Source of the DNA: Methanobrevibacter millerae
Lineage (GTDB): Archaea; Methanobacteriota; Methanobacteria; Methanobacteriales; Methanobacteriaceae
DNA length: 59,951 nucleotides
Direction: 5' to 3'
Assembly: GCF_900103415.1 (NCBI RefSeq)
Contig: NZ_FMXB01000019.1
Span: forward strand, 1 to 59,951
This document shows positions 1 through 59,951 of the stretch, in pieces. The notes under the pieces were generated by a model, which ran no database searches, was not told the origin of the DNA, and saw only the letters and a list, made by a program, of their open reading frames with translations. The position numbers and the translations under genes are program-made. The number at the start of each line of letters is the position of its first letter. Positions within the stretch are counted from its first letter, which is position 1.

Positions 1-543
1 GAAGAAGTTAACTTAACTGATGAAGAAATAGACGAAATTTTAATGGAAAACAATGAAAATAACAAAGTTTTCACAGAAAAAATAATAAAAACAATTGAAA
101 AATATAAAGATGATACGACCTCAACAATTGCTAGAATCATCGGAAAACACTGCAATCGAGAATCAATCAATAATGTGAAAAAAAGAAGAGAAATAAGAAG
201 AAAAATAACCTTAAATCTACTGGAAAAAGAAAACATAATAACAAAAATACAAACTGAACAAAGAATATGTTTAATCTTAGATAATTACAGCGTTCACAAG
301 TCTGCTTTCATCAAAAAAATAGCACTACATCTTAATATTGTATTAATATACCTTCCACCATACTCCCCACATCTAAATCCAATAGAACAAATATGGAGAC
401 AAATGAAACGAGAAATTAAACATTATTATCTAGAATCAAGAGAATTTTTACAAGAATTAACAATAAAAACCTACAATAAATCGATTTCTGGAACGAAAGT
501 TTATGACAAATGGCTCGAAACATTTATAACAAAAGTTTGGTAA
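1..543 (+). CDS. IS630-like transposase, C-terminal part (5' end outside window)
   Basis: The reading frame is open from base 1, so the gene starts upstream of the window; the ATG at 43 is internal. The visible 180 residues carry the C-terminal half of a DDE transposase of the IS630/Tc1 type. The second catalytic Asp sits in LILDNYSVH and the catalytic Glu in LPPYSPHLNPIEQIW, followed by the usual basic tail. The first catalytic Asp is not recognisable here and is probably off the edge, so I cannot tell whether the copy is intact. The coding sequence is very AT- and Lys/Ile-rich compared with the genes downstream. No terminal inverted repeat could be identified after the stop codon. Confidence 0.8.
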   Translation, partial: EEVNLTDEEIDEILMENNENNKVFTEKIIKTIEKYKDDTTSTIARIIGKHCNRESINNVKKRREIRRKITLNLLEKENIITKIQTEQRICLILDNYSVHKSAFIKKIALHLNIVLIYLPPYSPHLNPIEQIWRQMKREIKHYYLESREFLQELTIKTYNKSISGTKVYDKWLETFITKVW

Positions 544-1083
544 CTAACTATAACTATCATTTAATTAATCGCATCTTTCATTATTTCGCATCACATTTAT
601 TTTTTCATATTTTGCTTTTGTTGTATCCATCTCATTTATAACATTTTTCTATAATGTGGAAAAGTTGTTCTATACAGTTAATGAAATAATACTGAAATTC
701 CTTTACTTGGACATTGTATAAAACATGTCAAAAATCAGATTAACTATTGACAAATTCAAATCTGTTAAATGATGCATCAAATATAATCATTTCTCCATAT
801 ACGCAAAAGGCAATCAGCATTACTTTAGATAAATAATTACAAATCCTAAATGAATATTATGGGGTCTTATACCACATGTACGTTTCAAATGTTTGGGATA
901 TGTGGTGTAATCATCATTACTTTGAACTCAAATTGACTCTTCATTCAATCACTTTGGTTAATCTTTTTTGTTTTCATGCACACTTATTTTTCGTGTTAAT
1001 TATACCTATTAAAGACATTAATTAATCTGAAATAATGGAAATGTTTATTTATGGCTTTAATCAAAGTTATTACTAACTAATAA
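544..1083. other. AT-rich intergenic stretch, no gene seen
   Basis: I see no convincing coding region in these ~540 bases. There is a weak inverted repeat around 870-902 (CCACAT ... ATGTGG with a ~25-base loop). A TATA-like stretch (TTTATTTATGG, about 1041-1051) suits the gene starting at 1100. One end of the upstream transposon probably lies here, but its repeat is not identified. Confidence 0.4.
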
Positions 1084-1099
1084 TGAGGAGGTAACAAAT

Positions 1100-1315
1100 A
1101 TGGCAAACGCAATACTTGCAGCAATATTATCCTTGTTCATTCCGGGTTTAGGTCAAGCTTATGCAGGGGATATTAAAAAAGGTATAATATTCTTCATAAT
1201 ATTATTAATTATAGGCTGTATTTTTGCATTCGTATTCAAGCATTGGGTTGTATCAATTGTTAGTTTGATTTATGCAATTTATGCTGCATATGATGCATAT
1301 CAAATGGCACAATAG
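1100..1315 (+). CDS. small membrane protein, TM2-like (71 aa)
   Basis: This is a short protein of two to three hydrophobic segments with no soluble domain. It opens with an aliphatic helix ending in FIPGLGQAYAG, the Pro-Gly-(L)-Gly-Q-x-Y signature seen in TM2-domain and similar small membrane proteins. A charged turn (DIKKG) and a second long hydrophobic stretch to the C-terminus follow. The start is fixed by a strong ribosome binding site (GAGGAGGT at 1084-1091). The gene is monocistronic, with its own TATA-like element upstream and a textbook terminator immediately after the stop. The function is unknown; the TM2 resemblance is a motif-level call. Confidence 0.7.
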   Translation: MANAILAAILSLFIPGLGQAYAGDIKKGIIFFIILLIIGCIFAFVFKHWVVSIVSLIYAIYAAYDAYQMAQ

Positions 1316-1348
1316 GTTAAAATTATATTTTAACCCTATTTTTTTTTT
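1315..1348 (+). terminator. hairpin plus T-run terminator of the TM2-like gene
   Basis: A perfect 9-bp stem (GGTTAAAAT / ATTTTAACC, 1315-1323 and 1327-1335) with a 3-base loop is followed by a run of ten T at 1339-1348. The stem starts on the last base of the stop codon. Confidence 0.8.
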
Positions 1349-1534
1349 AAATAATAATTAAGCTTTAATAAATCAGTAAAAAATACATCATTATCTAAAT
1401 TCATTTTCCTATCAATATTCAACAATAGTTTTGATATCAATGAAAAAATTAAATAATATAATTTAGATATTCTATAAATGAAACGGAGATTTAACTTATT
1501 ATGTCTTTGATGTTTGAGATATGGAAATGATAAA

Positions 1535-2311
1535 ATGAGTCAGGAAAATAAAGAGATAGAAACAGCAAAGGAAAAAATCAAAAAAGCCTTTTCATTGTCT
1601 GAGGATTCTGCATCTAACGACGAAATCCGGTCACGTCTACTTGATGGTGGAAAAGTCACGGGAACGAACATGTGTGTGCTGGTTTGCGCAATGGTAATTG
1701 CTTCTGTCGGTCTTAACATGAGTTCAACGGCTGTGATTATAGGAGCCATGCTGATTTCACCGTTAATGGGAAGCATCCTAGCTTCTGCATATGCAAGCGT
1801 AGCGGCAGATTATCCGCTTCTTCGCAATCATCTTATAGGCTTTGCACTGCAGATTGCAATCAGCGTTACTGCAGCATCGATTTATTTTTTCATCTCTCCG
1901 GTTAAGGAACCGACGGTGGAACTGCTTGCAAGAACGTCCCCGACTTTTTATGATGTTCTAGTTGCATTTTTCGGCGGACTTGCAGGAATCATCGGACAGA
2001 CCAGACAGGACAAAACGAGCACTGTCATTCCAGGTGTTGCAATTGCAACCGCCCTTATGCCTCCGCTGTGTACCTGCGGCTATTCCATTGCAAACGGCAG
2101 GTGGGACATGCTCCTTGGAGCCGGATATCTCTTCCTGATCAATTGCTATTTCATTTTCCTCTCAGCAGGCATTATCCTGAGCGTTTTGAAAATCCCGAAA
2201 ATAAGGGAATTGACTGAAAAGGAATGGAAAATGCGCCGTTTTAGAATGATTCAAAATACGATTATAATTGCGCTTCCAAGCATAGTGGCAGTTTATACGA
2301 TGTTACCTTAA
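1535..2311 (+). CDS. DUF389 family membrane protein
   Basis: This is a 258-residue integral membrane protein with a charged N-terminal region (about 45 residues) followed by about six hydrophobic segments. Family hallmarks seen are SSTAVIIGAMLISPLMGSI in the first helix pair, the GLAGIIGQTR loop, and VIPGVAIATALMPPL in the central helix, as expected for DUF389 (TIGR00271/TIGR00341-like) proteins. The frame extends back to a TTG at 1514, but ATG 1535 gives the usual start. The biochemical role of the family is not established. It is preceded by 200 bases of AT-rich DNA and is followed after 43 bases by the dCMP deaminase, possibly in one transcript. Confidence 0.82.
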   Translation: MSQENKEIETAKEKIKKAFSLSEDSASNDEIRSRLLDGGKVTGTNMCVLVCAMVIASVGLNMSSTAVIIGAMLISPLMGSILASAYASVAADYPLLRNHLIGFALQIAISVTAASIYFFISPVKEPTVELLARTSPTFYDVLVAFFGGLAGIIGQTRQDKTSTVIPGVAIATALMPPLCTCGYSIANGRWDMLLGAGYLFLINCYFIFLSAGIILSVLKIPKIRELTEKEWKMRRFRMIQNTIIIALPSIVAVYTMLP

Positions 2312-2354
2312 GCGTATCGTGGCGCTTGAAAAGAATTAAAAAAGGAGATAATAT

Positions 2355-2822
2355 ATGGTGGATGAAAAATCAATAATTGAAAATGATACGAACCGTATGA
2401 GCAAAAACGAGTATTATCTTGCAATTGCTCTTGCAGTTTCAAAAAGAAGCACTTGCCTTAAAAGACGCTATGGTGCGGTAATAGTCAATAACGATGAAAT
2501 TGTCAGTACTGGTTATAATGGAAATCCAAGAGGGGAGGAAAACTGCTGTGACAGAGGAAACTGTAAGAGGATGAACCTTCCATCTAATTCAGGCCACTAT
2601 GATGACTGCTTTTCAGTTCATGCCGAGCAGAATGCCATGATCAGTGCAAGCAGGAATGAAATGCTTGGATCAACAATTTTCCTCGCTGGGGAAATGTACG
2701 CTGATGGCGCCTGGGTGGAAATAGAGGATGCCGAACCATGCCCGATATGCTGTAGGATGGTAAAAAACTCAGGAATTGCAAAGATTGTTAGTAAGAAAGG
2801 GATTTTAGAGCTGCAAAAGTAA
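2355..2822 (+). CDS. dCMP deaminase (deoxycytidylate deaminase family)
   Basis: This 155-residue protein is a zinc-dependent cytidine/deoxycytidylate deaminase. The catalytic zinc motif is complete: H89-A-E91 in FSVHAEQNAM and C129-x2-C132 in EPCPICCRM. A Cys-rich insert (CCDRGNCKR, about 60-70) lies before the HAE motif, as in ComE/dCMP deaminases, which can carry a second zinc there. The likely reaction is dCMP + H2O to dUMP + NH3, feeding thymidylate synthesis in the cytosol. The start is supported by AAGGAGAT 8-10 bases upstream. Related cytosine or Blasticidin-type deaminases are less likely given the length and insert. Confidence 0.85.
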   Translation: MVDEKSIIENDTNRMSKNEYYLAIALAVSKRSTCLKRRYGAVIVNNDEIVSTGYNGNPRGEENCCDRGNCKRMNLPSNSGHYDDCFSVHAEQNAMISASRNEMLGSTIFLAGEMYADGAWVEIEDAEPCPICCRMVKNSGIAKIVSKKGILELQK

Positions 2823-3046
2823 TTTACACAGCATTTATATATTTTTTTAAGTTTCATATCAATTAATGCCGGCCATTAACCGTAAAGAACTCATTTTTTC
2901 AACCGCTTCATATATATCCATGTCTAAAATCAGATCGTATTTTCACCGACCCCTCAATTAATGCAAGGGTCAATCAATTAAATTAATGTAAAAAAAGTAG
3001 CTATCGATTAAATTTAAAGAAAAATAAAAAAATAATGGCAGGGGAA
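2823..3046. other. convergent intergenic region
   Basis: This separates the plus-strand dCMP deaminase from the minus-strand DUF2207 gene. It contains T-runs usable as terminators in both directions (TTTATATATTTTTTT near 2835-2850 on plus; the A-rich run at about 3018-3033 reads as a T-run on minus) and a weak GACCC/GGGTC hairpin near 2948-2971. Confidence 0.4.
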
Positions 3047-4834
3047 CTAGAAAGCTCCTCCACCTCCTCCGCCGGAACCTCCTCCGACTCCGCCAAAGCC
3101 ACCACCACTGGATGATGGGTTTGCAGCTGATATACCGTCGTTGAATGCACTGTTAAGCATTGATAATCCGGCATATGAGTGGAACCAGTACAGGTCTCCG
3201 TAATAGTAGTCGTCATCATGTATTTTCGGCACATGAAGTTTCATGGCTTTATATACCTCGTCAGCCACTCCAAGGGCGGTTCCATAAACGAGGTACTTGT
3301 TCCAGATGACTATTGATTCCGGAGGGTGCTCATTAATTAAACTGTTGTCCTTTAAGAACTTCTTGAAGTTATTCCATTTGAGATAGTACACACGGCCTTC
3401 AGGAGTCCATTGTCCCAAAATGTCTTCGGGAAGGAAGGAAACTCCGATTGAGAAGACTCCCAAAACGACAGCCCCAATCATTAGAAGTCCTGATGAGGGA
3501 TGATTGGAAAACATGCTTACAGCACCAAATATCACTGCTAAAAGCACTCCTCCCACAGTAAATCCGGAACCGAATGTGCTTCCGGCATCGTTGAAGTATT
3601 CTGAAATTCTCTCTTTGCCCAAATATTCGTTTGCAATGTCGTCTTTCCACTGTTCGAACTTGCGTTCGAAATATTTTCCGCTGGTTTCGTTGTTCAGTTG
3701 GGAAGACAGCTTTGACACGTTTAAAAGGCCGTTGTCGCTGAAGTTTTCAAGGGTATTGTAAACGGTCTGTTCGTGCTTTGCCAGAGAGTCATATTTGCTT
3801 TCATCAAATTCTAAAATCAGGTCTTTGGTATGCTCTCCTTCCTCTACGTGCATCTTGAATACCTTTCGGTCAATTAAATCCATGATTGTGGCCTCAAAGC
3901 CCTTGAGGTTCGGCTCGCCGATATTTGACTTGTTGTCAATCAGCGCGTTAACCATTGCAGGAGGGTCATCCGTTGGAAGTTCCCTTTCATAGATTCCTTC
4001 GTAGTTGACTTTAGGCTCCCTTCCGTATTTTAAGTAAGCGTAAACAAGAGATAATGGAGAGAGTATACCTATGGCGCTCAATACTGTGAATACGGTGCCC
4101 CAGAAGCTTACGCTGCCTTTGTATTCTGCCTGTTTTTGCATAATCTGGTCTTTTCCGTCGACGTTAACGTGCTTTGCGTACTGGGCGTCGGTAAAGTCGC
4201 TTAAAGGCATCAGTACCTGCAGCTCATAGAATTCCCCTGAAGGAATCTTCGTGGTTTCGGCAGTAATTATGTTTCCATTAATTGAATCGCTCAGGTTGTA
4301 GTATTCAGGGTTTAAATAGTAATTGATATCATTTGAACCCGGCAGGTGGACAATCGTTTTCAGGTGTTCCACGTCACAGTCCCAGTTCTCTCCCCACAGC
4401 TTGTATTGGAGAGATCCGATATCATTGTAAAGCGTCACGACGTTTTTCATGTCGTATGAGTAGGTTATTGTTACTTCCTGGTCATGAATCTTTTTGGTAT
4501 GGGCCTTATCTGCCCACAGATAGACTTTCAGGTGCTTTTGACCATTGCTCTCTGATTCCTCATAGGTGCCGTAGGCTCCGTCAATGTAAACGCTTATGTT
4601 GTCAATGCTCTCCCCTTCCTTCAGGGGGATATCCCGGTAAACTCCGTTGAATGTCCCATCAAAGGAATAGGTATAGCTTTCGTTTACGTGAAGCAGACCG
4701 TTACTGTTAATGGTCAATTCGATAAGGGAATCGATAATGCTGTAGTCCCTGTCGTCACCGGCATAGATGGCATTGGCCGAAGACAATATTACCAGTGACA
4801 ATAAGACTGCTACAGCTATTTTCTTATGATCCAT
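3047..4834 (-). CDS. DUF2207 family predicted membrane protein
   Basis: This is a 595-residue protein with an N-terminal signal peptide (IAVAVLLSLVILSSANAIYA). A large extracytoplasmic domain with the DUF2207 opening follows (Asn-Gly-x-x-x-V-x-E-S-Y-x-Y, then FNGVYRDIPL), then a transmembrane segment around residues 245-270, a cytoplasmic region, a hydrophobic pair around 425-475, and a Gly-rich tail ending GGGGGGAF. That tail and topology are typical of DUF2207 proteins. It lies 14 bases downstream of lemA and has its own GGTG ribosome binding site, so the two are co-transcribed. LemA/DUF2207 pairs recur in bacteria and archaea, but their role at the envelope is unknown. Confidence 0.88.
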   Translation of the reverse strand: MDHKKIAVAVLLSLVILSSANAIYAGDDRDYSIIDSLIELTINSNGLLHVNESYTYSFDGTFNGVYRDIPLKEGESIDNISVYIDGAYGTYEESESNGQKHLKVYLWADKAHTKKIHDQEVTITYSYDMKNVVTLYNDIGSLQYKLWGENWDCDVEHLKTIVHLPGSNDINYYLNPEYYNLSDSINGNIITAETTKIPSGEFYELQVLMPLSDFTDAQYAKHVNVDGKDQIMQKQAEYKGSVSFWGTVFTVLSAIGILSPLSLVYAYLKYGREPKVNYEGIYERELPTDDPPAMVNALIDNKSNIGEPNLKGFEATIMDLIDRKVFKMHVEEGEHTKDLILEFDESKYDSLAKHEQTVYNTLENFSDNGLLNVSKLSSQLNNETSGKYFERKFEQWKDDIANEYLGKERISEYFNDAGSTFGSGFTVGGVLLAVIFGAVSMFSNHPSSGLLMIGAVVLGVFSIGVSFLPEDILGQWTPEGRVYYLKWNNFKKFLKDNSLINEHPPESIVIWNKYLVYGTALGVADEVYKAMKLHVPKIHDDDYYYGDLYWFHSYAGLSMLNSAFNDGISAANPSSSGGGFGGVGGGSGGGGGGAF

Positions 4835-4848
4835 GGGGTTTTCACCAC

Positions 4849-5409
4849 TTAAAATTCTACTTGAGGAACCTCGCGTGATGCTTCGTCAGCCTGGAAGAAT
4901 TCTGCAGGTTTAAAGCGGAAGAGTCTTGCAAGAAGACTTGATGGGAATTGCTGGCAGACGTTGTTGTATTTCAAAACAGTATCATTATAGAATTGCCTTG
5001 AATAGGAAATCTTGTCTTCGGTATCTGTGAGTTGCTCCTGAAGCTGCTGGAAATTGCTGTTGGCTTTAAGGTCAGGATAGTTTTCAGCAACTGCAAAGAG
5101 TGTTTTCAATGCGCCGGTCAACTGATTGTTGGCTTCGCTGGTTTCTTCCACTCCATTTGCGTTCATTACATTGGAGCGTGCTTTAGTGACTTCTTCAAGA
5201 ACGCCTTTTTCATGGGCGGCGTATCCTTTTACTGTTTCCACCAAATTCGGAATTAAATCGTTTCTTCTTTTAAGCTGCACATCTATTTGTGAGTAGCTGT
5301 TTTGCACACGGTTTCTTAAGTTGATCAGGTTGTTGTACATGTGGATTAGCGTTCCAACTACAAATATTATACATACAACAACAATTATAATTAAAATTAA
5401 GTTGTCCAT
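4849..5409 (-). CDS. lemA: LemA family protein
   Basis: This is a 186-residue protein with an N-terminal membrane anchor (about residues 4-22, almost all Ile/Val/Leu) and a four-helix LemA domain. Family motifs present are [41 protein letters not shown] (residues about 27-67) and a later [12 protein letters not shown] segment. LemA proteins are short-N-terminus, mostly extracytoplasmic proteins of unknown mechanism, often encoded with Gly-rich-tailed membrane proteins, as here. The start is supported by AGGTGAT seven bases upstream. It is the first gene of the minus-strand lemA-DUF2207 operon and shares a 73-bp divergent promoter interval with the gene at 5483. Confidence 0.9.
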
Positions 5410-5482
5410 TTTATCACCTATTAATATCTATTATATAATATTAGTAAAATATTTTTAGATTGAAATTTATATGTAATTATCT

Positions 5483-6853
5483 ATGAAGTCAATAAATTTT
5501 GTTGTTCGAAAAGACAGAAAAGCCGTCACCATTCATGATGATGGCTTCATTAACGCAGTAAAACTACTTAAAAAAGATTATCCTTATATTCTCAACGCCA
5601 TTAAAAAGGAAGACTATGTAATGGAAGAAGTTGAGGGAGACTATTTCAAGGAAATCCTTTTTGAAGACAAGGTTGTCGGATTTGCCGTTTACGAGAATAC
5701 AAATATAGGGCTGATTTCTCTCGTTCAGGTTTATATATTGCCTGAATTCCGGGGAAACAGGCTGTTTTTAAACGAGATTTTATCCATTTATAAACGGGGA
5801 ATTGAGCTTTCCATATTGCAGCCTACGCGCAATCTTGTTGATATTCTCATGCATTACGGTCTGGCTAAAAAAGTCAGGGACAATATTGCGGTTTCAGCTA
5901 TAGTCTTTGAAATTCCGTCATATTCCATTGAATCCAATGTTGATTCCTATAGGGATCCCATGAAGTATTATCTTTCAAGCTTTTACCTTACGGATATCTG
6001 TTCTCCATTTATCGTGGAAGGAATTTTGGAATCAGGCGAATGTCTTATTAATTATTCCATGTTTCTGGATTGGGATGATGAGCTCTATGACTGCATAGAA
6101 ACAAGAGAAGAGCTGATCAGTGAGAAATATTTCGCCGGCATCGCAGATTTCTTCTTGAATAACCAGGAACTCTTCATCAATACTGTCATTGAAATGAAGG
6201 AGCAGTTGCCGATTTGTGAAGAAGGCTTCAGAAGCATTGTGGCAAGCGATGAGGGATTGTCAAATTATATGGAAAATATGGTTGATAATGGTGTCCTTTC
6301 GCAAAAAAGGGCTTTTGAAATCAAGGATCAGCTTTATTATGAATATGGTCAGGGAATGGTAACCGATGAAGGCCTGCTGACCCGCCTTTACTTTCTGATA
6401 GATGATGACGTCCGTGAGATAACGGAAGAGGAGCTCTATGAATTGCTCGCATCCGATGACGTAATATGTCCGTATTGCTTTGCAAATTGGGATTCTTCAA
6501 ACAGGTTCTGCCCGAACTGCGGCTTCAATCTCTATTATGATGAGCCGGATGATATGGACTTTGAGGATGATTTGCCACTGGGTCCGATGGATGAAGATGA
6601 GATAGCCCTGTATTTCGCCCAGTTCGTAAAGCATCTGGTGGAGGAAAGTGACGTCCGTGAAACATTAATCCAATCAGGGGAGTTCGATGAAAGCTTTGAG
6701 GAATTCTTTAACATTATTGAAGGCGATTCCCAACTTAAAGACTACATAATCAACGTCAAAATCGATGAAAACTTCAGCCAGAATGAATTTTTCGAAAGGA
6801 TTAGTGAAAGCATTCCTGATGACGTGCAGTTCAGATATTATTTTAAGGAATGA
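5483..6853 (+). CDS. GNAT-like protein with C-terminal zinc ribbon
   Basis: This 456-residue protein I do not recognise as a named family. Residues about 45-150 resemble a GNAT acyltransferase core: a beta-strand pair (GFAVYENTNIGLISLVQVYILPEFRGN) with the R/Q-x-x-G-N/R-type acyl-CoA loop replaced by EFRGNRLF. A middle helical region follows. A CPYC...CPNCG zinc ribbon lies at about residues 329-349, and a very acidic C-terminal part after it. The start has no clear ribosome binding site; a TATA-like element at 5431-5440 predicts a very short leader. Both the acyltransferase activity and the substrate are inference. Confidence 0.6.
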   Translation: MKSINFVVRKDRKAVTIHDDGFINAVKLLKKDYPYILNAIKKEDYVMEEVEGDYFKEILFEDKVVGFAVYENTNIGLISLVQVYILPEFRGNRLFLNEILSIYKRGIELSILQPTRNLVDILMHYGLAKKVRDNIAVSAIVFEIPSYSIESNVDSYRDPMKYYLSSFYLTDICSPFIVEGILESGECLINYSMFLDWDDELYDCIETREELISEKYFAGIADFFLNNQELFINTVIEMKEQLPICEEGFRSIVASDEGLSNYMENMVDNGVLSQKRAFEIKDQLYYEYGQGMVTDEGLLTRLYFLIDDDVREITEEELYELLASDDVICPYCFANWDSSNRFCPNCGFNLYYDEPDDMDFEDDLPLGPMDEDEIALYFAQFVKHLVEESDVRETLIQSGEFDESFEEFFNIIEGDSQLKDYIINVKIDENFSQNEFFERISESIPDDVQFRYYFKE

Positions 6854-7003
6854 ATATATAATAATTAAAAATCTTGAAAAATTATTTTTTTCCTTGAAAA
6901 AGCACTTTTAAACAATACCTTTATATACTTGGATTATAATATATTATTATATCATATTATTTTAATAATATGTGTGCAAGTATTTTTTTATAGCTAGTTA
7001 TGT

Positions 7004-7088
7004 GCCGAGATAGTCTAGCCTGGTAAGGCGCGAGACTGGAAATCTCGTGGGCGTTTTGCCCTCCTGGGTTCAAATCCCAGTCTCGGCG
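7004..7088 (+). tRNA. tRNA-Ser, anticodon GGA
   Basis: The acceptor stem GCCGAGA (7004-7010) pairs with TCTCGGC (7081-7087), followed by discriminator G. The anticodon stem CGAGA/TCTCG encloses CTGGAAA, giving anticodon GGA. A long variable arm (GGGC ... GCCC), diagnostic of serine tRNAs, and a T arm CTGGG-TTCAAAT-CCCAG follow. CCA is not encoded. A TTTATATA box near 6920 and an AT-rich leader precede it. It reads UCC/UCU serine codons. Confidence 0.97.
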
Positions 7089-7120
7089 CTTATTAGTTTT
7101 TAACACTATTTCTTAGTTTT

Positions 7121-7270
7121 ATGATATATTGTTAAACTGATATTATTTTTGCACTCTTAGTTTGTTAACTAAGTTTAAATTGTTGAAAGAACTGTGTTTT
7201 GAGAAGCTCAAAACATTCGAATCTATTATTTTACGTCTCGTAGGTTCGCTCTATAAATGGAGGTTATTTA
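7121..7270 (+). promoter_or_regulatory. promoter and structured leader of the rps13 ribosomal operon
   Basis: A TATA-like element (ATGATATATT, 7120-7129) suggests transcription from about 7150. The ~120-base leader holds two perfect hairpins: CTTAGTT/AACTAAG (about 7156-7173) and TGTTTTGAG/CTCAAAACA (7195-7215, 3-base loop). A GGAGGT ribosome binding site lies before the ATG at 7271. A leader with this much structure could mediate ribosomal-protein feedback, but that is inference. Confidence 0.45.
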
Positions 7271-7714
7271 ATGGAAGACGAATTTAGGCATTTAGTGCGT
7301 ATTTCCAGAAAGGATGTAGATGGAAACAAAACCATCGAGCACGCTTTAACTGATATTAAAGGTGTAGGCTTATCTTTATCTAAAACCATTTGCCGTGTAT
7401 TGGATTTGGATTTAAATTCAAAAATCGGTTATATTGCTGATGAAGATGTCGAAAAAATTGAGAGCATTATAGAAGACCCTAAAGCGTTTGATATTCCAAC
7501 ATGGATGTTAAACCGCAGGGAAGACTATGCTACTGGTGAAGACATTCACTTAATTGAATCAGACCTTGACATGACTTTAAGGGATGATTTGAACAGAATG
7601 AAAAAGACCAGAAGCTACAAAGGAAGAAGACATGAAGTTGGTTTACCTGTCAGAGGTCAAAGAACCAAATCTACTTTCAGAAAAAGTGCTACAGTTGGTG
7701 TAAGACGTTCATAA
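7271..7714 (+). CDS. rps13: 30S ribosomal protein S13 (uS13)
   Basis: This 147-residue protein binds the head of the 30S subunit and contacts tRNAs and the 50S subunit. Visible hallmarks are the helix-two-turn-helix core with [16 protein letters not shown] and the basic C-terminal tail [25 protein letters not shown]. Its length fits archaeal S13. It opens the canonical archaeal S13-S4-S11-RpoD-L18e-L13-S9-RpoN-RpoK cluster and has a GGAGGT ribosome binding site. Confidence 0.98.
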
Positions 7715-7765
7715 GCATAAAACGCTATTTTTAATTAATTATTATTTAGATAAGGAGATGTTTTA

Positions 7766-8305
7766 ATGGGTCAACCAAGAAAAGCAAGGAAAAAGTATAA
7801 TACGCCACCTCATCCTTGGAACGCAGAAAGAATTAAAGATGAAAACAAATTAATGACAAAATACGGCTTAAAAAACAAAAAAGAAATTTGGAAAGCCGAT
7901 ACATTAGTTAGAAGGTATCGTAGGGAAGCAAGGTATTTACTTGGTTTTTCCAGCGATCAGATGCAAGAAGAAAAATTAGAATTATTAGGACACTTAGCTA
8001 GAACCGGTGTTTTGCCAGAAAACGCTGCAATCGAAGATATCTTAGGTTTAACTGTTGAAGATATCTTAAGAAGAAGATTACAAACTATTGTATACAGAAA
8101 AGGTTTAGCTCGTACTCCTAAAGAAGCTAGAATGTTTGTTGTACACGGTCACATAGCTTTAGACGGTAAGAAAATCAACTCACCAAGTTATGTGGTATTG
8201 AAAGGTCAGGAAGAAGCAATCGGATTCTACCGTTCCTCACCTGTAGCAAAACAGATCGAAGAATACAACAATAGCAAGGACAATAAAGCTAATGCAGAAG
8301 AATAA
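7766..8305 (+). CDS. rps4: 30S ribosomal protein S4 (uS4)
   Basis: This is a 179-residue primary 16S rRNA-binding protein of the 30S body. The archaeal/eukaryotic N-terminus ([19 protein letters not shown]) is followed by the S4 RNA-binding domain ([35 protein letters not shown], about residues 104-138) and a polar tail. The ribosome binding site AAGGAGAT lies 6-7 bases before the ATG. It is the second gene of the ribosomal/RNA polymerase operon. Confidence 0.98.
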
Positions 8306-8316
8306 AGGGTGTAATT

Positions 8317-8709
8317 ATGGCAAAAGATGAAAAATGGGGTATAGCTAATATTTACTCATCATTCAATAACACTATTATTACTGTAACAGATATTACTGGT
8401 GCTGAAACCATTTCACAATGGTCCGGTGGAAAAGTTGTACGTGCAGACAGACAACAGTCCTCACCTTTCGCAGCTATGGCTGCAGCAACCAGAATAGCTG
8501 ATGACGCTAAAGAAAAAGGATTTGTTGGATTACATATCAAAGTAAGAGCTCCTGGTGGAAACGGACCTAGAAGTCCTGGACCTGGTGCACAGGCAACTAT
8601 CCGTGCTTTAGCAAGAGCTGGAATTAAAATAGGTAAGATAGAAGATATCACTCCAATTCCTCACGACGGTACTGGAAGACCTGGTGGTAAAAGAGGAAGA
8701 AGAGTATAG
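8317..8709 (+). CDS. rps11: 30S ribosomal protein S11 (uS11)
   Basis: This is a 130-residue platform protein of the 30S subunit. Motifs seen are [32 protein letters not shown] at the N-terminus and the highly conserved C-terminal [15 protein letters not shown] plus [27 protein letters not shown] ribosome binding site lies in the 11-base gap after rps4. The length equals the usual archaeal size. Confidence 0.98.
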
Positions 8710-8724
8710 GCGGAAGGGTTTAAT

Positions 8725-9549
8725 ATGGAGATAGAATTAAAAAGTCAAAGCGATGATGAAATTGTTTTCATTGTTCGTGATGCAGAAGTGCCTTTTGTAA
8801 ACGCTATCAGAAGGGCGGCTATGGTTAACGTTCCAAAAATAGCTATTGAAGACGTGAACATTATCAGAAATGATTCCGCAATGTTTAATGAGGTGCTCGC
8901 ACATAGGCTTGGTTTAACTCCTTTGGTTTCTGATTTGGATGCAATTGAAGGTTTGCCTGTTCCTGAAGATGAAGGATGGTTTGAACACAACGGAGTTGCA
9001 TTCAGCTTAAATGAAGTGGGACCTAAAGTAGTTTATTCTAAGGATTTAATATCTTCAGACTCAAAAATTAAACCAGTATACGATACAATTCCTATTGTTA
9101 AACTCAAAGATGATGAAGAACTCAACGTTGAAGCTTACGCAAAAGTCGGATACGGCAAGAACCATGTGAAATGGATGCCTACCACAGTATGCGCATATAA
9201 GCAGTATCCTGAAATCACCTTCAATGATGACATGGACATTGACTACGAATGTGCTGACGCATGTCCTCGTGGTGTCTTAAAATCAGACAAAAGGTCTAAA
9301 AAGATTAAAATTTTGGATATTGAAAACTGTACTATGTGTAAAAGCTGTGAAAGAGCTTCAATCAACAGGGCAGCTGCAAACGGAGCTCCTGACAAAAGTT
9401 ACATTAACATAGGGTATCGTGAAAATGATTTCATATTTAGAATTGAAACTGATGGATCAATGCCTCCTAAAGAAGTGTTGTTAACTGCTTGTGATAAGTT
9501 AAGTGAAAAAGCAGATAAATTTATCAGTTTTAGTGAGAAGGAGGAGTAA
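8725..9549 (+). CDS. rpoD: DNA-directed RNA polymerase subunit D (Rpo3), Fe-S type
   Basis: This is the archaeal counterpart of bacterial alpha and eukaryotic Rpb3, and forms the assembly platform with subunits L, N and P. The N-terminal dimerisation domain has VPFVNAIRRAAMVNVPKIAIEDV. A ferredoxin-like insert holds five cysteines: ECADACPRG (about 176-181) and CTMCKSC (about 210-216). That fits a single [4Fe-4S] cluster bound by CxxCxxC plus the CP cysteine. The 274-residue length matches Fe-S-containing archaeal D subunits. The gene sits in its conserved position between rps11 and rpl18e. Confidence 0.97.
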   Translation: MEIELKSQSDDEIVFIVRDAEVPFVNAIRRAAMVNVPKIAIEDVNIIRNDSAMFNEVLAHRLGLTPLVSDLDAIEGLPVPEDEGWFEHNGVAFSLNEVGPKVVYSKDLISSDSKIKPVYDTIPIVKLKDDEELNVEAYAKVGYGKNHVKWMPTTVCAYKQYPEITFNDDMDIDYECADACPRGVLKSDKRSKKIKILDIENCTMCKSCERASINRAAANGAPDKSYINIGYRENDFIFRIETDGSMPPKEVLLTACDKLSEKADKFISFSEKEE

Positions 9550-9552
9550 ATA

Positions 9553-9918
9553 ATGGTTAAGAAAATTATCAAGACTAATCCTAACCTTATTGAACTTATT
9601 AATAAACTTAATAAACAATCAAAAAGTGAAGATGCAGCTATTTGGAAAGACGTTGCTGGCAGACTTAGCAGGTCAAACAGGAGAACTGCAGAAGTAAACC
9701 TCTCAGACATTAACAGGCATGCTGTTGCAGACGAAACCATCTTAGTACCGGGCAAAGTCTTATCTAACGGCGAATTAGACAAGAAAGTAAATGTTGTAGC
9801 ATTAAAATTCTCAGCTAAGGCACAGGAAAAAATCGAAAGTGCCGGTGGAGAATGCATCTCAATTGATGAGATAATCGAAACTAATCCTAAAGGATCAAAC
9901 ATTAGGATCATTGAATAA
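9553..9918 (+). CDS. rpl18e: 50S ribosomal protein L18e (eL18)
   Basis: This 121-residue archaeal/eukaryotic-specific large-subunit protein has the family pattern NLIELINKLNKQS ... IWKDVAGRLSRSNRR at the N-terminus and VPGKVLSNGELDKKVNVVALKFSAKA in the middle. The ribosome binding site AAGGAGGAG overlaps the end of rpoD, and only three bases separate the two genes. Confidence 0.97.
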   Translation: MVKKIIKTNPNLIELINKLNKQSKSEDAAIWKDVAGRLSRSNRRTAEVNLSDINRHAVADETILVPGKVLSNGELDKKVNVVALKFSAKAQEKIESAGGECISIDEIIETNPKGSNIRIIE

Positions 9919-9931
9919 GTAGGGTGTTAAA

Positions 9932-10357
9932 ATGATGATTATTGACGGAGAAGGATGCGTTTTAGGAAGATTAGCTAGTATTACTAGTAAAAATCTTTTA
10001 GAAGGCGAAGAAGTAGTAATTCTTAATGCTGAAAAAATTATGTTAACTGGAAACAAGGATTGGGCTTACGCTAAATACAAACAAAGAGTGGACAGAGCAA
10101 GTATCTCAAACCCTCGTGATTTAGGTCCTAAATATCCTAGAAGACCAGATGATATATTTAGAAGAACTGTAAGGGGAATGTTGCCTTTCAAAAAATCAAA
10201 AGGCAAAACCGCATACAAAGGCTTAAAAGCATTTGTCGGCGTACCTGCTGAATATGCAGATGCAGAACTCCAGTCAGTTCCGGAAGCAGAATACAAAGAT
10301 CTCAAAAAAGGTATCGAATTAGGAGAAATCTCCAAACTTTTAGGAGCTACCTTTTAG
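9932..10357 (+). CDS. rpl13: 50S ribosomal protein L13 (uL13)
   Basis: This 141-residue early-assembly 23S rRNA-binding protein of the large subunit has the typical start [14 protein letters not shown] and the central [30 protein letters not shown] segment. GGGTG is spaced for ATG 9932; the adjacent ATG at 9935 is also possible. It lies between rpl18e and rps9, the conserved archaeal order. Confidence 0.97.
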
Positions 10358-10375
10358 ATAAATGGATGTGTGATT

Positions 10376-10777
10376 ATGGTAAGAGTTATTCATACAAGTG
10401 GAAAACGTAAAACAGCTATTGCTCGCGGTACCGTTCAGGAAGGAACCGGTAAAGTCAGAATCAACAAAGTTCCTTTAGAACTTTACTCACCTGAACTCGC
10501 TAACTTAAAATTACAGGAACCTTTAATTTTAGCAGGCGAATTAGCTAATGACGTTGACATCAACATCAATGTTGTCGGCGGAGGAGTAATGGGTCAGGCA
10601 GAAGCTGCACGTATGGTTATTGCAAAAGGACTTGTCCAATGGTCACAGGATATGGATTTGAAAGAAAAATTCATCCAATACGACAGAACCATGTTAGTAG
10701 GTGACCCAAGACGTTCAGAACCTAAAAAATACGGTGGTCCTGGAGCAAGAGCACGTAAACAAAAAAGTTACAGATAA
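10376..10777 (+). CDS. rps9: 30S ribosomal protein S9 (uS9)
   Basis: This is a 133-residue protein of the 30S head whose C-terminal tail reaches the P site. The N-terminus [19 protein letters not shown] and the tail [25 protein letters not shown] are diagnostic. The frame extends upstream to a GTG at 10370, but ATG 10376 gives the family start. After it comes a small AT-rich gap with an inverted repeat (CTTTTATAT/ATATAAAAG, 10790-10818), then rpoN. Confidence 0.97.
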
Positions 10778-10827
10778 TTCAATTCTGTACTTTTATATTT
10801 TATTAAAACATATAAAAGATGATATAA

Positions 10828-10998
10828 ATGATTCCTATAAGATGTTTAAGTTGCGGAAAACCTGTATCAGCTTACTTTGACGAGTACAATCGCAGATTGG
10901 CTGATGGCGAAAAGTCTAAAGACATTTTAGATGATTTAGGTTTAACAAGATACTGTTGTAGAAGAATGTTGATTTCCCACGTGGAAACCTGGGAATGA
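10828..10998 (+). CDS. rpoN: DNA-directed RNA polymerase subunit N (Rpo10)
   Basis: This 56-residue protein forms the small zinc-bundle subunit of archaeal RNA polymerase, matching eukaryotic Rpb10. The N-terminus MIPIRCLSCGKPV supplies CxxCG and the C-terminal half supplies the adjacent pair in TRYCCRRMLISHVE, making the expected four-Cys zinc site. The gene was found by direct translation of the interval. It lies between rps9 and rpoK, exactly where archaea keep it. A GATGAT-like ribosome binding site precedes the ATG. Confidence 0.96.
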   Translation: MIPIRCLSCGKPVSAYFDEYNRRLADGEKSKDILDDLGLTRYCCRRMLISHVETWE

Positions 10999-11052
10999 TT
11001 TAACTGTTGTAGGAAGATAAAAGCTTTAAAAAATTTAATGGGAAGAATATTC

Positions 11053-11247
11053 ATGGTTTCAGAAGAAGAGTTAACAAGATTTGAAAGAGCTAGACTTCTT
11101 GGAGCAAGAGCAATTCAAATTTCCATGGGTGCCAAACCTAAAGTGGAGCTTGGCGATTCCCTGGATCCTATTGACATTGCTTATAAGGAACTTAAAGAAG
11201 GAGTTTTACCATTAGATATTATAAAAAATGAAGATTTGAATAAATAG
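11053..11247 (+). CDS. rpoK: DNA-directed RNA polymerase subunit K (Rpo6)
   Basis: This is the archaeal omega/Rpb6 equivalent, which helps fold and clamp the largest polymerase subunits. The core motif [23 protein letters not shown] and the tail [19 protein letters not shown] are classic. The frame also allows ATG 11038, but ATG 11053 begins where the family normally begins. A TTTAAAAAATTT element about 25 bases upstream could give a nearly leaderless transcript from there. This start choice is moderate; the identity is firm. Confidence 0.93.
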
Positions 11248-11377
11248 TTAATCTATTTATTCTTATAAATTATTAAAAAAAATAAAAAATACCATAAAAA
11301 CTCTATAAAGAAACTTACTGATTTTTAAGGCCTATAGGTTTTGTGGTAATAAATCAACTGACACTGAGGTGTTTTTT

Positions 11378-12622
11378 TTGGATAGTATAATAGAGGATGT
11401 CCAAGTTCGAAAAATCCTGGACAGCAGAGGAAACCCTACCGTCGAAGTGGACGTAACCACTTGGAACGGTTTCGGTAGAGCTGCAGCGCCGAGCGGGGCA
11501 AGTACTGGTTCACGTGAAGTGGTATCATTCCCGGAAGGCGGTGTGGATGTTATCGTAAGCGAAGTTGAAGACGTTATCGCTTCAGAGCTTATCGGTATGG
11601 ATGCTCGTGACATTAATACTATCGACGAAGTATTAAGAGAAGTGGATGGAACAGATAACCTATCAGCAATCGGCGGAAATACGACCGTTGCAGTCTCCCT
11701 AGCTGTAATGAAAGCTGCCGCTGCTTCATATAACATGCCGCTTTACAAGTATCTGGGAGGAAACCTGGTAAATGAACTGCCTTACCCTCTTGGAAACATG
11801 ATGAACGGAGGAGCTCATGCAGGCATCAACGCACCTGACATTCAGGAATTTTTGGTTGTTCCTGTAGGGGCCAGAAACGTTGTTGAAGCAATATTTGCCA
11901 ATGCATCTGTCCACAAAAAATTAAAGGAACTTATCCAATCAAGAGACTCCAATTTCACTGGTGGAAAAGGAGATGAAGGCGGTTGGGTACCTAACATTTC
12001 AAATGACGCTGCTTTGGAAATCCAGGCTCAGGCCTGCGAAGAGGTAGGGGATGAATTGGGTATTGAAATAAGGCCTTCCCTAGACATGGCTGCTTCTGAA
12101 TTGTGGGATTCAGAAAAGCAGAAATACGTTTATGCTCAGGATGGAGTTCAAAAAGATACTGGGGAGCAAATAGAATTTGTTAAAGACATTATTGAAACTT
12201 ACAATATGTTTTATGTCGAAGATCCATTTGACGAATCAGATTTCGAAGGATTTTCCCAATTGACTTCAAAAGTCTCAGACAAGTGCCTTGTATGCGGTGA
12301 TGATTTGTTCGTTACGAATAAAGAATTATTGGCAAAGGGAATTGAAATGAATGCTGCAAACGCAATCATAATCAAGCCAAACCAGATTGGTTCACTTTCA
12401 GAGACTTACGCAACCGTAAAGCTTGCTAAGGAAAACAACATCGTGCCTGTAGTGTCCCACAGGTCAGGTGAAACGACAGACGAAACTATTGCCCATCTGG
12501 CTGTAGGATTCGCTTCACCGTTAATAAAGACCGGTGCTATCGGCGGTGAAAGAATAGCCAAGCTTAATGAACTTGTTCGCATTGAAGAAGAACTTTTAAA
12601 TCCGAAAATGGGTCACTTTTAA
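11378..12622 (+). CDS. eno: enolase (phosphopyruvate hydratase), TTG start
   Basis: This enzyme interconverts 2-phosphoglycerate and phosphoenolpyruvate in glycolysis/gluconeogenesis. At 414 residues it has the archaeal enolase length. Motifs seen are [25 protein letters not shown], the [11 protein letters not shown] segment, the metal-binding EDPFDESDF and [16 protein letters not shown] with the catalytic Lys, and the [11 protein letters not shown] signature. The frame opens with GTG 11369, but TGAGGTG at 11365-11371 is placed to serve TTG 11378. That gives the normal N-terminus [14 protein letters not shown]. It follows rpoK and precedes a ferredoxin and rps2. Confidence 0.97.
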
Positions 12623-12636
12623 AGGGGAATAAAATC

Positions 12637-12831
12637 ATGTCAAAGATAACTATTGATTATTCAAAATGCAGAGGAGACGACTGCGCTGAATGTGCAGATG
12701 TTTGCCCTATGGAAGTTTTAGTCCTTGAAGGCGATAAAATATCCATCGTCGACCCTGATGAATGCAGTTATTGCGAAGTATGTATGGACGTATGTCCTGA
12801 AGAATGTATAAAAATTGAAGATGACTTTTAA
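12637..12831 (+). CDS. 2[4Fe-4S] ferredoxin
   Basis: This 64-residue electron carrier has two cluster motifs: [14 protein letters not shown] (first, with one enlarged spacing, C-x4-C-x2-C-x3-CP) and [12 protein letters not shown] (second, canonical C-x2-C-x2-C-x3-CP). It is an acidic cytosolic protein and probably serves methanogen redox enzymes. GGGG-rich sequence right after the eno stop provides the ribosome binding site. It is placed between eno and rps2 on the same strand with gaps of 14 and 23 bases, so it is part of the operon. The partner enzyme cannot be read from context. Confidence 0.92.
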
Positions 12832-12854
12832 ATAAATTAAACGGAGACATTATT

Positions 12855-13454
12855 ATGACAAACGAATTATTAATTGAATTGGACAGCTATTTAGCAGCTG
12901 GTTTACACATTGGAACCCAACAGAAAACTAGTGATATGGAAAAATATATATTCAGAGTAAGATCTGACGGTTTATACGTATTGGATATCCAAAAGACTGA
13001 TGAAAGAATTAGGCAAATCGCAAAATTATTGGCAAAATACGACCCTGATGACATTTTAGTTGTAGCAACCAGACAATACGGTCAGGCTCCTGTCAAAAAA
13101 TTCGGTGAAATCACCGGCGCAACCACCATTCCTGGAAGATTCATTCCTGGAACCTTAACAAACCCAAATTACGCCAAATTCATCGAACCTAAAATCATTG
13201 TCGTAACTGACCCAAGATCAGACGCACAAGCAGTTCTCGAATCAAAACAGAACGGTATTCCTGTAGTCGCATTATGTGATACTGAAAACTTACTCAGTTT
13301 TGTTGATATTGCATTGCCTGTAAACAACAAAGGTAGAAAAGCTATCGCATTAGTTTACTGGTTACTTGCAAGACAAATCTTAAGGGAAAGAGGCGAAATT
13401 CCAGAAGATGGAGACTTAGATATCGAAGCAACCGATTTCGAACTTAAATTTTAA
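12855..13454 (+). CDS. rps2: 30S ribosomal protein S2 (uS2)
   Basis: This 199-residue protein of the 30S subunit has the archaeal SA-type N-terminus [22 protein letters not shown]. The core includes [29 protein letters not shown] and [11 protein letters not shown], the C-terminal signature of S2 proteins. An ACGGAGA ribosome binding site precedes it. The eno-ferredoxin-rps2-MEMO1 order matches the Methanobacteriales arrangement I recall. Confidence 0.97.
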
Positions 13455-13463
13455 GTGAACTAA

Positions 13464-14312
13464 ATGATAAGAAAACCTGCTGTAGCCGGATCTTTTTATC
13501 CGCAGAACCCTGAAACTCTAATGAAAATGATTGAAAGTTGCTTTTTAAGCGATTTCGGGGTAGGATATGTTCCGGAGATGAAAGAATTTGACGGTGATGA
13601 ATATCCAGTCAACGTTATGTCTCCGCATGCGGGTTTTCAATATTCAGGTCCAATAGCTTCTCACAGCTATTGTGCCATCGTTGAAAACGGTTTTCCTGAA
13701 GTTTTCATTATAATAAGTCCCAACCACACAGGTTACGGTAGTGAAGTTTCCGTTTATAACGAAGGGGAATGGATGACTCCTTTAGGCAATGTCGAAATCG
13801 ACGGAGAATTTGCAGATTCCATTATTTCTTTTTCGGATGTGGCAAGCGCTGATTTTCAGGCTCATCTTTTTGAACACAGCATTGAAGTTCAGCTGCCGTT
13901 TCTGCAGTATTTCTCGAACGATTTCAAAATCGTGCCTATTGTCATGGGCTCACAGTCATTTTCCGCTTCAAGCGATCTTGCAAAGGCAATATATGATGCA
14001 GGAAATGAGCTTAAGAGGTCATACTGTGTCATTGCAAGTACGGATTTGTCCCATTTCAACAATCAGGAAAAGGCAAATACCGTTGACGGATACGTCCTTG
14101 AAGATATTGAGAACATGAATGAATTCAAGCTTTATGAAGAGGTTATTCAATATAACATTACCATGTGCGGTTACGGTCCTGTCATGACTACAATTGCTCT
14201 TTCAAAGATGTGCGGCAAGCACACCTCAGAGATTTTAAAGTACGGGACTAGCGGGGACGTTACAGGTGATTTGACTTCAGTCGTAGGTTACGCTTCAGGT
14301 ATTTTTAGATAG
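13464..14312 (+). CDS. MEMO1 family protein (AmmeMemoRadiSam system protein B)
   Basis: This 282-residue protein of the MEMO1/AmmeMemoRadiSam-B family is related to class III extradiol dioxygenases. Hallmarks are the start MIRKPAVAGSFYP, PHAGFQYSGPIASHSY with a metal-site His, IISPNHTGYG, EHSIEVQLPFLQYF, and STDLSHF near residue 195. Copper or iron binding is known for the family, but the archaeal reaction is not established; a link to radical-SAM chemistry is inferred from the family name. It lies nine bases after rps2 and eight before mevalonate kinase. Confidence 0.93.
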   Translation: MIRKPAVAGSFYPQNPETLMKMIESCFLSDFGVGYVPEMKEFDGDEYPVNVMSPHAGFQYSGPIASHSYCAIVENGFPEVFIIISPNHTGYGSEVSVYNEGEWMTPLGNVEIDGEFADSIISFSDVASADFQAHLFEHSIEVQLPFLQYFSNDFKIVPIVMGSQSFSASSDLAKAIYDAGNELKRSYCVIASTDLSHFNNQEKANTVDGYVLEDIENMNEFKLYEEVIQYNITMCGYGPVMTTIALSKMCGKHTSEILKYGTSGDVTGDLTSVVGYASGIFR

Positions 14313-14320
14313 GTGTCATT

Positions 14321-15283
14321 ATGAAGGCTATGGCTTCCGCTCCAGCAAAAATGATTCTTTTCGGGGAACATTCCGTAGTTTACGGTGAACCCGCCATTGC
14401 AGGTGCGGTCAATAAAAGGGCATATGTAGAAATCAAAAAATCATATACCGGCAAATCTACTCTAAAATCCTACGATTTGAACTTTGAAGTTGAACTTAAC
14501 ACCAAAAACAAGACTTATAATCTGATTAAGGGAAAGCCAGGTATCATCAGATATATTTTAGAAGCTTTTCATAGAGTTCATGACCATACTCCAATAACAA
14601 TGACATTGTCTTCCGAAATCCCTATCGGTTCCGGATTAGGCTCATCTGCCGCAGTTACTGTTGCAACGCTTGCAGCATTATACAGATATCATAACATTCG
14701 TTTTAACAAGAAATCCTTAGCCCACGACGCACATATGGTCGAACAGGCAGTTCAGGGAGTTGCTTCTCCACTGGACACGCTGGTTTCCACCTACGGAGGG
14801 CTCGTTTACCTCTCAAGAAGCAAGACCTTCGAACCGTTCAAGATTAATTTCAATGCTCCTTTTGTTGTCGGATACACGACCAAGCATGGAAATACTGGAA
14901 AGATGGTTAAGGATGTAAGGTCTCTTAAAAACAGGAATTCCAAGGTCATTAACCCTGTAATCACGTCTATGGGTCATTTGACGAATTATGGCAAACAGGC
15001 CATTTTAAAGCAGGATTACAAAAAGATTGGTGAACTGATGAACATCAATCATGGATTTTTGGATGTTTTGGGCGTTAATACCGTTGAACTGTCACGAATG
15101 GTATATACTGCAAGGGAATGCGGAGCGATAGGCTCCAAAATCACCGGTGCCGGCGGAGGAGGAAGCATAATTGCGCTCTGTCCGGGCAAGGTTAAGGAAG
15201 TTGCCGAAGGCATTGCAAAAGAGGATAATGTATTGAAGGTCAATTTTACTAAACGCGGAGTTTCTTCTAAGGTCAGAATGTGA
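14321..15283 (+). CDS. mvk: mevalonate kinase
   Basis: This kinase phosphorylates mevalonate at the 5 position, committing it to isoprenoid (archaeal membrane lipid) synthesis. The 320-residue GHMP kinase has SAPAKMILFGEHSVVYGEPA at the start, the ATP-binding loop PIGSGLGSSAAVTVATLAAL (about 105-124), and GAGGGGSIIALC near the C-terminus. The ribosome binding site AGGTG overlaps the MEMO1 stop codon. It heads a run of isoprenoid genes, followed five bases later by isopentenyl phosphate kinase. Confidence 0.96.
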   Translation: MKAMASAPAKMILFGEHSVVYGEPAIAGAVNKRAYVEIKKSYTGKSTLKSYDLNFEVELNTKNKTYNLIKGKPGIIRYILEAFHRVHDHTPITMTLSSEIPIGSGLGSSAAVTVATLAALYRYHNIRFNKKSLAHDAHMVEQAVQGVASPLDTLVSTYGGLVYLSRSKTFEPFKINFNAPFVVGYTTKHGNTGKMVKDVRSLKNRNSKVINPVITSMGHLTNYGKQAILKQDYKKIGELMNINHGFLDVLGVNTVELSRMVYTARECGAIGSKITGAGGGGSIIALCPGKVKEVAEGIAKEDNVLKVNFTKRGVSSKVRM

Positions 15284-15288
15284 TTTTC

Positions 15289-16086
15289 ATGATTATTTTA
15301 AAAATCGGGGGAAGCATCCTAACGAACAAGGATGCAGGTGAAAGCGAAATCGATTCAGCCAGTCTGAAAAGGATTGCAGGTGAAATCAAAAGGTCACTTG
15401 ACAATTCCGAAAAGGATTTGATTATAGTCCACGGCGCAGGATCATTCGGTCATCCTCCAGCTAAAAAATACAGGATAGGAGAGTCTTTCGCTGATAGCGA
15501 ATACGGCGAAAAGAGACTGGGCTTTTGCGAGATTCAAAATGCGGTAAAGAAACTGAACATGTTAATTTCTGAAAAATTCATAGAGGAAGGACTGCCAGTA
15601 ATTGCAATTCCTGCATCCTCATTCATTACTGCAAGCTCCAAAAGAATCACTCACGGTAACCTGGACATTTTTAAAGGTTATCTCAAGAAAGGATTCATTC
15701 CTGTCATTTACGGCGACGTTGTACTGGACAGTGACCTGGAATTCTGTGTAATTTCAGGAGACCAACTCATCCAGTATCTTGCAAGGAACCTGAATCCCGA
15801 TAAGGTAATTCTGGGAACCGACGTGGATGGGGTCTACAGCAAAAACCCTAAAACACATGACGATGCGGTCTTTTATGAGAAATTCTCATCAATCGAGGAT
15901 CTGGAAACTTTGGAGGGAACCACAAACGTTGACGTTACCGGAGGAATGGTCGGTAAAATCAAGGAACTTTTATATTTAGCTGATTTGGGAATCGAATCTA
16001 AAATAATAAATGCTGAAATCGAAAACAATATTTATAAGGTTTTAGAAGATGAAGAGGTTAAAGGAACTGTTATTTCAAGGAGTTAA
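15289..16086 (+). CDS. isopentenyl phosphate kinase
   Basis: This enzyme converts isopentenyl phosphate to isopentenyl diphosphate, the last step of the archaeal mevalonate variant. It is a 265-residue amino-acid-kinase fold protein with [13 protein letters not shown] at the N-terminus, [16 protein letters not shown], the substrate-binding [19 protein letters not shown] with the functionally important His, and a [27 protein letters not shown]-binding region. The frame can be opened by a GTG at 15280 overlapping mvk, but ATG 15289 gives the expected MIILKIGGS start. The tight coupling with mvk and fni supports the pathway assignment. Confidence 0.95.
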
Positions 16087-16088
16087 AC

Positions 16089-17135
16089 ATGATTTCAGAT
16101 AGAAAATTAGAGCATTTATTAATTTGTAAAAATTATGATGTTGAGTTTAAGGACAAGACTACCGGTTTTGAGGATATAGAGCTGATCCACAACGCACTTC
16201 CGGAAGTCGACAAGAATGAAATTGATTTATCTACATCAGTTTTTGGTAAAAAATTAGATTCTCCTTTATTTATTACGGCAATAACCGGTGGCCATCCTGC
16301 AGCAAAAGAGATTAATGAGCAGTTGGCCATAGTCTCTGAAGAAAATAACATAGCTTTGGGCGTCGGCTCTCAAAGGGCTGCATGCGAACACCCTGAACTG
16401 GAAGACACTTATTCTGTTGTACGTGAAAACGCTCCTGACTGTTTGCTTATAGGAAATATCGGAGCTCCACAGTTGCATCTGGCCAATAAGGCTGTTGAGA
16501 TTTTGGATGCGGATATTTTGGCAATCCATCTCAATCCTCTCCAGGAATCAATCCAGCCGGAAGGCGATCTGGATGCAAGAGGATATCTTGAGTCAATTTC
16601 AGAGATAACGGACATTGTTGACATTCCGGTGATGGCAAAAGAGACAGGCTGCGGAATATCTGCTGAAACCGCAAAACAGCTGGTTGATGCGGGAGTCAGT
16701 TTCATAGACATTGAAGGCGCAGGCGGAACAAGCTGGGCCGCTGTTGAAACCTACCGCTCAGAAGACAGGTATCTGGGAGAGCTCTTCTGGGACTGGGGAA
16801 TTCCTACAGCAGTTTCAACCGCAGAAGTTGCAAGCGCAGTTGAGGTACCGATTATCTCATCAGGGGGCATAAGGAATGGCCTTGAAGCCGCAAAAGCAAT
16901 AGCTCTTGGAGCGGACAGCGTAGGTATGGCATTGCCGTTTTTGAAAAAATCAGTTTCACAGGATGAATTGAATCAGTTCATTCATTATTTCAACGACTCT
17001 TTAAGAATAGCCATGTTTTTAGTTGGAGCAAACACTATTGAAGAATTAAAGCAATCCAGATTGGTCATAAGCGGAAAAACTAAACAATGGCTTGATGAAA
17101 GAGGAATTAACACAAAGAATTATTCAAGGAGATAG
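16089..17135 (+). CDS. fni: type 2 isopentenyl-diphosphate delta-isomerase
   Basis: This FMN- and NADPH-dependent enzyme equilibrates IPP and DMAPP. The 348-residue TIM-barrel protein shows [11 protein letters not shown] at the start, [28 protein letters not shown], the metal-binding [34 protein letters not shown], and the phosphate-binding [30 protein letters not shown]. It starts two bases after the isopentenyl phosphate kinase stop and is followed closely by RNase J. Confidence 0.96.
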
Positions 17136-17141
17136 AAACAT

Positions 17142-18485
17142 ATGAGCGTGGAAGTAATCGCAATAGGAGGTTATCAGGAAGTCGGTAAGAACATGACGGC
17201 TGTCAAGATAGGTGAAGACGTTATTATTTTTGATATGGGCATTCATCTTGACAGAATAAGCATGCACGAAGATACTGACATCGACAGAATGCATAGCTTG
17301 GATTTGATTGAAAGAGGAGTTATTCCTGATGACACTCTGATGAAGGATGTGGACGGTAAGGTGAAAGGAATTGTCTTTTCACACGGTCACTTGGACCATA
17401 TTGGAGCTGTAGCCAAATTGGCGCACAGATATGACGCTCCATTAATCGGAACTCCCTATACCGCCGCATTGATTGAAAAACAAATTAAGGGAGAACGCAA
17501 ATTTAAAGTTAACAATCCAATCAAGGTTTTAAATCCCGGAGGAAAGATTAAGCTTTCAAAAGACATTACACTGGAATTCGTTCAGTCCACTCACAGTATA
17601 CCTCAGGCTGTATTTCCGATATTGCACACTCCGGAAGGCATAATCGTTTATGCATTGGATTTCAAGTTTGATAATCATCAAAAGGTATCTCCACCGCCTG
17701 ATTACAGAAGATTAAAGGAATTGGGAAGAAAAGGAGTGCTTGTTTTAATTGTTGAAACCACAAACGCCAAAAACTATAATGAAGTAAAAACCCATTCCGA
17801 GCGCATTGCCAGAAACATTCTGGAAGATGTTATGCGAGGCCCGCTTCATGAAAAGACTGGAATGATTGTCACAACGTTTTCTTCACACGTCGAAAGGGTT
17901 CAGGCAATTGCAGACATTGCCAAAAAGTCCCACAGGGAAATATTCTTTTTGGGAAGGTCAATGGAGCGTTTCTGTGGAATCGCACAAAAGCAGGGCATTT
18001 TAAAGCTGCCTAAAAACGCAAGCATTTACGGAAGCCCTAAGGCAGTAAACAGGGCATTGATGGAAGCCGATGAGGCTCGTGACAAGTACCTGCTTGTAAC
18101 AACAGGTCATCAGGGTGAGCCTGATGCACTTCTTCCAAGAATAGCAAGCGGAAGAACTCCGTTCACTATCAGGCCAGGAGACAATGTCATTATTTCACCA
18201 CCTATCATTCCGAATCCTACAAATGCCGCAAACAGGCACATTATGGAAAGGAGACTGCAGTCAAACGGCGCAAGAATCTATCCTAATGCTCACGTATCCG
18301 GACACGCCGGGAGGGAAGACCACAGGGAATTTTTACGTATGCTGAAACCACAGCACATCATTCCTGCACACGGAGACTTGTCAATGCTTTCCGCCTACGG
18401 CGAATTGGCTGAAGAGGAAGGATATAGAATAGGTTATGACGTTCACATTTTAAGAAATTCACAAGCACAAGTTTTTAGAAGTTAG
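17142..18485 (+). CDS. rnj: ribonuclease J (archaeal beta-CASP exonuclease)
   Basis: This is a 447-residue metallo-beta-lactamase/beta-CASP RNase J. It has the zinc motif [11 protein letters not shown] (about residues 81-91), a beta-CASP insert ([21 protein letters not shown] and [10 protein letters not shown]), the late motif [19 protein letters not shown], and [10 protein letters not shown] with the C-terminal zinc His. Euryarchaeal RNase J enzymes degrade RNA 5'-to-3' processively. Its position between isoprenoid genes follows the conserved order I recall from Methanothermobacter rather than a pathway link. Confidence 0.94.
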
Positions 18486-18495
18486 GAGGATTAAA

Positions 18496-19482
18496 ATGAG
18501 TGATGTAAAAGAAATATTGGGTAATTATTCATCTGACATCATTAAAACAATCGAAGATGAATTGTCTGTTATTACTCCGGATAATCTTCAAGAGGCATCA
18601 ATTTATTTGACCAAGGCAGGAGGAAAGATGCTCAGACCTGCCTTAAGTCTGATAACTGCAGAAGCTGTTGGAGGAGAAAAGGAAAACGCGCTTAAAGCAG
18701 GATCCGCCATTGAGCTTATCCATACCTTTTCACTGATTCATGACGATATCATGGATAAGGACGACATGAGAAGGGGAATGCCTTCCGTTCATACAGTATG
18801 GGGAGAGGACGTTGCCATTCTGGCTGGAGACACATTGTTTTCCAAGGCATTTGAAATAATTATATGCAGTCAGGGAACCACTTCCGAACAGAATAACCAG
18901 GCATTGGCTACAGTTGCAGATGCTTGTGTCAAAATCTGTGAAGGTCAGGCTTTGGATATGGGCTTTGAAGACCGCTATGATGTATCCGAAGACGAATATA
19001 TGGAAATGATATTCAAGAAAACCGGTGCACTTATTGCAGCTGCCACAAAGGTAGGAGCCATTATGGGTGGAGCTTCAAGCGAAGTTATTGATGCAATGTA
19101 TGAATACGGAAGACTTATAGGTCTTGCTTTCCAGATTCAGGACGATTACCTTGATTTGGCAAGTGATGAGGAAACCTTGGGAAAACCAATCGGATCTGAT
19201 ATTGCAAAAGGCAAGATGACCATAATTGCAATAAACGGCCTTGCATCCGCAGGTGACGATTCAGATAAATTACTTGAAATATTGAAAGATGACAATAATT
19301 CACAGGCAAATATAGATAATGCAATTGAAATTTTAAACAATTGTGGTGCTATTGAATATGCTCGCAATTTGGCATTAGAATCTGTGGACCAGGCCAAGGA
19401 AGTACTTGAAATATTGCCTGATTCTTCAAGCAAACAGGTACTTTGTGACATTGCAGATTTCGTGCTGGAAAGACATTCATAA
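18496..19482 (+). CDS. idsA: short-chain polyprenyl diphosphate synthase (GGPP/FPP synthase)
   Basis: This is a 328-residue all-alpha prenyl transferase condensing IPP with allylic diphosphates to farnesyl- and geranylgeranyl-PP for archaeol lipids. The first Asp-rich motif is [13 protein letters not shown] and the second [12 protein letters not shown]. The residue five positions before the first motif is Phe (FSLIHDD), a chain-length determinant typical of archaeal GGPP synthases. KAGGKMLRP is the IPP-binding N-terminal motif. It is the last gene of the block that starts at 7271, with a GGAGG ribosome binding site and a large terminator directly after it. Confidence 0.95.
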
Positions 19483-19492
19483 TCTGATTATC

Positions 19493-19572
19493 TAGTAATA
19501 CTTTTTGCAATAATTCTTATGATTATAAGTAGTAATAATAGTTAATAAAGTATTACTAATATTTTTTTTATT
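19493..19572 (+). terminator. branched hairpin terminator after idsA
   Basis: A perfect 12-bp stem, TAGTAATACTTT (19493-19504) with AAAGTATTACTA (19547-19558), encloses an inner hairpin CTTAT-GATT-ATAAG. It is followed by an eight-T run. Further T-runs up to about 19690 could act as back-up termination sites. Confidence 0.7.
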
Positions 19573-19962
19573 TATTTGGCTTTATTTTACTAATTGTTTT
19601 TTCATTTTAGCTATTTTTTTATCAAATATCTGACTATAATTTAATTATTTGTTTAATTCATTATATGTCTATTTTTTTTTAAATTAATTATTTTTTAATG
19701 AGTTTTAACATTTTTTAAGAAGTATTACAAATTTAATTTAAAATGATTTTGTTGCTTCTTTTTCGAATTGTTTGATTATAAACGAATGATTTTTCGATTA
19801 ATTGAACAAAAATGTACTATATTTTGATTAAAAACCTGTAAATTGAAAAAATTAATAAAAACATTTATATGCTTATTACTTCTAAAATAGTATTGAGTTA
19901 TTTAATTAATATTACTTAATTAGATAATTTTATTAAGTGTAGTAAGATTGTTGGGGAGTAAC
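19573..19962 (+). promoter_or_regulatory. AT-rich promoter region of the flp-like operon
   Basis: No gene is seen. T-runs dominate 19560-19690. An archaeal TATA box (ATTTATATG, 19862-19870) predicts a transcript start near 19890, leaving a ~70-base AT-rich leader. The leader has overlapping imperfect palindromes (CTTAAT...ATTAAG, about 19914-19937) and ends at GGGGAG before ATG 19963. Confidence 0.45.
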
Positions 19963-20328
19963 ATGGAAATACATATGCAAAAGATTGGAATGATAAGGCC
20001 GGATGTTAATCCAAAAAACTCAAGTTTGGATTTGGATGTGGACTGGTCAATTGAATATCTTGACACTCATCTCAATCAAGTGAAATTTTGCATAATTTTA
20101 AGATCCTTAAATCAATTCAAATCAGATTTTAAAATTGATGGATATGTGGAGTTAGAAAAATTCGAAAAATTTGATCAAGAAGACGTTTCTAAATTAATTT
20201 TTAATAAAGCATGTTCTGTTTTCATGGAAATGATTTCATTAACGAGGGAATCAACTCTTATTTTATCAAATCCGGAAAATTTATCCGGCTTTGGCAGTGA
20301 AGATATTTCAAGTACTCTTTTCAACTAA
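19963..20328 (+). CDS. unknown protein leading the flp-like redox operon
   Basis: This 121-residue soluble protein matches no family I know. It has no cysteines for metal clusters beyond two isolated ones, no membrane segment, and alternating beta-like stretches followed by a C-terminal helix (SKLIFNKACSVFMEMISLTR) and a short tail. The frame reaches a TTG at 19948, but GGGGAG five bases before ATG 19963 fixes the start. The general pattern recalls SecB-like chaperone folds, which is only a guess. It is 15 bases upstream of the molybdopterin-type subunit and is very probably co-transcribed, so an accessory or assembly role is plausible. Confidence 0.55.
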   Translation: MEIHMQKIGMIRPDVNPKNSSLDLDVDWSIEYLDTHLNQVKFCIILRSLNQFKSDFKIDGYVELEKFEKFDQEDVSKLIFNKACSVFMEMISLTRESTLILSNPENLSGFGSEDISSTLFN

Positions 20329-20343
20329 TTTTGGTGATGTATT

Positions 20344-21372
20344 ATGGTAGAAATTAAACACACGTTATGCCCATCATGCAGTGTTGGTTGTGGTATTAAT
20401 GTGATTTTGGATAATGACTCTGTTGTTGGAACTTTTCCATACAAAAGACACCCTGTAAACGAGGGAAAAAATTGTGCCAATGGAAGAACTTCCATTGAAA
20501 ATTGTGAAAATAAGATTAGTGAAGCTACTATCTCAAACGGAAGTGTTGATTTAGAAAAAGCTATTGCTGAAGTTTCTAAAGAAATCGGTGCAAAAGATAA
20601 TGTTACTGTTATCTTATCCGGATATAACAGTTTAAAAGAAGCAGAAGCAATTAAAGCATTCAGCGATGAAAAAGGTTTCAATTTAGCATTCTATGCTAAC
20701 GATTTAGGAAACTTCGATGAAGTTGCTTCTTACGATGACATCGAACAGGCAAGTTCTCTTTTAGTAATCGGAGATGTCCTATATGACAATCCGTTAATCG
20801 GAAGAAGAATCGTTCACGCCATGAAAAACGGTGCAAAAATATTCTCCAATATTAAAGCTGAAACCTCTGTAACCGCTAACGTTTCCGATGAAACAAGCTC
20901 AGCACCAGTTCAAGAATTTTTAGACGCTTATAAAGATCAGTTAGACGATTCATCTGTAATTGTATTCAATACTGTCGACAGTGAGGAGGATTTAGAAGCA
21001 ATCAAAGGATTAGGTTCTAAAGTATTGGCAGTATACAGCAAACCAAATACCAAAGGTATTTTAGGCATTGCAGATTCCATTTCAAAAGAAGAAATGGTTG
21101 AATTGTTTGATAATACAGATGTTTTATTAGTATTTAATGAGGATATTGTTGACGAATTCGATTATAATTTCAAATCAATATCAAAAGTAATCAGTTTTTC
21201 CTCATTTGAAAATAACACAACAGAAATTGCAGACATTGTTGTTCCTGTAAAATCCTGGTTGGAATGTGAAGATGCATTTGTAAATTCCATGGGTGACGCT
21301 CAAAACTTCGTTCCTGTAATGGAATCTGAGGAATTAAGTATTGTTGATGTTATTGAAAAAATTAAAGGTTAG
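20344..21372 (+). CDS. formate-dehydrogenase alpha-like protein, short (flpC-type)
   Basis: This is a 342-residue homologue of the N-terminal half of molybdopterin oxidoreductases. The [4Fe-4S] motif is CPSCSVGCG ... NCANGR (residues 8-48), followed by a Rossmann-like region with LLVIGDVLYDNPLIGRRI and IADIVVPVKSWLECEDAFVNSMG, the usual molybdopterin-domain stretch. FdhA proteins run to nearly 700 residues and have a catalytic Sec/Cys; neither the C-terminal half nor that residue is evident here. It therefore looks like a formate-dehydrogenase-like (flp) subunit, with substrate unknown. GGTGATG lies before the ATG. It is followed by FdhB-like and MvhD genes, implying electron flow among Fe-S, flavin/F420 and heterodisulfide reductase. 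Confidence 0.75.
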   Translation: MVEIKHTLCPSCSVGCGINVILDNDSVVGTFPYKRHPVNEGKNCANGRTSIENCENKISEATISNGSVDLEKAIAEVSKEIGAKDNVTVILSGYNSLKEAEAIKAFSDEKGFNLAFYANDLGNFDEVASYDDIEQASSLLVIGDVLYDNPLIGRRIVHAMKNGAKIFSNIKAETSVTANVSDETSSAPVQEFLDAYKDQLDDSSVIVFNTVDSEEDLEAIKGLGSKVLAVYSKPNTKGILGIADSISKEEMVELFDNTDVLLVFNEDIVDEFDYNFKSISKVISFSSFENNTTEIADIVVPVKSWLECEDAFVNSMGDAQNFVPVMESEELSIVDVIEKIKG

Positions 21373-21386
21373 TTGGTGTGATTTTT

Positions 21387-22526
21387 ATGAGTTATGTTTT
21401 AGCTAAATCTAAATATGAAGACATTGCAAAAGCCGGTGAATGCGGTGGAGCAGTAACTAGTATTTTCAAATATTTGTTAGATGAAGGTATTGTAGATGGT
21501 GTTTTAGCTTTACGTCCTTGCGATGATGTCTATGACGGAATTCCAACTTTCATTACAAATTCTGAAGATTTAATCGGAACCGCAGGTTCCTATCACTGTG
21601 CTCCAACAATGGTTGGAGACTTGATTCAAAAATATTATGCTGATAAGAAAGTGGCTGTTTCAGTAAAGCCATGTGATATCAGATCAGTTGATGAACTTAT
21701 CAAAAGGCATAAAATCAATCCTGACAACATTTTCACTGTCGGTTTGAACTGTGGAGGTACAGTATCTCCTATTCAGGCCAGAAAAATGATTGATTTATAC
21801 TATGAAGCAGACCCCGATGATGTCATTTCAGAAGAAATCGACAAAGGTCAATTCATCATTGAACTTGCAGACGGCGGCGAAGAAGCTGTTAAAATCCATG
21901 ACTTGGAAGAAAACGGATACGGCCGTCGTAAAAACTGTCAAAGATGTGACGTTAAAATCCCAAGAAGAGCAAATATCGCTTGTGGAAACTGGGGTGCAGA
22001 AGACGGATGGACATTCATTGAAATCAACGATGAAAAAGGTCAGGAATTAATTGACGGTGCTAAAAAAGGCGGATTCATCGAAACCAAGAATCCTGCTGAT
22101 GCAGCAGTTGAAGGAAGGGCAAAAGTTGAAAAAATCATGATTAAAATGGCTAAAAACAATCAGAAAGCAACTTATCCAGCTGTCAGCGAAAGCGATGAAT
22201 GGAGCAGATGTATCAGTTGCTACGCTTGCCGTGACATTTGTCCAATCTGCTGGTGTTACAAAAACTGTGAACTCAACAAGCCTTACTTCAAGGATGAGGG
22301 CAGCATACCTCCAAGCCCAATCGCTTTCCAGGGTGTAAGATTGTCCCACATGAGTTTCAGTTGCGTTGACTGCGGTCAGTGTGATGACGTATGTCCAATG
22401 GATATCCCGGTATCATTGATTTTTGATAAATTGCAGAAGAAATATTGTGATAGAACTGGTTATGTAGCTGGAGTTACAACAGATAGTAAACCTCCGTTAT
22501 ACAGTCCAGATAAAGTAGAATTATGA
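21387..22526 (+). CDS. FdhB/FrhB-like F420-interacting Fe-S flavoprotein (flpB-type)
   Basis: This 379-residue protein has the FrhB/FdhB N- and C-terminal domains (GECGGAVTSIFKYLLDEGIVDGVL; KPCDIRSVDELI; GLNCGGTVSP; RRKNCQRCDVKIPRRANIACGNWG). After these come two ferredoxin motifs, CISCYACRDICPICWC (about residues 275-290) and CVDCGQCDDVCPMDIP. Such subunits bind FAD and react with coenzyme F420. The frame opens at GTG 21378, but GGTGTGAT at 21374-21381 places ATG 21387 as the start. It is between the FdhA-like and MvhD genes, so it should pass electrons between them. It is similar to true formate dehydrogenase beta but in a truncated-alpha context. Confidence 0.88.
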   Translation: MSYVLAKSKYEDIAKAGECGGAVTSIFKYLLDEGIVDGVLALRPCDDVYDGIPTFITNSEDLIGTAGSYHCAPTMVGDLIQKYYADKKVAVSVKPCDIRSVDELIKRHKINPDNIFTVGLNCGGTVSPIQARKMIDLYYEADPDDVISEEIDKGQFIIELADGGEEAVKIHDLEENGYGRRKNCQRCDVKIPRRANIACGNWGAEDGWTFIEINDEKGQELIDGAKKGGFIETKNPADAAVEGRAKVEKIMIKMAKNNQKATYPAVSESDEWSRCISCYACRDICPICWCYKNCELNKPYFKDEGSIPPSPIAFQGVRLSHMSFSCVDCGQCDDVCPMDIPVSLIFDKLQKKYCDRTGYVAGVTTDSKPPLYSPDKVEL

Positions 22527-22535
22527 GGTGGTTTC

Positions 22536-22940
22536 ATGTCTGATGATTTAAAAATTGTAGGTTTATTATGTAATTGGTGTTGTTACGGAGGTGCAGATAC
22601 TGCAGGAACCGCACGTATGCAATATCCATCTAATGTTAGAATCATTCGTGTTATGTGTTCTGGAAGAATCAATCCTTCAATGATTTTCAAAGCATTTGAA
22701 GAAGGTGCTGACGGAGTATTTGTAGGAGGTTGCCACATCGGTGACTGCCACTATGACGCTGGTAACTACAAATGGTCCAGAAGATCCAAAATCGTGGAAG
22801 ATATTCTTGAAGAGTTCGGAATCGAAAAGGAAAGGTTCCGCCATGAATGGATTTCCGCTTCAGAAGGAGAAAAATTCCAAAGAACAATGACTGAATTCCA
22901 TAAAACTCTCTCAAAATTAGGTCCATTAGAATTGAAATAG
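22536..22940 (+). CDS. MvhD-type delta subunit (flpD / F420-non-reducing hydrogenase delta)
   Basis: This 134-residue Fe-S protein has the MvhD/FlpD pattern: [50 protein letters not shown] and a C-terminal [15 protein letters not shown] helix. MvhD carries a [2Fe-2S] cluster and docks hydrogenase or formate dehydrogenase on HdrA, where electron bifurcation occurs. GAGGTGG gives a strong ribosome binding site ten bases after flpB. It ends the redox operon and suggests that the complex delivers electrons to, or takes them from, heterodisulfide reductase. Confidence 0.9.
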
Positions 22941-22963
22941 AGTCATATAATCAGCCATAGGCA

Positions 22964-23053
22964 GTAAATAGCTATTCATTAGCTATTTACTATCACTTAT
23001 TAATTGTCTTTCTAAGATTAGTGAGTTGAATTACTAATGTTAGAAAGATAATT
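22964..23053 (+). terminator. two hairpins after the flp-like operon
   Basis: The first is a perfect 11-bp stem GTAAATAGCTA/TAGCTATTTAC with a 5-base loop (22964-22990). The second is a long stem, 23002-23024 with 23031-23053, where 20 of 23 positions are Watson-Crick plus two G-U pairs, with a 6-base loop. The position after the last gene suggests termination or 3'-end protection. Neither hairpin is followed by a clean T-run, so the role is uncertain. Confidence 0.5.
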
Positions 23054-23195
23054 AAAATAGAAAATGTTTTGGTTATTTTTCGATAATTATCTTAATATTG
23101 ATAAATTCATCATTGGCCGAGCAGTATTGATTGTTGGCATAACCAGTTAGTATTGCTTAATTTTTTCCATCAATGTTAGATAATTAAAAAAAGAA

Positions 23196-23214
23196 ATTTA
23201 TATAAAAAAATATG
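23196..23214 (+). promoter_or_regulatory. archaeal TATA promoter for a candidate small RNA
   Basis: TTTATATA at 23197-23204, followed by an A-run, is a near-consensus box that predicts transcription from about 23226. No ORF starts within reach; the next gene starts at 23419 behind its own AT-rich promoter. Confidence 0.5.
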
Positions 23215-23225
23215 TAGGTTTCTTT

Positions 23226-23310
23226 CCCTGTCTACAATAGCTATTAAAGCAAATCTCGACTCCTCAAGTCTTTAATAGCTATTATTTATATAAATTTTTT
23301 CTGTTTTTTT
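23226..23310 (+). ncRNA. candidate small structured RNA
   Basis: About 25 bases after a consensus TATA box is a perfect 14-bp inverted repeat, AATAGCTATTAAAG (23236-23249) with CTTTAATAGCTATT (23270-23283). The 20-base GC-richer loop can itself form GACT/AGTC. T-runs (TTTTTT at about 23295, TTTTTTT at about 23303) follow directly. Promoter, stem, loop and terminator spacing fit an ~80-base independent transcript rather than a terminator alone. No family is recognised. Confidence 0.4.
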
Positions 23311-23418
23311 ATGATACTACTTTTAAAACTAGTTTTTTCTTAATAAAAATCATTTTAATGGTATTAACTTAGTTAACTTTAATATATATTAAGTATATAT
23401 GAATAGTTAGTGATTAAA

Positions 23419-24240
23419 ATGAGTTGTTATAAATACTGGGGTAAACTCGAAGAGATTGCCGATAAGTTATCTTCATATGGTGATTTGGAGAAATACGGCG
23501 ATTCCGCACTTGATGATGTAAATATAGATGAAATCATTGAGATACTCGATGACGTAGAAATAATTGCCCACGACAGGACAATAGATTTCGACTCCGCAAA
23601 ACACATTCTCGATGACGAAAAGATGAATAAGGCATTGAAATTAATCAGAAAATTCTATGTCTATGTCGGAGCAAGGCTTGAAACTGAAAATGCGTTAAAG
23701 ATTTTGGAATCCGATAATCCTACAGAAACCCTTGATTCCTTCCATTTCTATGACAGATATATTGGATTGATAGAAAACGAAAGCCAGCTTGCAAGATTCA
23801 ACGATGAAAAGACATTTGTATTTCTGGGAAGCGGACCTCTTCCGTTAACGCTGATCATGTTCAACAAGGTATTCGGATGCAAATGTATCGGAATAGAACA
23901 GGAAGAGTCAGTGGCTGACCTTTCAAGGAAGGTACTGAAAAGATTAGACCTTGAGGATGAAATTGAAATCATTGTAGGCAATGAAAAAGTAATAGAAGGT
24001 CTGGATTATGACATCCTAATGGTTGCAGCGCTTGCAGAGCCAAAGGACAGGGTTTTTGCAAACATCTGGGAATATGTGGATGAAAACACTCCGGTCATAT
24101 ACAGGACTTACACTGGTATGCGTGCAATCCTTTATTCTCCTGTCCTTGATAAGGATACGAGAGGATTCCATAAGGAAGTTATGGTATTGCCTACAGGAAA
24201 CACAAACAATACCTCCGTTCTCATAAGGAAAATCGTTTAA
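23419..24240 (+). CDS. nicotianamine synthase-like protein
   Basis: This 273-residue protein resembles archaeal nicotianamine-synthase homologues, such as the Methanothermobacter enzyme making thermonicotianamine from S-adenosylmethionine and glutamate. It has an all-helical N-terminal region (residues 1-120). The Rossmann part then has VFLGSGPLPLTLIMF (about 135-149), CIGIEQEESVADLSRKVL, DYDILMVAALAEPKDRVFANIWEYV and RTYTGMRAILYSPV. The product would be a metal-chelating aminocarboxypropyl compound. The frame begins at GTG 23410, but GTGATT there works as ribosome binding site for ATG 23419. A near-palindromic TTTAATATATATTAAG (about 23379-23395) lies just upstream and may be promoter or operator. 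The gene is monocistronic. Confidence 0.78.
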   Translation: MSCYKYWGKLEEIADKLSSYGDLEKYGDSALDDVNIDEIIEILDDVEIIAHDRTIDFDSAKHILDDEKMNKALKLIRKFYVYVGARLETENALKILESDNPTETLDSFHFYDRYIGLIENESQLARFNDEKTFVFLGSGPLPLTLIMFNKVFGCKCIGIEQEESVADLSRKVLKRLDLEDEIEIIVGNEKVIEGLDYDILMVAALAEPKDRVFANIWEYVDENTPVIYRTYTGMRAILYSPVLDKDTRGFHKEVMVLPTGNTNNTSVLIRKIV

Positions 24241-24242
24241 TT

Positions 24243-24887
24243 TTAAGTTTGATTGGTACTAGGCTGAGGCTTGCTGTTGCTGTCGCTGCTTGAGCTACTT
24301 GAGCTGCTTGGACTGCTGCTTTGTGAAGATGGTGTGTTCTTGCTGTAGTCCTGAGGGTAATAGCTTCCATCATAGCCTGTGTCTTCAACAAATCCGATAT
24401 CTTCTGCCTCTTCTGTAGTGTTGGTATCATTTGCAATATCGGTTGTTTTTGGATTTTTGAACTTTAAGGAAGCGGAAACTCTTTTCAGCAGATCCAAATC
24501 GCTTGATGAGATTATTAACCCGTCACCTGTAGCGCTGTTTTCAATGAATGTTGAATATATGCCGGTTGAGCTGTCATAATAGATATTGTCTTCCTTTTTT
24601 TCGCAATTTTTAGTCAGATTTGAAAAAAGCTCCTGGATTTCGCTGTTGTTGGAGTTCTTCTCATGTGTGATGTTGAGGCTGTGAGTTTCAAAGGAATAAA
24701 GCTTAATGCCATCATTGAGATTCTGTACGGTGTTGTTGTCAACTGGAACTTCAACAGTGCAGCTGTCACTTATTCTAAGAGTATTTAAACTTTCGGGCTG
24801 TGAATTTACTAACATATAAGCCGTTAAACATGCAACAACTGCCAGAACGACAATTATTGCTATGATTAATAATTGTTTTTTCTTCAT
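24243..24887 (-). CDS. membrane-anchored protein with Ser-rich tail, unknown
   Basis: This 214-residue protein starts with KKKQ and a hydrophobic helix (about residues 6-26), so it is an uncleaved signal-anchored or secreted protein. An Asn/Ser-rich extracytoplasmic domain of ~130 residues follows, with strands and one helical stretch (DLDLLKRVSASLKF). An acidic segment comes next, then a low-complexity tail with eight consecutive serines. The frame extends upstream to 24911, but that ATG overlaps the TATA element; ATG 24887 lies 28-29 bases from its centre, fitting a leaderless transcript. It is divergent from the ADP-ribosylglycohydrolase gene, and its stop lies two bases beyond the stop of the nicotianamine-synthase-like gene. 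No family recognised. Confidence 0.6.
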   Translation of the reverse strand: MKKKQLLIIAIIVVLAVVACLTAYMLVNSQPESLNTLRISDSCTVEVPVDNNTVQNLNDGIKLYSFETHSLNITHEKNSNNSEIQELFSNLTKNCEKKEDNIYYDSSTGIYSTFIENSATGDGLIISSSDLDLLKRVSASLKFKNPKTTDIANDTNTTEEAEDIGFVEDTGYDGSYYPQDYSKNTPSSQSSSPSSSSSSSSDSNSKPQPSTNQT

Positions 24888-24908
24888 GTTTATTTGTTTA
24901 TTTTTCAA

Positions 24909-24921
24909 CATATTTAAATGA
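24909..24921. promoter_or_regulatory. palindromic TATA box shared by two divergent genes
   Basis: ATTTAAAT at 24912-24919 is self-complementary and so reads as a TATA box on both strands. Its centre is 28-29 bases from ATG 24887 (minus) and 29-30 bases from ATG 24945 (plus). This is the spacing expected for leaderless archaeal transcripts in both directions. No other TATA-like element is in the 57-bp gap. Confidence 0.55.
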
Positions 24922-24944
24922 ATGATTATTACAAAGTTATTAAT

Positions 24945-25733
24945 ATGAAAGGTATAATTGGTGCTATATGCGGGGATGTCATCGGCTCAAGCCATGAATT
25001 CCATCCCATAAAAGAAAAAGATTTTTTGTTGTTCGATAAACATTCCTCATTCACCGATGACACGGTAATGACGCTGGCTATCGCATCATGGTTAGTTAAG
25101 GATAAAACTTCTATTGAGGTATTAATTAGACAAATCAAGATGTTCGGTCGAAGCTATCCTGGCGCCGGTTACGGAGGCATGTTCAGAAATTGGCTTCGCC
25201 AGAAGAATCCCGAAGCCTACGGAAGCTGGGCAAACGGCTCCGCAATGAGGGTAAGTCCATGTGCATGGGTGGCTGAATCATTGGAAGAAGCTCAAAAACT
25301 GGCTGAAATGTCTGCAGCCGTAACCCATAACCATCCCGAAGGAATCAAAGGGGCACTGGCCACTTCAGATGCGATTTATCTGGCAAGAACTGGTTTTACA
25401 AAGGATGAGATTAAAGAGCATGTTGAAGATAATTACGGTTACGATTTAAGCCGCACCGTCGATGAGATAAGGCCGGATTACAGGTTTGACGTATCCTGCA
25501 AGGGTTCCGTTCCCGAATCAATAATCTGCTTTTTGGAAGCTAGGGACTTTGAGGATACCGCTAGAAACGCCGTTTCACTGGGCGGCGATGCGGATACCCA
25601 GGCGGCCATTGCAGGAAGCATAGCCTCAGCATATTGGGATGTTCCTCCTGAAATTTCTGCAAGGGGATTGATATGTCTTGATCCGAATCTTTTGGAACAT
25701 TTTATCAGATTCGAGGAATTTTACAAAAAGTAG
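24945..25733 (+). CDS. ADP-ribosylglycohydrolase family protein
   Basis: This 262-residue ADP-ribosylglycohydrolase (DraG/ARH family) removes ADP-ribose from proteins or nucleic acids. Metal-binding motifs seen are ICGDVIGSSHEF (N-terminal), FTDDTVMTLAIA (about residues 35-46), GSAMRVSPCAW, THNHPEGIKGALATSDAI, and LGGDADTQAAIAGSIASA for the second metal (about 215-232). The frame opens at 24918, but that ATG overlaps the TATA box and ATG 24945 yields the usual MKGIIGAICGDVIG start. A strong terminator follows. The target is unknown; a macro-domain protein is encoded 5 kb downstream. Confidence 0.9.
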   Translation: MKGIIGAICGDVIGSSHEFHPIKEKDFLLFDKHSSFTDDTVMTLAIASWLVKDKTSIEVLIRQIKMFGRSYPGAGYGGMFRNWLRQKNPEAYGSWANGSAMRVSPCAWVAESLEEAQKLAEMSAAVTHNHPEGIKGALATSDAIYLARTGFTKDEIKEHVEDNYGYDLSRTVDEIRPDYRFDVSCKGSVPESIICFLEARDFEDTARNAVSLGGDADTQAAIAGSIASAYWDVPPEISARGLICLDPNLLEHFIRFEEFYKK

Positions 25734-25768
25734 ATGGGGCTTAAAAAAAGCCCCATGTGTTTTTTTCC
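25734..25768 (+). terminator. terminator of the ADP-ribosylglycohydrolase gene
   Basis: A perfect 9-bp GC-rich stem ATGGGGCTT/AAGCCCCAT (25734-25742, 25748-25756) with an A5 loop is followed by a T7 run. It begins one base after the stop codon. Confidence 0.9.
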
Positions 25769-26273
25769 TTTAACTTGCTTAAGTTCAATGGAGTATCATT
25801 CACAATCGGTAATGCTTTAAGGGGAGGATGCAAGTTAAAGGGTGGGATGCATGTGTTTGTACGTATGTCTTTGATGAGTGATTTAAAGCATTACCTTAGG
25901 ATTTTTTCTTACTTTCACTAAAAAAATTTGGCAATAATTTTATTGCCATATTATACTTAGTTCTTTAAACTATTTAAGACTTGTTATTTTGACTCAGACA
26001 ATATAACCTCCTTAGAGCAATTTTCTAAAAAGAAGGTAATATTCAAAAAGCCGGTAACTTCCTTTTTAGAATATTACAAAAAGTCGGTAAAATCGAATTT
26101 AAACCGTTTTTACTCGCTCTTTATAATATTTACCTAGGAAATAACTGCCTAATTTATATATTATGAAGCATATACTATTGTTAGAGGTTAATCTCTTTAA
26201 AGAGCCATTAGTCAAAATAATTTGGATCATTGATTCATTGATTTTTTTTGTTGTGATAGTTGTTTCGGAGAGT
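25757..26273. other. 517-bp convergent interval with interleaved inverted repeats, no ORF
   Basis: No coding region is seen. Two inverted repeats interleave: CCTTTAACTTGC (25767-25778) with GCAAGTTAAAGG (25830-25841), and GGTAATGCTTTAA (25808-25820) with TTAAAGCATTACC (25883-25895), the latter followed by a T6 run. A GGCAATA/TATTGCC hairpin follows near 25931-25948. Then AAAAAG-N2-GGTAA occurs three times (26027, 26045, 26078), overlapped by a GTAATATTC/GAATATTAC stem (26036-26077). On minus, GGAGGT near 26005-26011 is followed only by a five-codon ORF. A structured RNA or regulatory locus is possible. Confidence 0.45.
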
Positions 26274-27059
26274 TTATTTTCTTTTGACTTTTGGCTTTTT
26301 ACTTATTTTTTTCAGCTGATTTTCAAAGCGCTCATCGTAATTTCTTGAAATGTCCTCGTACTGATTCCAGATTCCGATGGCAGTCGTCGGTATAACGTTT
26401 CTTTTGTCATCTGAAAATTTGGTATAGGTGTGAAACATCTCCTTGGAATCTGCTATTATCATTTTAACGAAGGGAATGTCTGCCCTGTATATTTCCATTC
26501 CGTTTTCCTTAAAGAATTCGACGATTTCGAACTTTTCGTCGTTAATGTAGCATGTTGGGGATGCCAGAATCTTCACTTCCAGATTTTTACGTTTTTTAAA
26601 CTCCTTTAAAAGGATTTCAGCTTCATTTTCAAAAAGAAATCCTATTCTCATGTTGATTTTCTTTTTTGACCTTTGGATTATTTCGATTTCCTTGTTGATG
26701 ATTTTTTCAACTCCGTAAATCCTCCAGATTGGTGCCTGCACCTGACTGATTCCGTTTTCATAGACGCTGGTCAGCCTAGTTATGGAATCTTCAATTTGAG
26801 CATCTATCTTTTCTTTTTCCCTGCTCAGCACTTCCACGGGAGATTTTGCGGTATATACAAGAGGCCTTCCGTCCTCGATTTCAATGAAATTCTTTTCGTT
26901 CAGCTTCTTCAAAACATCATATATTTTGCTTCGAGGAATCTTCGATTTTTCGGACACTTCGACTGCCGAAGCTGATATTAATGAGGTCAGCGTTACATAT
27001 GCTTGAGCTTCATACATGGTAAGCCCAATCCCTTTCAGTAAATATACATCATCATTCAT
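26274..27059 (-). CDS. TrmB family transcriptional regulator
   Basis: This 261-residue archaeal regulator has an N-terminal winged helix (LKGIGLTMYEAQAYVTLTSLISASAVEVSEKSKIPRSKIYDVLKKLNEKNFIEI, residues about 8-62), a coiled-coil linker (SREKEKIDAQIEDSITRL), and a C-terminal domain reminiscent of the TrmB sensor region (GFLFENEAEILLKEF; MIIADSKEMFHTYTKF). TrmB proteins respond to sugars or other small ligands; the ligand here is unknown. A TATATATA element centred ~28 bases before the ATG predicts a leaderless mRNA. It is divergent from hcp across 120 bp, so it may control hcp and itself. Confidence 0.88.
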   Translation of the reverse strand: MNDDVYLLKGIGLTMYEAQAYVTLTSLISASAVEVSEKSKIPRSKIYDVLKKLNEKNFIEIEDGRPLVYTAKSPVEVLSREKEKIDAQIEDSITRLTSVYENGISQVQAPIWRIYGVEKIINKEIEIIQRSKKKINMRIGFLFENEAEILLKEFKKRKNLEVKILASPTCYINDEKFEIVEFFKENGMEIYRADIPFVKMIIADSKEMFHTYTKFSDDKRNVIPTTAIGIWNQYEDISRNYDERFENQLKKISKKPKVKRK

Positions 27060-27179
27060 GTTTTAGTATCTTTATTTCATTCTATATATATTTACTACTT
27101 TTAACCCTTGAATAGTGACAAAATCTTTAAATACATCTGATATTAAACTATAATTATACAATCATTCGAGGTAATTAAA
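27060..27179. promoter_or_regulatory. divergent trmB / hcp promoter interval
   Basis: A minus-strand TATA element (TCTATATATATTTA, 27081-27094) serves trmB. A plus-strand element (TCTTTAAATACA, about 27122-27133) would start hcp transcription near 27155, with CGAGGTAAT as its ribosome binding site. A weak dyad (ACTACTT ... AATAGT, about 27094-27117) lies between them and is a possible regulator site. Confidence 0.45.
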
Positions 27180-28487
27180 ATGGCAAACGAGAGTTTAGAT
27201 ATGTTCTGTTATCAATGTTCCCAGACCGCTCATGGTACTGGATGTACTGTAAGCGGAGTCTGCGGTAAAAAACCTACTGTAGCAAGATTGCAAGATAATC
27301 TTATATTTACCATGAAAGGTATAAGCGCATACAACTACAACGCTAACGTTTTAGGTAAAAAGAACCCTGAAATCGATGAATTTTTAACCAAAGGACTATA
27401 CACTACATTAACCAACGTTAACTTTGATGTAAACGATTTGGTTGCTTTGGCTTTGGAAGCGGGTAAGGTAAGCGTTGACGTAATGAGACTTCTTAAGGAC
27501 GCACACATCGAAGCCTACGGCGAACCTCAGCCTGTAGAAGTGAAAGTCGGCGCACAGGAAGGACCGGCCATTATCGTAACCGGCCACGACATGAAGGCAT
27601 TGGAAGAGCTGTTGAAACAGGTTGAAGGAACCGACATCAAGGTCTACACCCACTCCGAAATGCTTCCGGCACACGGATACCCTGGATTAAACAAGTACGA
27701 AAACCTCGCTGGACAGCTGGGTGGAGCATGGCACGATCAGAGAATGACCTTCAAGAAATACAATGCAGCAATCGTTGGAACCAGTAACTGTGTACTTCCT
27801 GCAATGGACTCCTATAAGGAAAGGATGTTCACAATGGACGTAGCCAAACTTGAAGGGGTAAAGACAGTGGACGATTACGACTTCTCAGAAGTTATCGAAT
27901 GCGCAAAATCCCTTGGATCTTTAGAACCTGAAGAACTGACTACGATTACCACAGGCTGGAGCGCAGGAGCTATCGTTGAACACGCAGAAAAAATCAAGGA
28001 ACTGGTATTGGACGGTAAGATTTCCAGATTCTTCGTTGTCGGCGGATGTGACAAGGCAGCAAAACACAACGACTACTACAGGGAATTTGTACAGAACTTA
28101 CCTGAAGACACCGTTATCTTAACGTTGGCCTGCGGAAAATACAAGTTCAACGATTTGGATTTGGGAGACATCGAAGGAATACCAAGGCTCCTGGATGTCG
28201 GACAGTGCAATGACACAATCGTTGCAGTTGACGTGGCACTTGCATTATGCGATCTCTTTGAAATGGAATTGAACGAATTGCCGTTAACAATCGTATTGAG
28301 CTGGATGGAGCAGAAGGCTGCAGCAGTGCTCTGGGCTTTACTCTACCTTGGAAAAACCGACATGTGGATTGGACCTGTTCTTCCAGCATGGTGCAATGAA
28401 GACATCATTAACGTTTTGGTTGAAAACTACAACCTGACTCCGATAACTGGCGATGCAATAGCCGATATTAAGACAATAATGGGGTGA
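27180..28487 (+). CDS. hcp: hydroxylamine reductase / hybrid-cluster protein (short archaeal type)
   Basis: This 435-residue Fe-S enzyme has the N-terminal cysteine motif [20 protein letters not shown] for the proximal cluster. Residues expected to hold the hybrid Fe-S-O cluster are present in [26 protein letters not shown] and WMEQKAAA (the Glu/Lys pair). The size fits the shorter archaeal class lacking the three-helix insert of bacterial Hcp. Hcp reduces NO or hydroxylamine, protecting against nitrosative stress in anaerobes. It shares its promoter interval with the divergent TrmB gene and overlaps the context of the following cupin gene by five bases' spacing. Confidence 0.95.
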
Positions 28488-28492
28488 GATTA

Positions 28493-28822
28493 ATGAGCGA
28501 AGATATCAAGGCAAAAGCTTTGGATATCCAAAATCTGGTTGAATATCAGGATGATACAGTCGTAAGCCGTGAAGTCATCAAAAAAGAGCTTGGAACGGTC
28601 ACCTTCTTTGCCTTTGACAAGGGCCAAGGATTATCAGAGCATTCAGCTCCTTTTGACGCAATGGTTCAAATCATTGACGGCGAAGCTGAAATCACAATTT
28701 CAGGCGTCAAAAATACTGTTAAAAAAGGTGAAATCATTATCATGCCTGCAAATGAACCTCACGCTCTTCAGGCAGTAAACAGTCCGTATAAAATGATTTT
28801 AACCATGATTAAATCCAACTGA
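28493..28822 (+). CDS. small cupin-domain protein
   Basis: This 109-residue single-domain cupin has the first motif GQGLSEHSAPFDAMVQIIDGEAEI (G-x5-H-x3,4-E-like with SEHSAPFDAM) and the second motif KKGEIIIMPANEPHALQA. The metal-site His pair is present, one per motif. No DNA-binding domain is attached. The frame starts at GTG 28484 inside hcp, but GGGGTGAG is placed for ATG 28493. It is co-transcribed with hcp and ended by its own terminator, so a redox or nitrosative-stress role is an inference. Confidence 0.85.
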   Translation: MSEDIKAKALDIQNLVEYQDDTVVSREVIKKELGTVTFFAFDKGQGLSEHSAPFDAMVQIIDGEAEITISGVKNTVKKGEIIIMPANEPHALQAVNSPYKMILTMIKSN

Positions 28823-28838
28823 TTAGAATTCAGTACGT

Positions 28839-28878
28839 TGCCGGGGACTATTAGCCCTGGCGATTAATCTTTTTTTTT
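28839..28878 (+). terminator. terminator after hcp-cupin
   Basis: The stem TGCCGGGG (28839-28846) pairs with CCCTGGCG (28855-28862), with G-U wobbles, over an 8-base loop. A T9 run follows at about 28870-28878. Confidence 0.75.
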
Positions 28879-28954
28879 TAAATTCAGCATTTAATTTCAC
28901 ATTTTACTTTAAAATTTTAATATTTGGTATGGAATTTCCATTTTCTGCAAATTT

Positions 28955-29776
28955 TCAATCTTTTCTCCACCAAATCAGTATCCAGTCTGCCTTGTCCTTT
29001 TTGTTGTACAGTTTTCCGGTTTCCGGATTTTCGCTAAGGATTTCTGACAGGTATTGCCTTAACTTGTCCTTTTCATCATCGCTCAGCAAGTCAAGACGGA
29101 ATTTGCCGTTGTCCATTGCCTCTTCAATCGTATCGTATTCCCTGAAGGCCTTAATGTCCAGTCTCTCAACGTTTGCATAGATTCCCATATTGAAAAGGAT
29201 ATTGAAGAGGTAGTTATGCCCTGGAAAATGCTTGTTTTCACGGCCGATGTATTCATTGAACTCGCCTTCTATTTTCCAGTTTTCAGGGCCGAACAATGTA
29301 ATGAAGACGTATTTGCGGGCAATCCTGTTGATTTCAGCCAGAGTTTCCTTAATCGGTATTATTCCGTTAAGTGATCTTGAGGCCAAAACTACGTCATGAG
29401 GACCGACTTCATCATATGTTATGTCTTCAAGGGGTTTTAAAATTGTTTCAACGTTATCTATGCCTTCATCATCTGCCCTTTCGTTTAAAAGCTCAAGCAT
29501 TTTCACTGATGAGTCAACTCCAGTTACCTTCCTGACCTTTCTGGCCAAGGGAAGCGTTATTGAACCTTCGCCGCAGCCCAAATCAAGAACGCTGTCGTTT
29601 TCATCCAATATCAATTTGGAGAATAACAACTCGTGATAATCATCCTTTTTAGCTCTTTTTTTAAAGCCGGCAGCTGCCTTGTCCCAGTCTTTTCCTCTGT
29701 CCTTTTTCGCTTCGAGTTCGCTTGCCCAGAATTCGTCCCATTTCACTTCATTCGGATTTTCAATGCACTGTTTCAT
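28955..29776 (-). CDS. SAM-dependent methyltransferase, class I
   Basis: This 273-residue Rossmann methyltransferase has motif I SVLDLGCGEGSITLPLA (about residues 62-78), motif II VTGVDSSVKMLELL, and a motif IV region DVVLASRSLNGII. The N-terminal WDEFWASELEAKKDRGKDWDKAA segment is common in archaeal methyltransferases of the UbiE-like group whose substrates are unknown. AGGTG precedes the ATG. The gene overlaps the 3' end of the aldo/keto reductase gene by 17 bases, so the two are translationally coupled. The substrate cannot be predicted. Confidence 0.88.
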   Translation of the reverse strand: MKQCIENPNEVKWDEFWASELEAKKDRGKDWDKAAAGFKKRAKKDDYHELLFSKLILDENDSVLDLGCGEGSITLPLARKVRKVTGVDSSVKMLELLNERADDEGIDNVETILKPLEDITYDEVGPHDVVLASRSLNGIIPIKETLAEINRIARKYVFITLFGPENWKIEGEFNEYIGRENKHFPGHNYLFNILFNMGIYANVERLDIKAFREYDTIEEAMDNGKFRLDLLSDDEKDKLRQYLSEILSENPETGKLYNKKDKADWILIWWRKD

Positions 29777-30788
29777 TTCTTACACCTTTCGTTTTTCCGT
29801 TCAATACATTCTGATAGTCTTCATAGTTTTCCTTAAGCAGGCGGGGAATCTCCAATTCGTATGGGCATTTCTCAACGCATTCATAGCATTCCACGCAGTC
29901 AAGGGTCTTGTTTAATATTTCATGATATTCTTCGGTCAGGTATGGCTCTGCCGGAAATCTCCTAATCCACAGGCTCATTCTGGCGCACATGCTGATGTTA
30001 ATCTCTTCGGGACATGGCATGCAGTATGCGCATCCCCTGCAGAAGTCATCTCCAAGTTCCTTTTTGTCCTTTTCGATGGCTTCTTTCAGTTCATCGTCCA
30101 GAACGGTCGTTTCATCATATGAAAGGAATTCATCAAGCTCTTCCATCTTCTGGATTCCCCAAATAGGAAGGACATTATCGAACTGATTCATGAATGCATA
30201 GGATGCCTTTGAATTTGTTATCAATCCTCCACCCATTCCTTTCATTGCCAGAAATCCGACATCAAGCTCTTTGCATCTGTTTACAAGGTTGATTTCACTT
30301 TCACCGCTCAGATAGGAAAATGGGTATTGCAAGGTTTCATAGAGTCCGGATTCAATTGCTTCATGGGCATGGGTAATCTTATGGGTTGTAATGCCGATGT
30401 GTCTTATTAATCCATCCTCTTTTGCCTGAAACATTGCTTTATACAAGTCATCATCCTCTTTCGGACAGAATGATAGATTGTGGAATTGATATAAATCAAG
30501 ATAATCCGTTTTCATGCTTTTAAGTGATGTTTCAAGCTGATTCCAGAATTCCTCCACTTCCTCGGCTGCTCCCTTGCTTGCAAGGTATATGTCTTCACGC
30601 ACGTCCTCAAAGGCCGCACCCAGCTTGGCTTCGCTGTCGGTGTAGAAATGTGCAGTATCATAGAAATCTATTCCGTTTTCATATGCATGGCGCAGAATTT
30701 CAACCGAATCGGCCATGTTTCTTCTCTGTATTGGCAGCGCACCAAAACCGTTCTTGTTAACTTCCAGATTTGTCTTTCCAAGCCTCAT
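29760..30788 (-). CDS. aldo/keto reductase with C-terminal 2[4Fe-4S] ferredoxin domain
   Basis: This is a 342-residue fusion. The TIM-barrel aldo/keto reductase part spans residues 1-265, with tetrad residues visible in GIDFYDTAHFYTDSE (Asp, Tyr), YLASKG (Lys) and YQFHNL (His). The C-terminal ferredoxin domain has CRGCAYCMPCP and CVECYECVEKCP. Such Fe-S AKRs are common in anaerobes and may take electrons from ferredoxin instead of NADPH; the substrate is unknown. It is first in a minus-strand pair with the overlapping methyltransferase gene. Confidence 0.92.
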   Translation of the reverse strand: MRLGKTNLEVNKNGFGALPIQRRNMADSVEILRHAYENGIDFYDTAHFYTDSEAKLGAAFEDVREDIYLASKGAAEEVEEFWNQLETSLKSMKTDYLDLYQFHNLSFCPKEDDDLYKAMFQAKEDGLIRHIGITTHKITHAHEAIESGLYETLQYPFSYLSGESEINLVNRCKELDVGFLAMKGMGGGLITNSKASYAFMNQFDNVLPIWGIQKMEELDEFLSYDETTVLDDELKEAIEKDKKELGDDFCRGCAYCMPCPEEINISMCARMSLWIRRFPAEPYLTEEYHEILNKTLDCVECYECVEKCPYELEIPRLLKENYEDYQNVLNGKTKGVRNETVH

Positions 30789-30886
30789 TTTAAAATCCCT
30801 CAGTGTTTTTATTAATCAAATATTTTTCCCTAAAAATATATCTCTTTTTAATATATAATATATTAATTAAGATAATGGTGGTTTTG

Positions 30887-31414
30887 ATGAAAAGCAGTAT
30901 TGAAGTAAAACAGGTTAATATAGTGGATTTGGATGTTGATGCTGTTGTAAATGCAGCAAACAGTCAGCTTCTTGAAGGGGGCGGTGTATGCGGTGCGATA
31001 TTTCGAAAAGCCGGATCAGCTGAACTTGCAATGGCATGCTCTGAAATCGGAGGATGTGAAACCGGAAATGCGGTAATCACTCCGGGATTCAATCTTTCAT
31101 CCAAATACGTTATCCATGCGGTCGGTCCCGTCTGGCAGGGAGGAAACAGCAATGAGGTGGAGCTTCTCTACAGCGCCTATAAAAATTCCCTGAAATTGGC
31201 TAAGGAAAACGATTGCACTTCAATAGCTTTTCCTCTGATTTCATCAGGAATTTACGGATATCCGAAAAAGGCTGCATGGAAAATAGCCATTAGCTCATGC
31301 AGCGACTTCATTAATGACAATCCAGACTATTCAATTAATATAATCTTTGCGGTATTGAGCGAGGAGTCTTTAAAACTCGGCGAAAGCACAATTGAGATGA
31401 TTTTCGCAAAATAA
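30887..31414 (+). CDS. macro-domain protein (ADP-ribose binding/hydrolase)
   Basis: This is a 175-residue macro domain. Binding motifs are VDAVVNAANSQLLEGGGVCGAIFRKAG (residues about 14-40), the typical ADP-ribose loop with NAAN and GGGV. CETGNAVITPGFNLSSKYVIHAVGP and AFPLISSGIYGYPKKAA, the phosphate loop, follow. Such MacroD/YmdB-like proteins remove ADP-ribose from proteins or hydrolyse O-acetyl-ADP-ribose. The frame is open from 30803, but the upstream part is hydrophobic nonsense. A TATA element at 30848-30860 and GGTGGT before ATG 30887 fix the start. It converges directly on the TPR gene. Confidence 0.93.
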   Translation: MKSSIEVKQVNIVDLDVDAVVNAANSQLLEGGGVCGAIFRKAGSAELAMACSEIGGCETGNAVITPGFNLSSKYVIHAVGPVWQGGNSNEVELLYSAYKNSLKLAKENDCTSIAFPLISSGIYGYPKKAAWKIAISSCSDFINDNPDYSINIIFAVLSEESLKLGESTIEMIFAK

Positions 31415-32425
31415 TTAATACCCGTTCATTTTTAAGATTATATACAGTATGAAAATAACGATTAATGCGTAAATGGCATGTCTTGCTGAGAGGAATCTCG
31501 TTTTCCTGAATTCCTTATCCTTGACATCACCGCTTTTTAAAATCCTTTCCTTTTCAAATGAGCATTTCTGATAAATGGCTTCCAGGTCTTTCGGAAGTCT
31601 TCCGTGCTCATTCAGCATGTTGATTGTTTTGTTCAGGTATTTGATGGCTTCCTTGTCGTTGCCGAGCTTCACGCAGCAGAAAGCGGCCTTGTAGTTGAAG
31701 TTTGTAACGAGTTCCAAATCTTCCTGTGCACGCTGTTCATAGCTTATGCAGTTCTTGTAATTTTTGAGGGCTTCGGAATATTCCTTAAGCTCGTATAAGG
31801 CATCACCTTTTGCGTTGAATGCGATTATTGTCTCTTCGCTTTCAATGGATCTCTCCAGATATTTTAAAGCCTCATTGTTCTGACCGTTTTTTTGAAGCAT
31901 GGAACCTTTGTATAGAATAAGCTTTTCGTCTTCGCCATAGCGGCTTTCATAATCGGTGAGGTTTTTAAGGGCTTCATCATATCTTTTGGCCTGGATTAAC
32001 AGTTCGATTTTGCCCATCTTCACTTCCTTTTTGGAAATGCGGGGCTTTTCTATCGGCGAATATGACTTGTACTTTTCTTCTGCCTTGTCCATGTACTCAA
32101 GGGCTTCGTCAATGTGGTTCTTGTTGAATCTTGACATTGCCTTGTCGCAGAGAACGTTAATGGAGCGAGGTTGTTTGGTTAAGTATTCATCAAAATACTT
32201 TTCGCCGTAATCTCCATCGTCGTGAGTCTCATCAAAATACTGATAATACATTCCCTTTTCTTCAAGGGCAAGCAGATAATCTTTTTCAATCAATAAATCC
32301 AATATTTTCAAATAGGATTCAACGTCATCTTTCCCGTGTCTTTTTTTAGCTAATCTTAGAGCTTCGTCATAATTTTCTTCTTCAATGTACACTTTTGCAG
32401 TTTCAATAGCATCGCTCATTTGCAT
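31415..32425 (-). CDS. TPR-repeat protein with C-terminal membrane anchor
   Basis: This 336-residue protein is built largely of tetratricopeptide repeats. Helical pairs recur at about residues 6-40, 80-120, 130-165, 170-200 (ALKYLERSIESEE), 205-240 (YSEALKNYKNCISY) and 250-275 (KEAIKYLNKTI). A C-terminal hydrophobic helix (ALIVIFILYIILKM) acts as a tail anchor. It is probably a cytoplasm-facing scaffold at the membrane; the partner is unknown. The start may be ATG 32425 or ATG 32419. Its stop codon abuts the stop codon of the macro-domain gene with no base between, so both must terminate inside the other gene. Confidence 0.83.
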   Translation of the reverse strand: MQMSDAIETAKVYIEEENYDEALRLAKKRHGKDDVESYLKILDLLIEKDYLLALEEKGMYYQYFDETHDDGDYGEKYFDEYLTKQPRSINVLCDKAMSRFNKNHIDEALEYMDKAEEKYKSYSPIEKPRISKKEVKMGKIELLIQAKRYDEALKNLTDYESRYGEDEKLILYKGSMLQKNGQNNEALKYLERSIESEETIIAFNAKGDALYELKEYSEALKNYKNCISYEQRAQEDLELVTNFNYKAAFCCVKLGNDKEAIKYLNKTINMLNEHGRLPKDLEAIYQKCSFEKERILKSGDVKDKEFRKTRFLSARHAIYALIVIFILYIILKMNGY

Positions 32426-32623
32426 CGACCATTATAATTTATTAAAACTCCAATTTTTTAATAACTACTCTTAATTTACTATATTCTTCAAGTTATATTA
32501 TCTTTTTCATGATTTTTGAAAAACATTAAGTATATCCTAATTTAAATATAATACCTAGAAAATGGAGTGTTTCAATTACTCCAATTACTTGTTTTCAATT
32601 AAAATTTAAACTGTGATGATTAA
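32426..32623. promoter_or_regulatory. divergent promoter region of the TPR and gltX genes
   Basis: This AT-rich interval includes a plus-strand TATA-like element (ATTTAAATATAATA, about 32539-32552) for gltX and a minus-strand one close to the TPR gene start. GTGATG before ATG 32624 is the ribosome binding site for gltX. Confidence 0.4.
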
Positions 32624-34294
32624 ATGAATGATTTAGAAGAAATTGTATATAAGCATGCCTTGCTTAATGCGGCCAAGCATAAGGGAAATGCAAATCCCGG
32701 TGCCGTTATGGGTTCAATAATGGCAAACGAGCCGGAACTGAGAAGCAGGGCAAAGGAAATCGGACCTCTTTCAGGAAAAATAGTAGCTCAGGTAAACGCT
32801 ATGTCTGCAGAAGAGCAGGCAAGCGAAATGGAAAAGCTGGGCGTTGAAGTTCAGGACAAAAAGCCCAAGGCAAAAGAGGCAGGCCTGCAGGAACTTCCGG
32901 GAACTCATGAAAACATAGTTCTTCGTTTCGCTCCAAATCCAAGCGGACCTCTGCATATCGGACACACTAGAGCTGCCGTTCCAAATGCAGAATATGTAAA
33001 AAGGCATGACGGCAAACTGATATTGAGAATTGAGGATACCGATCCGAAAAGGGTTTATGAAGACGCTTATGAAATGATTCCTGAGGATTTAAAGTGGCTT
33101 GGAATCAATCCTGATGAAATCGTTTTCCAGTCAGACCGGTTCGAAATCTATTACGATTATGCACGCCAATTGATTGAGAAGGGCGCAGCTTACATGTGTA
33201 CCTGTGACGGCGCTGACTTCAAGGAGCTTAAGGATAACTGCAAGGCATGTCCGTGCAGGGACAATTCCGTTGAGGAAAACCTTGAATTATGGGATAAGTT
33301 CGATACTATGGAAGCCGGTGAGGCTGTCTTAAGGGTTAAAACAGATATCAATCACAAGAACCCTGCAATCCGTGACTGGGTGGCTATGAGAATAGTTGAG
33401 GAAACCCATCCGAGACTGGGCAACAAATACAGGATTTATCCTATGATGAACTTCTCCGTAGCGGTGGATGACCATCTGATGGGAATGACTCACGTTTTAA
33501 GGGGAAAGGACCATCTGGCAAACAGCGAAAAGCAGAAATACCTCTACGACCACATGGGATGGGATTTGCCTGAGTTCATTCATTACGGCAGGCTTAAAAT
33601 GGAGGACATCGCATTGAGTACCTCAAAGGCTCTTGCAGGAATCGAGGATGGCACCTACAGCGGATGGGACGATCCAAGGCTCGGAACATTAAGAGCCATT
33701 GCAAGGCGTGGAATAAGGCCTGAAGCCATTTACAATCTCATAACAGAAATAGGCGTTAAGATGGCCGATTCAGCAATCAGCTGGAAGAAAATCTACGGAT
33801 TGAACCGTAATTTATTGGAACCTATAGCAAACCGTTATTTCTTTGTTGAAGACCCTCAGCTAATCGAGGTTGAAGGTTATGCGGACGGCGAGATTGTAAT
33901 CGAAAGGCCGCTTCATGCAGACCATCTCGACAGGGGAAACAGGCTCCTTCCGTTTGCAGGCAGTGCTTATCTTGCAAAATCAGACATTGCAGACGGCGTA
34001 TTCAGGCTGATGGATGCAATTAATGTGGACATTTCAGGAGATAAGGTAACTTACAATTCAACTTCCTTTGAAGATGCAAGGGATCTGAAGGCCAGAATCA
34101 TCCAGTGGGTGCCTTATGATGATAATGTCAACGTTACTATTGTAATGGATGACGCATCACTTAAAAAAGGCCTCGGCGAGTCAGCATTAAAAGATCTGGA
34201 AGTTGGAGACGTTGTACAGTTCGAAAGGGTCGGTTTTGCACGTTTGGATGAAGTAACGGATGATGAGCTGATATTCTACTTTGCCCACAAATAG
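32624..34294 (+). CDS. gltX: glutamyl-tRNA synthetase (archaeal type)
   Basis: This is a 556-residue class I synthetase that charges tRNA-Glu (and, in archaea lacking GlnRS, usually only tRNA-Glu). The HIGH motif lies at residues 111-114 in RFAPNPSGPLHIGHTRAA, the glutamate/tRNA contact in LILRIEDTDPKR, and the KMSKS-equivalent in IALSTSKAL. The C-terminal half is the beta-barrel anticodon domain of the archaeal/eukaryotic class, and the N-terminal ~95 residues are the archaeal extension. In related genomes gltX lies right after idsA; here 13 kb separate them. Confidence 0.97.
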   Translation: MNDLEEIVYKHALLNAAKHKGNANPGAVMGSIMANEPELRSRAKEIGPLSGKIVAQVNAMSAEEQASEMEKLGVEVQDKKPKAKEAGLQELPGTHENIVLRFAPNPSGPLHIGHTRAAVPNAEYVKRHDGKLILRIEDTDPKRVYEDAYEMIPEDLKWLGINPDEIVFQSDRFEIYYDYARQLIEKGAAYMCTCDGADFKELKDNCKACPCRDNSVEENLELWDKFDTMEAGEAVLRVKTDINHKNPAIRDWVAMRIVEETHPRLGNKYRIYPMMNFSVAVDDHLMGMTHVLRGKDHLANSEKQKYLYDHMGWDLPEFIHYGRLKMEDIALSTSKALAGIEDGTYSGWDDPRLGTLRAIARRGIRPEAIYNLITEIGVKMADSAISWKKIYGLNRNLLEPIANRYFFVEDPQLIEVEGYADGEIVIERPLHADHLDRGNRLLPFAGSAYLAKSDIADGVFRLMDAINVDISGDKVTYNSTSFEDARDLKARIIQWVPYDDNVNVTIVMDDASLKKGLGESALKDLEVGDVVQFERVGFARLDEVTDDELIFYFAHK

Positions 34295-34302
34295 GTGTTT
34301 AA

Positions 34303-34767
34303 ATGACCCTGTTTACAAACGGATACGTCACTTTAAAAACGCCTGAAGGCTTTGATGTGATTCCCAACAAGGGAGATTTCGTTGAGTTGTCACTGGTAAA
34401 TCCCAATATACCTATGACAATCAAGTTTTCGTTAGCTCCCACCTTAACGGGTCTTGTTGAGATTAAGGATGCGATGGAGACGACTTTGGGCTCAACTCCT
34501 AATATAAATATAATAATTTCCGATTTTTTAGCAATCAATGATGATATCTACTATATGCTGGTATCATCCATTGAAAGCGCTGATAATGAAATCCGCCGCA
34601 ATGAATTCATGTACGTTGAAGATGATAATCTATATTCTTTTGAATTCGTATATCCCTATGCGGATGCGGAACTGGACGATTTTTACTTGAATATAATAAG
34701 ATCTTTAAAAATAAGCAGGGCTAAATACGTTTTATGTGATGGCGGCTATGAAATAAATGAAAAATAA
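34303..34767 (+). CDS. unknown 154-aa protein, possibly PsbP/Mog1-like fold
   Basis: This soluble beta-rich protein starts FTNGYVTLKTPEGFDVIPNKGDFVELSLVNPN, which recalls PsbP/Mog1-like domains (Y-x-T-x-x-P-x-G-F-x-I). A helical stretch (IKDAMETTL), more strands and a closing helix (DDFYLNIIRSLKI) follow. No cysteine cluster, signal peptide or membrane segment is seen. GGTG overlaps the gltX stop, so it is co-transcribed with gltX, although no functional link is evident. The fold assignment is a weak pattern match. Confidence 0.6.
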   Translation: MTLFTNGYVTLKTPEGFDVIPNKGDFVELSLVNPNIPMTIKFSLAPTLTGLVEIKDAMETTLGSTPNINIIISDFLAINDDIYYMLVSSIESADNEIRRNEFMYVEDDNLYSFEFVYPYADAELDDFYLNIIRSLKISRAKYVLCDGGYEINEK

Positions 34768-34791
34768 AAGATATATTTTTAATATATCTTT
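34767..34791. terminator. bidirectional terminator hairpin
   Basis: The perfect 10-bp stem AAAGATATAT (34767-34776) with ATATATCTTT (34782-34791) and a 5-base loop overlaps the stop codons of both converging genes. It is T-rich on both sides and probably terminates both. Confidence 0.65.
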
Positions 34792-36521
34792 TTAATGTCG
34801 CTTGGCTTGATTGTAATGTCCTGCCTTCTGTATTTTACTTTGATGTCATCACCGTTAATGGAGTACACTTTGCTTGAATAGGTATCTCCTTCGTGGTTAA
34901 AGATAATTTCATCGCCTTTTCTTAAGACTTCCTCATTGTTGTTAATCAATACCTTGAGGCTTGACTTTTCAGGAATTGCCTTTGGAGTAGGAATAGGTTC
35001 GCTTTCAAGGATGTTGTCGATTGAAGCGCTGCTTTTTGCATTTTCAAATACTCTTCTGGTATTTTCCTGTCTTATTTCGTCTTCTTCAGGTTCCACATAA
35101 TCCTCGTGGGTTTCGTTGATTATAGGAGCATAATCGTCATAGTCATCATAGAATTCATTGGCTTCGTCGGTGTATGAGTTGACGTTTCTGATGAAGTCCT
35201 CATTCAATGAATCCAGTTCATCGTCGCTGCTTTCAGGAGCCAGCTTTTGACGAATATCCTTGACGATGCCTGAATTTTTAATGGAATTGGTGAATTTGGC
35301 AAGGTCTTTTCTGTAATCCAGATCGCTTAACTCGCCGTTTTCATCTTCAAATAAGTTGGATGAATCGATTGAAGCTCCGAACTCGTAATCCTCATCCGCA
35401 CCTGAAAGAATACTTACGCTGTCCTCTTCAACTTTGGTTGGAGATTTAAGGGTAGGAGTCTTGATTTCCTCGCTTTCAGGGATTGCATCCTTGATGCTTT
35501 CGGTTTTTTCTTCAGGAACTTCCTCTTTGAAAATTTCAGGCTTTTCTTCTGGAACTGATTCTTCGACACTTTCTGCTTTTTCTTCAGGTACGCTTTCCTC
35601 TTTAACGTCAAGGGTTTCCTGAACGGTTGTATCTTCGCTTTCCTTTTTGATGACAGCGTCGGTTATTGAATTTGTTTCTGAAATTTCAGTGATTTCCTCT
35701 TCAGCTTCATTGCTTGCTGAATCGATGGCTTCATCAATGTCCTTTTGTGAAGCTACGGCTTGTGAAGGAACGTCCTCATTGTCTGAGGCTTTGATTGCTT
35801 CAGCAATTTCATGCATCTTTTCAATGCTGCTTCTGATGTCTTCGATGTCTCTGATTTCATCGTCCTTTTTGGCAGCTTCCTGATTCTTTTTGATGCTTTC
35901 TTTAATGTCTGAATTGTCATCTTCCTCTTTTCTGATGGTTTGGGATTCCTTTTCCCTTTCGTCATCTTTTCTTTTTGATTCCTTAATCAGTTCATCGATT
36001 GTAAACAAGTCTTTAAGCTCATGCTTGCTTTCGCTTGTTTTGGTATAGCTGACATCGGAATTTTTATCTTCATTATTATTTTTATTCATAATATCTCTCT
36101 GGGTTTCGGTTATTGGTTCTTGGAACTTTTGAACGTTATCTTCATAATTAATTAAAACTTGATTTTGGGATGAATAACTAATGTTTCTATTCATATTGTT
36201 ATTTCTGTTCGTCTCAGGAACAATATATGGGTCAAATTGGGTATTTGCACGTGTGCCTTCCTTTCTAAGGGTGATTTCAGGTTCATTCTGTCTTGCGAAA
36301 TAATCGGAAACCGGATTTTTTGGCTTGGTGTTGTTATTAATTTTGCTGCTGTTTTTCTTTTCCTGCTCGGAAATCATTTCCTGCAGGGGATTTTGAGTTG
36401 TAATGTTTGTAAAGTCCTCTTTTTCATCATCCTTATCTCTGTAATATAGTTTGACAGCTATCACAGCGATTATACCAACAATGGCAATAATTGCCCAGAT
36501 TAACAATATAGTTTCGTTCAT
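34779..36521 (-). CDS. membrane-anchored acidic low-complexity protein with C-terminal beta-barrel-like domain
   Basis: This 580-residue protein has three parts. An N-terminal transmembrane helix (ILLIWAIIAIVGIIAVIAVKLYY) is followed by charged residues. About 480 residues of Glu/Lys/Asp/Ser-rich, probably disordered sequence follow, including imperfect ESVPEEKxE repeats at about residues 300-355. A compact C-terminal domain of ~60 residues (VLRKGDEIIFNHEGDTYSSKVYSINGDDIKVKYR) looks like a small SH3-like barrel. GTG 36530 is in frame, but ATG 36521 is preferred. No family is recognised; a tethered adaptor or envelope protein is an inference. Confidence 0.65.
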   Translation of the reverse strand: MNETILLIWAIIAIVGIIAVIAVKLYYRDKDDEKEDFTNITTQNPLQEMISEQEKKNSSKINNNTKPKNPVSDYFARQNEPEITLRKEGTRANTQFDPYIVPETNRNNNMNRNISYSSQNQVLINYEDNVQKFQEPITETQRDIMNKNNNEDKNSDVSYTKTSESKHELKDLFTIDELIKESKRKDDEREKESQTIRKEEDDNSDIKESIKKNQEAAKKDDEIRDIEDIRSSIEKMHEIAEAIKASDNEDVPSQAVASQKDIDEAIDSASNEAEEEITEISETNSITDAVIKKESEDTTVQETLDVKEESVPEEKAESVEESVPEEKPEIFKEEVPEEKTESIKDAIPESEEIKTPTLKSPTKVEEDSVSILSGADEDYEFGASIDSSNLFEDENGELSDLDYRKDLAKFTNSIKNSGIVKDIRQKLAPESSDDELDSLNEDFIRNVNSYTDEANEFYDDYDDYAPIINETHEDYVEPEEDEIRQENTRRVFENAKSSASIDNILESEPIPTPKAIPEKSSLKVLINNNEEVLRKGDEIIFNHEGDTYSSKVYSINGDDIKVKYRRQDITIKPSDIKKIY

Positions 36522-36630
36522 TTCATCCACTTCTTATAAATTAATTAAGTTTATAGTATATATTATTTATTACAAATTCTTTGATATAAAGTTTTATATT
36601 GTTTTTAAAAAAGACTTAATCTGACTTCAT

Positions 36631-36663
36631 TTTTCTGAAATGCTTCAGTGAAAAGATTTTTTT
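36631..36663 (+). terminator. orphan hairpin with T-run upstream of dapL
   Basis: The stem CTGAA/TTCAG, extended by TTTT/GAAAA across a one-base bulge (36631-36654), is followed by T7. It reads as a plus-strand terminator, but no plus-strand gene precedes it. It lies between a TATA-like element at about 36550 and dapL, so an attenuated leader or small RNA is possible. Confidence 0.35.
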
Positions 36664-36758
36664 CAATTTAAAGCATTCTTTTTTAAACAATTCATTTTAT
36701 ATATTTTGAAAATGATATAATATAATAGTAAATATTATTCTATATTAGAGGTTTAATT

Positions 36759-37994
36759 ATGGTTGTTAAAATTAATGAAAACTATCTTAAATTGAAAAGC
36801 AGCTATCTTTTTGTTGAAGTTGCTAGAAGAGAAGCTGAATTCGTTGAAGCAAATCCTGACGCTGATGTAATTAAAATGGGCATAGGCGACGTTACCAAGC
36901 CATTGGTTCCTGCAGTAGTTGAAGCGTTCCAAAATGCAGTTGAGGAAATGGCCGATGCAGACACCTTCAGGGGATACGGTCCGGAACAGGGTTATGACTT
37001 TTTGGCTGAAGCCATCATTAAAAACGATTTTGAGCCATATGGAGTTTCCCTTGACGTCGGTGAGGTATTCATCAGTGACGGCGCAAAATGTGATACCGGA
37101 AACATTCAGGAGATTTTTGGCCTGGACAATAAGATAGCCGTAACCGATCCTGTCTACACTGTTTACGTTGATACAAATGTCATGGCCGGAAGAACCGGCG
37201 AAATGGGTGATGACGGAATGTATGAAGGATTGACCTATCTCAAATGCAATTCCGAAAACGATTTCGTTCCTGAATTGCCTTCAGAACCTGTAGACATTAT
37301 TTACTTATGTTATCCTAACAATCCGACAGGTACCACCCTGACAAAAGATCAGCTTAAGGTATTTGTCGACTATGCAAAGGAAAACAAGGCAATCATATTG
37401 TTCGATGCCGCTTATGAAGTATTTATCAATGAGGAAAACGTTCCTCACACAATCTATGAAATCGAAGGAGCCCGTGAAGTGGCCATTGAATTCAGAAGCT
37501 TTTCCAAAACCGCAGGATTTACCGGAACCCGTTGCGCATACACTGTCGTTCCAAAAGAACTGATTGCATGGGACAGTCAGGGCAATGAAGTTGAAGTAAA
37601 TCCATTATGGAACAGAAGGCAGACCACCAAGTTCAACGGTGTATCCTATCCTGTACAGAGGGCAGCCGAAGCAACCTACTCAGAAGAGGGTAAAGCTCAA
37701 ATCAAGGAAGTCGTTGACTATTATATGGAAAACGCAAAGGTCATTAGGGAAAGCCTGACAGATTTGGGTCTTGAAGTCCGTGGAGGAATCAGCTCCCCTT
37801 ACATCTGGGTAAAAACGCCTAACGGAATGGATTCCTGGGATTTCTTTGACATTCTTTTAAAAGAAGCCAACGTTGTCGGAACTCCTGGTTCAGGATTCGG
37901 ACCAAGCGGACAGGGCTATTTAAGACTTACAGCATTTAACACTTTGGAAAATACCAAAGAAGCAATGGACAGAATTTCAAAATTAGAATTTTAG
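36759..37994 (+). CDS. dapL: LL-diaminopimelate aminotransferase
   Basis: This PLP enzyme converts tetrahydrodipicolinate to LL-diaminopimelate in one step for lysine biosynthesis. The 411-residue class I/II aminotransferase has [16 protein letters not shown] (DapL hallmark), [66 protein letters not shown], and the PLP-binding Lys250 in [15 protein letters not shown]. The tail [22 protein letters not shown] closes the family pattern. AGAGGT precedes the ATG. It is followed 10 bases later by three unassigned genes on the same transcript. Confidence 0.96.
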
Positions 37995-38004
37995 GTGATT
38001 TGAT

Positions 38005-38694
38005 TTGAAAACTATTGAAGAACCTGTTGTTATCCGTGAAGGAGACTCATTTAAAATGGTCTTATCCAAATACGGTGCGCTTGCTTTGGACAAGCAGGAA
38101 AACCTCTCAGAACTCATTGGAGATACCGAAGGCACTTTGGATTTGGACAACGGTACTGTGGTCTTTGGGGACGTCTCCCTTCCGATTCAGGTCCTCGGAT
38201 TCTATCGCGAAGACCTCCACCAGTGGTCCTGGGCATGGGACAGCGAGGAAATCTTCGGAGCAGATTTGATTAAGGCCGCAGCCGAAATGAGGCAGGCAGG
38301 AATCGATGCAGGAATTCCGGAATATTCTTCTCCTATAATACAGGCGGATTTCAACGCATGCCACACATTGGCGATGACTACCGTTGCGATTCTGGACATG
38401 GATGCATATTATGCTGTCAGCGAAGAGGGACTTGACATATTTGTAGCCATTGAAGCCGGAAATCTCGAGGAAAACAACAGCGTTGAGAAGTTCAAGGACA
38501 CTTTCTACACCTTCCAGAAGAATTTCGGCGTCTACGGAAGAATTGCATTGGATTCCTACGCAAAGCTCAAGGGATATAGTGTAAATAAGCATGATGATTT
38601 TGATGTTGTCTATATAGGTGAAAGCCGTATCATCATAGGATATACCGAAAGGGGCAATGTAAAGTCAATTCAGATGCTTTTAGAAGAGGATTGA
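38005..38694 (+). CDS. unknown protein, resembles DUF6882, TTG start
   Basis: This 229-residue soluble protein has the pattern LGFYREDLHQWSWAWDSEE (about residues 67-85), a Trp-rich strand that I associate with DUF6882-type proteins, which are of unknown function. A helical segment with a central DFNACHTLAMTTVAILDMDAYY and a C-terminal region with FKDTFYTFQKNF follow. The TTG start at 38005 is supported by GGTGAT five bases upstream, overlapping the dapL stop. It heads a trio of co-directional unknown genes whose spacing (5-base gap, then 11-base overlap) implies translational coupling. The family call is from memory of the motif and is tentative. Confidence 0.55.
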   Translation: MKTIEEPVVIREGDSFKMVLSKYGALALDKQENLSELIGDTEGTLDLDNGTVVFGDVSLPIQVLGFYREDLHQWSWAWDSEEIFGADLIKAAAEMRQAGIDAGIPEYSSPIIQADFNACHTLAMTTVAILDMDAYYAVSEEGLDIFVAIEAGNLEENNSVEKFKDTFYTFQKNFGVYGRIALDSYAKLKGYSVNKHDDFDVVYIGESRIIIGYTERGNVKSIQMLLEED

Positions 38695-38699
38695 TTATC

Positions 38700-39296
38700 A
38701 TGAATCAGGATTTGGTTAATGAAGTAAATGATTTGATTGATTTATTGGCTAAATCCGGATTTTTCTCATCCGATGAGATTCTGGAAATCCTTGAAGACCA
38801 GTTTATCGAAGAGGAAATTGACTTTTCCGGGTACGATATATCTTCAAACGATTTCAACAACCATAACTTTTCTCTTTTAGAGGAATGCTTTAAAGGTTTG
38901 GCTTTAAAATCAATCATCGGTGTTCATAACTGCGGTTATGATTTCGAAGAAGGCGTTGAGGACATATTCGAATTATATGTTCATTTATTTAATAATAAAT
39001 ATGCTGTGGAGGGCTTTTGCTTTTACACCTTTGAGGATGTGGAGGATGCCATTGAAAGCGAGGTCTTGAGAATAACCTTCGGGGACTTTCAAAGGGATGA
39101 AAGCAAGTCTTTAAAAATCGGTAAAACGGTTTATGGGTCTTTGTCCGGTGCAGGTTTCGATTTGAACTGGAATGAAAGTGTAAACGATCCGATAAAAATC
39201 GTAAATTTCCAATGGGATAAGAAGTATGATGAGAATAAAGAATATGAAATTGAAGGAGCTTATGATTTGTTTGTAGGTGTTATAGATGAAAAGTGA
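38700..39296 (+). CDS. unknown protein, resembles DUF6891
   Basis: This 198-residue acidic protein has a helical N-terminal region (VNDLIDLLAKSGFFSSDEILEIL), then GVHNCGYDFEEGVEDI, and VEGFCFYTFEDVEDAIESEVLRITFG. The GFCFY-x-x-x-D-x-E-x-A ... L-x-(I/A)-x-F-G pattern is what I associate with DUF6891-like proteins. A beta-rich C-terminal part follows. A TTG at 38691 overlaps the upstream gene; ATG 38700 is the likely start. The 11-base overlap with the next gene suggests translational coupling. No function known. Confidence 0.55.
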   Translation: MNQDLVNEVNDLIDLLAKSGFFSSDEILEILEDQFIEEEIDFSGYDISSNDFNNHNFSLLEECFKGLALKSIIGVHNCGYDFEEGVEDIFELYVHLFNNKYAVEGFCFYTFEDVEDAIESEVLRITFGDFQRDESKSLKIGKTVYGSLSGAGFDLNWNESVNDPIKIVNFQWDKKYDENKEYEIEGAYDLFVGVIDEK

Positions 39297-39870
39297 TTCA
39301 TTAAGATTAATAGAAGACGTTTGCAGCAATTATACCAAGCTGTCATTCATTGAGATTTCTGAAGATTCTATCTATCTGGATTTCATTGATGTGGAGCTGG
39401 GTGTTCCGAAAAGCGACAGGGATTTGTCCTTAACCATGAGATTCGGCAAAAACCCCTTCATTACGGTCTTTTATGATAACATCTGGGATATTGAATTTCT
39501 GTCTCATTTTGACTATAAAAATCATTATCTTAGAGAAGACATGCTTTTGGAGCTTCGCAAAATCAAATTTATTGATTTTGAATATTTGAATACCTTCTTT
39601 CACAATTATTCCCGTCAAAAGGATTATTCCATGGATAAGGAATATGATGTTCACAATATCCGCTCAGATTTCTTCTGTCTGCTTGAATTCAACGACATAG
39701 CTATTGTAGTGGGTGGAAATCAGATTGATTTCTTTACTCCTTATGAAAGGCTTAATGACAAGCTTTTAAGGGATTTGTCCAACGATTGGATGATGTACTA
39801 TCTGAAGTATCATCAGAAAAGGAATATCATAAAGGACCCTATGTGTGAAAACCATCCTTTCAACAGATAG
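39286..39870 (+). CDS. unknown 194-aa protein
   Basis: This protein is rich in Asp, Phe, Tyr and Asn, with no signal peptide or cysteine cluster and three scattered cysteines. It has predicted beta stretches (YLDFIDVELGV; LSLTMRFGKNPFITVFY), a helical part (EDMLLELRKIKF), and a C-terminal basic helix (YYLKYHQKRNII). No family is recognised. It overlaps the upstream gene by 11 bases and ends the dapL-trio transcript. A T8 run follows about 20 bases after the stop. Confidence 0.6.
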   Translation: MKSDSLRLIEDVCSNYTKLSFIEISEDSIYLDFIDVELGVPKSDRDLSLTMRFGKNPFITVFYDNIWDIEFLSHFDYKNHYLREDMLLELRKIKFIDFEYLNTFFHNYSRQKDYSMDKEYDVHNIRSDFFCLLEFNDIAIVVGGNQIDFFTPYERLNDKLLRDLSNDWMMYYLKYHQKRNIIKDPMCENHPFNR

Positions 39871-39982
39871 CCGTCTTTTTTTTGGTAATCTTAGAAAAAC
39901 TTTTTTAATTATTAAAAACAAAATATTATTGTTATGGAATTTTATTTTCATTTTCACATATTAATTATTTAGGAGTTATTAA

Positions 39983-41005
39983 ATGACTTGTAGTATTTTA
40001 GTCGGTGGAGCATGGGGAGATGAAGGTAAGGGAAAATGTATCACTTACCTCTGTGACAATGACAAACCATCCATTATAGCTCGTGCAGGCGTAGGTCCTA
40101 ATGCAGGACATTCTGTAGAGTTCAATGGTGAAAAATACGGTTTAAGATTAACCCCATCCGGATTTGTACATACGGGTGCTAAACTCATGATCGGGGCTGG
40201 AGTTTTAGTTAATCCTGATGTACTTTATAAAGAATTTGATGATTTAGCAAAATATAACGTAAAGGAAAGGATGACGATAGATCCTAGATGTGCAATAATT
40301 ACCGAAGAGCATATGAAAAGAGATCAGGCTTCCGAATATCTGTCTAAAAAAATCGGAAGTACCGGTTCAGGCTGCGGACCTGCAAACTCAGACAGGGTTT
40401 TAAGAACCATCGGGCTTGCAAAAGATGTCCCTGAACTTGAAGAATACATTGGTGACGTTTCAGTATCAATAAATGAAGCCATTGACGAAGGCGAAGATGT
40501 CTTCATTGAAGGATCCCAGGGATTCGCGCTATCCCTTTATTACGGCTCATATCCATATGTAACCAGTAAGGATACGACCGCATCAACATTCGCCGCTGAT
40601 GTGGGTGTCGGACCGACCAAAGTGGATGAGGTAATCAACGTATTCAAATCCTACATTTCCCGTGTCGGGGAAGGACCTTTCCCTACTGAAATGACACAGG
40701 AAGAAGCTGAAAGCAAAGGCCTGGAAGAATATGGTGTTGTAACCGGACGTAGAAGAAGAATCGGTTACTTTGACATGGATTTGGCTAAGGAATCCTGCAG
40801 AATCAACGGGGCTACACAAATAGCATTGACCTGCGTTGATAAATTATATCCTGACTGTGCAAGAACACAGGACATCAATGATTTATCTGCTGAAACCAAG
40901 GCGTTCATTGAAGATATTCAGTCACAAACTGGCGTTCCTGTCACTATCATTTCAACCGGTCCTGATTTAAAGGATACTATTGATTTAAGAAAAGAATTAT
41001 TATAA
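39983..41005 (+). CDS. purA: adenylosuccinate synthetase (short archaeal form)
   Basis: This enzyme condenses IMP and aspartate with GTP to give adenylosuccinate in AMP synthesis. The 340-residue length fits the shorter form known from thermophilic and methanogenic archaea. Motifs seen are the P-loop [12 protein letters not shown] (residues 7-18), [12 protein letters not shown] with the catalytic His, [42 protein letters not shown], and the GTP/IMP-contact [17 protein letters not shown] ribosome binding site and an own promoter precede it; it is monocistronic. Confidence 0.96.
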
Positions 41006-41010
41006 TATTG

Positions 41011-41048
41011 GCTCATAACTACATTATGGGCTTTATTTTACTATTTTT
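41011..41048 (+). terminator. purA terminator
   Basis: The stem GCTCATAA (41011-41018) pairs with TTATGGGC (41024-41031), with one T-G wobble, over a 5-base loop. TTTATTTTACTATTTTTTT follows. Confidence 0.75.
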
Positions 41049-41060
41049 TTAACATTTTTT

Positions 41061-41180
41061 GTGAATTTTAGTTTGGTTCGTTTTTGGCGAACTGGAGTTT
41101 TTGTTTGTGAGTTTTAGTTTGGTTCGTTTTTGGCGAACTGGAGTTTTTGTTTGTGAGTTTTGGACAGGTTCGTTAAAAGT
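41061..41180. repeat. 46-bp tandem repeat, 2 copies plus a degenerate third
   Basis: Copies begin at 41061 and 41107 with period 46, starting GTGA(A/G)TTTTAGTTTGGTTCG. A partial, diverged third starts at 41153. The first two copies differ at one position only. Each carries the hairpin GTTCG/CGAAC with a T-rich loop, then GGAGTTTTTG. It lies between the purA terminator and the promoter of the next gene. Confidence 0.85.
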
Positions 41181-41255
41181 ATATTTGTCCATTATAAAAA
41201 AACTTATATTATATTAATGTTAAATATATTATTATATATAAAAATGGTGTTTTAA

Positions 41256-42440
41256 ATGAATTCTCTTCCAGTAGTCATACCTAAAGATATAAATAAATAT
41301 TTTTTTAATAGAAAAAAAGAAATTAGCCAGATAAATGCAAATTTGTCCTTGTTGGATATGGATGTTGCGAATCAATTTTTAATAACTGGTTATAGGGGCG
41401 TTGGTAAAACTTTTTTACTTAAAAAAATTTTAAATGATCAGCCTGATAAATATTTAACTGCTTACATTGATTTATCAAAGATTTATGGTGCTCAAAAAGG
41501 AGAATTAACAGAAGAAAAAGTTATTAAAGAAATTTTAGATAAAATCAATGAGACCATTAATAAAGATGAAAAATTATATGATAATATTAAAAGTCACATT
41601 ACTAATTTCATTAATCAATTAAAACTGAAAAATTATGATTTAAGCAATATTAAGTTGACTCATATAGAATTACCTGAAATTAAGGATAATTATTTAAAAT
41701 TAAGTAAATTCACAATGGAACTTCCTCAATTAATTGTTGATTCTTCACCAGATATCAAAGGATTTATAATTGTAATTGATGAATTTCAATTATTAAAATC
41801 ATTGAAAAAACCTGATGCATTTTTCTGGTTAATAAGAAGTTACTCTCAAGAACAATTCAATGTAAGCTATATATTTACGGGTTCAGTATCGCAAACAGGT
41901 GAAATAATCAATATGATTAATGGTCAAAATGGTGCTTTTGGAGGTAGAATGTTACAATTCAATATAGATCCATTTACAAAAGATCAAACTAAACGATACT
42001 TGAATGAAAGATTATCTAGTTTAAAATTCACTGATGGTGGATTTGAAAGGTTTTATTCCTGTACTAGAGGTATTCCAGCATATATTAATAGTTTAGCTTC
42101 AATTTTACCTTCTAATATAGAATGTGATGAAGAAATAATTAAGGAAACACTTCTTTTAAATGTTGACCAAATTGTAATTATGTGGTTGTATGTTTGGGGA
42201 AGTTTAACTTCTATTGAAAAAGAAATGATAATTTTCATGGTTGAAAATGAACATGTCAATTGGTCTTTACTTGCCCGTGAATTGAACTATTCAAAATCAA
42301 CAATAACAAAATATGTTGATTCACTTTTAAATAAAGGAATAATAGAACATACATTCAACAAAGAATATGTTCTATCGGATAAGATGCTTAAAACCTGGTT
42401 AGAAATTAAATATGAAAATGATGGCATTTATCCTGCATAA
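41256..42440 (+). CDS. AAA-type archaeal ATPase with winged-helix C-terminus
   Basis: This 394-residue STAND/archaeal-ATPase-like protein has Walker A GYRGVGKT (about residues 45-52) after a FFNRKKEISQINANL opening. Walker B is in GFIIVIDEFQLL, a sensor-like FTGSVSQTGEI follows, and the C-terminal winged helix contains NWSLLARELNYSKSTITKYVDSLLNKGII. Members of this PF01637-like group are often encoded near mobile DNA and are of unknown role. The gene is more AT-rich than purA or gltX (codons mainly ending A/T), hinting at recent arrival. Promoter AT-rich; GGTG lies before the ATG. It is monocistronic. Confidence 0.82.
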   Translation: MNSLPVVIPKDINKYFFNRKKEISQINANLSLLDMDVANQFLITGYRGVGKTFLLKKILNDQPDKYLTAYIDLSKIYGAQKGELTEEKVIKEILDKINETINKDEKLYDNIKSHITNFINQLKLKNYDLSNIKLTHIELPEIKDNYLKLSKFTMELPQLIVDSSPDIKGFIIVIDEFQLLKSLKKPDAFFWLIRSYSQEQFNVSYIFTGSVSQTGEIINMINGQNGAFGGRMLQFNIDPFTKDQTKRYLNERLSSLKFTDGGFERFYSCTRGIPAYINSLASILPSNIECDEEIIKETLLLNVDQIVIMWLYVWGSLTSIEKEMIIFMVENEHVNWSLLARELNYSKSTITKYVDSLLNKGIIEHTFNKEYVLSDKMLKTWLEIKYENDGIYPA

Positions 42441-42819
42441 TTTTTATATTATGGGGTTTCATTCCTATTTTTTTTGAAATTCCTTTATTTAATTTTTAAT
42501 TAAAAGTAAACTCTTGGGAATAGTAATTTTCACTTCTTTTTTTTGATGGTAATTTCTTTTTTGATGATATTTTTTTTGGATTAACTGTTCACTCTTTCAT
42601 GCTGATTTTCCTATAGCTTTAAAAAGCATTGTTTTTCGAATTTTTATAATATGATTTGTATTCAATTTTTCATGTTATTTTTAAAATTAATTCATTTTTT
42701 ACTGTTAATTTTTTGATATTAAATTATATATATAATAAAATTGCAATATATATAATACCTTAAACTTTCGATGAAAATGTAAAAAATATATTTCAAAAAA
42801 AGTATGGAAAGGCGTAATT
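42441..42819 (+). promoter_or_regulatory. AT-rich promoter region of the giant adhesin-like gene
   Basis: No gene is seen. T-runs after 42455 probably end the ATPase transcript. TATA-like stretches at 42725-42740 (ATTATATATATAATA) and 42750-42762 point to a start near 42760-42785 and a 35-60-base leader. GGAAAGGCG lies before ATG 42820. Confidence 0.45.
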
Positions 42820-45800
42820 ATGAAGAAAAAGGAGATTATAATATTATGTTTATTGTTGTGCTTTATTTTGTCACTTCAATCAGCCGCAGCTGCTGATATA
42901 GGGTCAAACAGCACAAATACTAATGTGTCTTCAACTTCCAATATTGAAGTTGTCGAAAACGCAAATGATTTGCTGTCGAATTCAATTCTGGATGAAAATG
43001 AAACTCTGGGAGTTGGAGGCGGATCATTTACGGAACTTAATGAATTAATTAATGGTAATACTAATACTGTAATTGATTTGGGTCAAAATTATACTTATGT
43101 CAGTAGAGATTCCTTTGATGATGGTATTAAAATTAACCGGCCTTTGACTATTAACGGTAATGGGTATGCTATTGACGGTAATGGAATGGCCAGGATTTTT
43201 AATATCACTTCTTCGGTTACTCTGAATAATGTCGTATTCATTAGGGGAGCCGTTACGGGGGGTAATGATGGTGGTGCTCTCTTGATTACTGGCGATAACT
43301 GTATGATAAGTGATTCCAAATTTATTGATAACGTTGCCGGCCACAGTGGGGGTGCAATATTCTGGGATGCCGACCATGGAACCATAACGAATTCCGAATT
43401 TACTAATAACAGGGCTATGGGAGATTACCCTAATGGCGGTGACGGTGGAGCTATAATATGGATAGGTAGTCATGGTCTTGTAGATAATTGTACATTTACT
43501 GAAAATAATGCTAATGTTCGTGGTGGTGCAGTATTCTTAACTAATGATAGTACGCAGGACTGTAATAATACGACATTCAAAAATTCCAAGTTTATTAATA
43601 ACCATGCAGGTACTAACGGTGGTGCTATTGATTGGCACGAAGGTGCAATTGATGGTGAAGTAACTAACTGTACCTTTGAAAATAATACTGCTGATGCTAA
43701 TGGTGGTGCTGTATACTGGAGAGGCCATCATGGTGAAATTAAAGATTCTAACTTTACTAATAACACTGCTAATGGTTTAAAGAAAGGACGTTATAATAAT
43801 AATGGTGATGGTGGTGCAGTATTCTGGTCTGGTGTAAATGGTACTGTAACCAACTGTAGGTTTATAGATAATGAAGCTATATGTAACAAGACTGTTGGTG
43901 TACCTAGTGGTCGTGGTGGAGCAGTCTATATAGAACCATATCAAAATGACGATGGAGGACGTAACATCTCATTCCATGATTGTTACTTTAAAGATAATAA
44001 TGCAGGTAGTAATGGTGGTGCTATTGACTGGCATAAAGGTGCATTTGATGGTCTTGTTGATAACTGTACTTTTATTAATAATATAGCTAATAGATCAGGT
44101 GGTGCAATATACTGGTCAGGTACAAACGGTACTGTCAAAAAATCCACATTTACAGATAATAGGGCAACAGGTAAGTTCACCGATGACGTCGGTGGTGGTG
44201 ATGGTGGAGCTGTACTATGGATTGGTAGTGAAGGTCTTGTAGATAACTGTACATTTGCTGACAACTTTGCTCAATATCGAGGTGGAGCGGTCTTCTTGCA
44301 TAATGAATCCTCACAGGATTGTAATAATACTACATTTGCAAATTGTATATTTGAGAATAATGTTGCAGGTCTTAACGGTGGTGGTGTTGACTGGCAAAAT
44401 GGCGCACATAACGGTAGGTTAATAAATTCAACGTTTACGAATAACACTGCATGGAGATCAGGTGGTGCAGTATACTGGCACGGTACTAACGGTACTGTAA
44501 TAAATGTTACTTTTTATGACAACAAAGCTGTAGGAAACGTTTCTAAGGATTATAGAAATGTTACTAATTATACTACCTCTGGTGGTAACGGTGGTGCTAT
44601 TATCTGGACAGGTTCTATAGGTACTATTGAAAATTGTAATTTCACTAAAAACAATGCTTCTCAGTTAGGTGGTGGAATATACCTTCAAAGAAATGAAAAT
44701 ATATCAATCAAGGATTCTTCTTTTTCCGATAATTACGCAGGAAATATTGGAGGTGCAATCAATTGGAATGTAGGTGCTGTAAACGGGGTAGTTCAAAACA
44801 CGACATTTGTAAATAACTTTGCTCATGAAGACGGTGGTGCTATTTGCTGGAACGGTACTAACGGTACCCTAAAAGACCTTTACTTTTACAATAATGTTGC
44901 AGGAGACGACGGAGGTGCTGTTTTCTGGAACGGTACTAACGGTATTATAGATAATATAACATGTGATGACAACAAGGGTGTAAGTTTGCCAGGTAGTAAT
45001 TCAAACGGCGGTTCAATCTGTCTTACAGGTGATAATGTTACTGTTACCAAATCCAAATTCTCTAAAACATATGCTAAAATTACCGGTGGGGCTATATTTA
45101 TTACGGGTAATAATGTAAACATTACTGATTCCATATTTGAAAGGTGTAATGTTTCACACAATAATGAACATCAGGGCAAGAATTATGTAACTGGTGGTGG
45201 AGCGATTTACGTTTTAGGTAACAATTCAAATATTATTAACTGTACTTTTGAAATGGGTAACGGTAGAGAAGGTGGAATTGTTTATATCCAGGGGCATAAC
45301 GCTACAATTGCAAATTCATCTTTTGAAAAAAGTTATGCAATTAATGGTGGTTCCATATATATCAAAGGGGCCAATGCAACTATTTCAAACACAAATATCA
45401 GTTTAAGTAATGCTACAAAAGCTAATATAAATGAGATTTCCGGTGCTGGTGGTGCTATTTTCATTTCAGGTGATAATGCTACAATTAACAAAACTAATTT
45501 CAAAATCACTTATTCCTTTGGTTTAAATGCTAATGCCGGCGGTGCATTGTATGTTGCAGGACATAATGCTGATATTGTAGATTCAACATTCCTTAAGGGC
45601 ACATCTCAAAAATTGGGTGGTGCCATATATATTAAGGGTGATAATACAACGGTGGAATCTTCAGGATTCATAAGCAATGCTGCAGTAGCCAGTGGTTCCG
45701 AGGGTGGTGCTATTTATATTGAAGGTGCCAATACAAACATTACCCGCTCTCACTTTGAACACAATGAGGTTACTTCTGTCGGTGGTGCCGTATACATAAA

Positions 45801-48800
45801 AGGTGCCAATACAAACATTTCATATTCCAATTTCACAGATAACTATGCGGCGTCCCAGGCAGGGGCAATATACATGGTAGGAACAAATTCCACAATTTAC
45901 GGATCAAACCTTACGAAAAACCATGCAGTATCTACTGGAGGAGCCATGTATGTTGAAGGTTTAAATGCAAAAGTACACTACACATATTTCGATTCAAACT
46001 ATGCTAATAAAGGAGGTTCTATACTCTGGAGAGGAGGTTATGCCGGAAATGAAATTATAGGGTCAGTATTTGCCAATTCAAGAGCTATTGGTAATAATTT
46101 GCAAGGTGGTGCTATTTTCTGGGATGAAGGTGCCACATCAATAACAACATCCGGATCATTAATTAAAGACACTCTATTTATTAATAACACAGCTACTCAC
46201 CACGGTGGAGCTATTGATTGGTATAAGACAGATAACAGTGTCATAGACAATTGTACCTTTATAAACAACCATATTTCAGCTGGTGACGGAGGTGCACTCT
46301 ATTGTGGTGCTAAAGGTACCTATCAAGGGAATAACTTCACTGTTAAAAATTCAAAATTTATAAATAACACTGCCGTAACCTGTGGTGGAGCCATTGCGCT
46401 TCAGATGAAAAACAGTTTAATATTCAACAACACTTTCAGCGGAAATACTGCAAGTTACGGTGGAGATATTGCAATGAAGGAAGGTCAGGCTACAGGTACT
46501 ACAATTAATAATTGTACTTTTTCCAACTCAACGGCAAACGGTAGAAGCACTTGGGGTAATCACCAAGGTGGTTCACTTTTCATTTCAGACAAAGATGTTT
46601 CCGTATTGAACTCAAAGTTTTATAACTGTACTTCACTTAAAACTAATGGTGGAGCTATTTTCTGGTCTGGTGAAAATCCAAAATTAATTAATTTAACTAT
46701 TGTAAACGGTACCGCTTTATCCAAAAATGCATATGGTGGGGCTATATGTATCAATAAAAATAATGCAATTTTGATAAATATTACATGTAATGATTCCAGT
46801 GCATATCAGGGTGGAGGTATTGCTTTATTAACTGGTGCTGTTAAAATTTTCGAAAACGTCACTATCAATTCATGTCATGCTACACTCAATGGTGGTGGAA
46901 TATACGTTCATGCTTCATCACAAAACAATAATCTTGTTTCAGTTACAATAAATGATTCTACTGCTGAATATGATGGTGGTGGAATGTATATCAACAGTAA
47001 AACTGTTATTACCAATATTAATTTAACCTCTGATTCCGCTAATAGGGGAGGAGGTATTTTTGTTGCAGGTATCGGCGTTCAAATAACTAACTTGACAGCA
47101 GACGAATGTAGTGCAGTCAATAATGATTTGCTTCCGGGTTTAAAGAATTCATACGGTGGAGCTATCTACTGGCTGGGAAATAGTGGTATATTGGAAAACG
47201 CCAACATTTCAAATTCCACGTCAGATTATTACGGTGGTGGTATTTACGCTACAGGATATGGACTTAAAATGACTTATATTAATATGACATCCAATTCCGC
47301 TGATTACGGTGGTGGAATATATACCGTAAATGCCGATTTGAACGTTGACAGAAAAAATCCTATTATCATCAGCTTATCTTCATTTGATAAAAATCATGCT
47401 AACGTAGAAGGAGGAGCAATCTATTCAGGATATTACTCAGGTAAAATCTTAAATTGTAACTTCACCAACAATACTGCCGATTTGGGTGGTGCAATTGCAG
47501 TTGCAAGTGACTATCAAAACATTACAAAATGTTCATTTGATGGAAATAACGCAACAAGCTCCGGTGGTGCAATTTACGTAGAAAAAGTTATGTACAGCAC
47601 TGTCAGTGATTCCACATTTACCAATTCATACGCATATAATGGTGGTGGAGTATATAACTCAGGCAATTCAGGAATTGCGCTTTTCATTGACAATTGTACA
47701 TTTATTAAAAACCTTGCATCCCACAACGGTGGTGCAGTTTACTATGTCATGTTAAGTACAACAGGTTTTGAGACAATATATCGTGACTATAATAATTTCG
47801 ACGACAGAGGTCAGCCTGAAGACCCTGGTAGAACAACTGTCTCAATGAACACTCCTACAGGATCTTATCCGAACGTTATTTTTAATTCATACTTTAAGGA
47901 AAATGAAGATTATATATTAAATGTCACGGCTTTTGCTGAAGAAAATGTTGCAATTGTAAGTATCAGAAATCCTAAAGACATTGATAGGAGATCCCTTTTC
48001 ATTGTTGTAAATTTAACCTACAAAGATACTCATGGAGATGATATACTTGTTGGTTCTGTAGAAATTAATAGGCAAAATTATGCAAGTTATTTCAATTCTC
48101 ATGACCAAACATATAATGTAAACTTTTATGATTTAAATGTGACTACTTATAATATCACCGTTTTCTTTAAAGATGATAATTATTTAAATAAAACCAATCG
48201 CTCAGTAACTGTTACAATTACTGTAGATACCCGTAAAGGTGACTTCCATATCCTTCAGGGATTAATTGAAGCCGCTATAAACCAGGGATTAAACAACATT
48301 ACTCTGCAGAGAAGCTATTATTTCACTGATGACAGGTATAATCAGACTACGAAAAAACCTTTAGACGACAGCTGTATGAACATAACTGACTTGAAAAATC
48401 TCAAGAATTTCACCATTTACGGTGGAGGTAACATTATCAGCGCCAAACACAACGCAACTTACGGTAACAGCAGAATATTCAATATTACTGCAGCCAATGT
48501 AACTCTGGTTGGAATCACTTTCATGGACGGTAATGCAACAGGTAATTTCAGTGATGATGTTAATCGAGGCGGAGCCCTCTTCTGGGCAGGTAAAAACGGT
48601 ACTGCACTGAATTGTGACTTCATAAATAACTTTGCTGAATACGGTGGAGGAATCTACTACAATTCAACTGCGGACAATTGTAAAATCAGGGGCTGCGAAT
48701 TCTATAATAACAATGCTACCATTAACGGTGGAGCAATTGACTGTAATTCATCAAAAATGAACCTTACCAATTCTTACTTCGAGGCCAATACTGCAGGTGA

Positions 48801-51800
48801 ATACGGTGCGGCTTTATGTAGGGAAATAAATTCTACTGAAGGTTTTGGTGTTAACAACACATTTAAAGGAAATAATGCAGGTATCGGTGGTGCAGCTTTA
48901 GGTTGGATTAACGCATCAAGCATTAAAATTGACGGATATACATTCATTGACAACACAGCAGGCTTAAATGGCGGAGCGATATACGTCGGTCCGGGAAGTG
49001 GTGACTGTCTTATAAACAACAGTTACTTTGAAGGCAATTATATCAATAATCCAAACGCTGAAGGTCACGGTGGAGCAATCGAATGGTACGCAACCAGAGG
49101 TAATGTTATCAATTCAACATTCATTAACAACAGGGCTCCTACCGGAGGCGCAATATATGTCGGAGATCAATCCCAAAACATCAACATTACAGGTTCCGGA
49201 TTTACAAATAACACCGCTTTACAAATCGGTGGTGCTATCGATTTGGCAGGTTCATCCGTTTCAATCAATGACTCTTACTTTAGCGAAAACACTGCTTTAA
49301 GCGGTGGAGCAATATTCGTTAGAAGTGTCGGTGAACAAAATTATATTAACGGTTCATCTTTCACCAGCAATGTAGCAACCGACGGTAAAGGTGGAGCTAT
49401 TAACTGGAACGCTTCAGCAGGACAAATCTTCAACACCAACTTTACAAACAACTCCGCTAGTTATGGTGGTGGAATATATATCGGAGGTAACTCTTCAAAC
49501 AGCCAAATAGTTAATGTAATATTCAAATTCAATAACGCAACCTTCAACGGTGGTGCTATAGACTGGAACGCTACCGGTGGTAAATTATACAACAACACCT
49601 TCATATCAAATTACGCAGGTGATTTCGGTGCTGCATTATGTAGGGAAGCCAATGCAACCGGAGGTGGAGGTAAAAACAACACTTTCATCTCAAACCATGC
49701 AGGAATCGGTGGTGCAGCTTTAGGTTGGATTGATTCAGTCGGAATTACAATTGACGAATATTACTTCTACAACAACACTGCTGGCATTCACGGCGGAGCC
49801 ATATTCATAGGTGAAAACAGTCACAACTGTACTGTCAAAAACTCCATTTTCGCAGGAAACAATGCAACCATTCGAGACGAGCATGGTGACGGCGGGTTCG
49901 GTGGAGCTATAGTATGTCTTGCTGCAAATTCAACCGTTATAAACTCCCGCTTCACTGACAACAATGCTCATGAAGGAGGAGCAATATATGTAACCAGTGG
50001 GGCAGGTAATACAAATATCACAGGTTCAGAATTCAGAAGAAACACTGCATTCGAATACGGTGGAGCTATAGGATTAAGAGCATCAGCAGTTAACGTAAAC
50101 GAATCAAAATTCTATGACAACGTCGCAAAAGAGGGTGGAGCTTTATACCTCGGTGGTAAAGGTATTACCAACACAGTATCATTATCCGTCTTTGAAGGAA
50201 ACAATGCTACTGAAGGATACGGTGGAGCTATCAACTGGCTTGCATCATCAGGTAACATTACTGATTCAAATTTCACAAAAAACTCTGCAATCTACGGTGG
50301 AGGAATAGCTCTTGGAATAAACTCCGCAGACAGCCATCTTGTCAACATTACATTTGACGGCAACTACGCATACAAAAACGGTGGAGCTATTGACTGTAAC
50401 GCTTCCCGTATGACACTATACAATACGACATTTAAAAACAATATCGCTGAAGAATTCGGTGCAGCTTTATGTAGGGAAGTAAACGCTACAGGAGGTAGTG
50501 GTAAAAACAATACGTTCATCGCAAACCATGCAGGAATTGCAGGCGCAGCTCTCGGATGGATGGGATCTGTCGGCATTAAAATAGATACCTATTTCTTCTA
50601 CAACAACACTGCGGGCAGAGGTGGCGGAGCCATATATGTATCTCCAACCAGTCATAACTGTACTATAATCAATTCCACTTTTGACGGTAACAGAGCACTC
50701 AACGATACTATTGGTCATGGTGGAGCTATTGATTGTCATGCATCAAATGCTACTGTTGTAAATTCAACTTTCTCCAATAACAGAGCATTTGAAGGAGGTG
50801 CAATAAATGTAGAAAGTAGTTCAGGTAATACTCGGGTTACCAATTCATCATTCTCTTATAATGTCGCAACCAGCGCCGGTGGAGCTTTGAATGTTGAAGG
50901 ATCATCAGTTACTTTAAATTACACTGATTTCTACTACAATAGAGCATCAAATGGTGGTGCTTTATTTGTTGGTGGTGAAGGTATTACCAATTATGTTTAC
51001 TACTCCAAGTTCGTTGGAAACAATGCAAGTAACGGTAATGGTGGAGCTATTGACTGGGTTGCTTCAGCAGGTCATATCATATATTCCAATTTCACTGAAA
51101 ACTTTGCCAGGTATGGTGGTGGAGTATATCTGAATGGAAATTCACGTGACAGTAATATTGATCATGCAATATTCGACAATAACCGTGCTACAGTTAACGG
51201 TGGAGCTATTGACTGGAATGCAACCGGGGGTAATTTAACAAATACCTTGTTTAAAAACAATTATGCTGCCGCTTACGGAGCTGCATTATGTAGGGAAGCC
51301 AATTCAACCGGAGGATTCGGATATAACAATTCATTCATTGCAAACAGCGCCGGAATTGCAGGTGCGGCTTTAGGATGGCTTGAAGCAAAAGGAATCAAAA
51401 TCGACCACTACACTTTCATCAACAACTCTGCAGGCAAAAGCGGTGGAGCAATTTACGTTGGAGATGGCAGTGATGACTGTAAAATCCTAAATTCAACGTT
51501 TGAAGGAAATAATGTACTTACCGGCCGTGGCGGAGACGTGGATTGGGTTGCATCAAACGGTTATGTATACAATTCCACGTTTACAAACAGTATCTCCACA
51601 AACGGTGGTTCAATGTACGTTGGAGCCAATTCCGAAAACGTTACAATCCTTAACAGCACATTTACGTTATGCCGTTCACTGAATGATGGTGGAGCACTTG
51701 AAATACACGGTGACAACGCAAACATTACAAATGATGTTTTCATATCTTCATTTACCTTTAATCACGGTGCCGCAATTATGGGAATCAATGCAGATAACGC

Positions 51801-54800
51801 TACAATTACCAACACTACATTCAAATACAGCGTATCTGCTGGTGCTTATGACATATATGGAAAATCAAGCGGTGACGGTGGTGCAATCTACTGGAAGGAC
51901 TCTTCAAATCTTACAGTTAGCAATTCAACCTTCCTTAAAAACGAAGCTCATGCATACGGTTCTGCATTATGTTTGGTTAATTGTAACGATACATTTGTCT
52001 ATAATTCCACATTTGATAATGAAACTGCTGGAAACGGTATAATTTCCGTATCTGATTCAGTTAATACGACCATTAAATTAACTAAATTTAACAATGGAGC
52101 TTCCATTTTCAATGGGGGTGCCATTTACATAGACAATTCAAATGCAAATATCAGCGATTCCGACTTTGACAACGTCAAATCCGCATGGGGCTATGGTGGA
52201 ATAATTTACGTTAACGGTAACGCTACAATGAACAATTTGACATTGAATGAATTTTCTTCCAAGGATGGTATCGGTGCAGGAATTTATTTCCAATCAGGAA
52301 ACTCAACATTGACAAATTCATCATTATCCGGTTCCAATGCGATATGGATCAATAAAGGCGCTAATGTGACTTTAACTACAAATAATAATACTGATAATTC
52401 AGGTATTTATTCAGTATGGAATGCGGGTAATTTATGGCTTGAGAAAAACATATTTGACAGTTATATTTATAATGATGGTGATATCTGGACTAATACAACC
52501 ACTAAACTTTTAAATAATGAAACTTGGAATACTACCTGGATGGAAATTTTCACATTTTGGGCTAACATTACTGATGATAACAACAATTCAATCATTTCAG
52601 TAAGAACCTTGAACACGTCTAATGATGTTTACCAGGATAAAGATAACTCCTATATATTATATAACAATACATTTACATCTCCTGCATATTTCCAAGGTGC
52701 ATTCCATCTCACCGCATTTGATAATGGATTGCATAAGAATCGGGTTTATAACGGTACGCTGAATGTAAAAATGCCTGTGACCTTGAAAATAGATGTCGGT
52801 GATGTAACTCAAGAGAATTTTGATGTCACAATTTCGCTGACGCCTAAAGCAAGAAGTAACTTTACTATCGATAAGCAAATTATAAAATTCAAAATAGGAG
52901 ATAAGGAAATACCTCTGGAAATTCAATGTTATGAAAAGCTAATTGATGGTTTCACAACTTGGATTCTTGCTAATGCAACTAAGGAATTGGGTCATTTGCC
53001 TGAAGGAACATATACTGTAACGGCATCATATGCAGGTGATGAAGTCCATTTAGCGGCTTATAATATAACCCAATTTACTATAAAATTACGTGAAACATGG
53101 ATTAAAATAATCATTAACAACATTACTTATGGTCAAAGGGCAATCGCAAACGTTACTACTAACGCAAACGGTACTGTGCTCTTCTCCATGAATGGAAGAA
53201 ATGTAAGGGAAAACATTACAGATGGTAAAATAGACGTGGTATTGCCTACCATATTGAATCCGGGCAATTATTCAATGTCCGTTGTTTATCTGGGAAACGA
53301 GTATTATAAATATGCTCTGAATCAGACTGCATTTGAAGTATACTACCTTAATTCTACTCTGAAAGTAATTCCAACCAACATAAGCTATGGTGAAGATGAA
53401 ATTATCAACGTAACTTTAAACAACAATACCACTACAGGACACATTATGATTGAAATTAATGGCCGTGAATATGTGGCTCCAATTTTAAATGGAACTGCAA
53501 TGTTTAATATTGACGGTTTACCTACAGGCAAATATGAAAATATCACTGCCTATTACAAGGGAGATATTCACTTCAATGGAAACTCAACCAATTTCACGTT
53601 CACGGTTAACGCAACCAAAAACTTTGAAATGGACGTTAAAGTCGATGATATCAATTTCGGACAGAACGCTACAGTAAGGGTATTGTTAAAGACCGATGCC
53701 ACTGGAAATGTAACGATTAAAGTCGATGACAACATTGTTGAAACTGTTATAATATCCAACGGTACGGCCGTTCTGGGAAATATCAGCGGATTAGCCGGCG
53801 GAGAGCATATTGTAAATGTAACCTACAACGGTGATTCATCATATGCGGTTAAAAGCATAAACAATACTAAATTCATGGTACATCCTACTGAAGATTGGAA
53901 AATGGGTATATATGGTTATTATGCACCATATGGTAAAAATTCCACAATCAATGTGACTACAGCCCCTTACCCTCTGGCACGTGATAATGTAACGATAATT
54001 ATTGATAATGTTACATACATTGTTCCTATCGGAGATGACGGCAACGCTACTTTAATATTGAACAATCTTTCTGCCGGAAGACATAATGGTACTGTAACTT
54101 ATCTTGGCGATGCAAATTATTCAGCTAAAACATCCAAATTCTATCCTTCAATTAATCAGGCAACCCCTACAATTACATTATCCAATACTACCAATGATGT
54201 GATTGCAACGCTTAGTAAATCAGGGGGTGGTGTAACTCCAACGGGCAGTGTAACATTCAATGTTAATGGTGCAGAATACACAGTTGACCTTACCGGAGAT
54301 CGTGCAGTTTTAAATGATAAGCTGGTAATCGGAAACAACAGCGTCACGGCCACGTATAACGGTGATCAAAACTATACTATTGCCAAAGCAAAAGCCAATT
54401 ATACCATAGACAAGCTTCTGGCAACTGTAAACGTGACAGTAAACAACACGGTTTACGGTAAAGTTGTTGAAATCCTTGTTCGTGTCGGCGAAAACCAGAC
54501 AGGATCTGTAAAGATAGAGGTAAACGGCAAGTACTATATGGATACGCTTAACAATAGAGAAGCAAAATTCAATATAATAGGATTAAATGTAAATGAGTAC
54601 ACTGTAAACGTATACTACAGCGGAGATTCTTCATATTTATCAGAGAATAATTCAACTAAATTCAATGTTACCAAGGCGAACATGACTGCAAACGTAACAG
54701 GTCAAAACGTAACTTCCCTTGAAAACATCAGCTTCATTATAAGTGATGTATCTCCTAGCGACTTTGCAGGAAAAGTCAACATTACTGCTGCTAAGGGCGT

Positions 54801-57800
54801 AAGCTATGACGGCGACATTAAAGGATTGATTGTAATGGGCAAATTGCCTGCAGGAAACTACACTGCAAACGTGACTTTCTACGGTGACAATAACTACAAC
54901 AACAATACCTTAAAGGTCAAATTCACGGTTTCAAGAGCCGCTTCAGGCATGAGCGTTAACATTAGTGATGCAACCTATCCTGCTGCAGCAATAGCCGAAG
55001 TCCATGTGAATAATCATGCTAACGGTACTGTAAACATTACTGTTGACAATAAAGTCTTTAATGAAACGGTAAGGAATGGTATTGCATACGTTAATTTGGA
55101 AGGTTTATCTGCAGGTGATAAAGTTGCAAATGTTAAGTTCTTTACTGATGATGAGTATAACGACAACATGACTGCAACCGCTAAATTCAGGGTTTATAAA
55201 AACACTTCAGCCATTGAAATTGAAGTTAAAGAAGTTTACAGGGTTGGAGAGGAAATCGTAATCACATTTAGGCCTACTAATGCAACCGGTACAATAACTG
55301 CAAGCATTAACGGAAAAGCTCAGCAAGTCAATAAGGCCGACAATACTACAACTCTTCCTGACGGTTTGGCAGAAGGCACTTACACGATAATCGCTAATCT
55401 GGCAGAAGACACCAATTACGAGTCTTCCACAAACTTTAAAGTATTCAACGTTACCAAAAACGATATAAATATTACTTTAAGCGGAGGCTTAAACGTTAAT
55501 TATGTCGGCACTCCTATTGTTTTAACTGCTGAGTTGAATGAAACTGTAAACGGCACTGTAGTATTTACCATTAATGGAGTTAACTACACTTCAGAGGTAA
55601 ATAACGCCAATAAGACCACTTATTCATACACTCCGGTTAACAACGCAACCTTAGATATCGTTGCAGTATTTGTCGGAAATGAAAAGTATAATGCTAATTC
55701 ATCAAATCCATTGCGGTTAGATGTTCAGAGACTTCCTTCATCTGTAACTTTAAGCAACGTGACTATTGAGGTTGGAGAAACCGCTAAGTTCGTAATCAGC
55801 GTTACTGAAGGCGCTACAGGTGTCGTTAATGTGACTGTCAATGGCGAAACCCAAAGCGTTGGTCTTGTTGATTCAAACGCTACAGTTTACGTCACGGGCT
55901 TGGATAGCAATCAATCATATCCTATCACGGTCAAATATCTCGGTGACGACAAGTATGAGCCAAGTGATAATCTTACCAATAACGTTAACGTCAAAAAGGC
56001 ATCCAATTATGTTTATGCCGTTATCGCTTCAGATACTATTGTTGGTGGCAGCTCTACGGTCACTGTATTCTTGCCGACTGATGCTGACGGTAATGTAACA
56101 ATCGGCGATAAATCCGTGAAAGTTCAGGGCGGTAAAGGCGTAATCGTTTTAGATAAGGAAACTACTGCCGGTGAAAAAACGGTATATGTAAATTACACCA
56201 ACGACAGCAAATACGATAATATTACTAATGCTCCTGCAAACTATAATGTCAGCAAAGCTTCTTCAAGCGTCAATATCACTGTCGGCAATATCTATATTAT
56301 CGGCGATACCGTTGTAATCGAAGTTAATCCGGTTAACGGCACTGCAAACGTAACAATAAACGGTAATAATTATACTCTTGTAAACACCAATGTTACTTTC
56401 ACTGCAAATAAAACAGGTATTTATAATGTCGTTGCAACTATTGAAGAAAGCCGTGATTATTATGGATCCCGCGCTACGGCAACCTTCAACATATTTGAAG
56501 CTTCCTCAGCCATTAAAATTGAAGTTGGAGAGCTTTATAGAGTTGGTGAAACATTCACAATCAAGTACGAAGCCATTAATTCAACAGGCCCTATTACCGT
56601 AACAATCAACGGCAAAGCTTATAAGGTCATTAATAATGAAACTATTATTCCGGGCAATCTGACTGAAGGAACTTACATTATCGTTGCCAATCTGGCTAAT
56701 GACACTCAGTATGGTCCTGCAACCAGTTCAAAAGTCTTCAATGTAGTTAAAAACAACATAACGATTACATTAAAAGATGTTTCCGGAAACATTTATGTCG
56801 GAACTCCAATTGATTTAACGGCTGAACTGAACGAAACTGTAAACGGAACTGTAGTATTTACCATTAATGGAGCAAACTACACAGTTCAAGTTAATAACGC
56901 TAACAAGACCACTTATACATACACTCCAGTTAACAACGATACTTTAAGGGTATTTGCCACATTCGTTGAAAATGTTAAGTATAATGCTAATTCAACCGGT
57001 CCAAAAACAGTTGATGTCGCTAAAGTCGCATCAGAAATTACCTTAAGCGACGTAAGGATTGAAATCGGCGAAACGGCAAAAATCATAATCAATGTCACTG
57101 ATGGCGCTACAGGCACTGTTAACGTAACCGTTAATCACATAACCCAAAGTGTAGGTCTTGTCGATTCAAAAGCAATAGTTTACGTATCCGATTTAGAAAA
57201 TGATACATATTCAATCGCTGTGAAATATCTCGGTGATGAAAAATACGCAGAAAGTGAAAACAATAATCATAATATTTATGTAAATAAGACGACCAGTTTC
57301 GACTTCACTGTTGTCGCTTCTGATACGGTTGTCGGAGGAAATTCCACAGTCACTGTCATTTTACCTGGCGATGCTGACGGTATCGTTACAATTAACGGCA
57401 AATCAGCAAATGTCGAAAATGGTAAAGCAGTTATCGTTTTAAATAAGGAAACAACCGCAGGCGAAAAGGAAATTACCGCATATTACACTGGCGGAAGCAA
57501 ATATGCAGACAACTCAACTAATGCCAAGTATAATGTTTCCAAAGCCCCTTCAAGCGTAAATATTACTGTCGGAAATGTTTATATCATCGGTGATACCGTA
57601 ACGATTACTTTAAGTTATGTAAATGGTACTCCTACTGTTAAAATCAATAATGCTGATTATACTATGGTAAAAGACCAAATTACCTTCAAGGCCAATAAAA
57701 CTGGAGAATATAATGTTGTTGCCACCATTGAAGGAAATGATTCCTATTACGGATCTTCTGCAGCTGCAACCTTCAACATATTTGAAGCTTCTTCAGCCAT

Positions 57801-59951
57801 TGAAATTGAAGTTGGAGAGCTTTATAAAGTCGGTGAAACATTCACAATCAAGTACGAAGCTATTAATTCAACAGGCCCTATTACCGTAACAATCAACGGC
57901 AAAGCTTATAAGGTCATTAATAATGAAACTGTTATTCCGGGCAATCTGACTGAAGGAACTTACACTATCGTTGCCAATCTGGCTAATGACACTCAGTACG
58001 GTTCTGCAACCAGTTCAAAAGTCTTTAACGTAGTTAAAAACAACATAACGATTACATTAAACGACGTTTCAGGAGTCATTTATGTCGGCTCTCCGGTCAA
58101 ATTCACAGCTGAACTTAACGAAACGGTTAACGGAACTGTCATATTCAACATCAATAACGTCAGCTACACAGTTCAACTTAACAACGGCAATAAAACAAGC
58201 TACACATACACTCCAGTCAATAATGATACCTTGACTGTTGTAGCTACGTTTGCCGAAAACGATATGTATTATGCCGATTCAACCGATGCGAAAGTTATCA
58301 ATGTCAAAAAGCTTCCTACATACATTAATGTAACTGTAGACAGCCCTATTGTCGTTGGAGACAATGCCGTATTTGAAATAACAATGGACCCTTCAATCAA
58401 TGCAATCGTAACATTGAATCTCAGCGGTAAAACCTATAGTGTGGCCGTTAAAAATGGTGCTGCCAAATACATCGTTTCCGGATTGGACAACGCCACCTAC
58501 ATGGTAAACGCAAGCTTTGCAGGTGACGACATGTACCTGCCAAGCTCAAACGTCACTACATTATATGTCAATAAGGTTTCAGACTATGAAATTAAAGTCA
58601 TTACCGGTGACATTGAGGTAGGTAACAACGCAACAATACTTATTGTTTTACCTTCCGATGCAGATGGTGAACTTGTCGTTAAAGTAAACAATACGGAATA
58701 TCCAAACACTATAGTTAACGGCATCGCAAATGTCATTGTTGAGGGTCTTGATGTCGGCCGCTATGAAGTTAACGTAACATATAAGAATGACAGCAAATAT
58801 GTGAGCAAGGATAAAAACTCCACATTCTTCAATGTCAACGCACACGTCGGCTACGACGTTATCTTAACTGTGGAAAACCATACCTTCGGTGAAAACACAA
58901 TAATAACCGTTGAAGTTCCTAAAGACATAAAAGAAAACGTAACGATTGTCGTTGATGGAGACGAATACTCAGTTAAGGCAAACGCAAGTGGAATAGCTAC
59001 GTTATCATTAAACAATTTATCAGGAGGTCTTCACTACGTTGCTGCAATATATGAAGGAGACAGCCATTATCTGGGCAATTCAAACTTCACTTCATTTGTC
59101 GTATCACGTGCGCAATCCGAAATTGGCATCGATTTCAACACACCTGTATTTGTCGGTGATGACGTAATTGTAAATATCAGCATGCCTCAAAAAATCAACG
59201 GATCTGTGATATTGACCGTTGGAGACGATACCTACAGCATTATCGTTAAAGATGGCAATGCAACATACACATTAAAAGACTTGATGAACGGAACTTACGC
59301 CATTAAGGCTACATTTGAAGGAAACGAAAACTACACTCAAAACAGCTCAGCCGTTAAGGACTTGGTGGTCAGTAAGATTCCTGGAAGCATCAACGTCACG
59401 GTACTCAACAAAGGCGAAATAGTCGTAGGCCAAGACGTGGAACTTGAAATTGAATTGTCACTACCTATTGACGGATCAGTCATTGTAAATGTCAATGACA
59501 AGACATACTATGTAAAAGTCAGCAACGGAAAAGCTCCTCTTGCATTATCCAATCTTAAATCTGGCAATTACACTGTAACGGTCAGTTATTCTGACGATAG
59601 GAAGTATGACATTTCACCTAACAGCACGAAATTCGAAGTATTGAATAAGATTGATTCATCAACTGTAATGAACGTTACAATCACTCAAAACGGAACAAAC
59701 GCTACGGTATACGTTGAACTGCCTTCAAATGCAACAGGTAACGTGACCGTTGTCATTGACGGTAAAGTATACAACATAACCAACGTGACAGAAGGCATTG
59801 CGGTTATTAATGTTACAGACATCATGCCTGGAAATCACACGGTTGAAGTAATATACTCAGGTGACGGTAATTACACTGGCACTAATAATGTTACTGATGT
59901 TAATATTCCTAAGATTTCAGATTATGTATTTGAGGCTAATGCTACTGGTGG
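42820..59951 (+). CDS. giant secreted adhesin-like protein, beta-helix plus Ig-like repeats (3' end outside window)
   Basis: One frame stays open to the window edge, at least 5,710 codons; translations sampled every ~1 kb and most lines of the first 2.4 kb are in the same frame without a stop. It begins with a signal peptide: MKKKE, then a Leu/Cys/Ile-rich core ending in SAAAAD, cleavage near residue 25. After ~40 variable residues come two right-handed beta-helix blocks (43024-47770, 48235-52440), rich in GGAI-(D/Y/F)-W and NCTF-x-N-N-x-A rungs like Chlamydia polymorphic-membrane-protein repeats. The rest is a train of ~90-residue Ig-like domains with Y-x-G-D-x-x-Y endings and many N-x-S/T sequons. 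These are the traits of the adhesin-like proteins abundant in Methanobrevibacter, implying a role in surface attachment. No catalytic motif is seen; the C-terminal anchor lies beyond the window. Confidence 0.9.
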   Translation, partial: MKKKEIIILCLLLCFILSLQSAAAADIGSNSTNTNVSSTSNIEVVENANDLLSNSILDENETLGVGGGSFTELNELINGNTNTVIDLGQNYTYVSRDSFDDGIKINRPLTINGNGYAIDGNGMARIFNITSSVTLNNVVFIRGAVTGGNDGGALLITGDNCMISDSKFIDNVAGHSGGAIFWDADHGTITNSEFTNNRAMGDYPNGGDGGAIIWIGSHGLVDNCTFTENNANVRGGAVFLTNDSTQDCNNTTFKNSKFINNHAGTNGGAIDWHEGAIDGEVTNCTFENNTADANGGAVYWRGHHGEIKDSNFTNNTANGLKKGRYNNNGDGGAVFWSGVNGTVTNCRFIDNEAICNKTVGVPSGRGGAVYIEPYQNDDGGRNISFHDCYFKDNNAGSNGGAIDWHKGAFDGLVDNCTFINNIANRSGGAIYWSGTNGTVKKSTFTDNRATGKFTDDVGGGDGGAVLWIGSEGLVDNCTFADNFAQYRGGAVFLHNESSQDCNNTTFANCIFENNVAGLNGGGVDWQNGAHNGRLINSTFTNNTAWRSGGAVYWHGTNGTVINVTFYDNKAVGNVSKDYRNVTNYTTSGGNGGAIIWTGSIGTIENCNFTKNNASQLGGGIYLQRNENISIKDSSFSDNYAGNIGGAINWNVGAVNGVVQNTTFVNNFAHEDGGAICWNGTNGTLKDLYFYNNVAGDDGGAVFWNGTNGIIDNITCDDNKGVSLPGSNSNGGSICLTGDNVTVTKSKFSKTYAKITGGAIFITGNNVNITDSIFERCNVSHNNEHQGKNYVTGGGAIYVLGNNSNIINCTFEMGNGREGGIVYIQGHNATIANSSFEKSYAINGGSIYIKGANATISNTNISLSNATKANINEISGAGGAIFISGDNATINKTNFKITYSFGLNANAGGALYVAGHNADIVDSTFLKGTSQKLGGAIYIKGDNTTVESSGFISNAAVASGSEGGAIYIEGANTNITRSHFEHNEVTSVGGAVYIKGANTNISYSNFTDNYAASQAGAIYMVGTNSTIYGSNLTKNHAVSTGGAMYVEGLNAKVHYTYFDSNYANKGGSILWRGGYAGNEIIGSVFANSRAIGNNLQGGAIFWDEGATSITTSGSLIKDTLFINNTATHHGGAIDWYKTDNSVIDNCTFINNHISAGDGGALYCGAKGTYQGNNFTVKNSKFINNTAVTCGGAIALQMKNSLIFNNTFSGNTASYGGDIAMKEGQATGTTINNCTFSNSTANGRSTWGNHQGGSLFISDKDVSVLNSKFYNCTSLKTNGGAIFWSGENPKLINLTIVNGTALSKNAYGGAICINKNNAILINITCNDSSAYQGGGIALLTGAVKIFENVTINSCHATLNGGGIYVHASSQNNNLVSVTINDSTAEYDGGGMYINSKTVITNINLTSDSANRGGGIFVAGIGVQITNLTADECSAVNNDLLPGLKNSYGGAIYWLGNSGILENANISNSTSDYYGGGIYATGYGLKMTYINMTSNSADYGGGIYTVNADLNVDRKNPIIISLSSFDKNHANVEGGAIYSGYYSGKILNCNFTNNTADLGGAIAVASDYQNITKCSFDGNNATSSGGAIYVEKVMYSTVSDSTFTNSYAYNGGGVYNSGNSGIALFIDNCTFIKNLASHNGGAVYYVMLSTTGFETIYRDYNNFDDRGQPEDPGRTTVSMNTPTGSYPNVIFNSYFKENEDYILNVTAFAEENVAIVSIRNPKDIDRRSLFIVVNLTYKDTHGDDILVGSVEINRQNYASYFNSHDQTYNVNFYDLNVTTYNITVFFKDDNYLNKTNRSVTVTITVDTRKGDFHILQGLIEAAINQGLNNITLQRSYYFTDDRYNQTTKKPLDDSCMNITDLKNLKNFTIYGGGNIISAKHNATYGNSRIFNITAANVTLVGITFMDGNATGNFSDDVNRGGALFWAGKNGTALNCDFINNFAEYGGGIYYNSTADNCKIRGCEFYNNNATINGGAIDCNSSKMNLTNSYFEANTAGEYGAALCREINSTEGFGVNNTFKGNNAGIGGAALGWINASSIKIDGYTFIDNTAGLNGGAIYVGPGSGDCLINNSYFEGNYINNPNAEGHGGAIEWYATRGNVINSTFINNRAPTGGAIYVGDQSQNINITGSGFTNNTALQIGGAIDLAGSSVSINDSYFSENTALSGGAIFVRSVGEQNYINGSSFTSNVATDGKGGAINWNASAGQIFNTNFTNNSASYGGGIYIGGNSSNSQIVNVIFKFNNATFNGGAIDWNATGGKLYNNTFISNYAGDFGAALCREANATGGGGKNNTFISNHAGIGGAALGWIDSVGITIDEYYFYNNTAGIHGGAIFIGENSHNCTVKNSIFAGNNATIRDEHGDGGFGGAIVCLAANSTVINSRFTDNNAHEGGAIYVTSGAGNTNITGSEFRRNTAFEYGGAIGLRASAVNVNESKFYDNVAKEGGALYLGGKGITNTVSLSVFEGNNATEGYGGAINWLASSGNITDSNFTKNSAIYGGGIALGINSADSHLVNITFDGNYAYKNGGAIDCNASRMTLYNTTFKNNIAEEFGAALCREVNATGGSGKNNTFIANHAGIAGAALGWMGSVGIKIDTYFFYNNTAGRGGGAIYVSPTSHNCTIINSTFDGNRALNDTIGHGGAIDCHASNATVVNSTFSNNRAFEGGAINVESSSGNTRVTNSSFSYNVATSAGGALNVEGSSVTLNYTDFYYNRASNGGALFVGGEGITNYVYYSKFVGNNASNGNGGAIDWVASAGHIIYSNFTENFARYGGGVYLNGNSRDSNIDHAIFDNNRATVNGGAIDWNATGGNLTNTLFKNNYAAAYGAALCREANSTGGFGYNNSFIANSAGIAGAALGWLEAKGIKIDHYTFINNSAGKSGGAIYVGDGSDDCKILNSTFEGNNVLTGRGGDVDWVASNGYVYNSTFTNSISTNGGSMYVGANSENVTILNSTFTLCRSLNDGGALEIHGDNANITNDVFISSFTFNHGAAIMGINADNATITNTTFKYSVSAGAYDIYGKSSGDGGAIYWKDSSNLTVSNSTFLKNEAHAYGSALCLVNCNDTFVYNSTFDNETAGNGIISVSDSVNTTIKLTKFNNGASIFNGGAIYIDNSNANISDSDFDNVKSAWGYGGIIYVNGNATMNNLTLNEFSSKDGIGAGIYFQSGNSTLTNSSLSGSNAIWINKGANVTLTTNNNTDNSGIYSVWNAGNLWLEKNIFDSYIYNDGDIWTNTTTKLLNNETWNTTWMEIFTFWANITDDNNNSIISVRTLNTSNDVYQDKDNSYILYNNTFTSPAYFQGAFHLTAFDNGLHKNRVYNGTLNVKMPVTLKIDVGDVTQENFDVTISLTPKARSNFTIDKQIIKFKIGDKEIPLEIQCYEKLIDGFTTWILANATKELGHLPEGTYTVTASYAGDEVHLAAYNITQFTIKLRETWIKIIINNITYGQRAIANVTTNANGTVLFSMNGRNVRENITDGKIDVVLPTILNPGNYSMSVVYLGNEYYKYALNQTAFEVYYLNSTLKVIPTNISYGEDEIINVTLNNNTTTGHIMIEINGREYVAPILNGTAMFNIDGLPTGKYENITAYYKGDIHFNGNSTNFTFTVNATKNFEMDVKVDDINFGQNATVRVLLKTDATGNVTIKVDDNIVETVIISNGTAVLGNISGLAGGEHIVNVTYNGDSSYAVKSINNTKFMVHPTEDWKMGIYGYYAPYGKNSTINVTTAPYPLARDNVTIIIDNVTYIVPIGDDGNATLILNNLSAGRHNGTVTYLGDANYSAKTSKFYPSINQATPTITLSNTTNDVIATLSKSGGGVTPTGSVTFNVNGAEYTVDLTGDRAVLNDKLVIGNNSVTATYNGDQNYTIAKAKANYTIDKLLATVNVTVNNTVYGKVVEILVRVGENQTGSVKIEVNGKYYMDTLNNREAKFNIIGLNVNEYTVNVYYSGDSSYLSENNSTKFNVTKANMTANVTGQNVTSLENISFIISDVSPSDFAGKVNITAAKGVSYDGDIKGLIVMGKLPAGNYTANVTFYGDNNYNNNTLKVKFTVSRAASGMSVNISDATYPAAAIAEVHVNNHANGTVNITVDNKVFNETVRNGIAYVNLEGLSAGDKVANVKFFTDDEYNDNMTATAKFRVYKNTSAIEIEVKEVYRVGEEIVITFRPTNATGTITASINGKAQQVNKADNTTTLPDGLAEGTYTIIANLAEDTNYESSTNFKVFNVTKNDINITLSGGLNVNYVGTPIVLTAELNETVNGTVVFTINGVNYTSEVNNANKTTYSYTPVNNATLDIVAVFVGNEKYNANSSNPLRLDVQRLPSSVTLSNVTIEVGETAKFVISVTEGATGVVNVTVNGETQSVGLVDSNATVYVTGLDSNQSYPITVKYLGDDKYEPSDNLTNNVNVKKASNYVYAVIASDTIVGGSSTVTVFLPTDADGNVTIGDKSVKVQGGKGVIVLDKETTAGEKTVYVNYTNDSKYDNITNAPANYNVSKASSSVNITVGNIYIIGDTVVIEVNPVNGTANVTINGNNYTLVNTNVTFTANKTGIYNVVATIEESRDYYGSRATATFNIFEASSAIKIEVGELYRVGETFTIKYEAINSTGPITVTINGKAYKVINNETIIPGNLTEGTYIIVANLANDTQYGPATSSKVFNVVKNNITITLKDVSGNIYVGTPIDLTAELNETVNGTVVFTINGANYTVQVNNANKTTYTYTPVNNDTLRVFATFVENVKYNANSTGPKTVDVAKVASEITLSDVRIEIGETAKIIINVTDGATGTVNVTVNHITQSVGLVDSKAIVYVSDLENDTYSIAVKYLGDEKYAESENNNHNIYVNKTTSFDFTVVASDTVVGGNSTVTVILPGDADGIVTINGKSANVENGKAVIVLNKETTAGEKEITAYYTGGSKYADNSTNAKYNVSKAPSSVNITVGNVYIIGDTVTITLSYVNGTPTVKINNADYTMVKDQITFKANKTGEYNVVATIEGNDSYYGSSAAATFNIFEASSAIEIEVGELYKVGETFTIKYEAINSTGPITVTINGKAYKVINNETVIPGNLTEGTYTIVANLANDTQYGSATSSKVFNVVKNNITITLNDVSGVIYVGSPVKFTAELNETVNGTVIFNINNVSYTVQLNNGNKTSYTYTPVNNDTLTVVATFAENDMYYADSTDAKVINVKKLPTYINVTVDSPIVVGDNAVFEITMDPSINAIVTLNLSGKTYSVAVKNGAAKYIVSGLDNATYMVNASFAGDDMYLPSSNVTTLYVNKVSDYEIKVITGDIEVGNNATILIVLPSDADGELVVKVNNTEYPNTIVNGIANVIVEGLDVGRYEVNVTYKNDSKYVSKDKNSTFFNVNAHVGYDVILTVENHTFGENTIITVEVPKDIKENVTIVVDGDEYSVKANASGIATLSLNNLSGGLHYVAAIYEGDSHYLGNSNFTSFVVSRAQSEIGIDFNTPVFVGDDVIVNISMPQKINGSVILTVGDDTYSIIVKDGNATYTLKDLMNGTYAIKATFEGNENYTQNSSAVKDLVVSKIPGSINVTVLNKGEIVVGQDVELEIELSLPIDGSVIVNVNDKTYYVKVSNGKAPLALSNLKSGNYTVTVSYSDDRKYDISPNSTKFEVLNKIDSSTVMNVTITQNGTNATVYVELPSNATGNVTVVIDGKVYNITNVTEGIAVINVTDIMPGNHTVEVIYSGDGNYTGTNNVTDVNIPKISDYVFEANATG
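43024..47770 (+). repeat. beta-helix block 1 of the adhesin-like protein
   Basis: It opens with an N-cap-like stretch (SFTELNELINGN ... RPLTINGNGYAIDGNG). About 1,550 residues of short rungs follow. In the first part a higher-order unit of about 120-130 residues recurs, marked by GGAIDW-type motifs at 43618, 44014, 44377 and 44749 (spacings 396, 363 and 372 bases). Each motif is followed by a GAxxG-x-(V/L)-x-N-(C/S/T)-TF element. Confidence 0.8.
48235..52440 (+). repeat. beta-helix block 2 with four ~274-residue modules
   Basis: A second N-cap (GDFHILQGLIEAAINQG ... NFTIYGGGNIISAKHN) opens it. The marker GAALCRE recurs at 48808, 49630, 50461 and 51280, with spacings of 822, 831 and 819 bases. 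Each copy is followed by AGI-(G/A)-GAALGW and, about 63 residues after the marker Cys, by a second Cys in a (H/D/G)(N/D)C motif. Confidence 0.85.
52700..59951 (+). repeat. Ig-like domain train with ~1.29-kb higher-order repeat
   Basis: Roughly two dozen domains of 85-95 residues fill this part, typically V(G/N)(D/E)xxxxxV ... G-x-(V/I)-x-(V/F)-x-(I/V)-N-G and ending Y-x-G-D/N-x-x-Y. A composite unit of several domains begins with SSAI-(E/K)-IEV at 55207, 56506 and 57793 (spacings 1299 and 1287 bases). The third copy diverges after about 58310. The unit also includes TAELNETVNGTV and ASDT(I/V)VGG segments. Confidence 0.85.

Follow-up and report, generated by a model that had tools for sequence, protein, structure and literature searches.

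The window analysed here, a 59,951-base stretch of DNA from Methanobrevibacter millerae, is the entire contig C19 of a draft genome (2,720,712 bases in 48 contigs). Its right-hand part is taken up by a single plus-strand frame that opens with ATG and, by ORF listing and translation, continues to the window end through 5,710 codons without a stop. The base composition of 42820-59949 predicts about 400 in-frame stops, yet none is present; the remaining two forward frames carry 22-109 stops per 1.7 kb along the giant ORF. We thus confirm the preliminary description, which had proposed an uninterrupted frame of at least 5,710 codons reaching the window edge, and a search inside 42820-59951 returned no stop, frameshift or sign of a chimera. 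Because the window is the complete contig, the absent stop reflects the contig end, and it is the assembly that cuts the gene. Repeats of the type described below would defeat short-read assembly and break the contig. At the opposite edge, window 1-543 holds a DDE_3 transposase fragment, and the same frame is left open at the end of contig C21; an insertion sequence thus probably caused the left-side assembly break.

Domain anatomy of the window protein

The gene and the parts of its product, an adhesin-like protein (ALP), are as follows.

42820..59949, plus strand: giant ALP gene, 5,710 codons, 3' end lost at the contig edge (ORF listing, translation)
42820..42894, plus strand: N-terminal Sec-type signal sequence (MKKKEIIILCLLLCFILSLQSAAAA), residues 1-25 (inspection; paralogues start alike)
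43102..47814, plus strand: beta-helix block 1, ∼residues 95-1665, 49 GG[AGS][ILVM] repeats (Pfam, motif count)
48004..48225, plus strand: linker between the helix blocks, with one weak Ig-like match (residues 1729-1802, E 0.011; repeat profile)
48307..52464, plus strand: beta-helix block 2, ∼residues 1830-3215 (Pfam, motif count, AlphaFold2)
48793..51462, plus strand: 819-831 nt super-repeat (273-277 residues) in block 2, 3-4 copies, 68-73% DNA identity
52783..59913, plus strand: Ig-like (Big_3_5) array, 26 complete domains and 1 partial, ∼88 residues each (Pfam, profile, AlphaFold2)
55500..58290, plus strand: 1287-1293 nt super-repeat comprising five Ig domains, 66-82% DNA identity

Pfam matches on the window frame are to Beta_helix (1e-52), Chlam_PMP (1.3e-46), and Big_3_5 (2.6e-147, 17 stretches). 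The Ig-like domain count comes from a profile made from the window's own repeats, which places the array at ∼residues 3322-5698, and nearly all of the 82 GG[AGS][ILVM] motifs in the protein fall within the two helix blocks. AlphaFold2 models a single Ig repeat with a pLDDT of 94.8 (built on an alignment of 26 repeat rows from the window) and a single beta-helix super-repeat with a pLDDT of 93.4. In Foldseek searches of the PDB, the Ig model gives weak matches to Ig-type domains; the helix model weakly matches the pneumococcal adhesin PfbA, phage tailspikes, and polysaccharide lyases, with PfbA the closest solved beta-helix (weak, E 7e-3). The description of a surface ALP with two beta-helix blocks and some two dozen Ig-like domains is therefore supported by Pfam, the repeat profile, and AlphaFold2, and the signal peptide ascribed to it can be seen in the translation as a hydrophobic segment common to the paralogues. 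The protein also contains 326 Asn-X-Ser/Thr sequons. Pfam matches to Lsr2, DUF7862, MG4, CE2_N, and similar families were discarded as repeat-driven or below cut-off, and an NCBIfam BapA/LapF match was rejected at 39 bits, the cut-off being 180. A C-terminal autotransporter barrel of the chlamydial Pmp type was not found, the likeness to that family being in the PMP repeats alone.

The probable C-terminus and a tandem neighbor

Contig C28 begins with an 866-codon, stop-terminated fragment that carries the same Ig repeat in phase. We read all contig ends of the genome, where about ten ALP-like frames exit contigs and ten enter; of the incoming ends, a single one, at the right of C28, matches the C19 right edge in DNA.

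59696..59951, plus strand: last 256 bases of the window, 79% identical to the open edge of C28 (minus strand), its putative continuation with the stop

By repeat phase, using a 171-residue unit, at least ∼63 codons would be missing, in frame, at this predicted junction. Conserved gene order provides a second line of evidence: window 3016-41006 is collinear with 1854568->1815962 of M. millerae SM9 (G014), upstream of the ALP gene sm9_1600, contig C29 is collinear with the SM9 genes directly downstream of sm9_1600, and 5.9 kb of the second giant gene on C28 (C28 8193-14124) is 91.6% identical to sm9_1600. The collinear DNA of the two genomes shows 72-84% identity. The synteny of the window and C29, together with the likeness of C28 to sm9_1600, gives the contig order C19-C28-C38-C29. 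In relatives, GltX worked as a synteny anchor and the neighboring ATPase did not.

The 866-codon fragment is thus very probably the C-terminus of the window giant, judging from sequence matches and contig order. Joined in this way, the full protein would have at least ∼6,640 residues, of which the window encodes the 5' ∼86%, and ∼10 further Ig-like domains would lie on C28. It is unlikely that the same ALP instead finds its C-terminus on another orphan edge (that of C24, C29, C20, or C38), with the C28 piece belonging to a different giant. The Ig repeats are alike in all ALPs, and the right end of C19 does match C20L, C24L, and C29L at the protein level; yet C28 alone matches it in DNA, most of the other ends pair better elsewhere (C12-C20, C38-C29, C24-C27, C27-C39, and C28-C38), and SM9 synteny places C28 between C19 and C29.

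Taking C28 as the continuation, we can ask how the protein ends. Pfam finds a terminal Big_1 domain (3.8e-17) on the C28 fragment, which is tied to C19 through the predicted junction. The expectation of a transglutaminase or pseudomurein-binding domain at the C-terminus was not borne out: neither these (transglutaminase, PMBR) nor an LPxTG-type anchor was detected by Pfam along the window frame and the C28 fragment, and the putative C-terminus has Big_1-like, M1-C-type domains. The M1-C domain, the C-terminal ∼200 aa with Big_1 similarity in 44 M. ruminantium ALPs, has been proposed as a wall anchor (PMC2812497); given the predicted junction, the window giant would resemble those ALPs in having a Big_1-like C-terminal domain of the kind believed to tie such proteins to the cell wall, a likeness judged via Pfam Big_1. 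Other giants end differently: those of G019, G024, G029, and G069, and of C7 and C20 in this genome, have a C-terminus with TGNP, a hydrophobic stretch, and an RRFRK-like tail, likely a membrane anchor or sorting signal that replaces the Big_1-like end in these siblings.

A second giant starts 469 nt past the stop-terminated fragment. It runs for 6,943 codons on C28, passes into C38 through a 330-base overlap at 99.7% identity, and has a C-terminal fragment on C29.

C28 1-20829 (minus strand), C38, and C29 1-3491: second tandem giant ALP (loci L108, L005, L046, and L037)

Provided that C28, C38, and C29 join in this order, the second giant would have at least ∼9,850 residues. Giants also stand in tandem in five relatives (G019, G024, G035, G029, and G063). 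The corresponding locus of SM9 holds one giant where this genome holds two. By synteny, architecture, Ig array, and the Big_1-like C-terminal end predicted for the window giant, sm9_1600 is like that giant, and its first ∼140-150 residues are 60% identical to the window giant versus 36% to the second giant; across residues ∼1200-4150 it clearly resembles the second giant more than the window giant, and its Ig array is mixed. Comparison of these sequences suggests that recombination could have fused tandem giants in SM9, or that duplication could have occurred here; either way, the locus illustrates the growth and recombination of such genes.

Size, relatives, and proposed function

The preliminary description had placed this protein at the extreme of size, which holds in part. 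It is very long, but not at the extreme of Methanobrevibacter: this genome and those of relatives contain longer ones, and the size is exceptional only in part because a published 7,805-aa ALP, sm9_1600 of M. millerae SM9 (PMC4987999), occupies the corresponding locus. Further giants in this genome reach 7,219 codons on C12 (open-ended), 6,943 on C28 (longer through C38 and C29), and 6,132 on C7, and closed genomes of relatives hold frames of 7,805 and 8,259 aa. Published M. smithii ALPs extend to 4,691 aa (PMC11532034). At 9,409 aa, a surface protein from nanohaloarchaea has been described as the largest protein of any cultivated archaeon (PMC10266531). Since draft assemblies truncate the longest genes of archaea, sizes are under-reported.

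Among 60 sampled Methanobrevibacter genomes, 27 contain the inter-block linker at E <= 0.001, and its strong matches come mostly from frames ∼4 to 9.2 kaa long. The window gene is a real giant of an already well-described ALP family, of extreme size but known kind. It shares with the Methanobrevibacter/Methanosphaera ALPs that combine RBH and archaeal Big domains (PMC11532034) the N-terminal hydrophobic segment, the RBH, the Ig-like (Big) domains, and the proposed adhesin role, and differs from the published M. smithii ALPs in its greater length, two helix blocks, and predicted M1-C-like end.

We consider it very likely that the window frame encodes the 5' ∼86% of a giant Methanobrevibacter ALP of at least ∼6,640 residues, in tandem with a longer giant, and that this ALP would be a Sec-exported, wall-held, glycan-binding adhesive fibre. 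From family knowledge, Sec would export the protein, and the C-terminal Big_1-like (M1-C-type) domains would hold it in or on the pseudomurein wall, M1-C anchoring being itself a proposal. About 37 Ig-like domains would then form a stalk of roughly 0.1-0.2 micrometre, with the N-terminal beta-helix blocks as the outer glycan-binding tip, a role that has been proposed for ALPs (PMC11532034). This tip would attach the methanogen to hydrogen-producing microbes, protozoa, or plant/host polysaccharide as putative ligands. By analogy, the protein probably serves for sticking to microbial partners; a precedent for ALP-mediated adhesion is that of Mru_1499 and protozoa (reviewed in PMC10658910). In the rumen, ALPs are believed to draw methanogens close to hydrogen producers, and they count as candidate targets for reducing methane. 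The gene itself would have grown through duplication of its internal super-repeats.

A highly improbable alternative is that the gene is a decaying, unexpressed giant or that its product is a SPEARE-like secretion/predation machine instead of an adhesin. A giant protein comes at huge cost, and a role in attacking or holding host cells has been proposed for the nanohaloarchaeal SPEARE giants (up to 9,409 aa; PMC10266531), which resemble the window giant as very long archaeal surface proteins with tandem Ig-like domains. However, 5,710 codons have been kept free of stops, along with the signal sequence and leader, and Pfam shows no ATPase or enzymatic domain, VirB4/TraG-like ATPase included, across the window frame and the C28 fragment; the window giant also differs from the SPEARE type in belonging to another lineage and in its beta-helix blocks. 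An in-frame joining of two ALP genes by misassembly is a scarcely credible origin for the long frame, even in a draft genome with many ALP breaks at repeats: the coding signal is unbroken along the frame, and many relatives, the closed genomes G014 and G029 among them, encode the two-helix-block plus Ig architecture in one frame.

A leader shared among giants

Aligning the regions upstream of the giants revealed a shared block near AWATATCANTATARACTCTCCAYR, of which the window gene has a degenerate copy.

42750..42773, plus strand: degenerate leader copy (6 mismatches to AWATATCANTATARACTCTCCAYR), 46 nt upstream of the ATG (motif comparison)

The motif occurs nine times in eight genomes, as compared to none for a reversed-pattern control, and each of the nine sites lies shortly upstream of the start of a signal-peptide-bearing ALP, in the correct orientation. 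It was seen ahead of giants in G000, G014, G029, G063, G024, G019, G069, and G073; G069 and G073, whose giants carry it, were both absent from motif building. In the genomes searched, the motif thus appears almost only ahead of giant ALP genes. It is probably a promoter or transcript-start sequence, and transcript 5' ends are predicted near TATARACTCTCC. Such a conserved leader argues that the giants are expressed genes, and it offers a handle on the timing of giant production. Its sharing may reflect either joint control or common descent alone. Tentatively, and with somewhat less than even confidence, we suggest that the tandem neighbor of at least ∼9,850 residues exceeds the 9,409-aa archaeal record and that giants of the genus are co-controlled via this dedicated promoter/leader motif. 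The gene-proximal part of the leader forms an imperfect inverted repeat in the window (42761-42794), on C28 (20845-20878, GACATTGTAAAAAATAAATGTC), and also in SM9, a possible regulator site.
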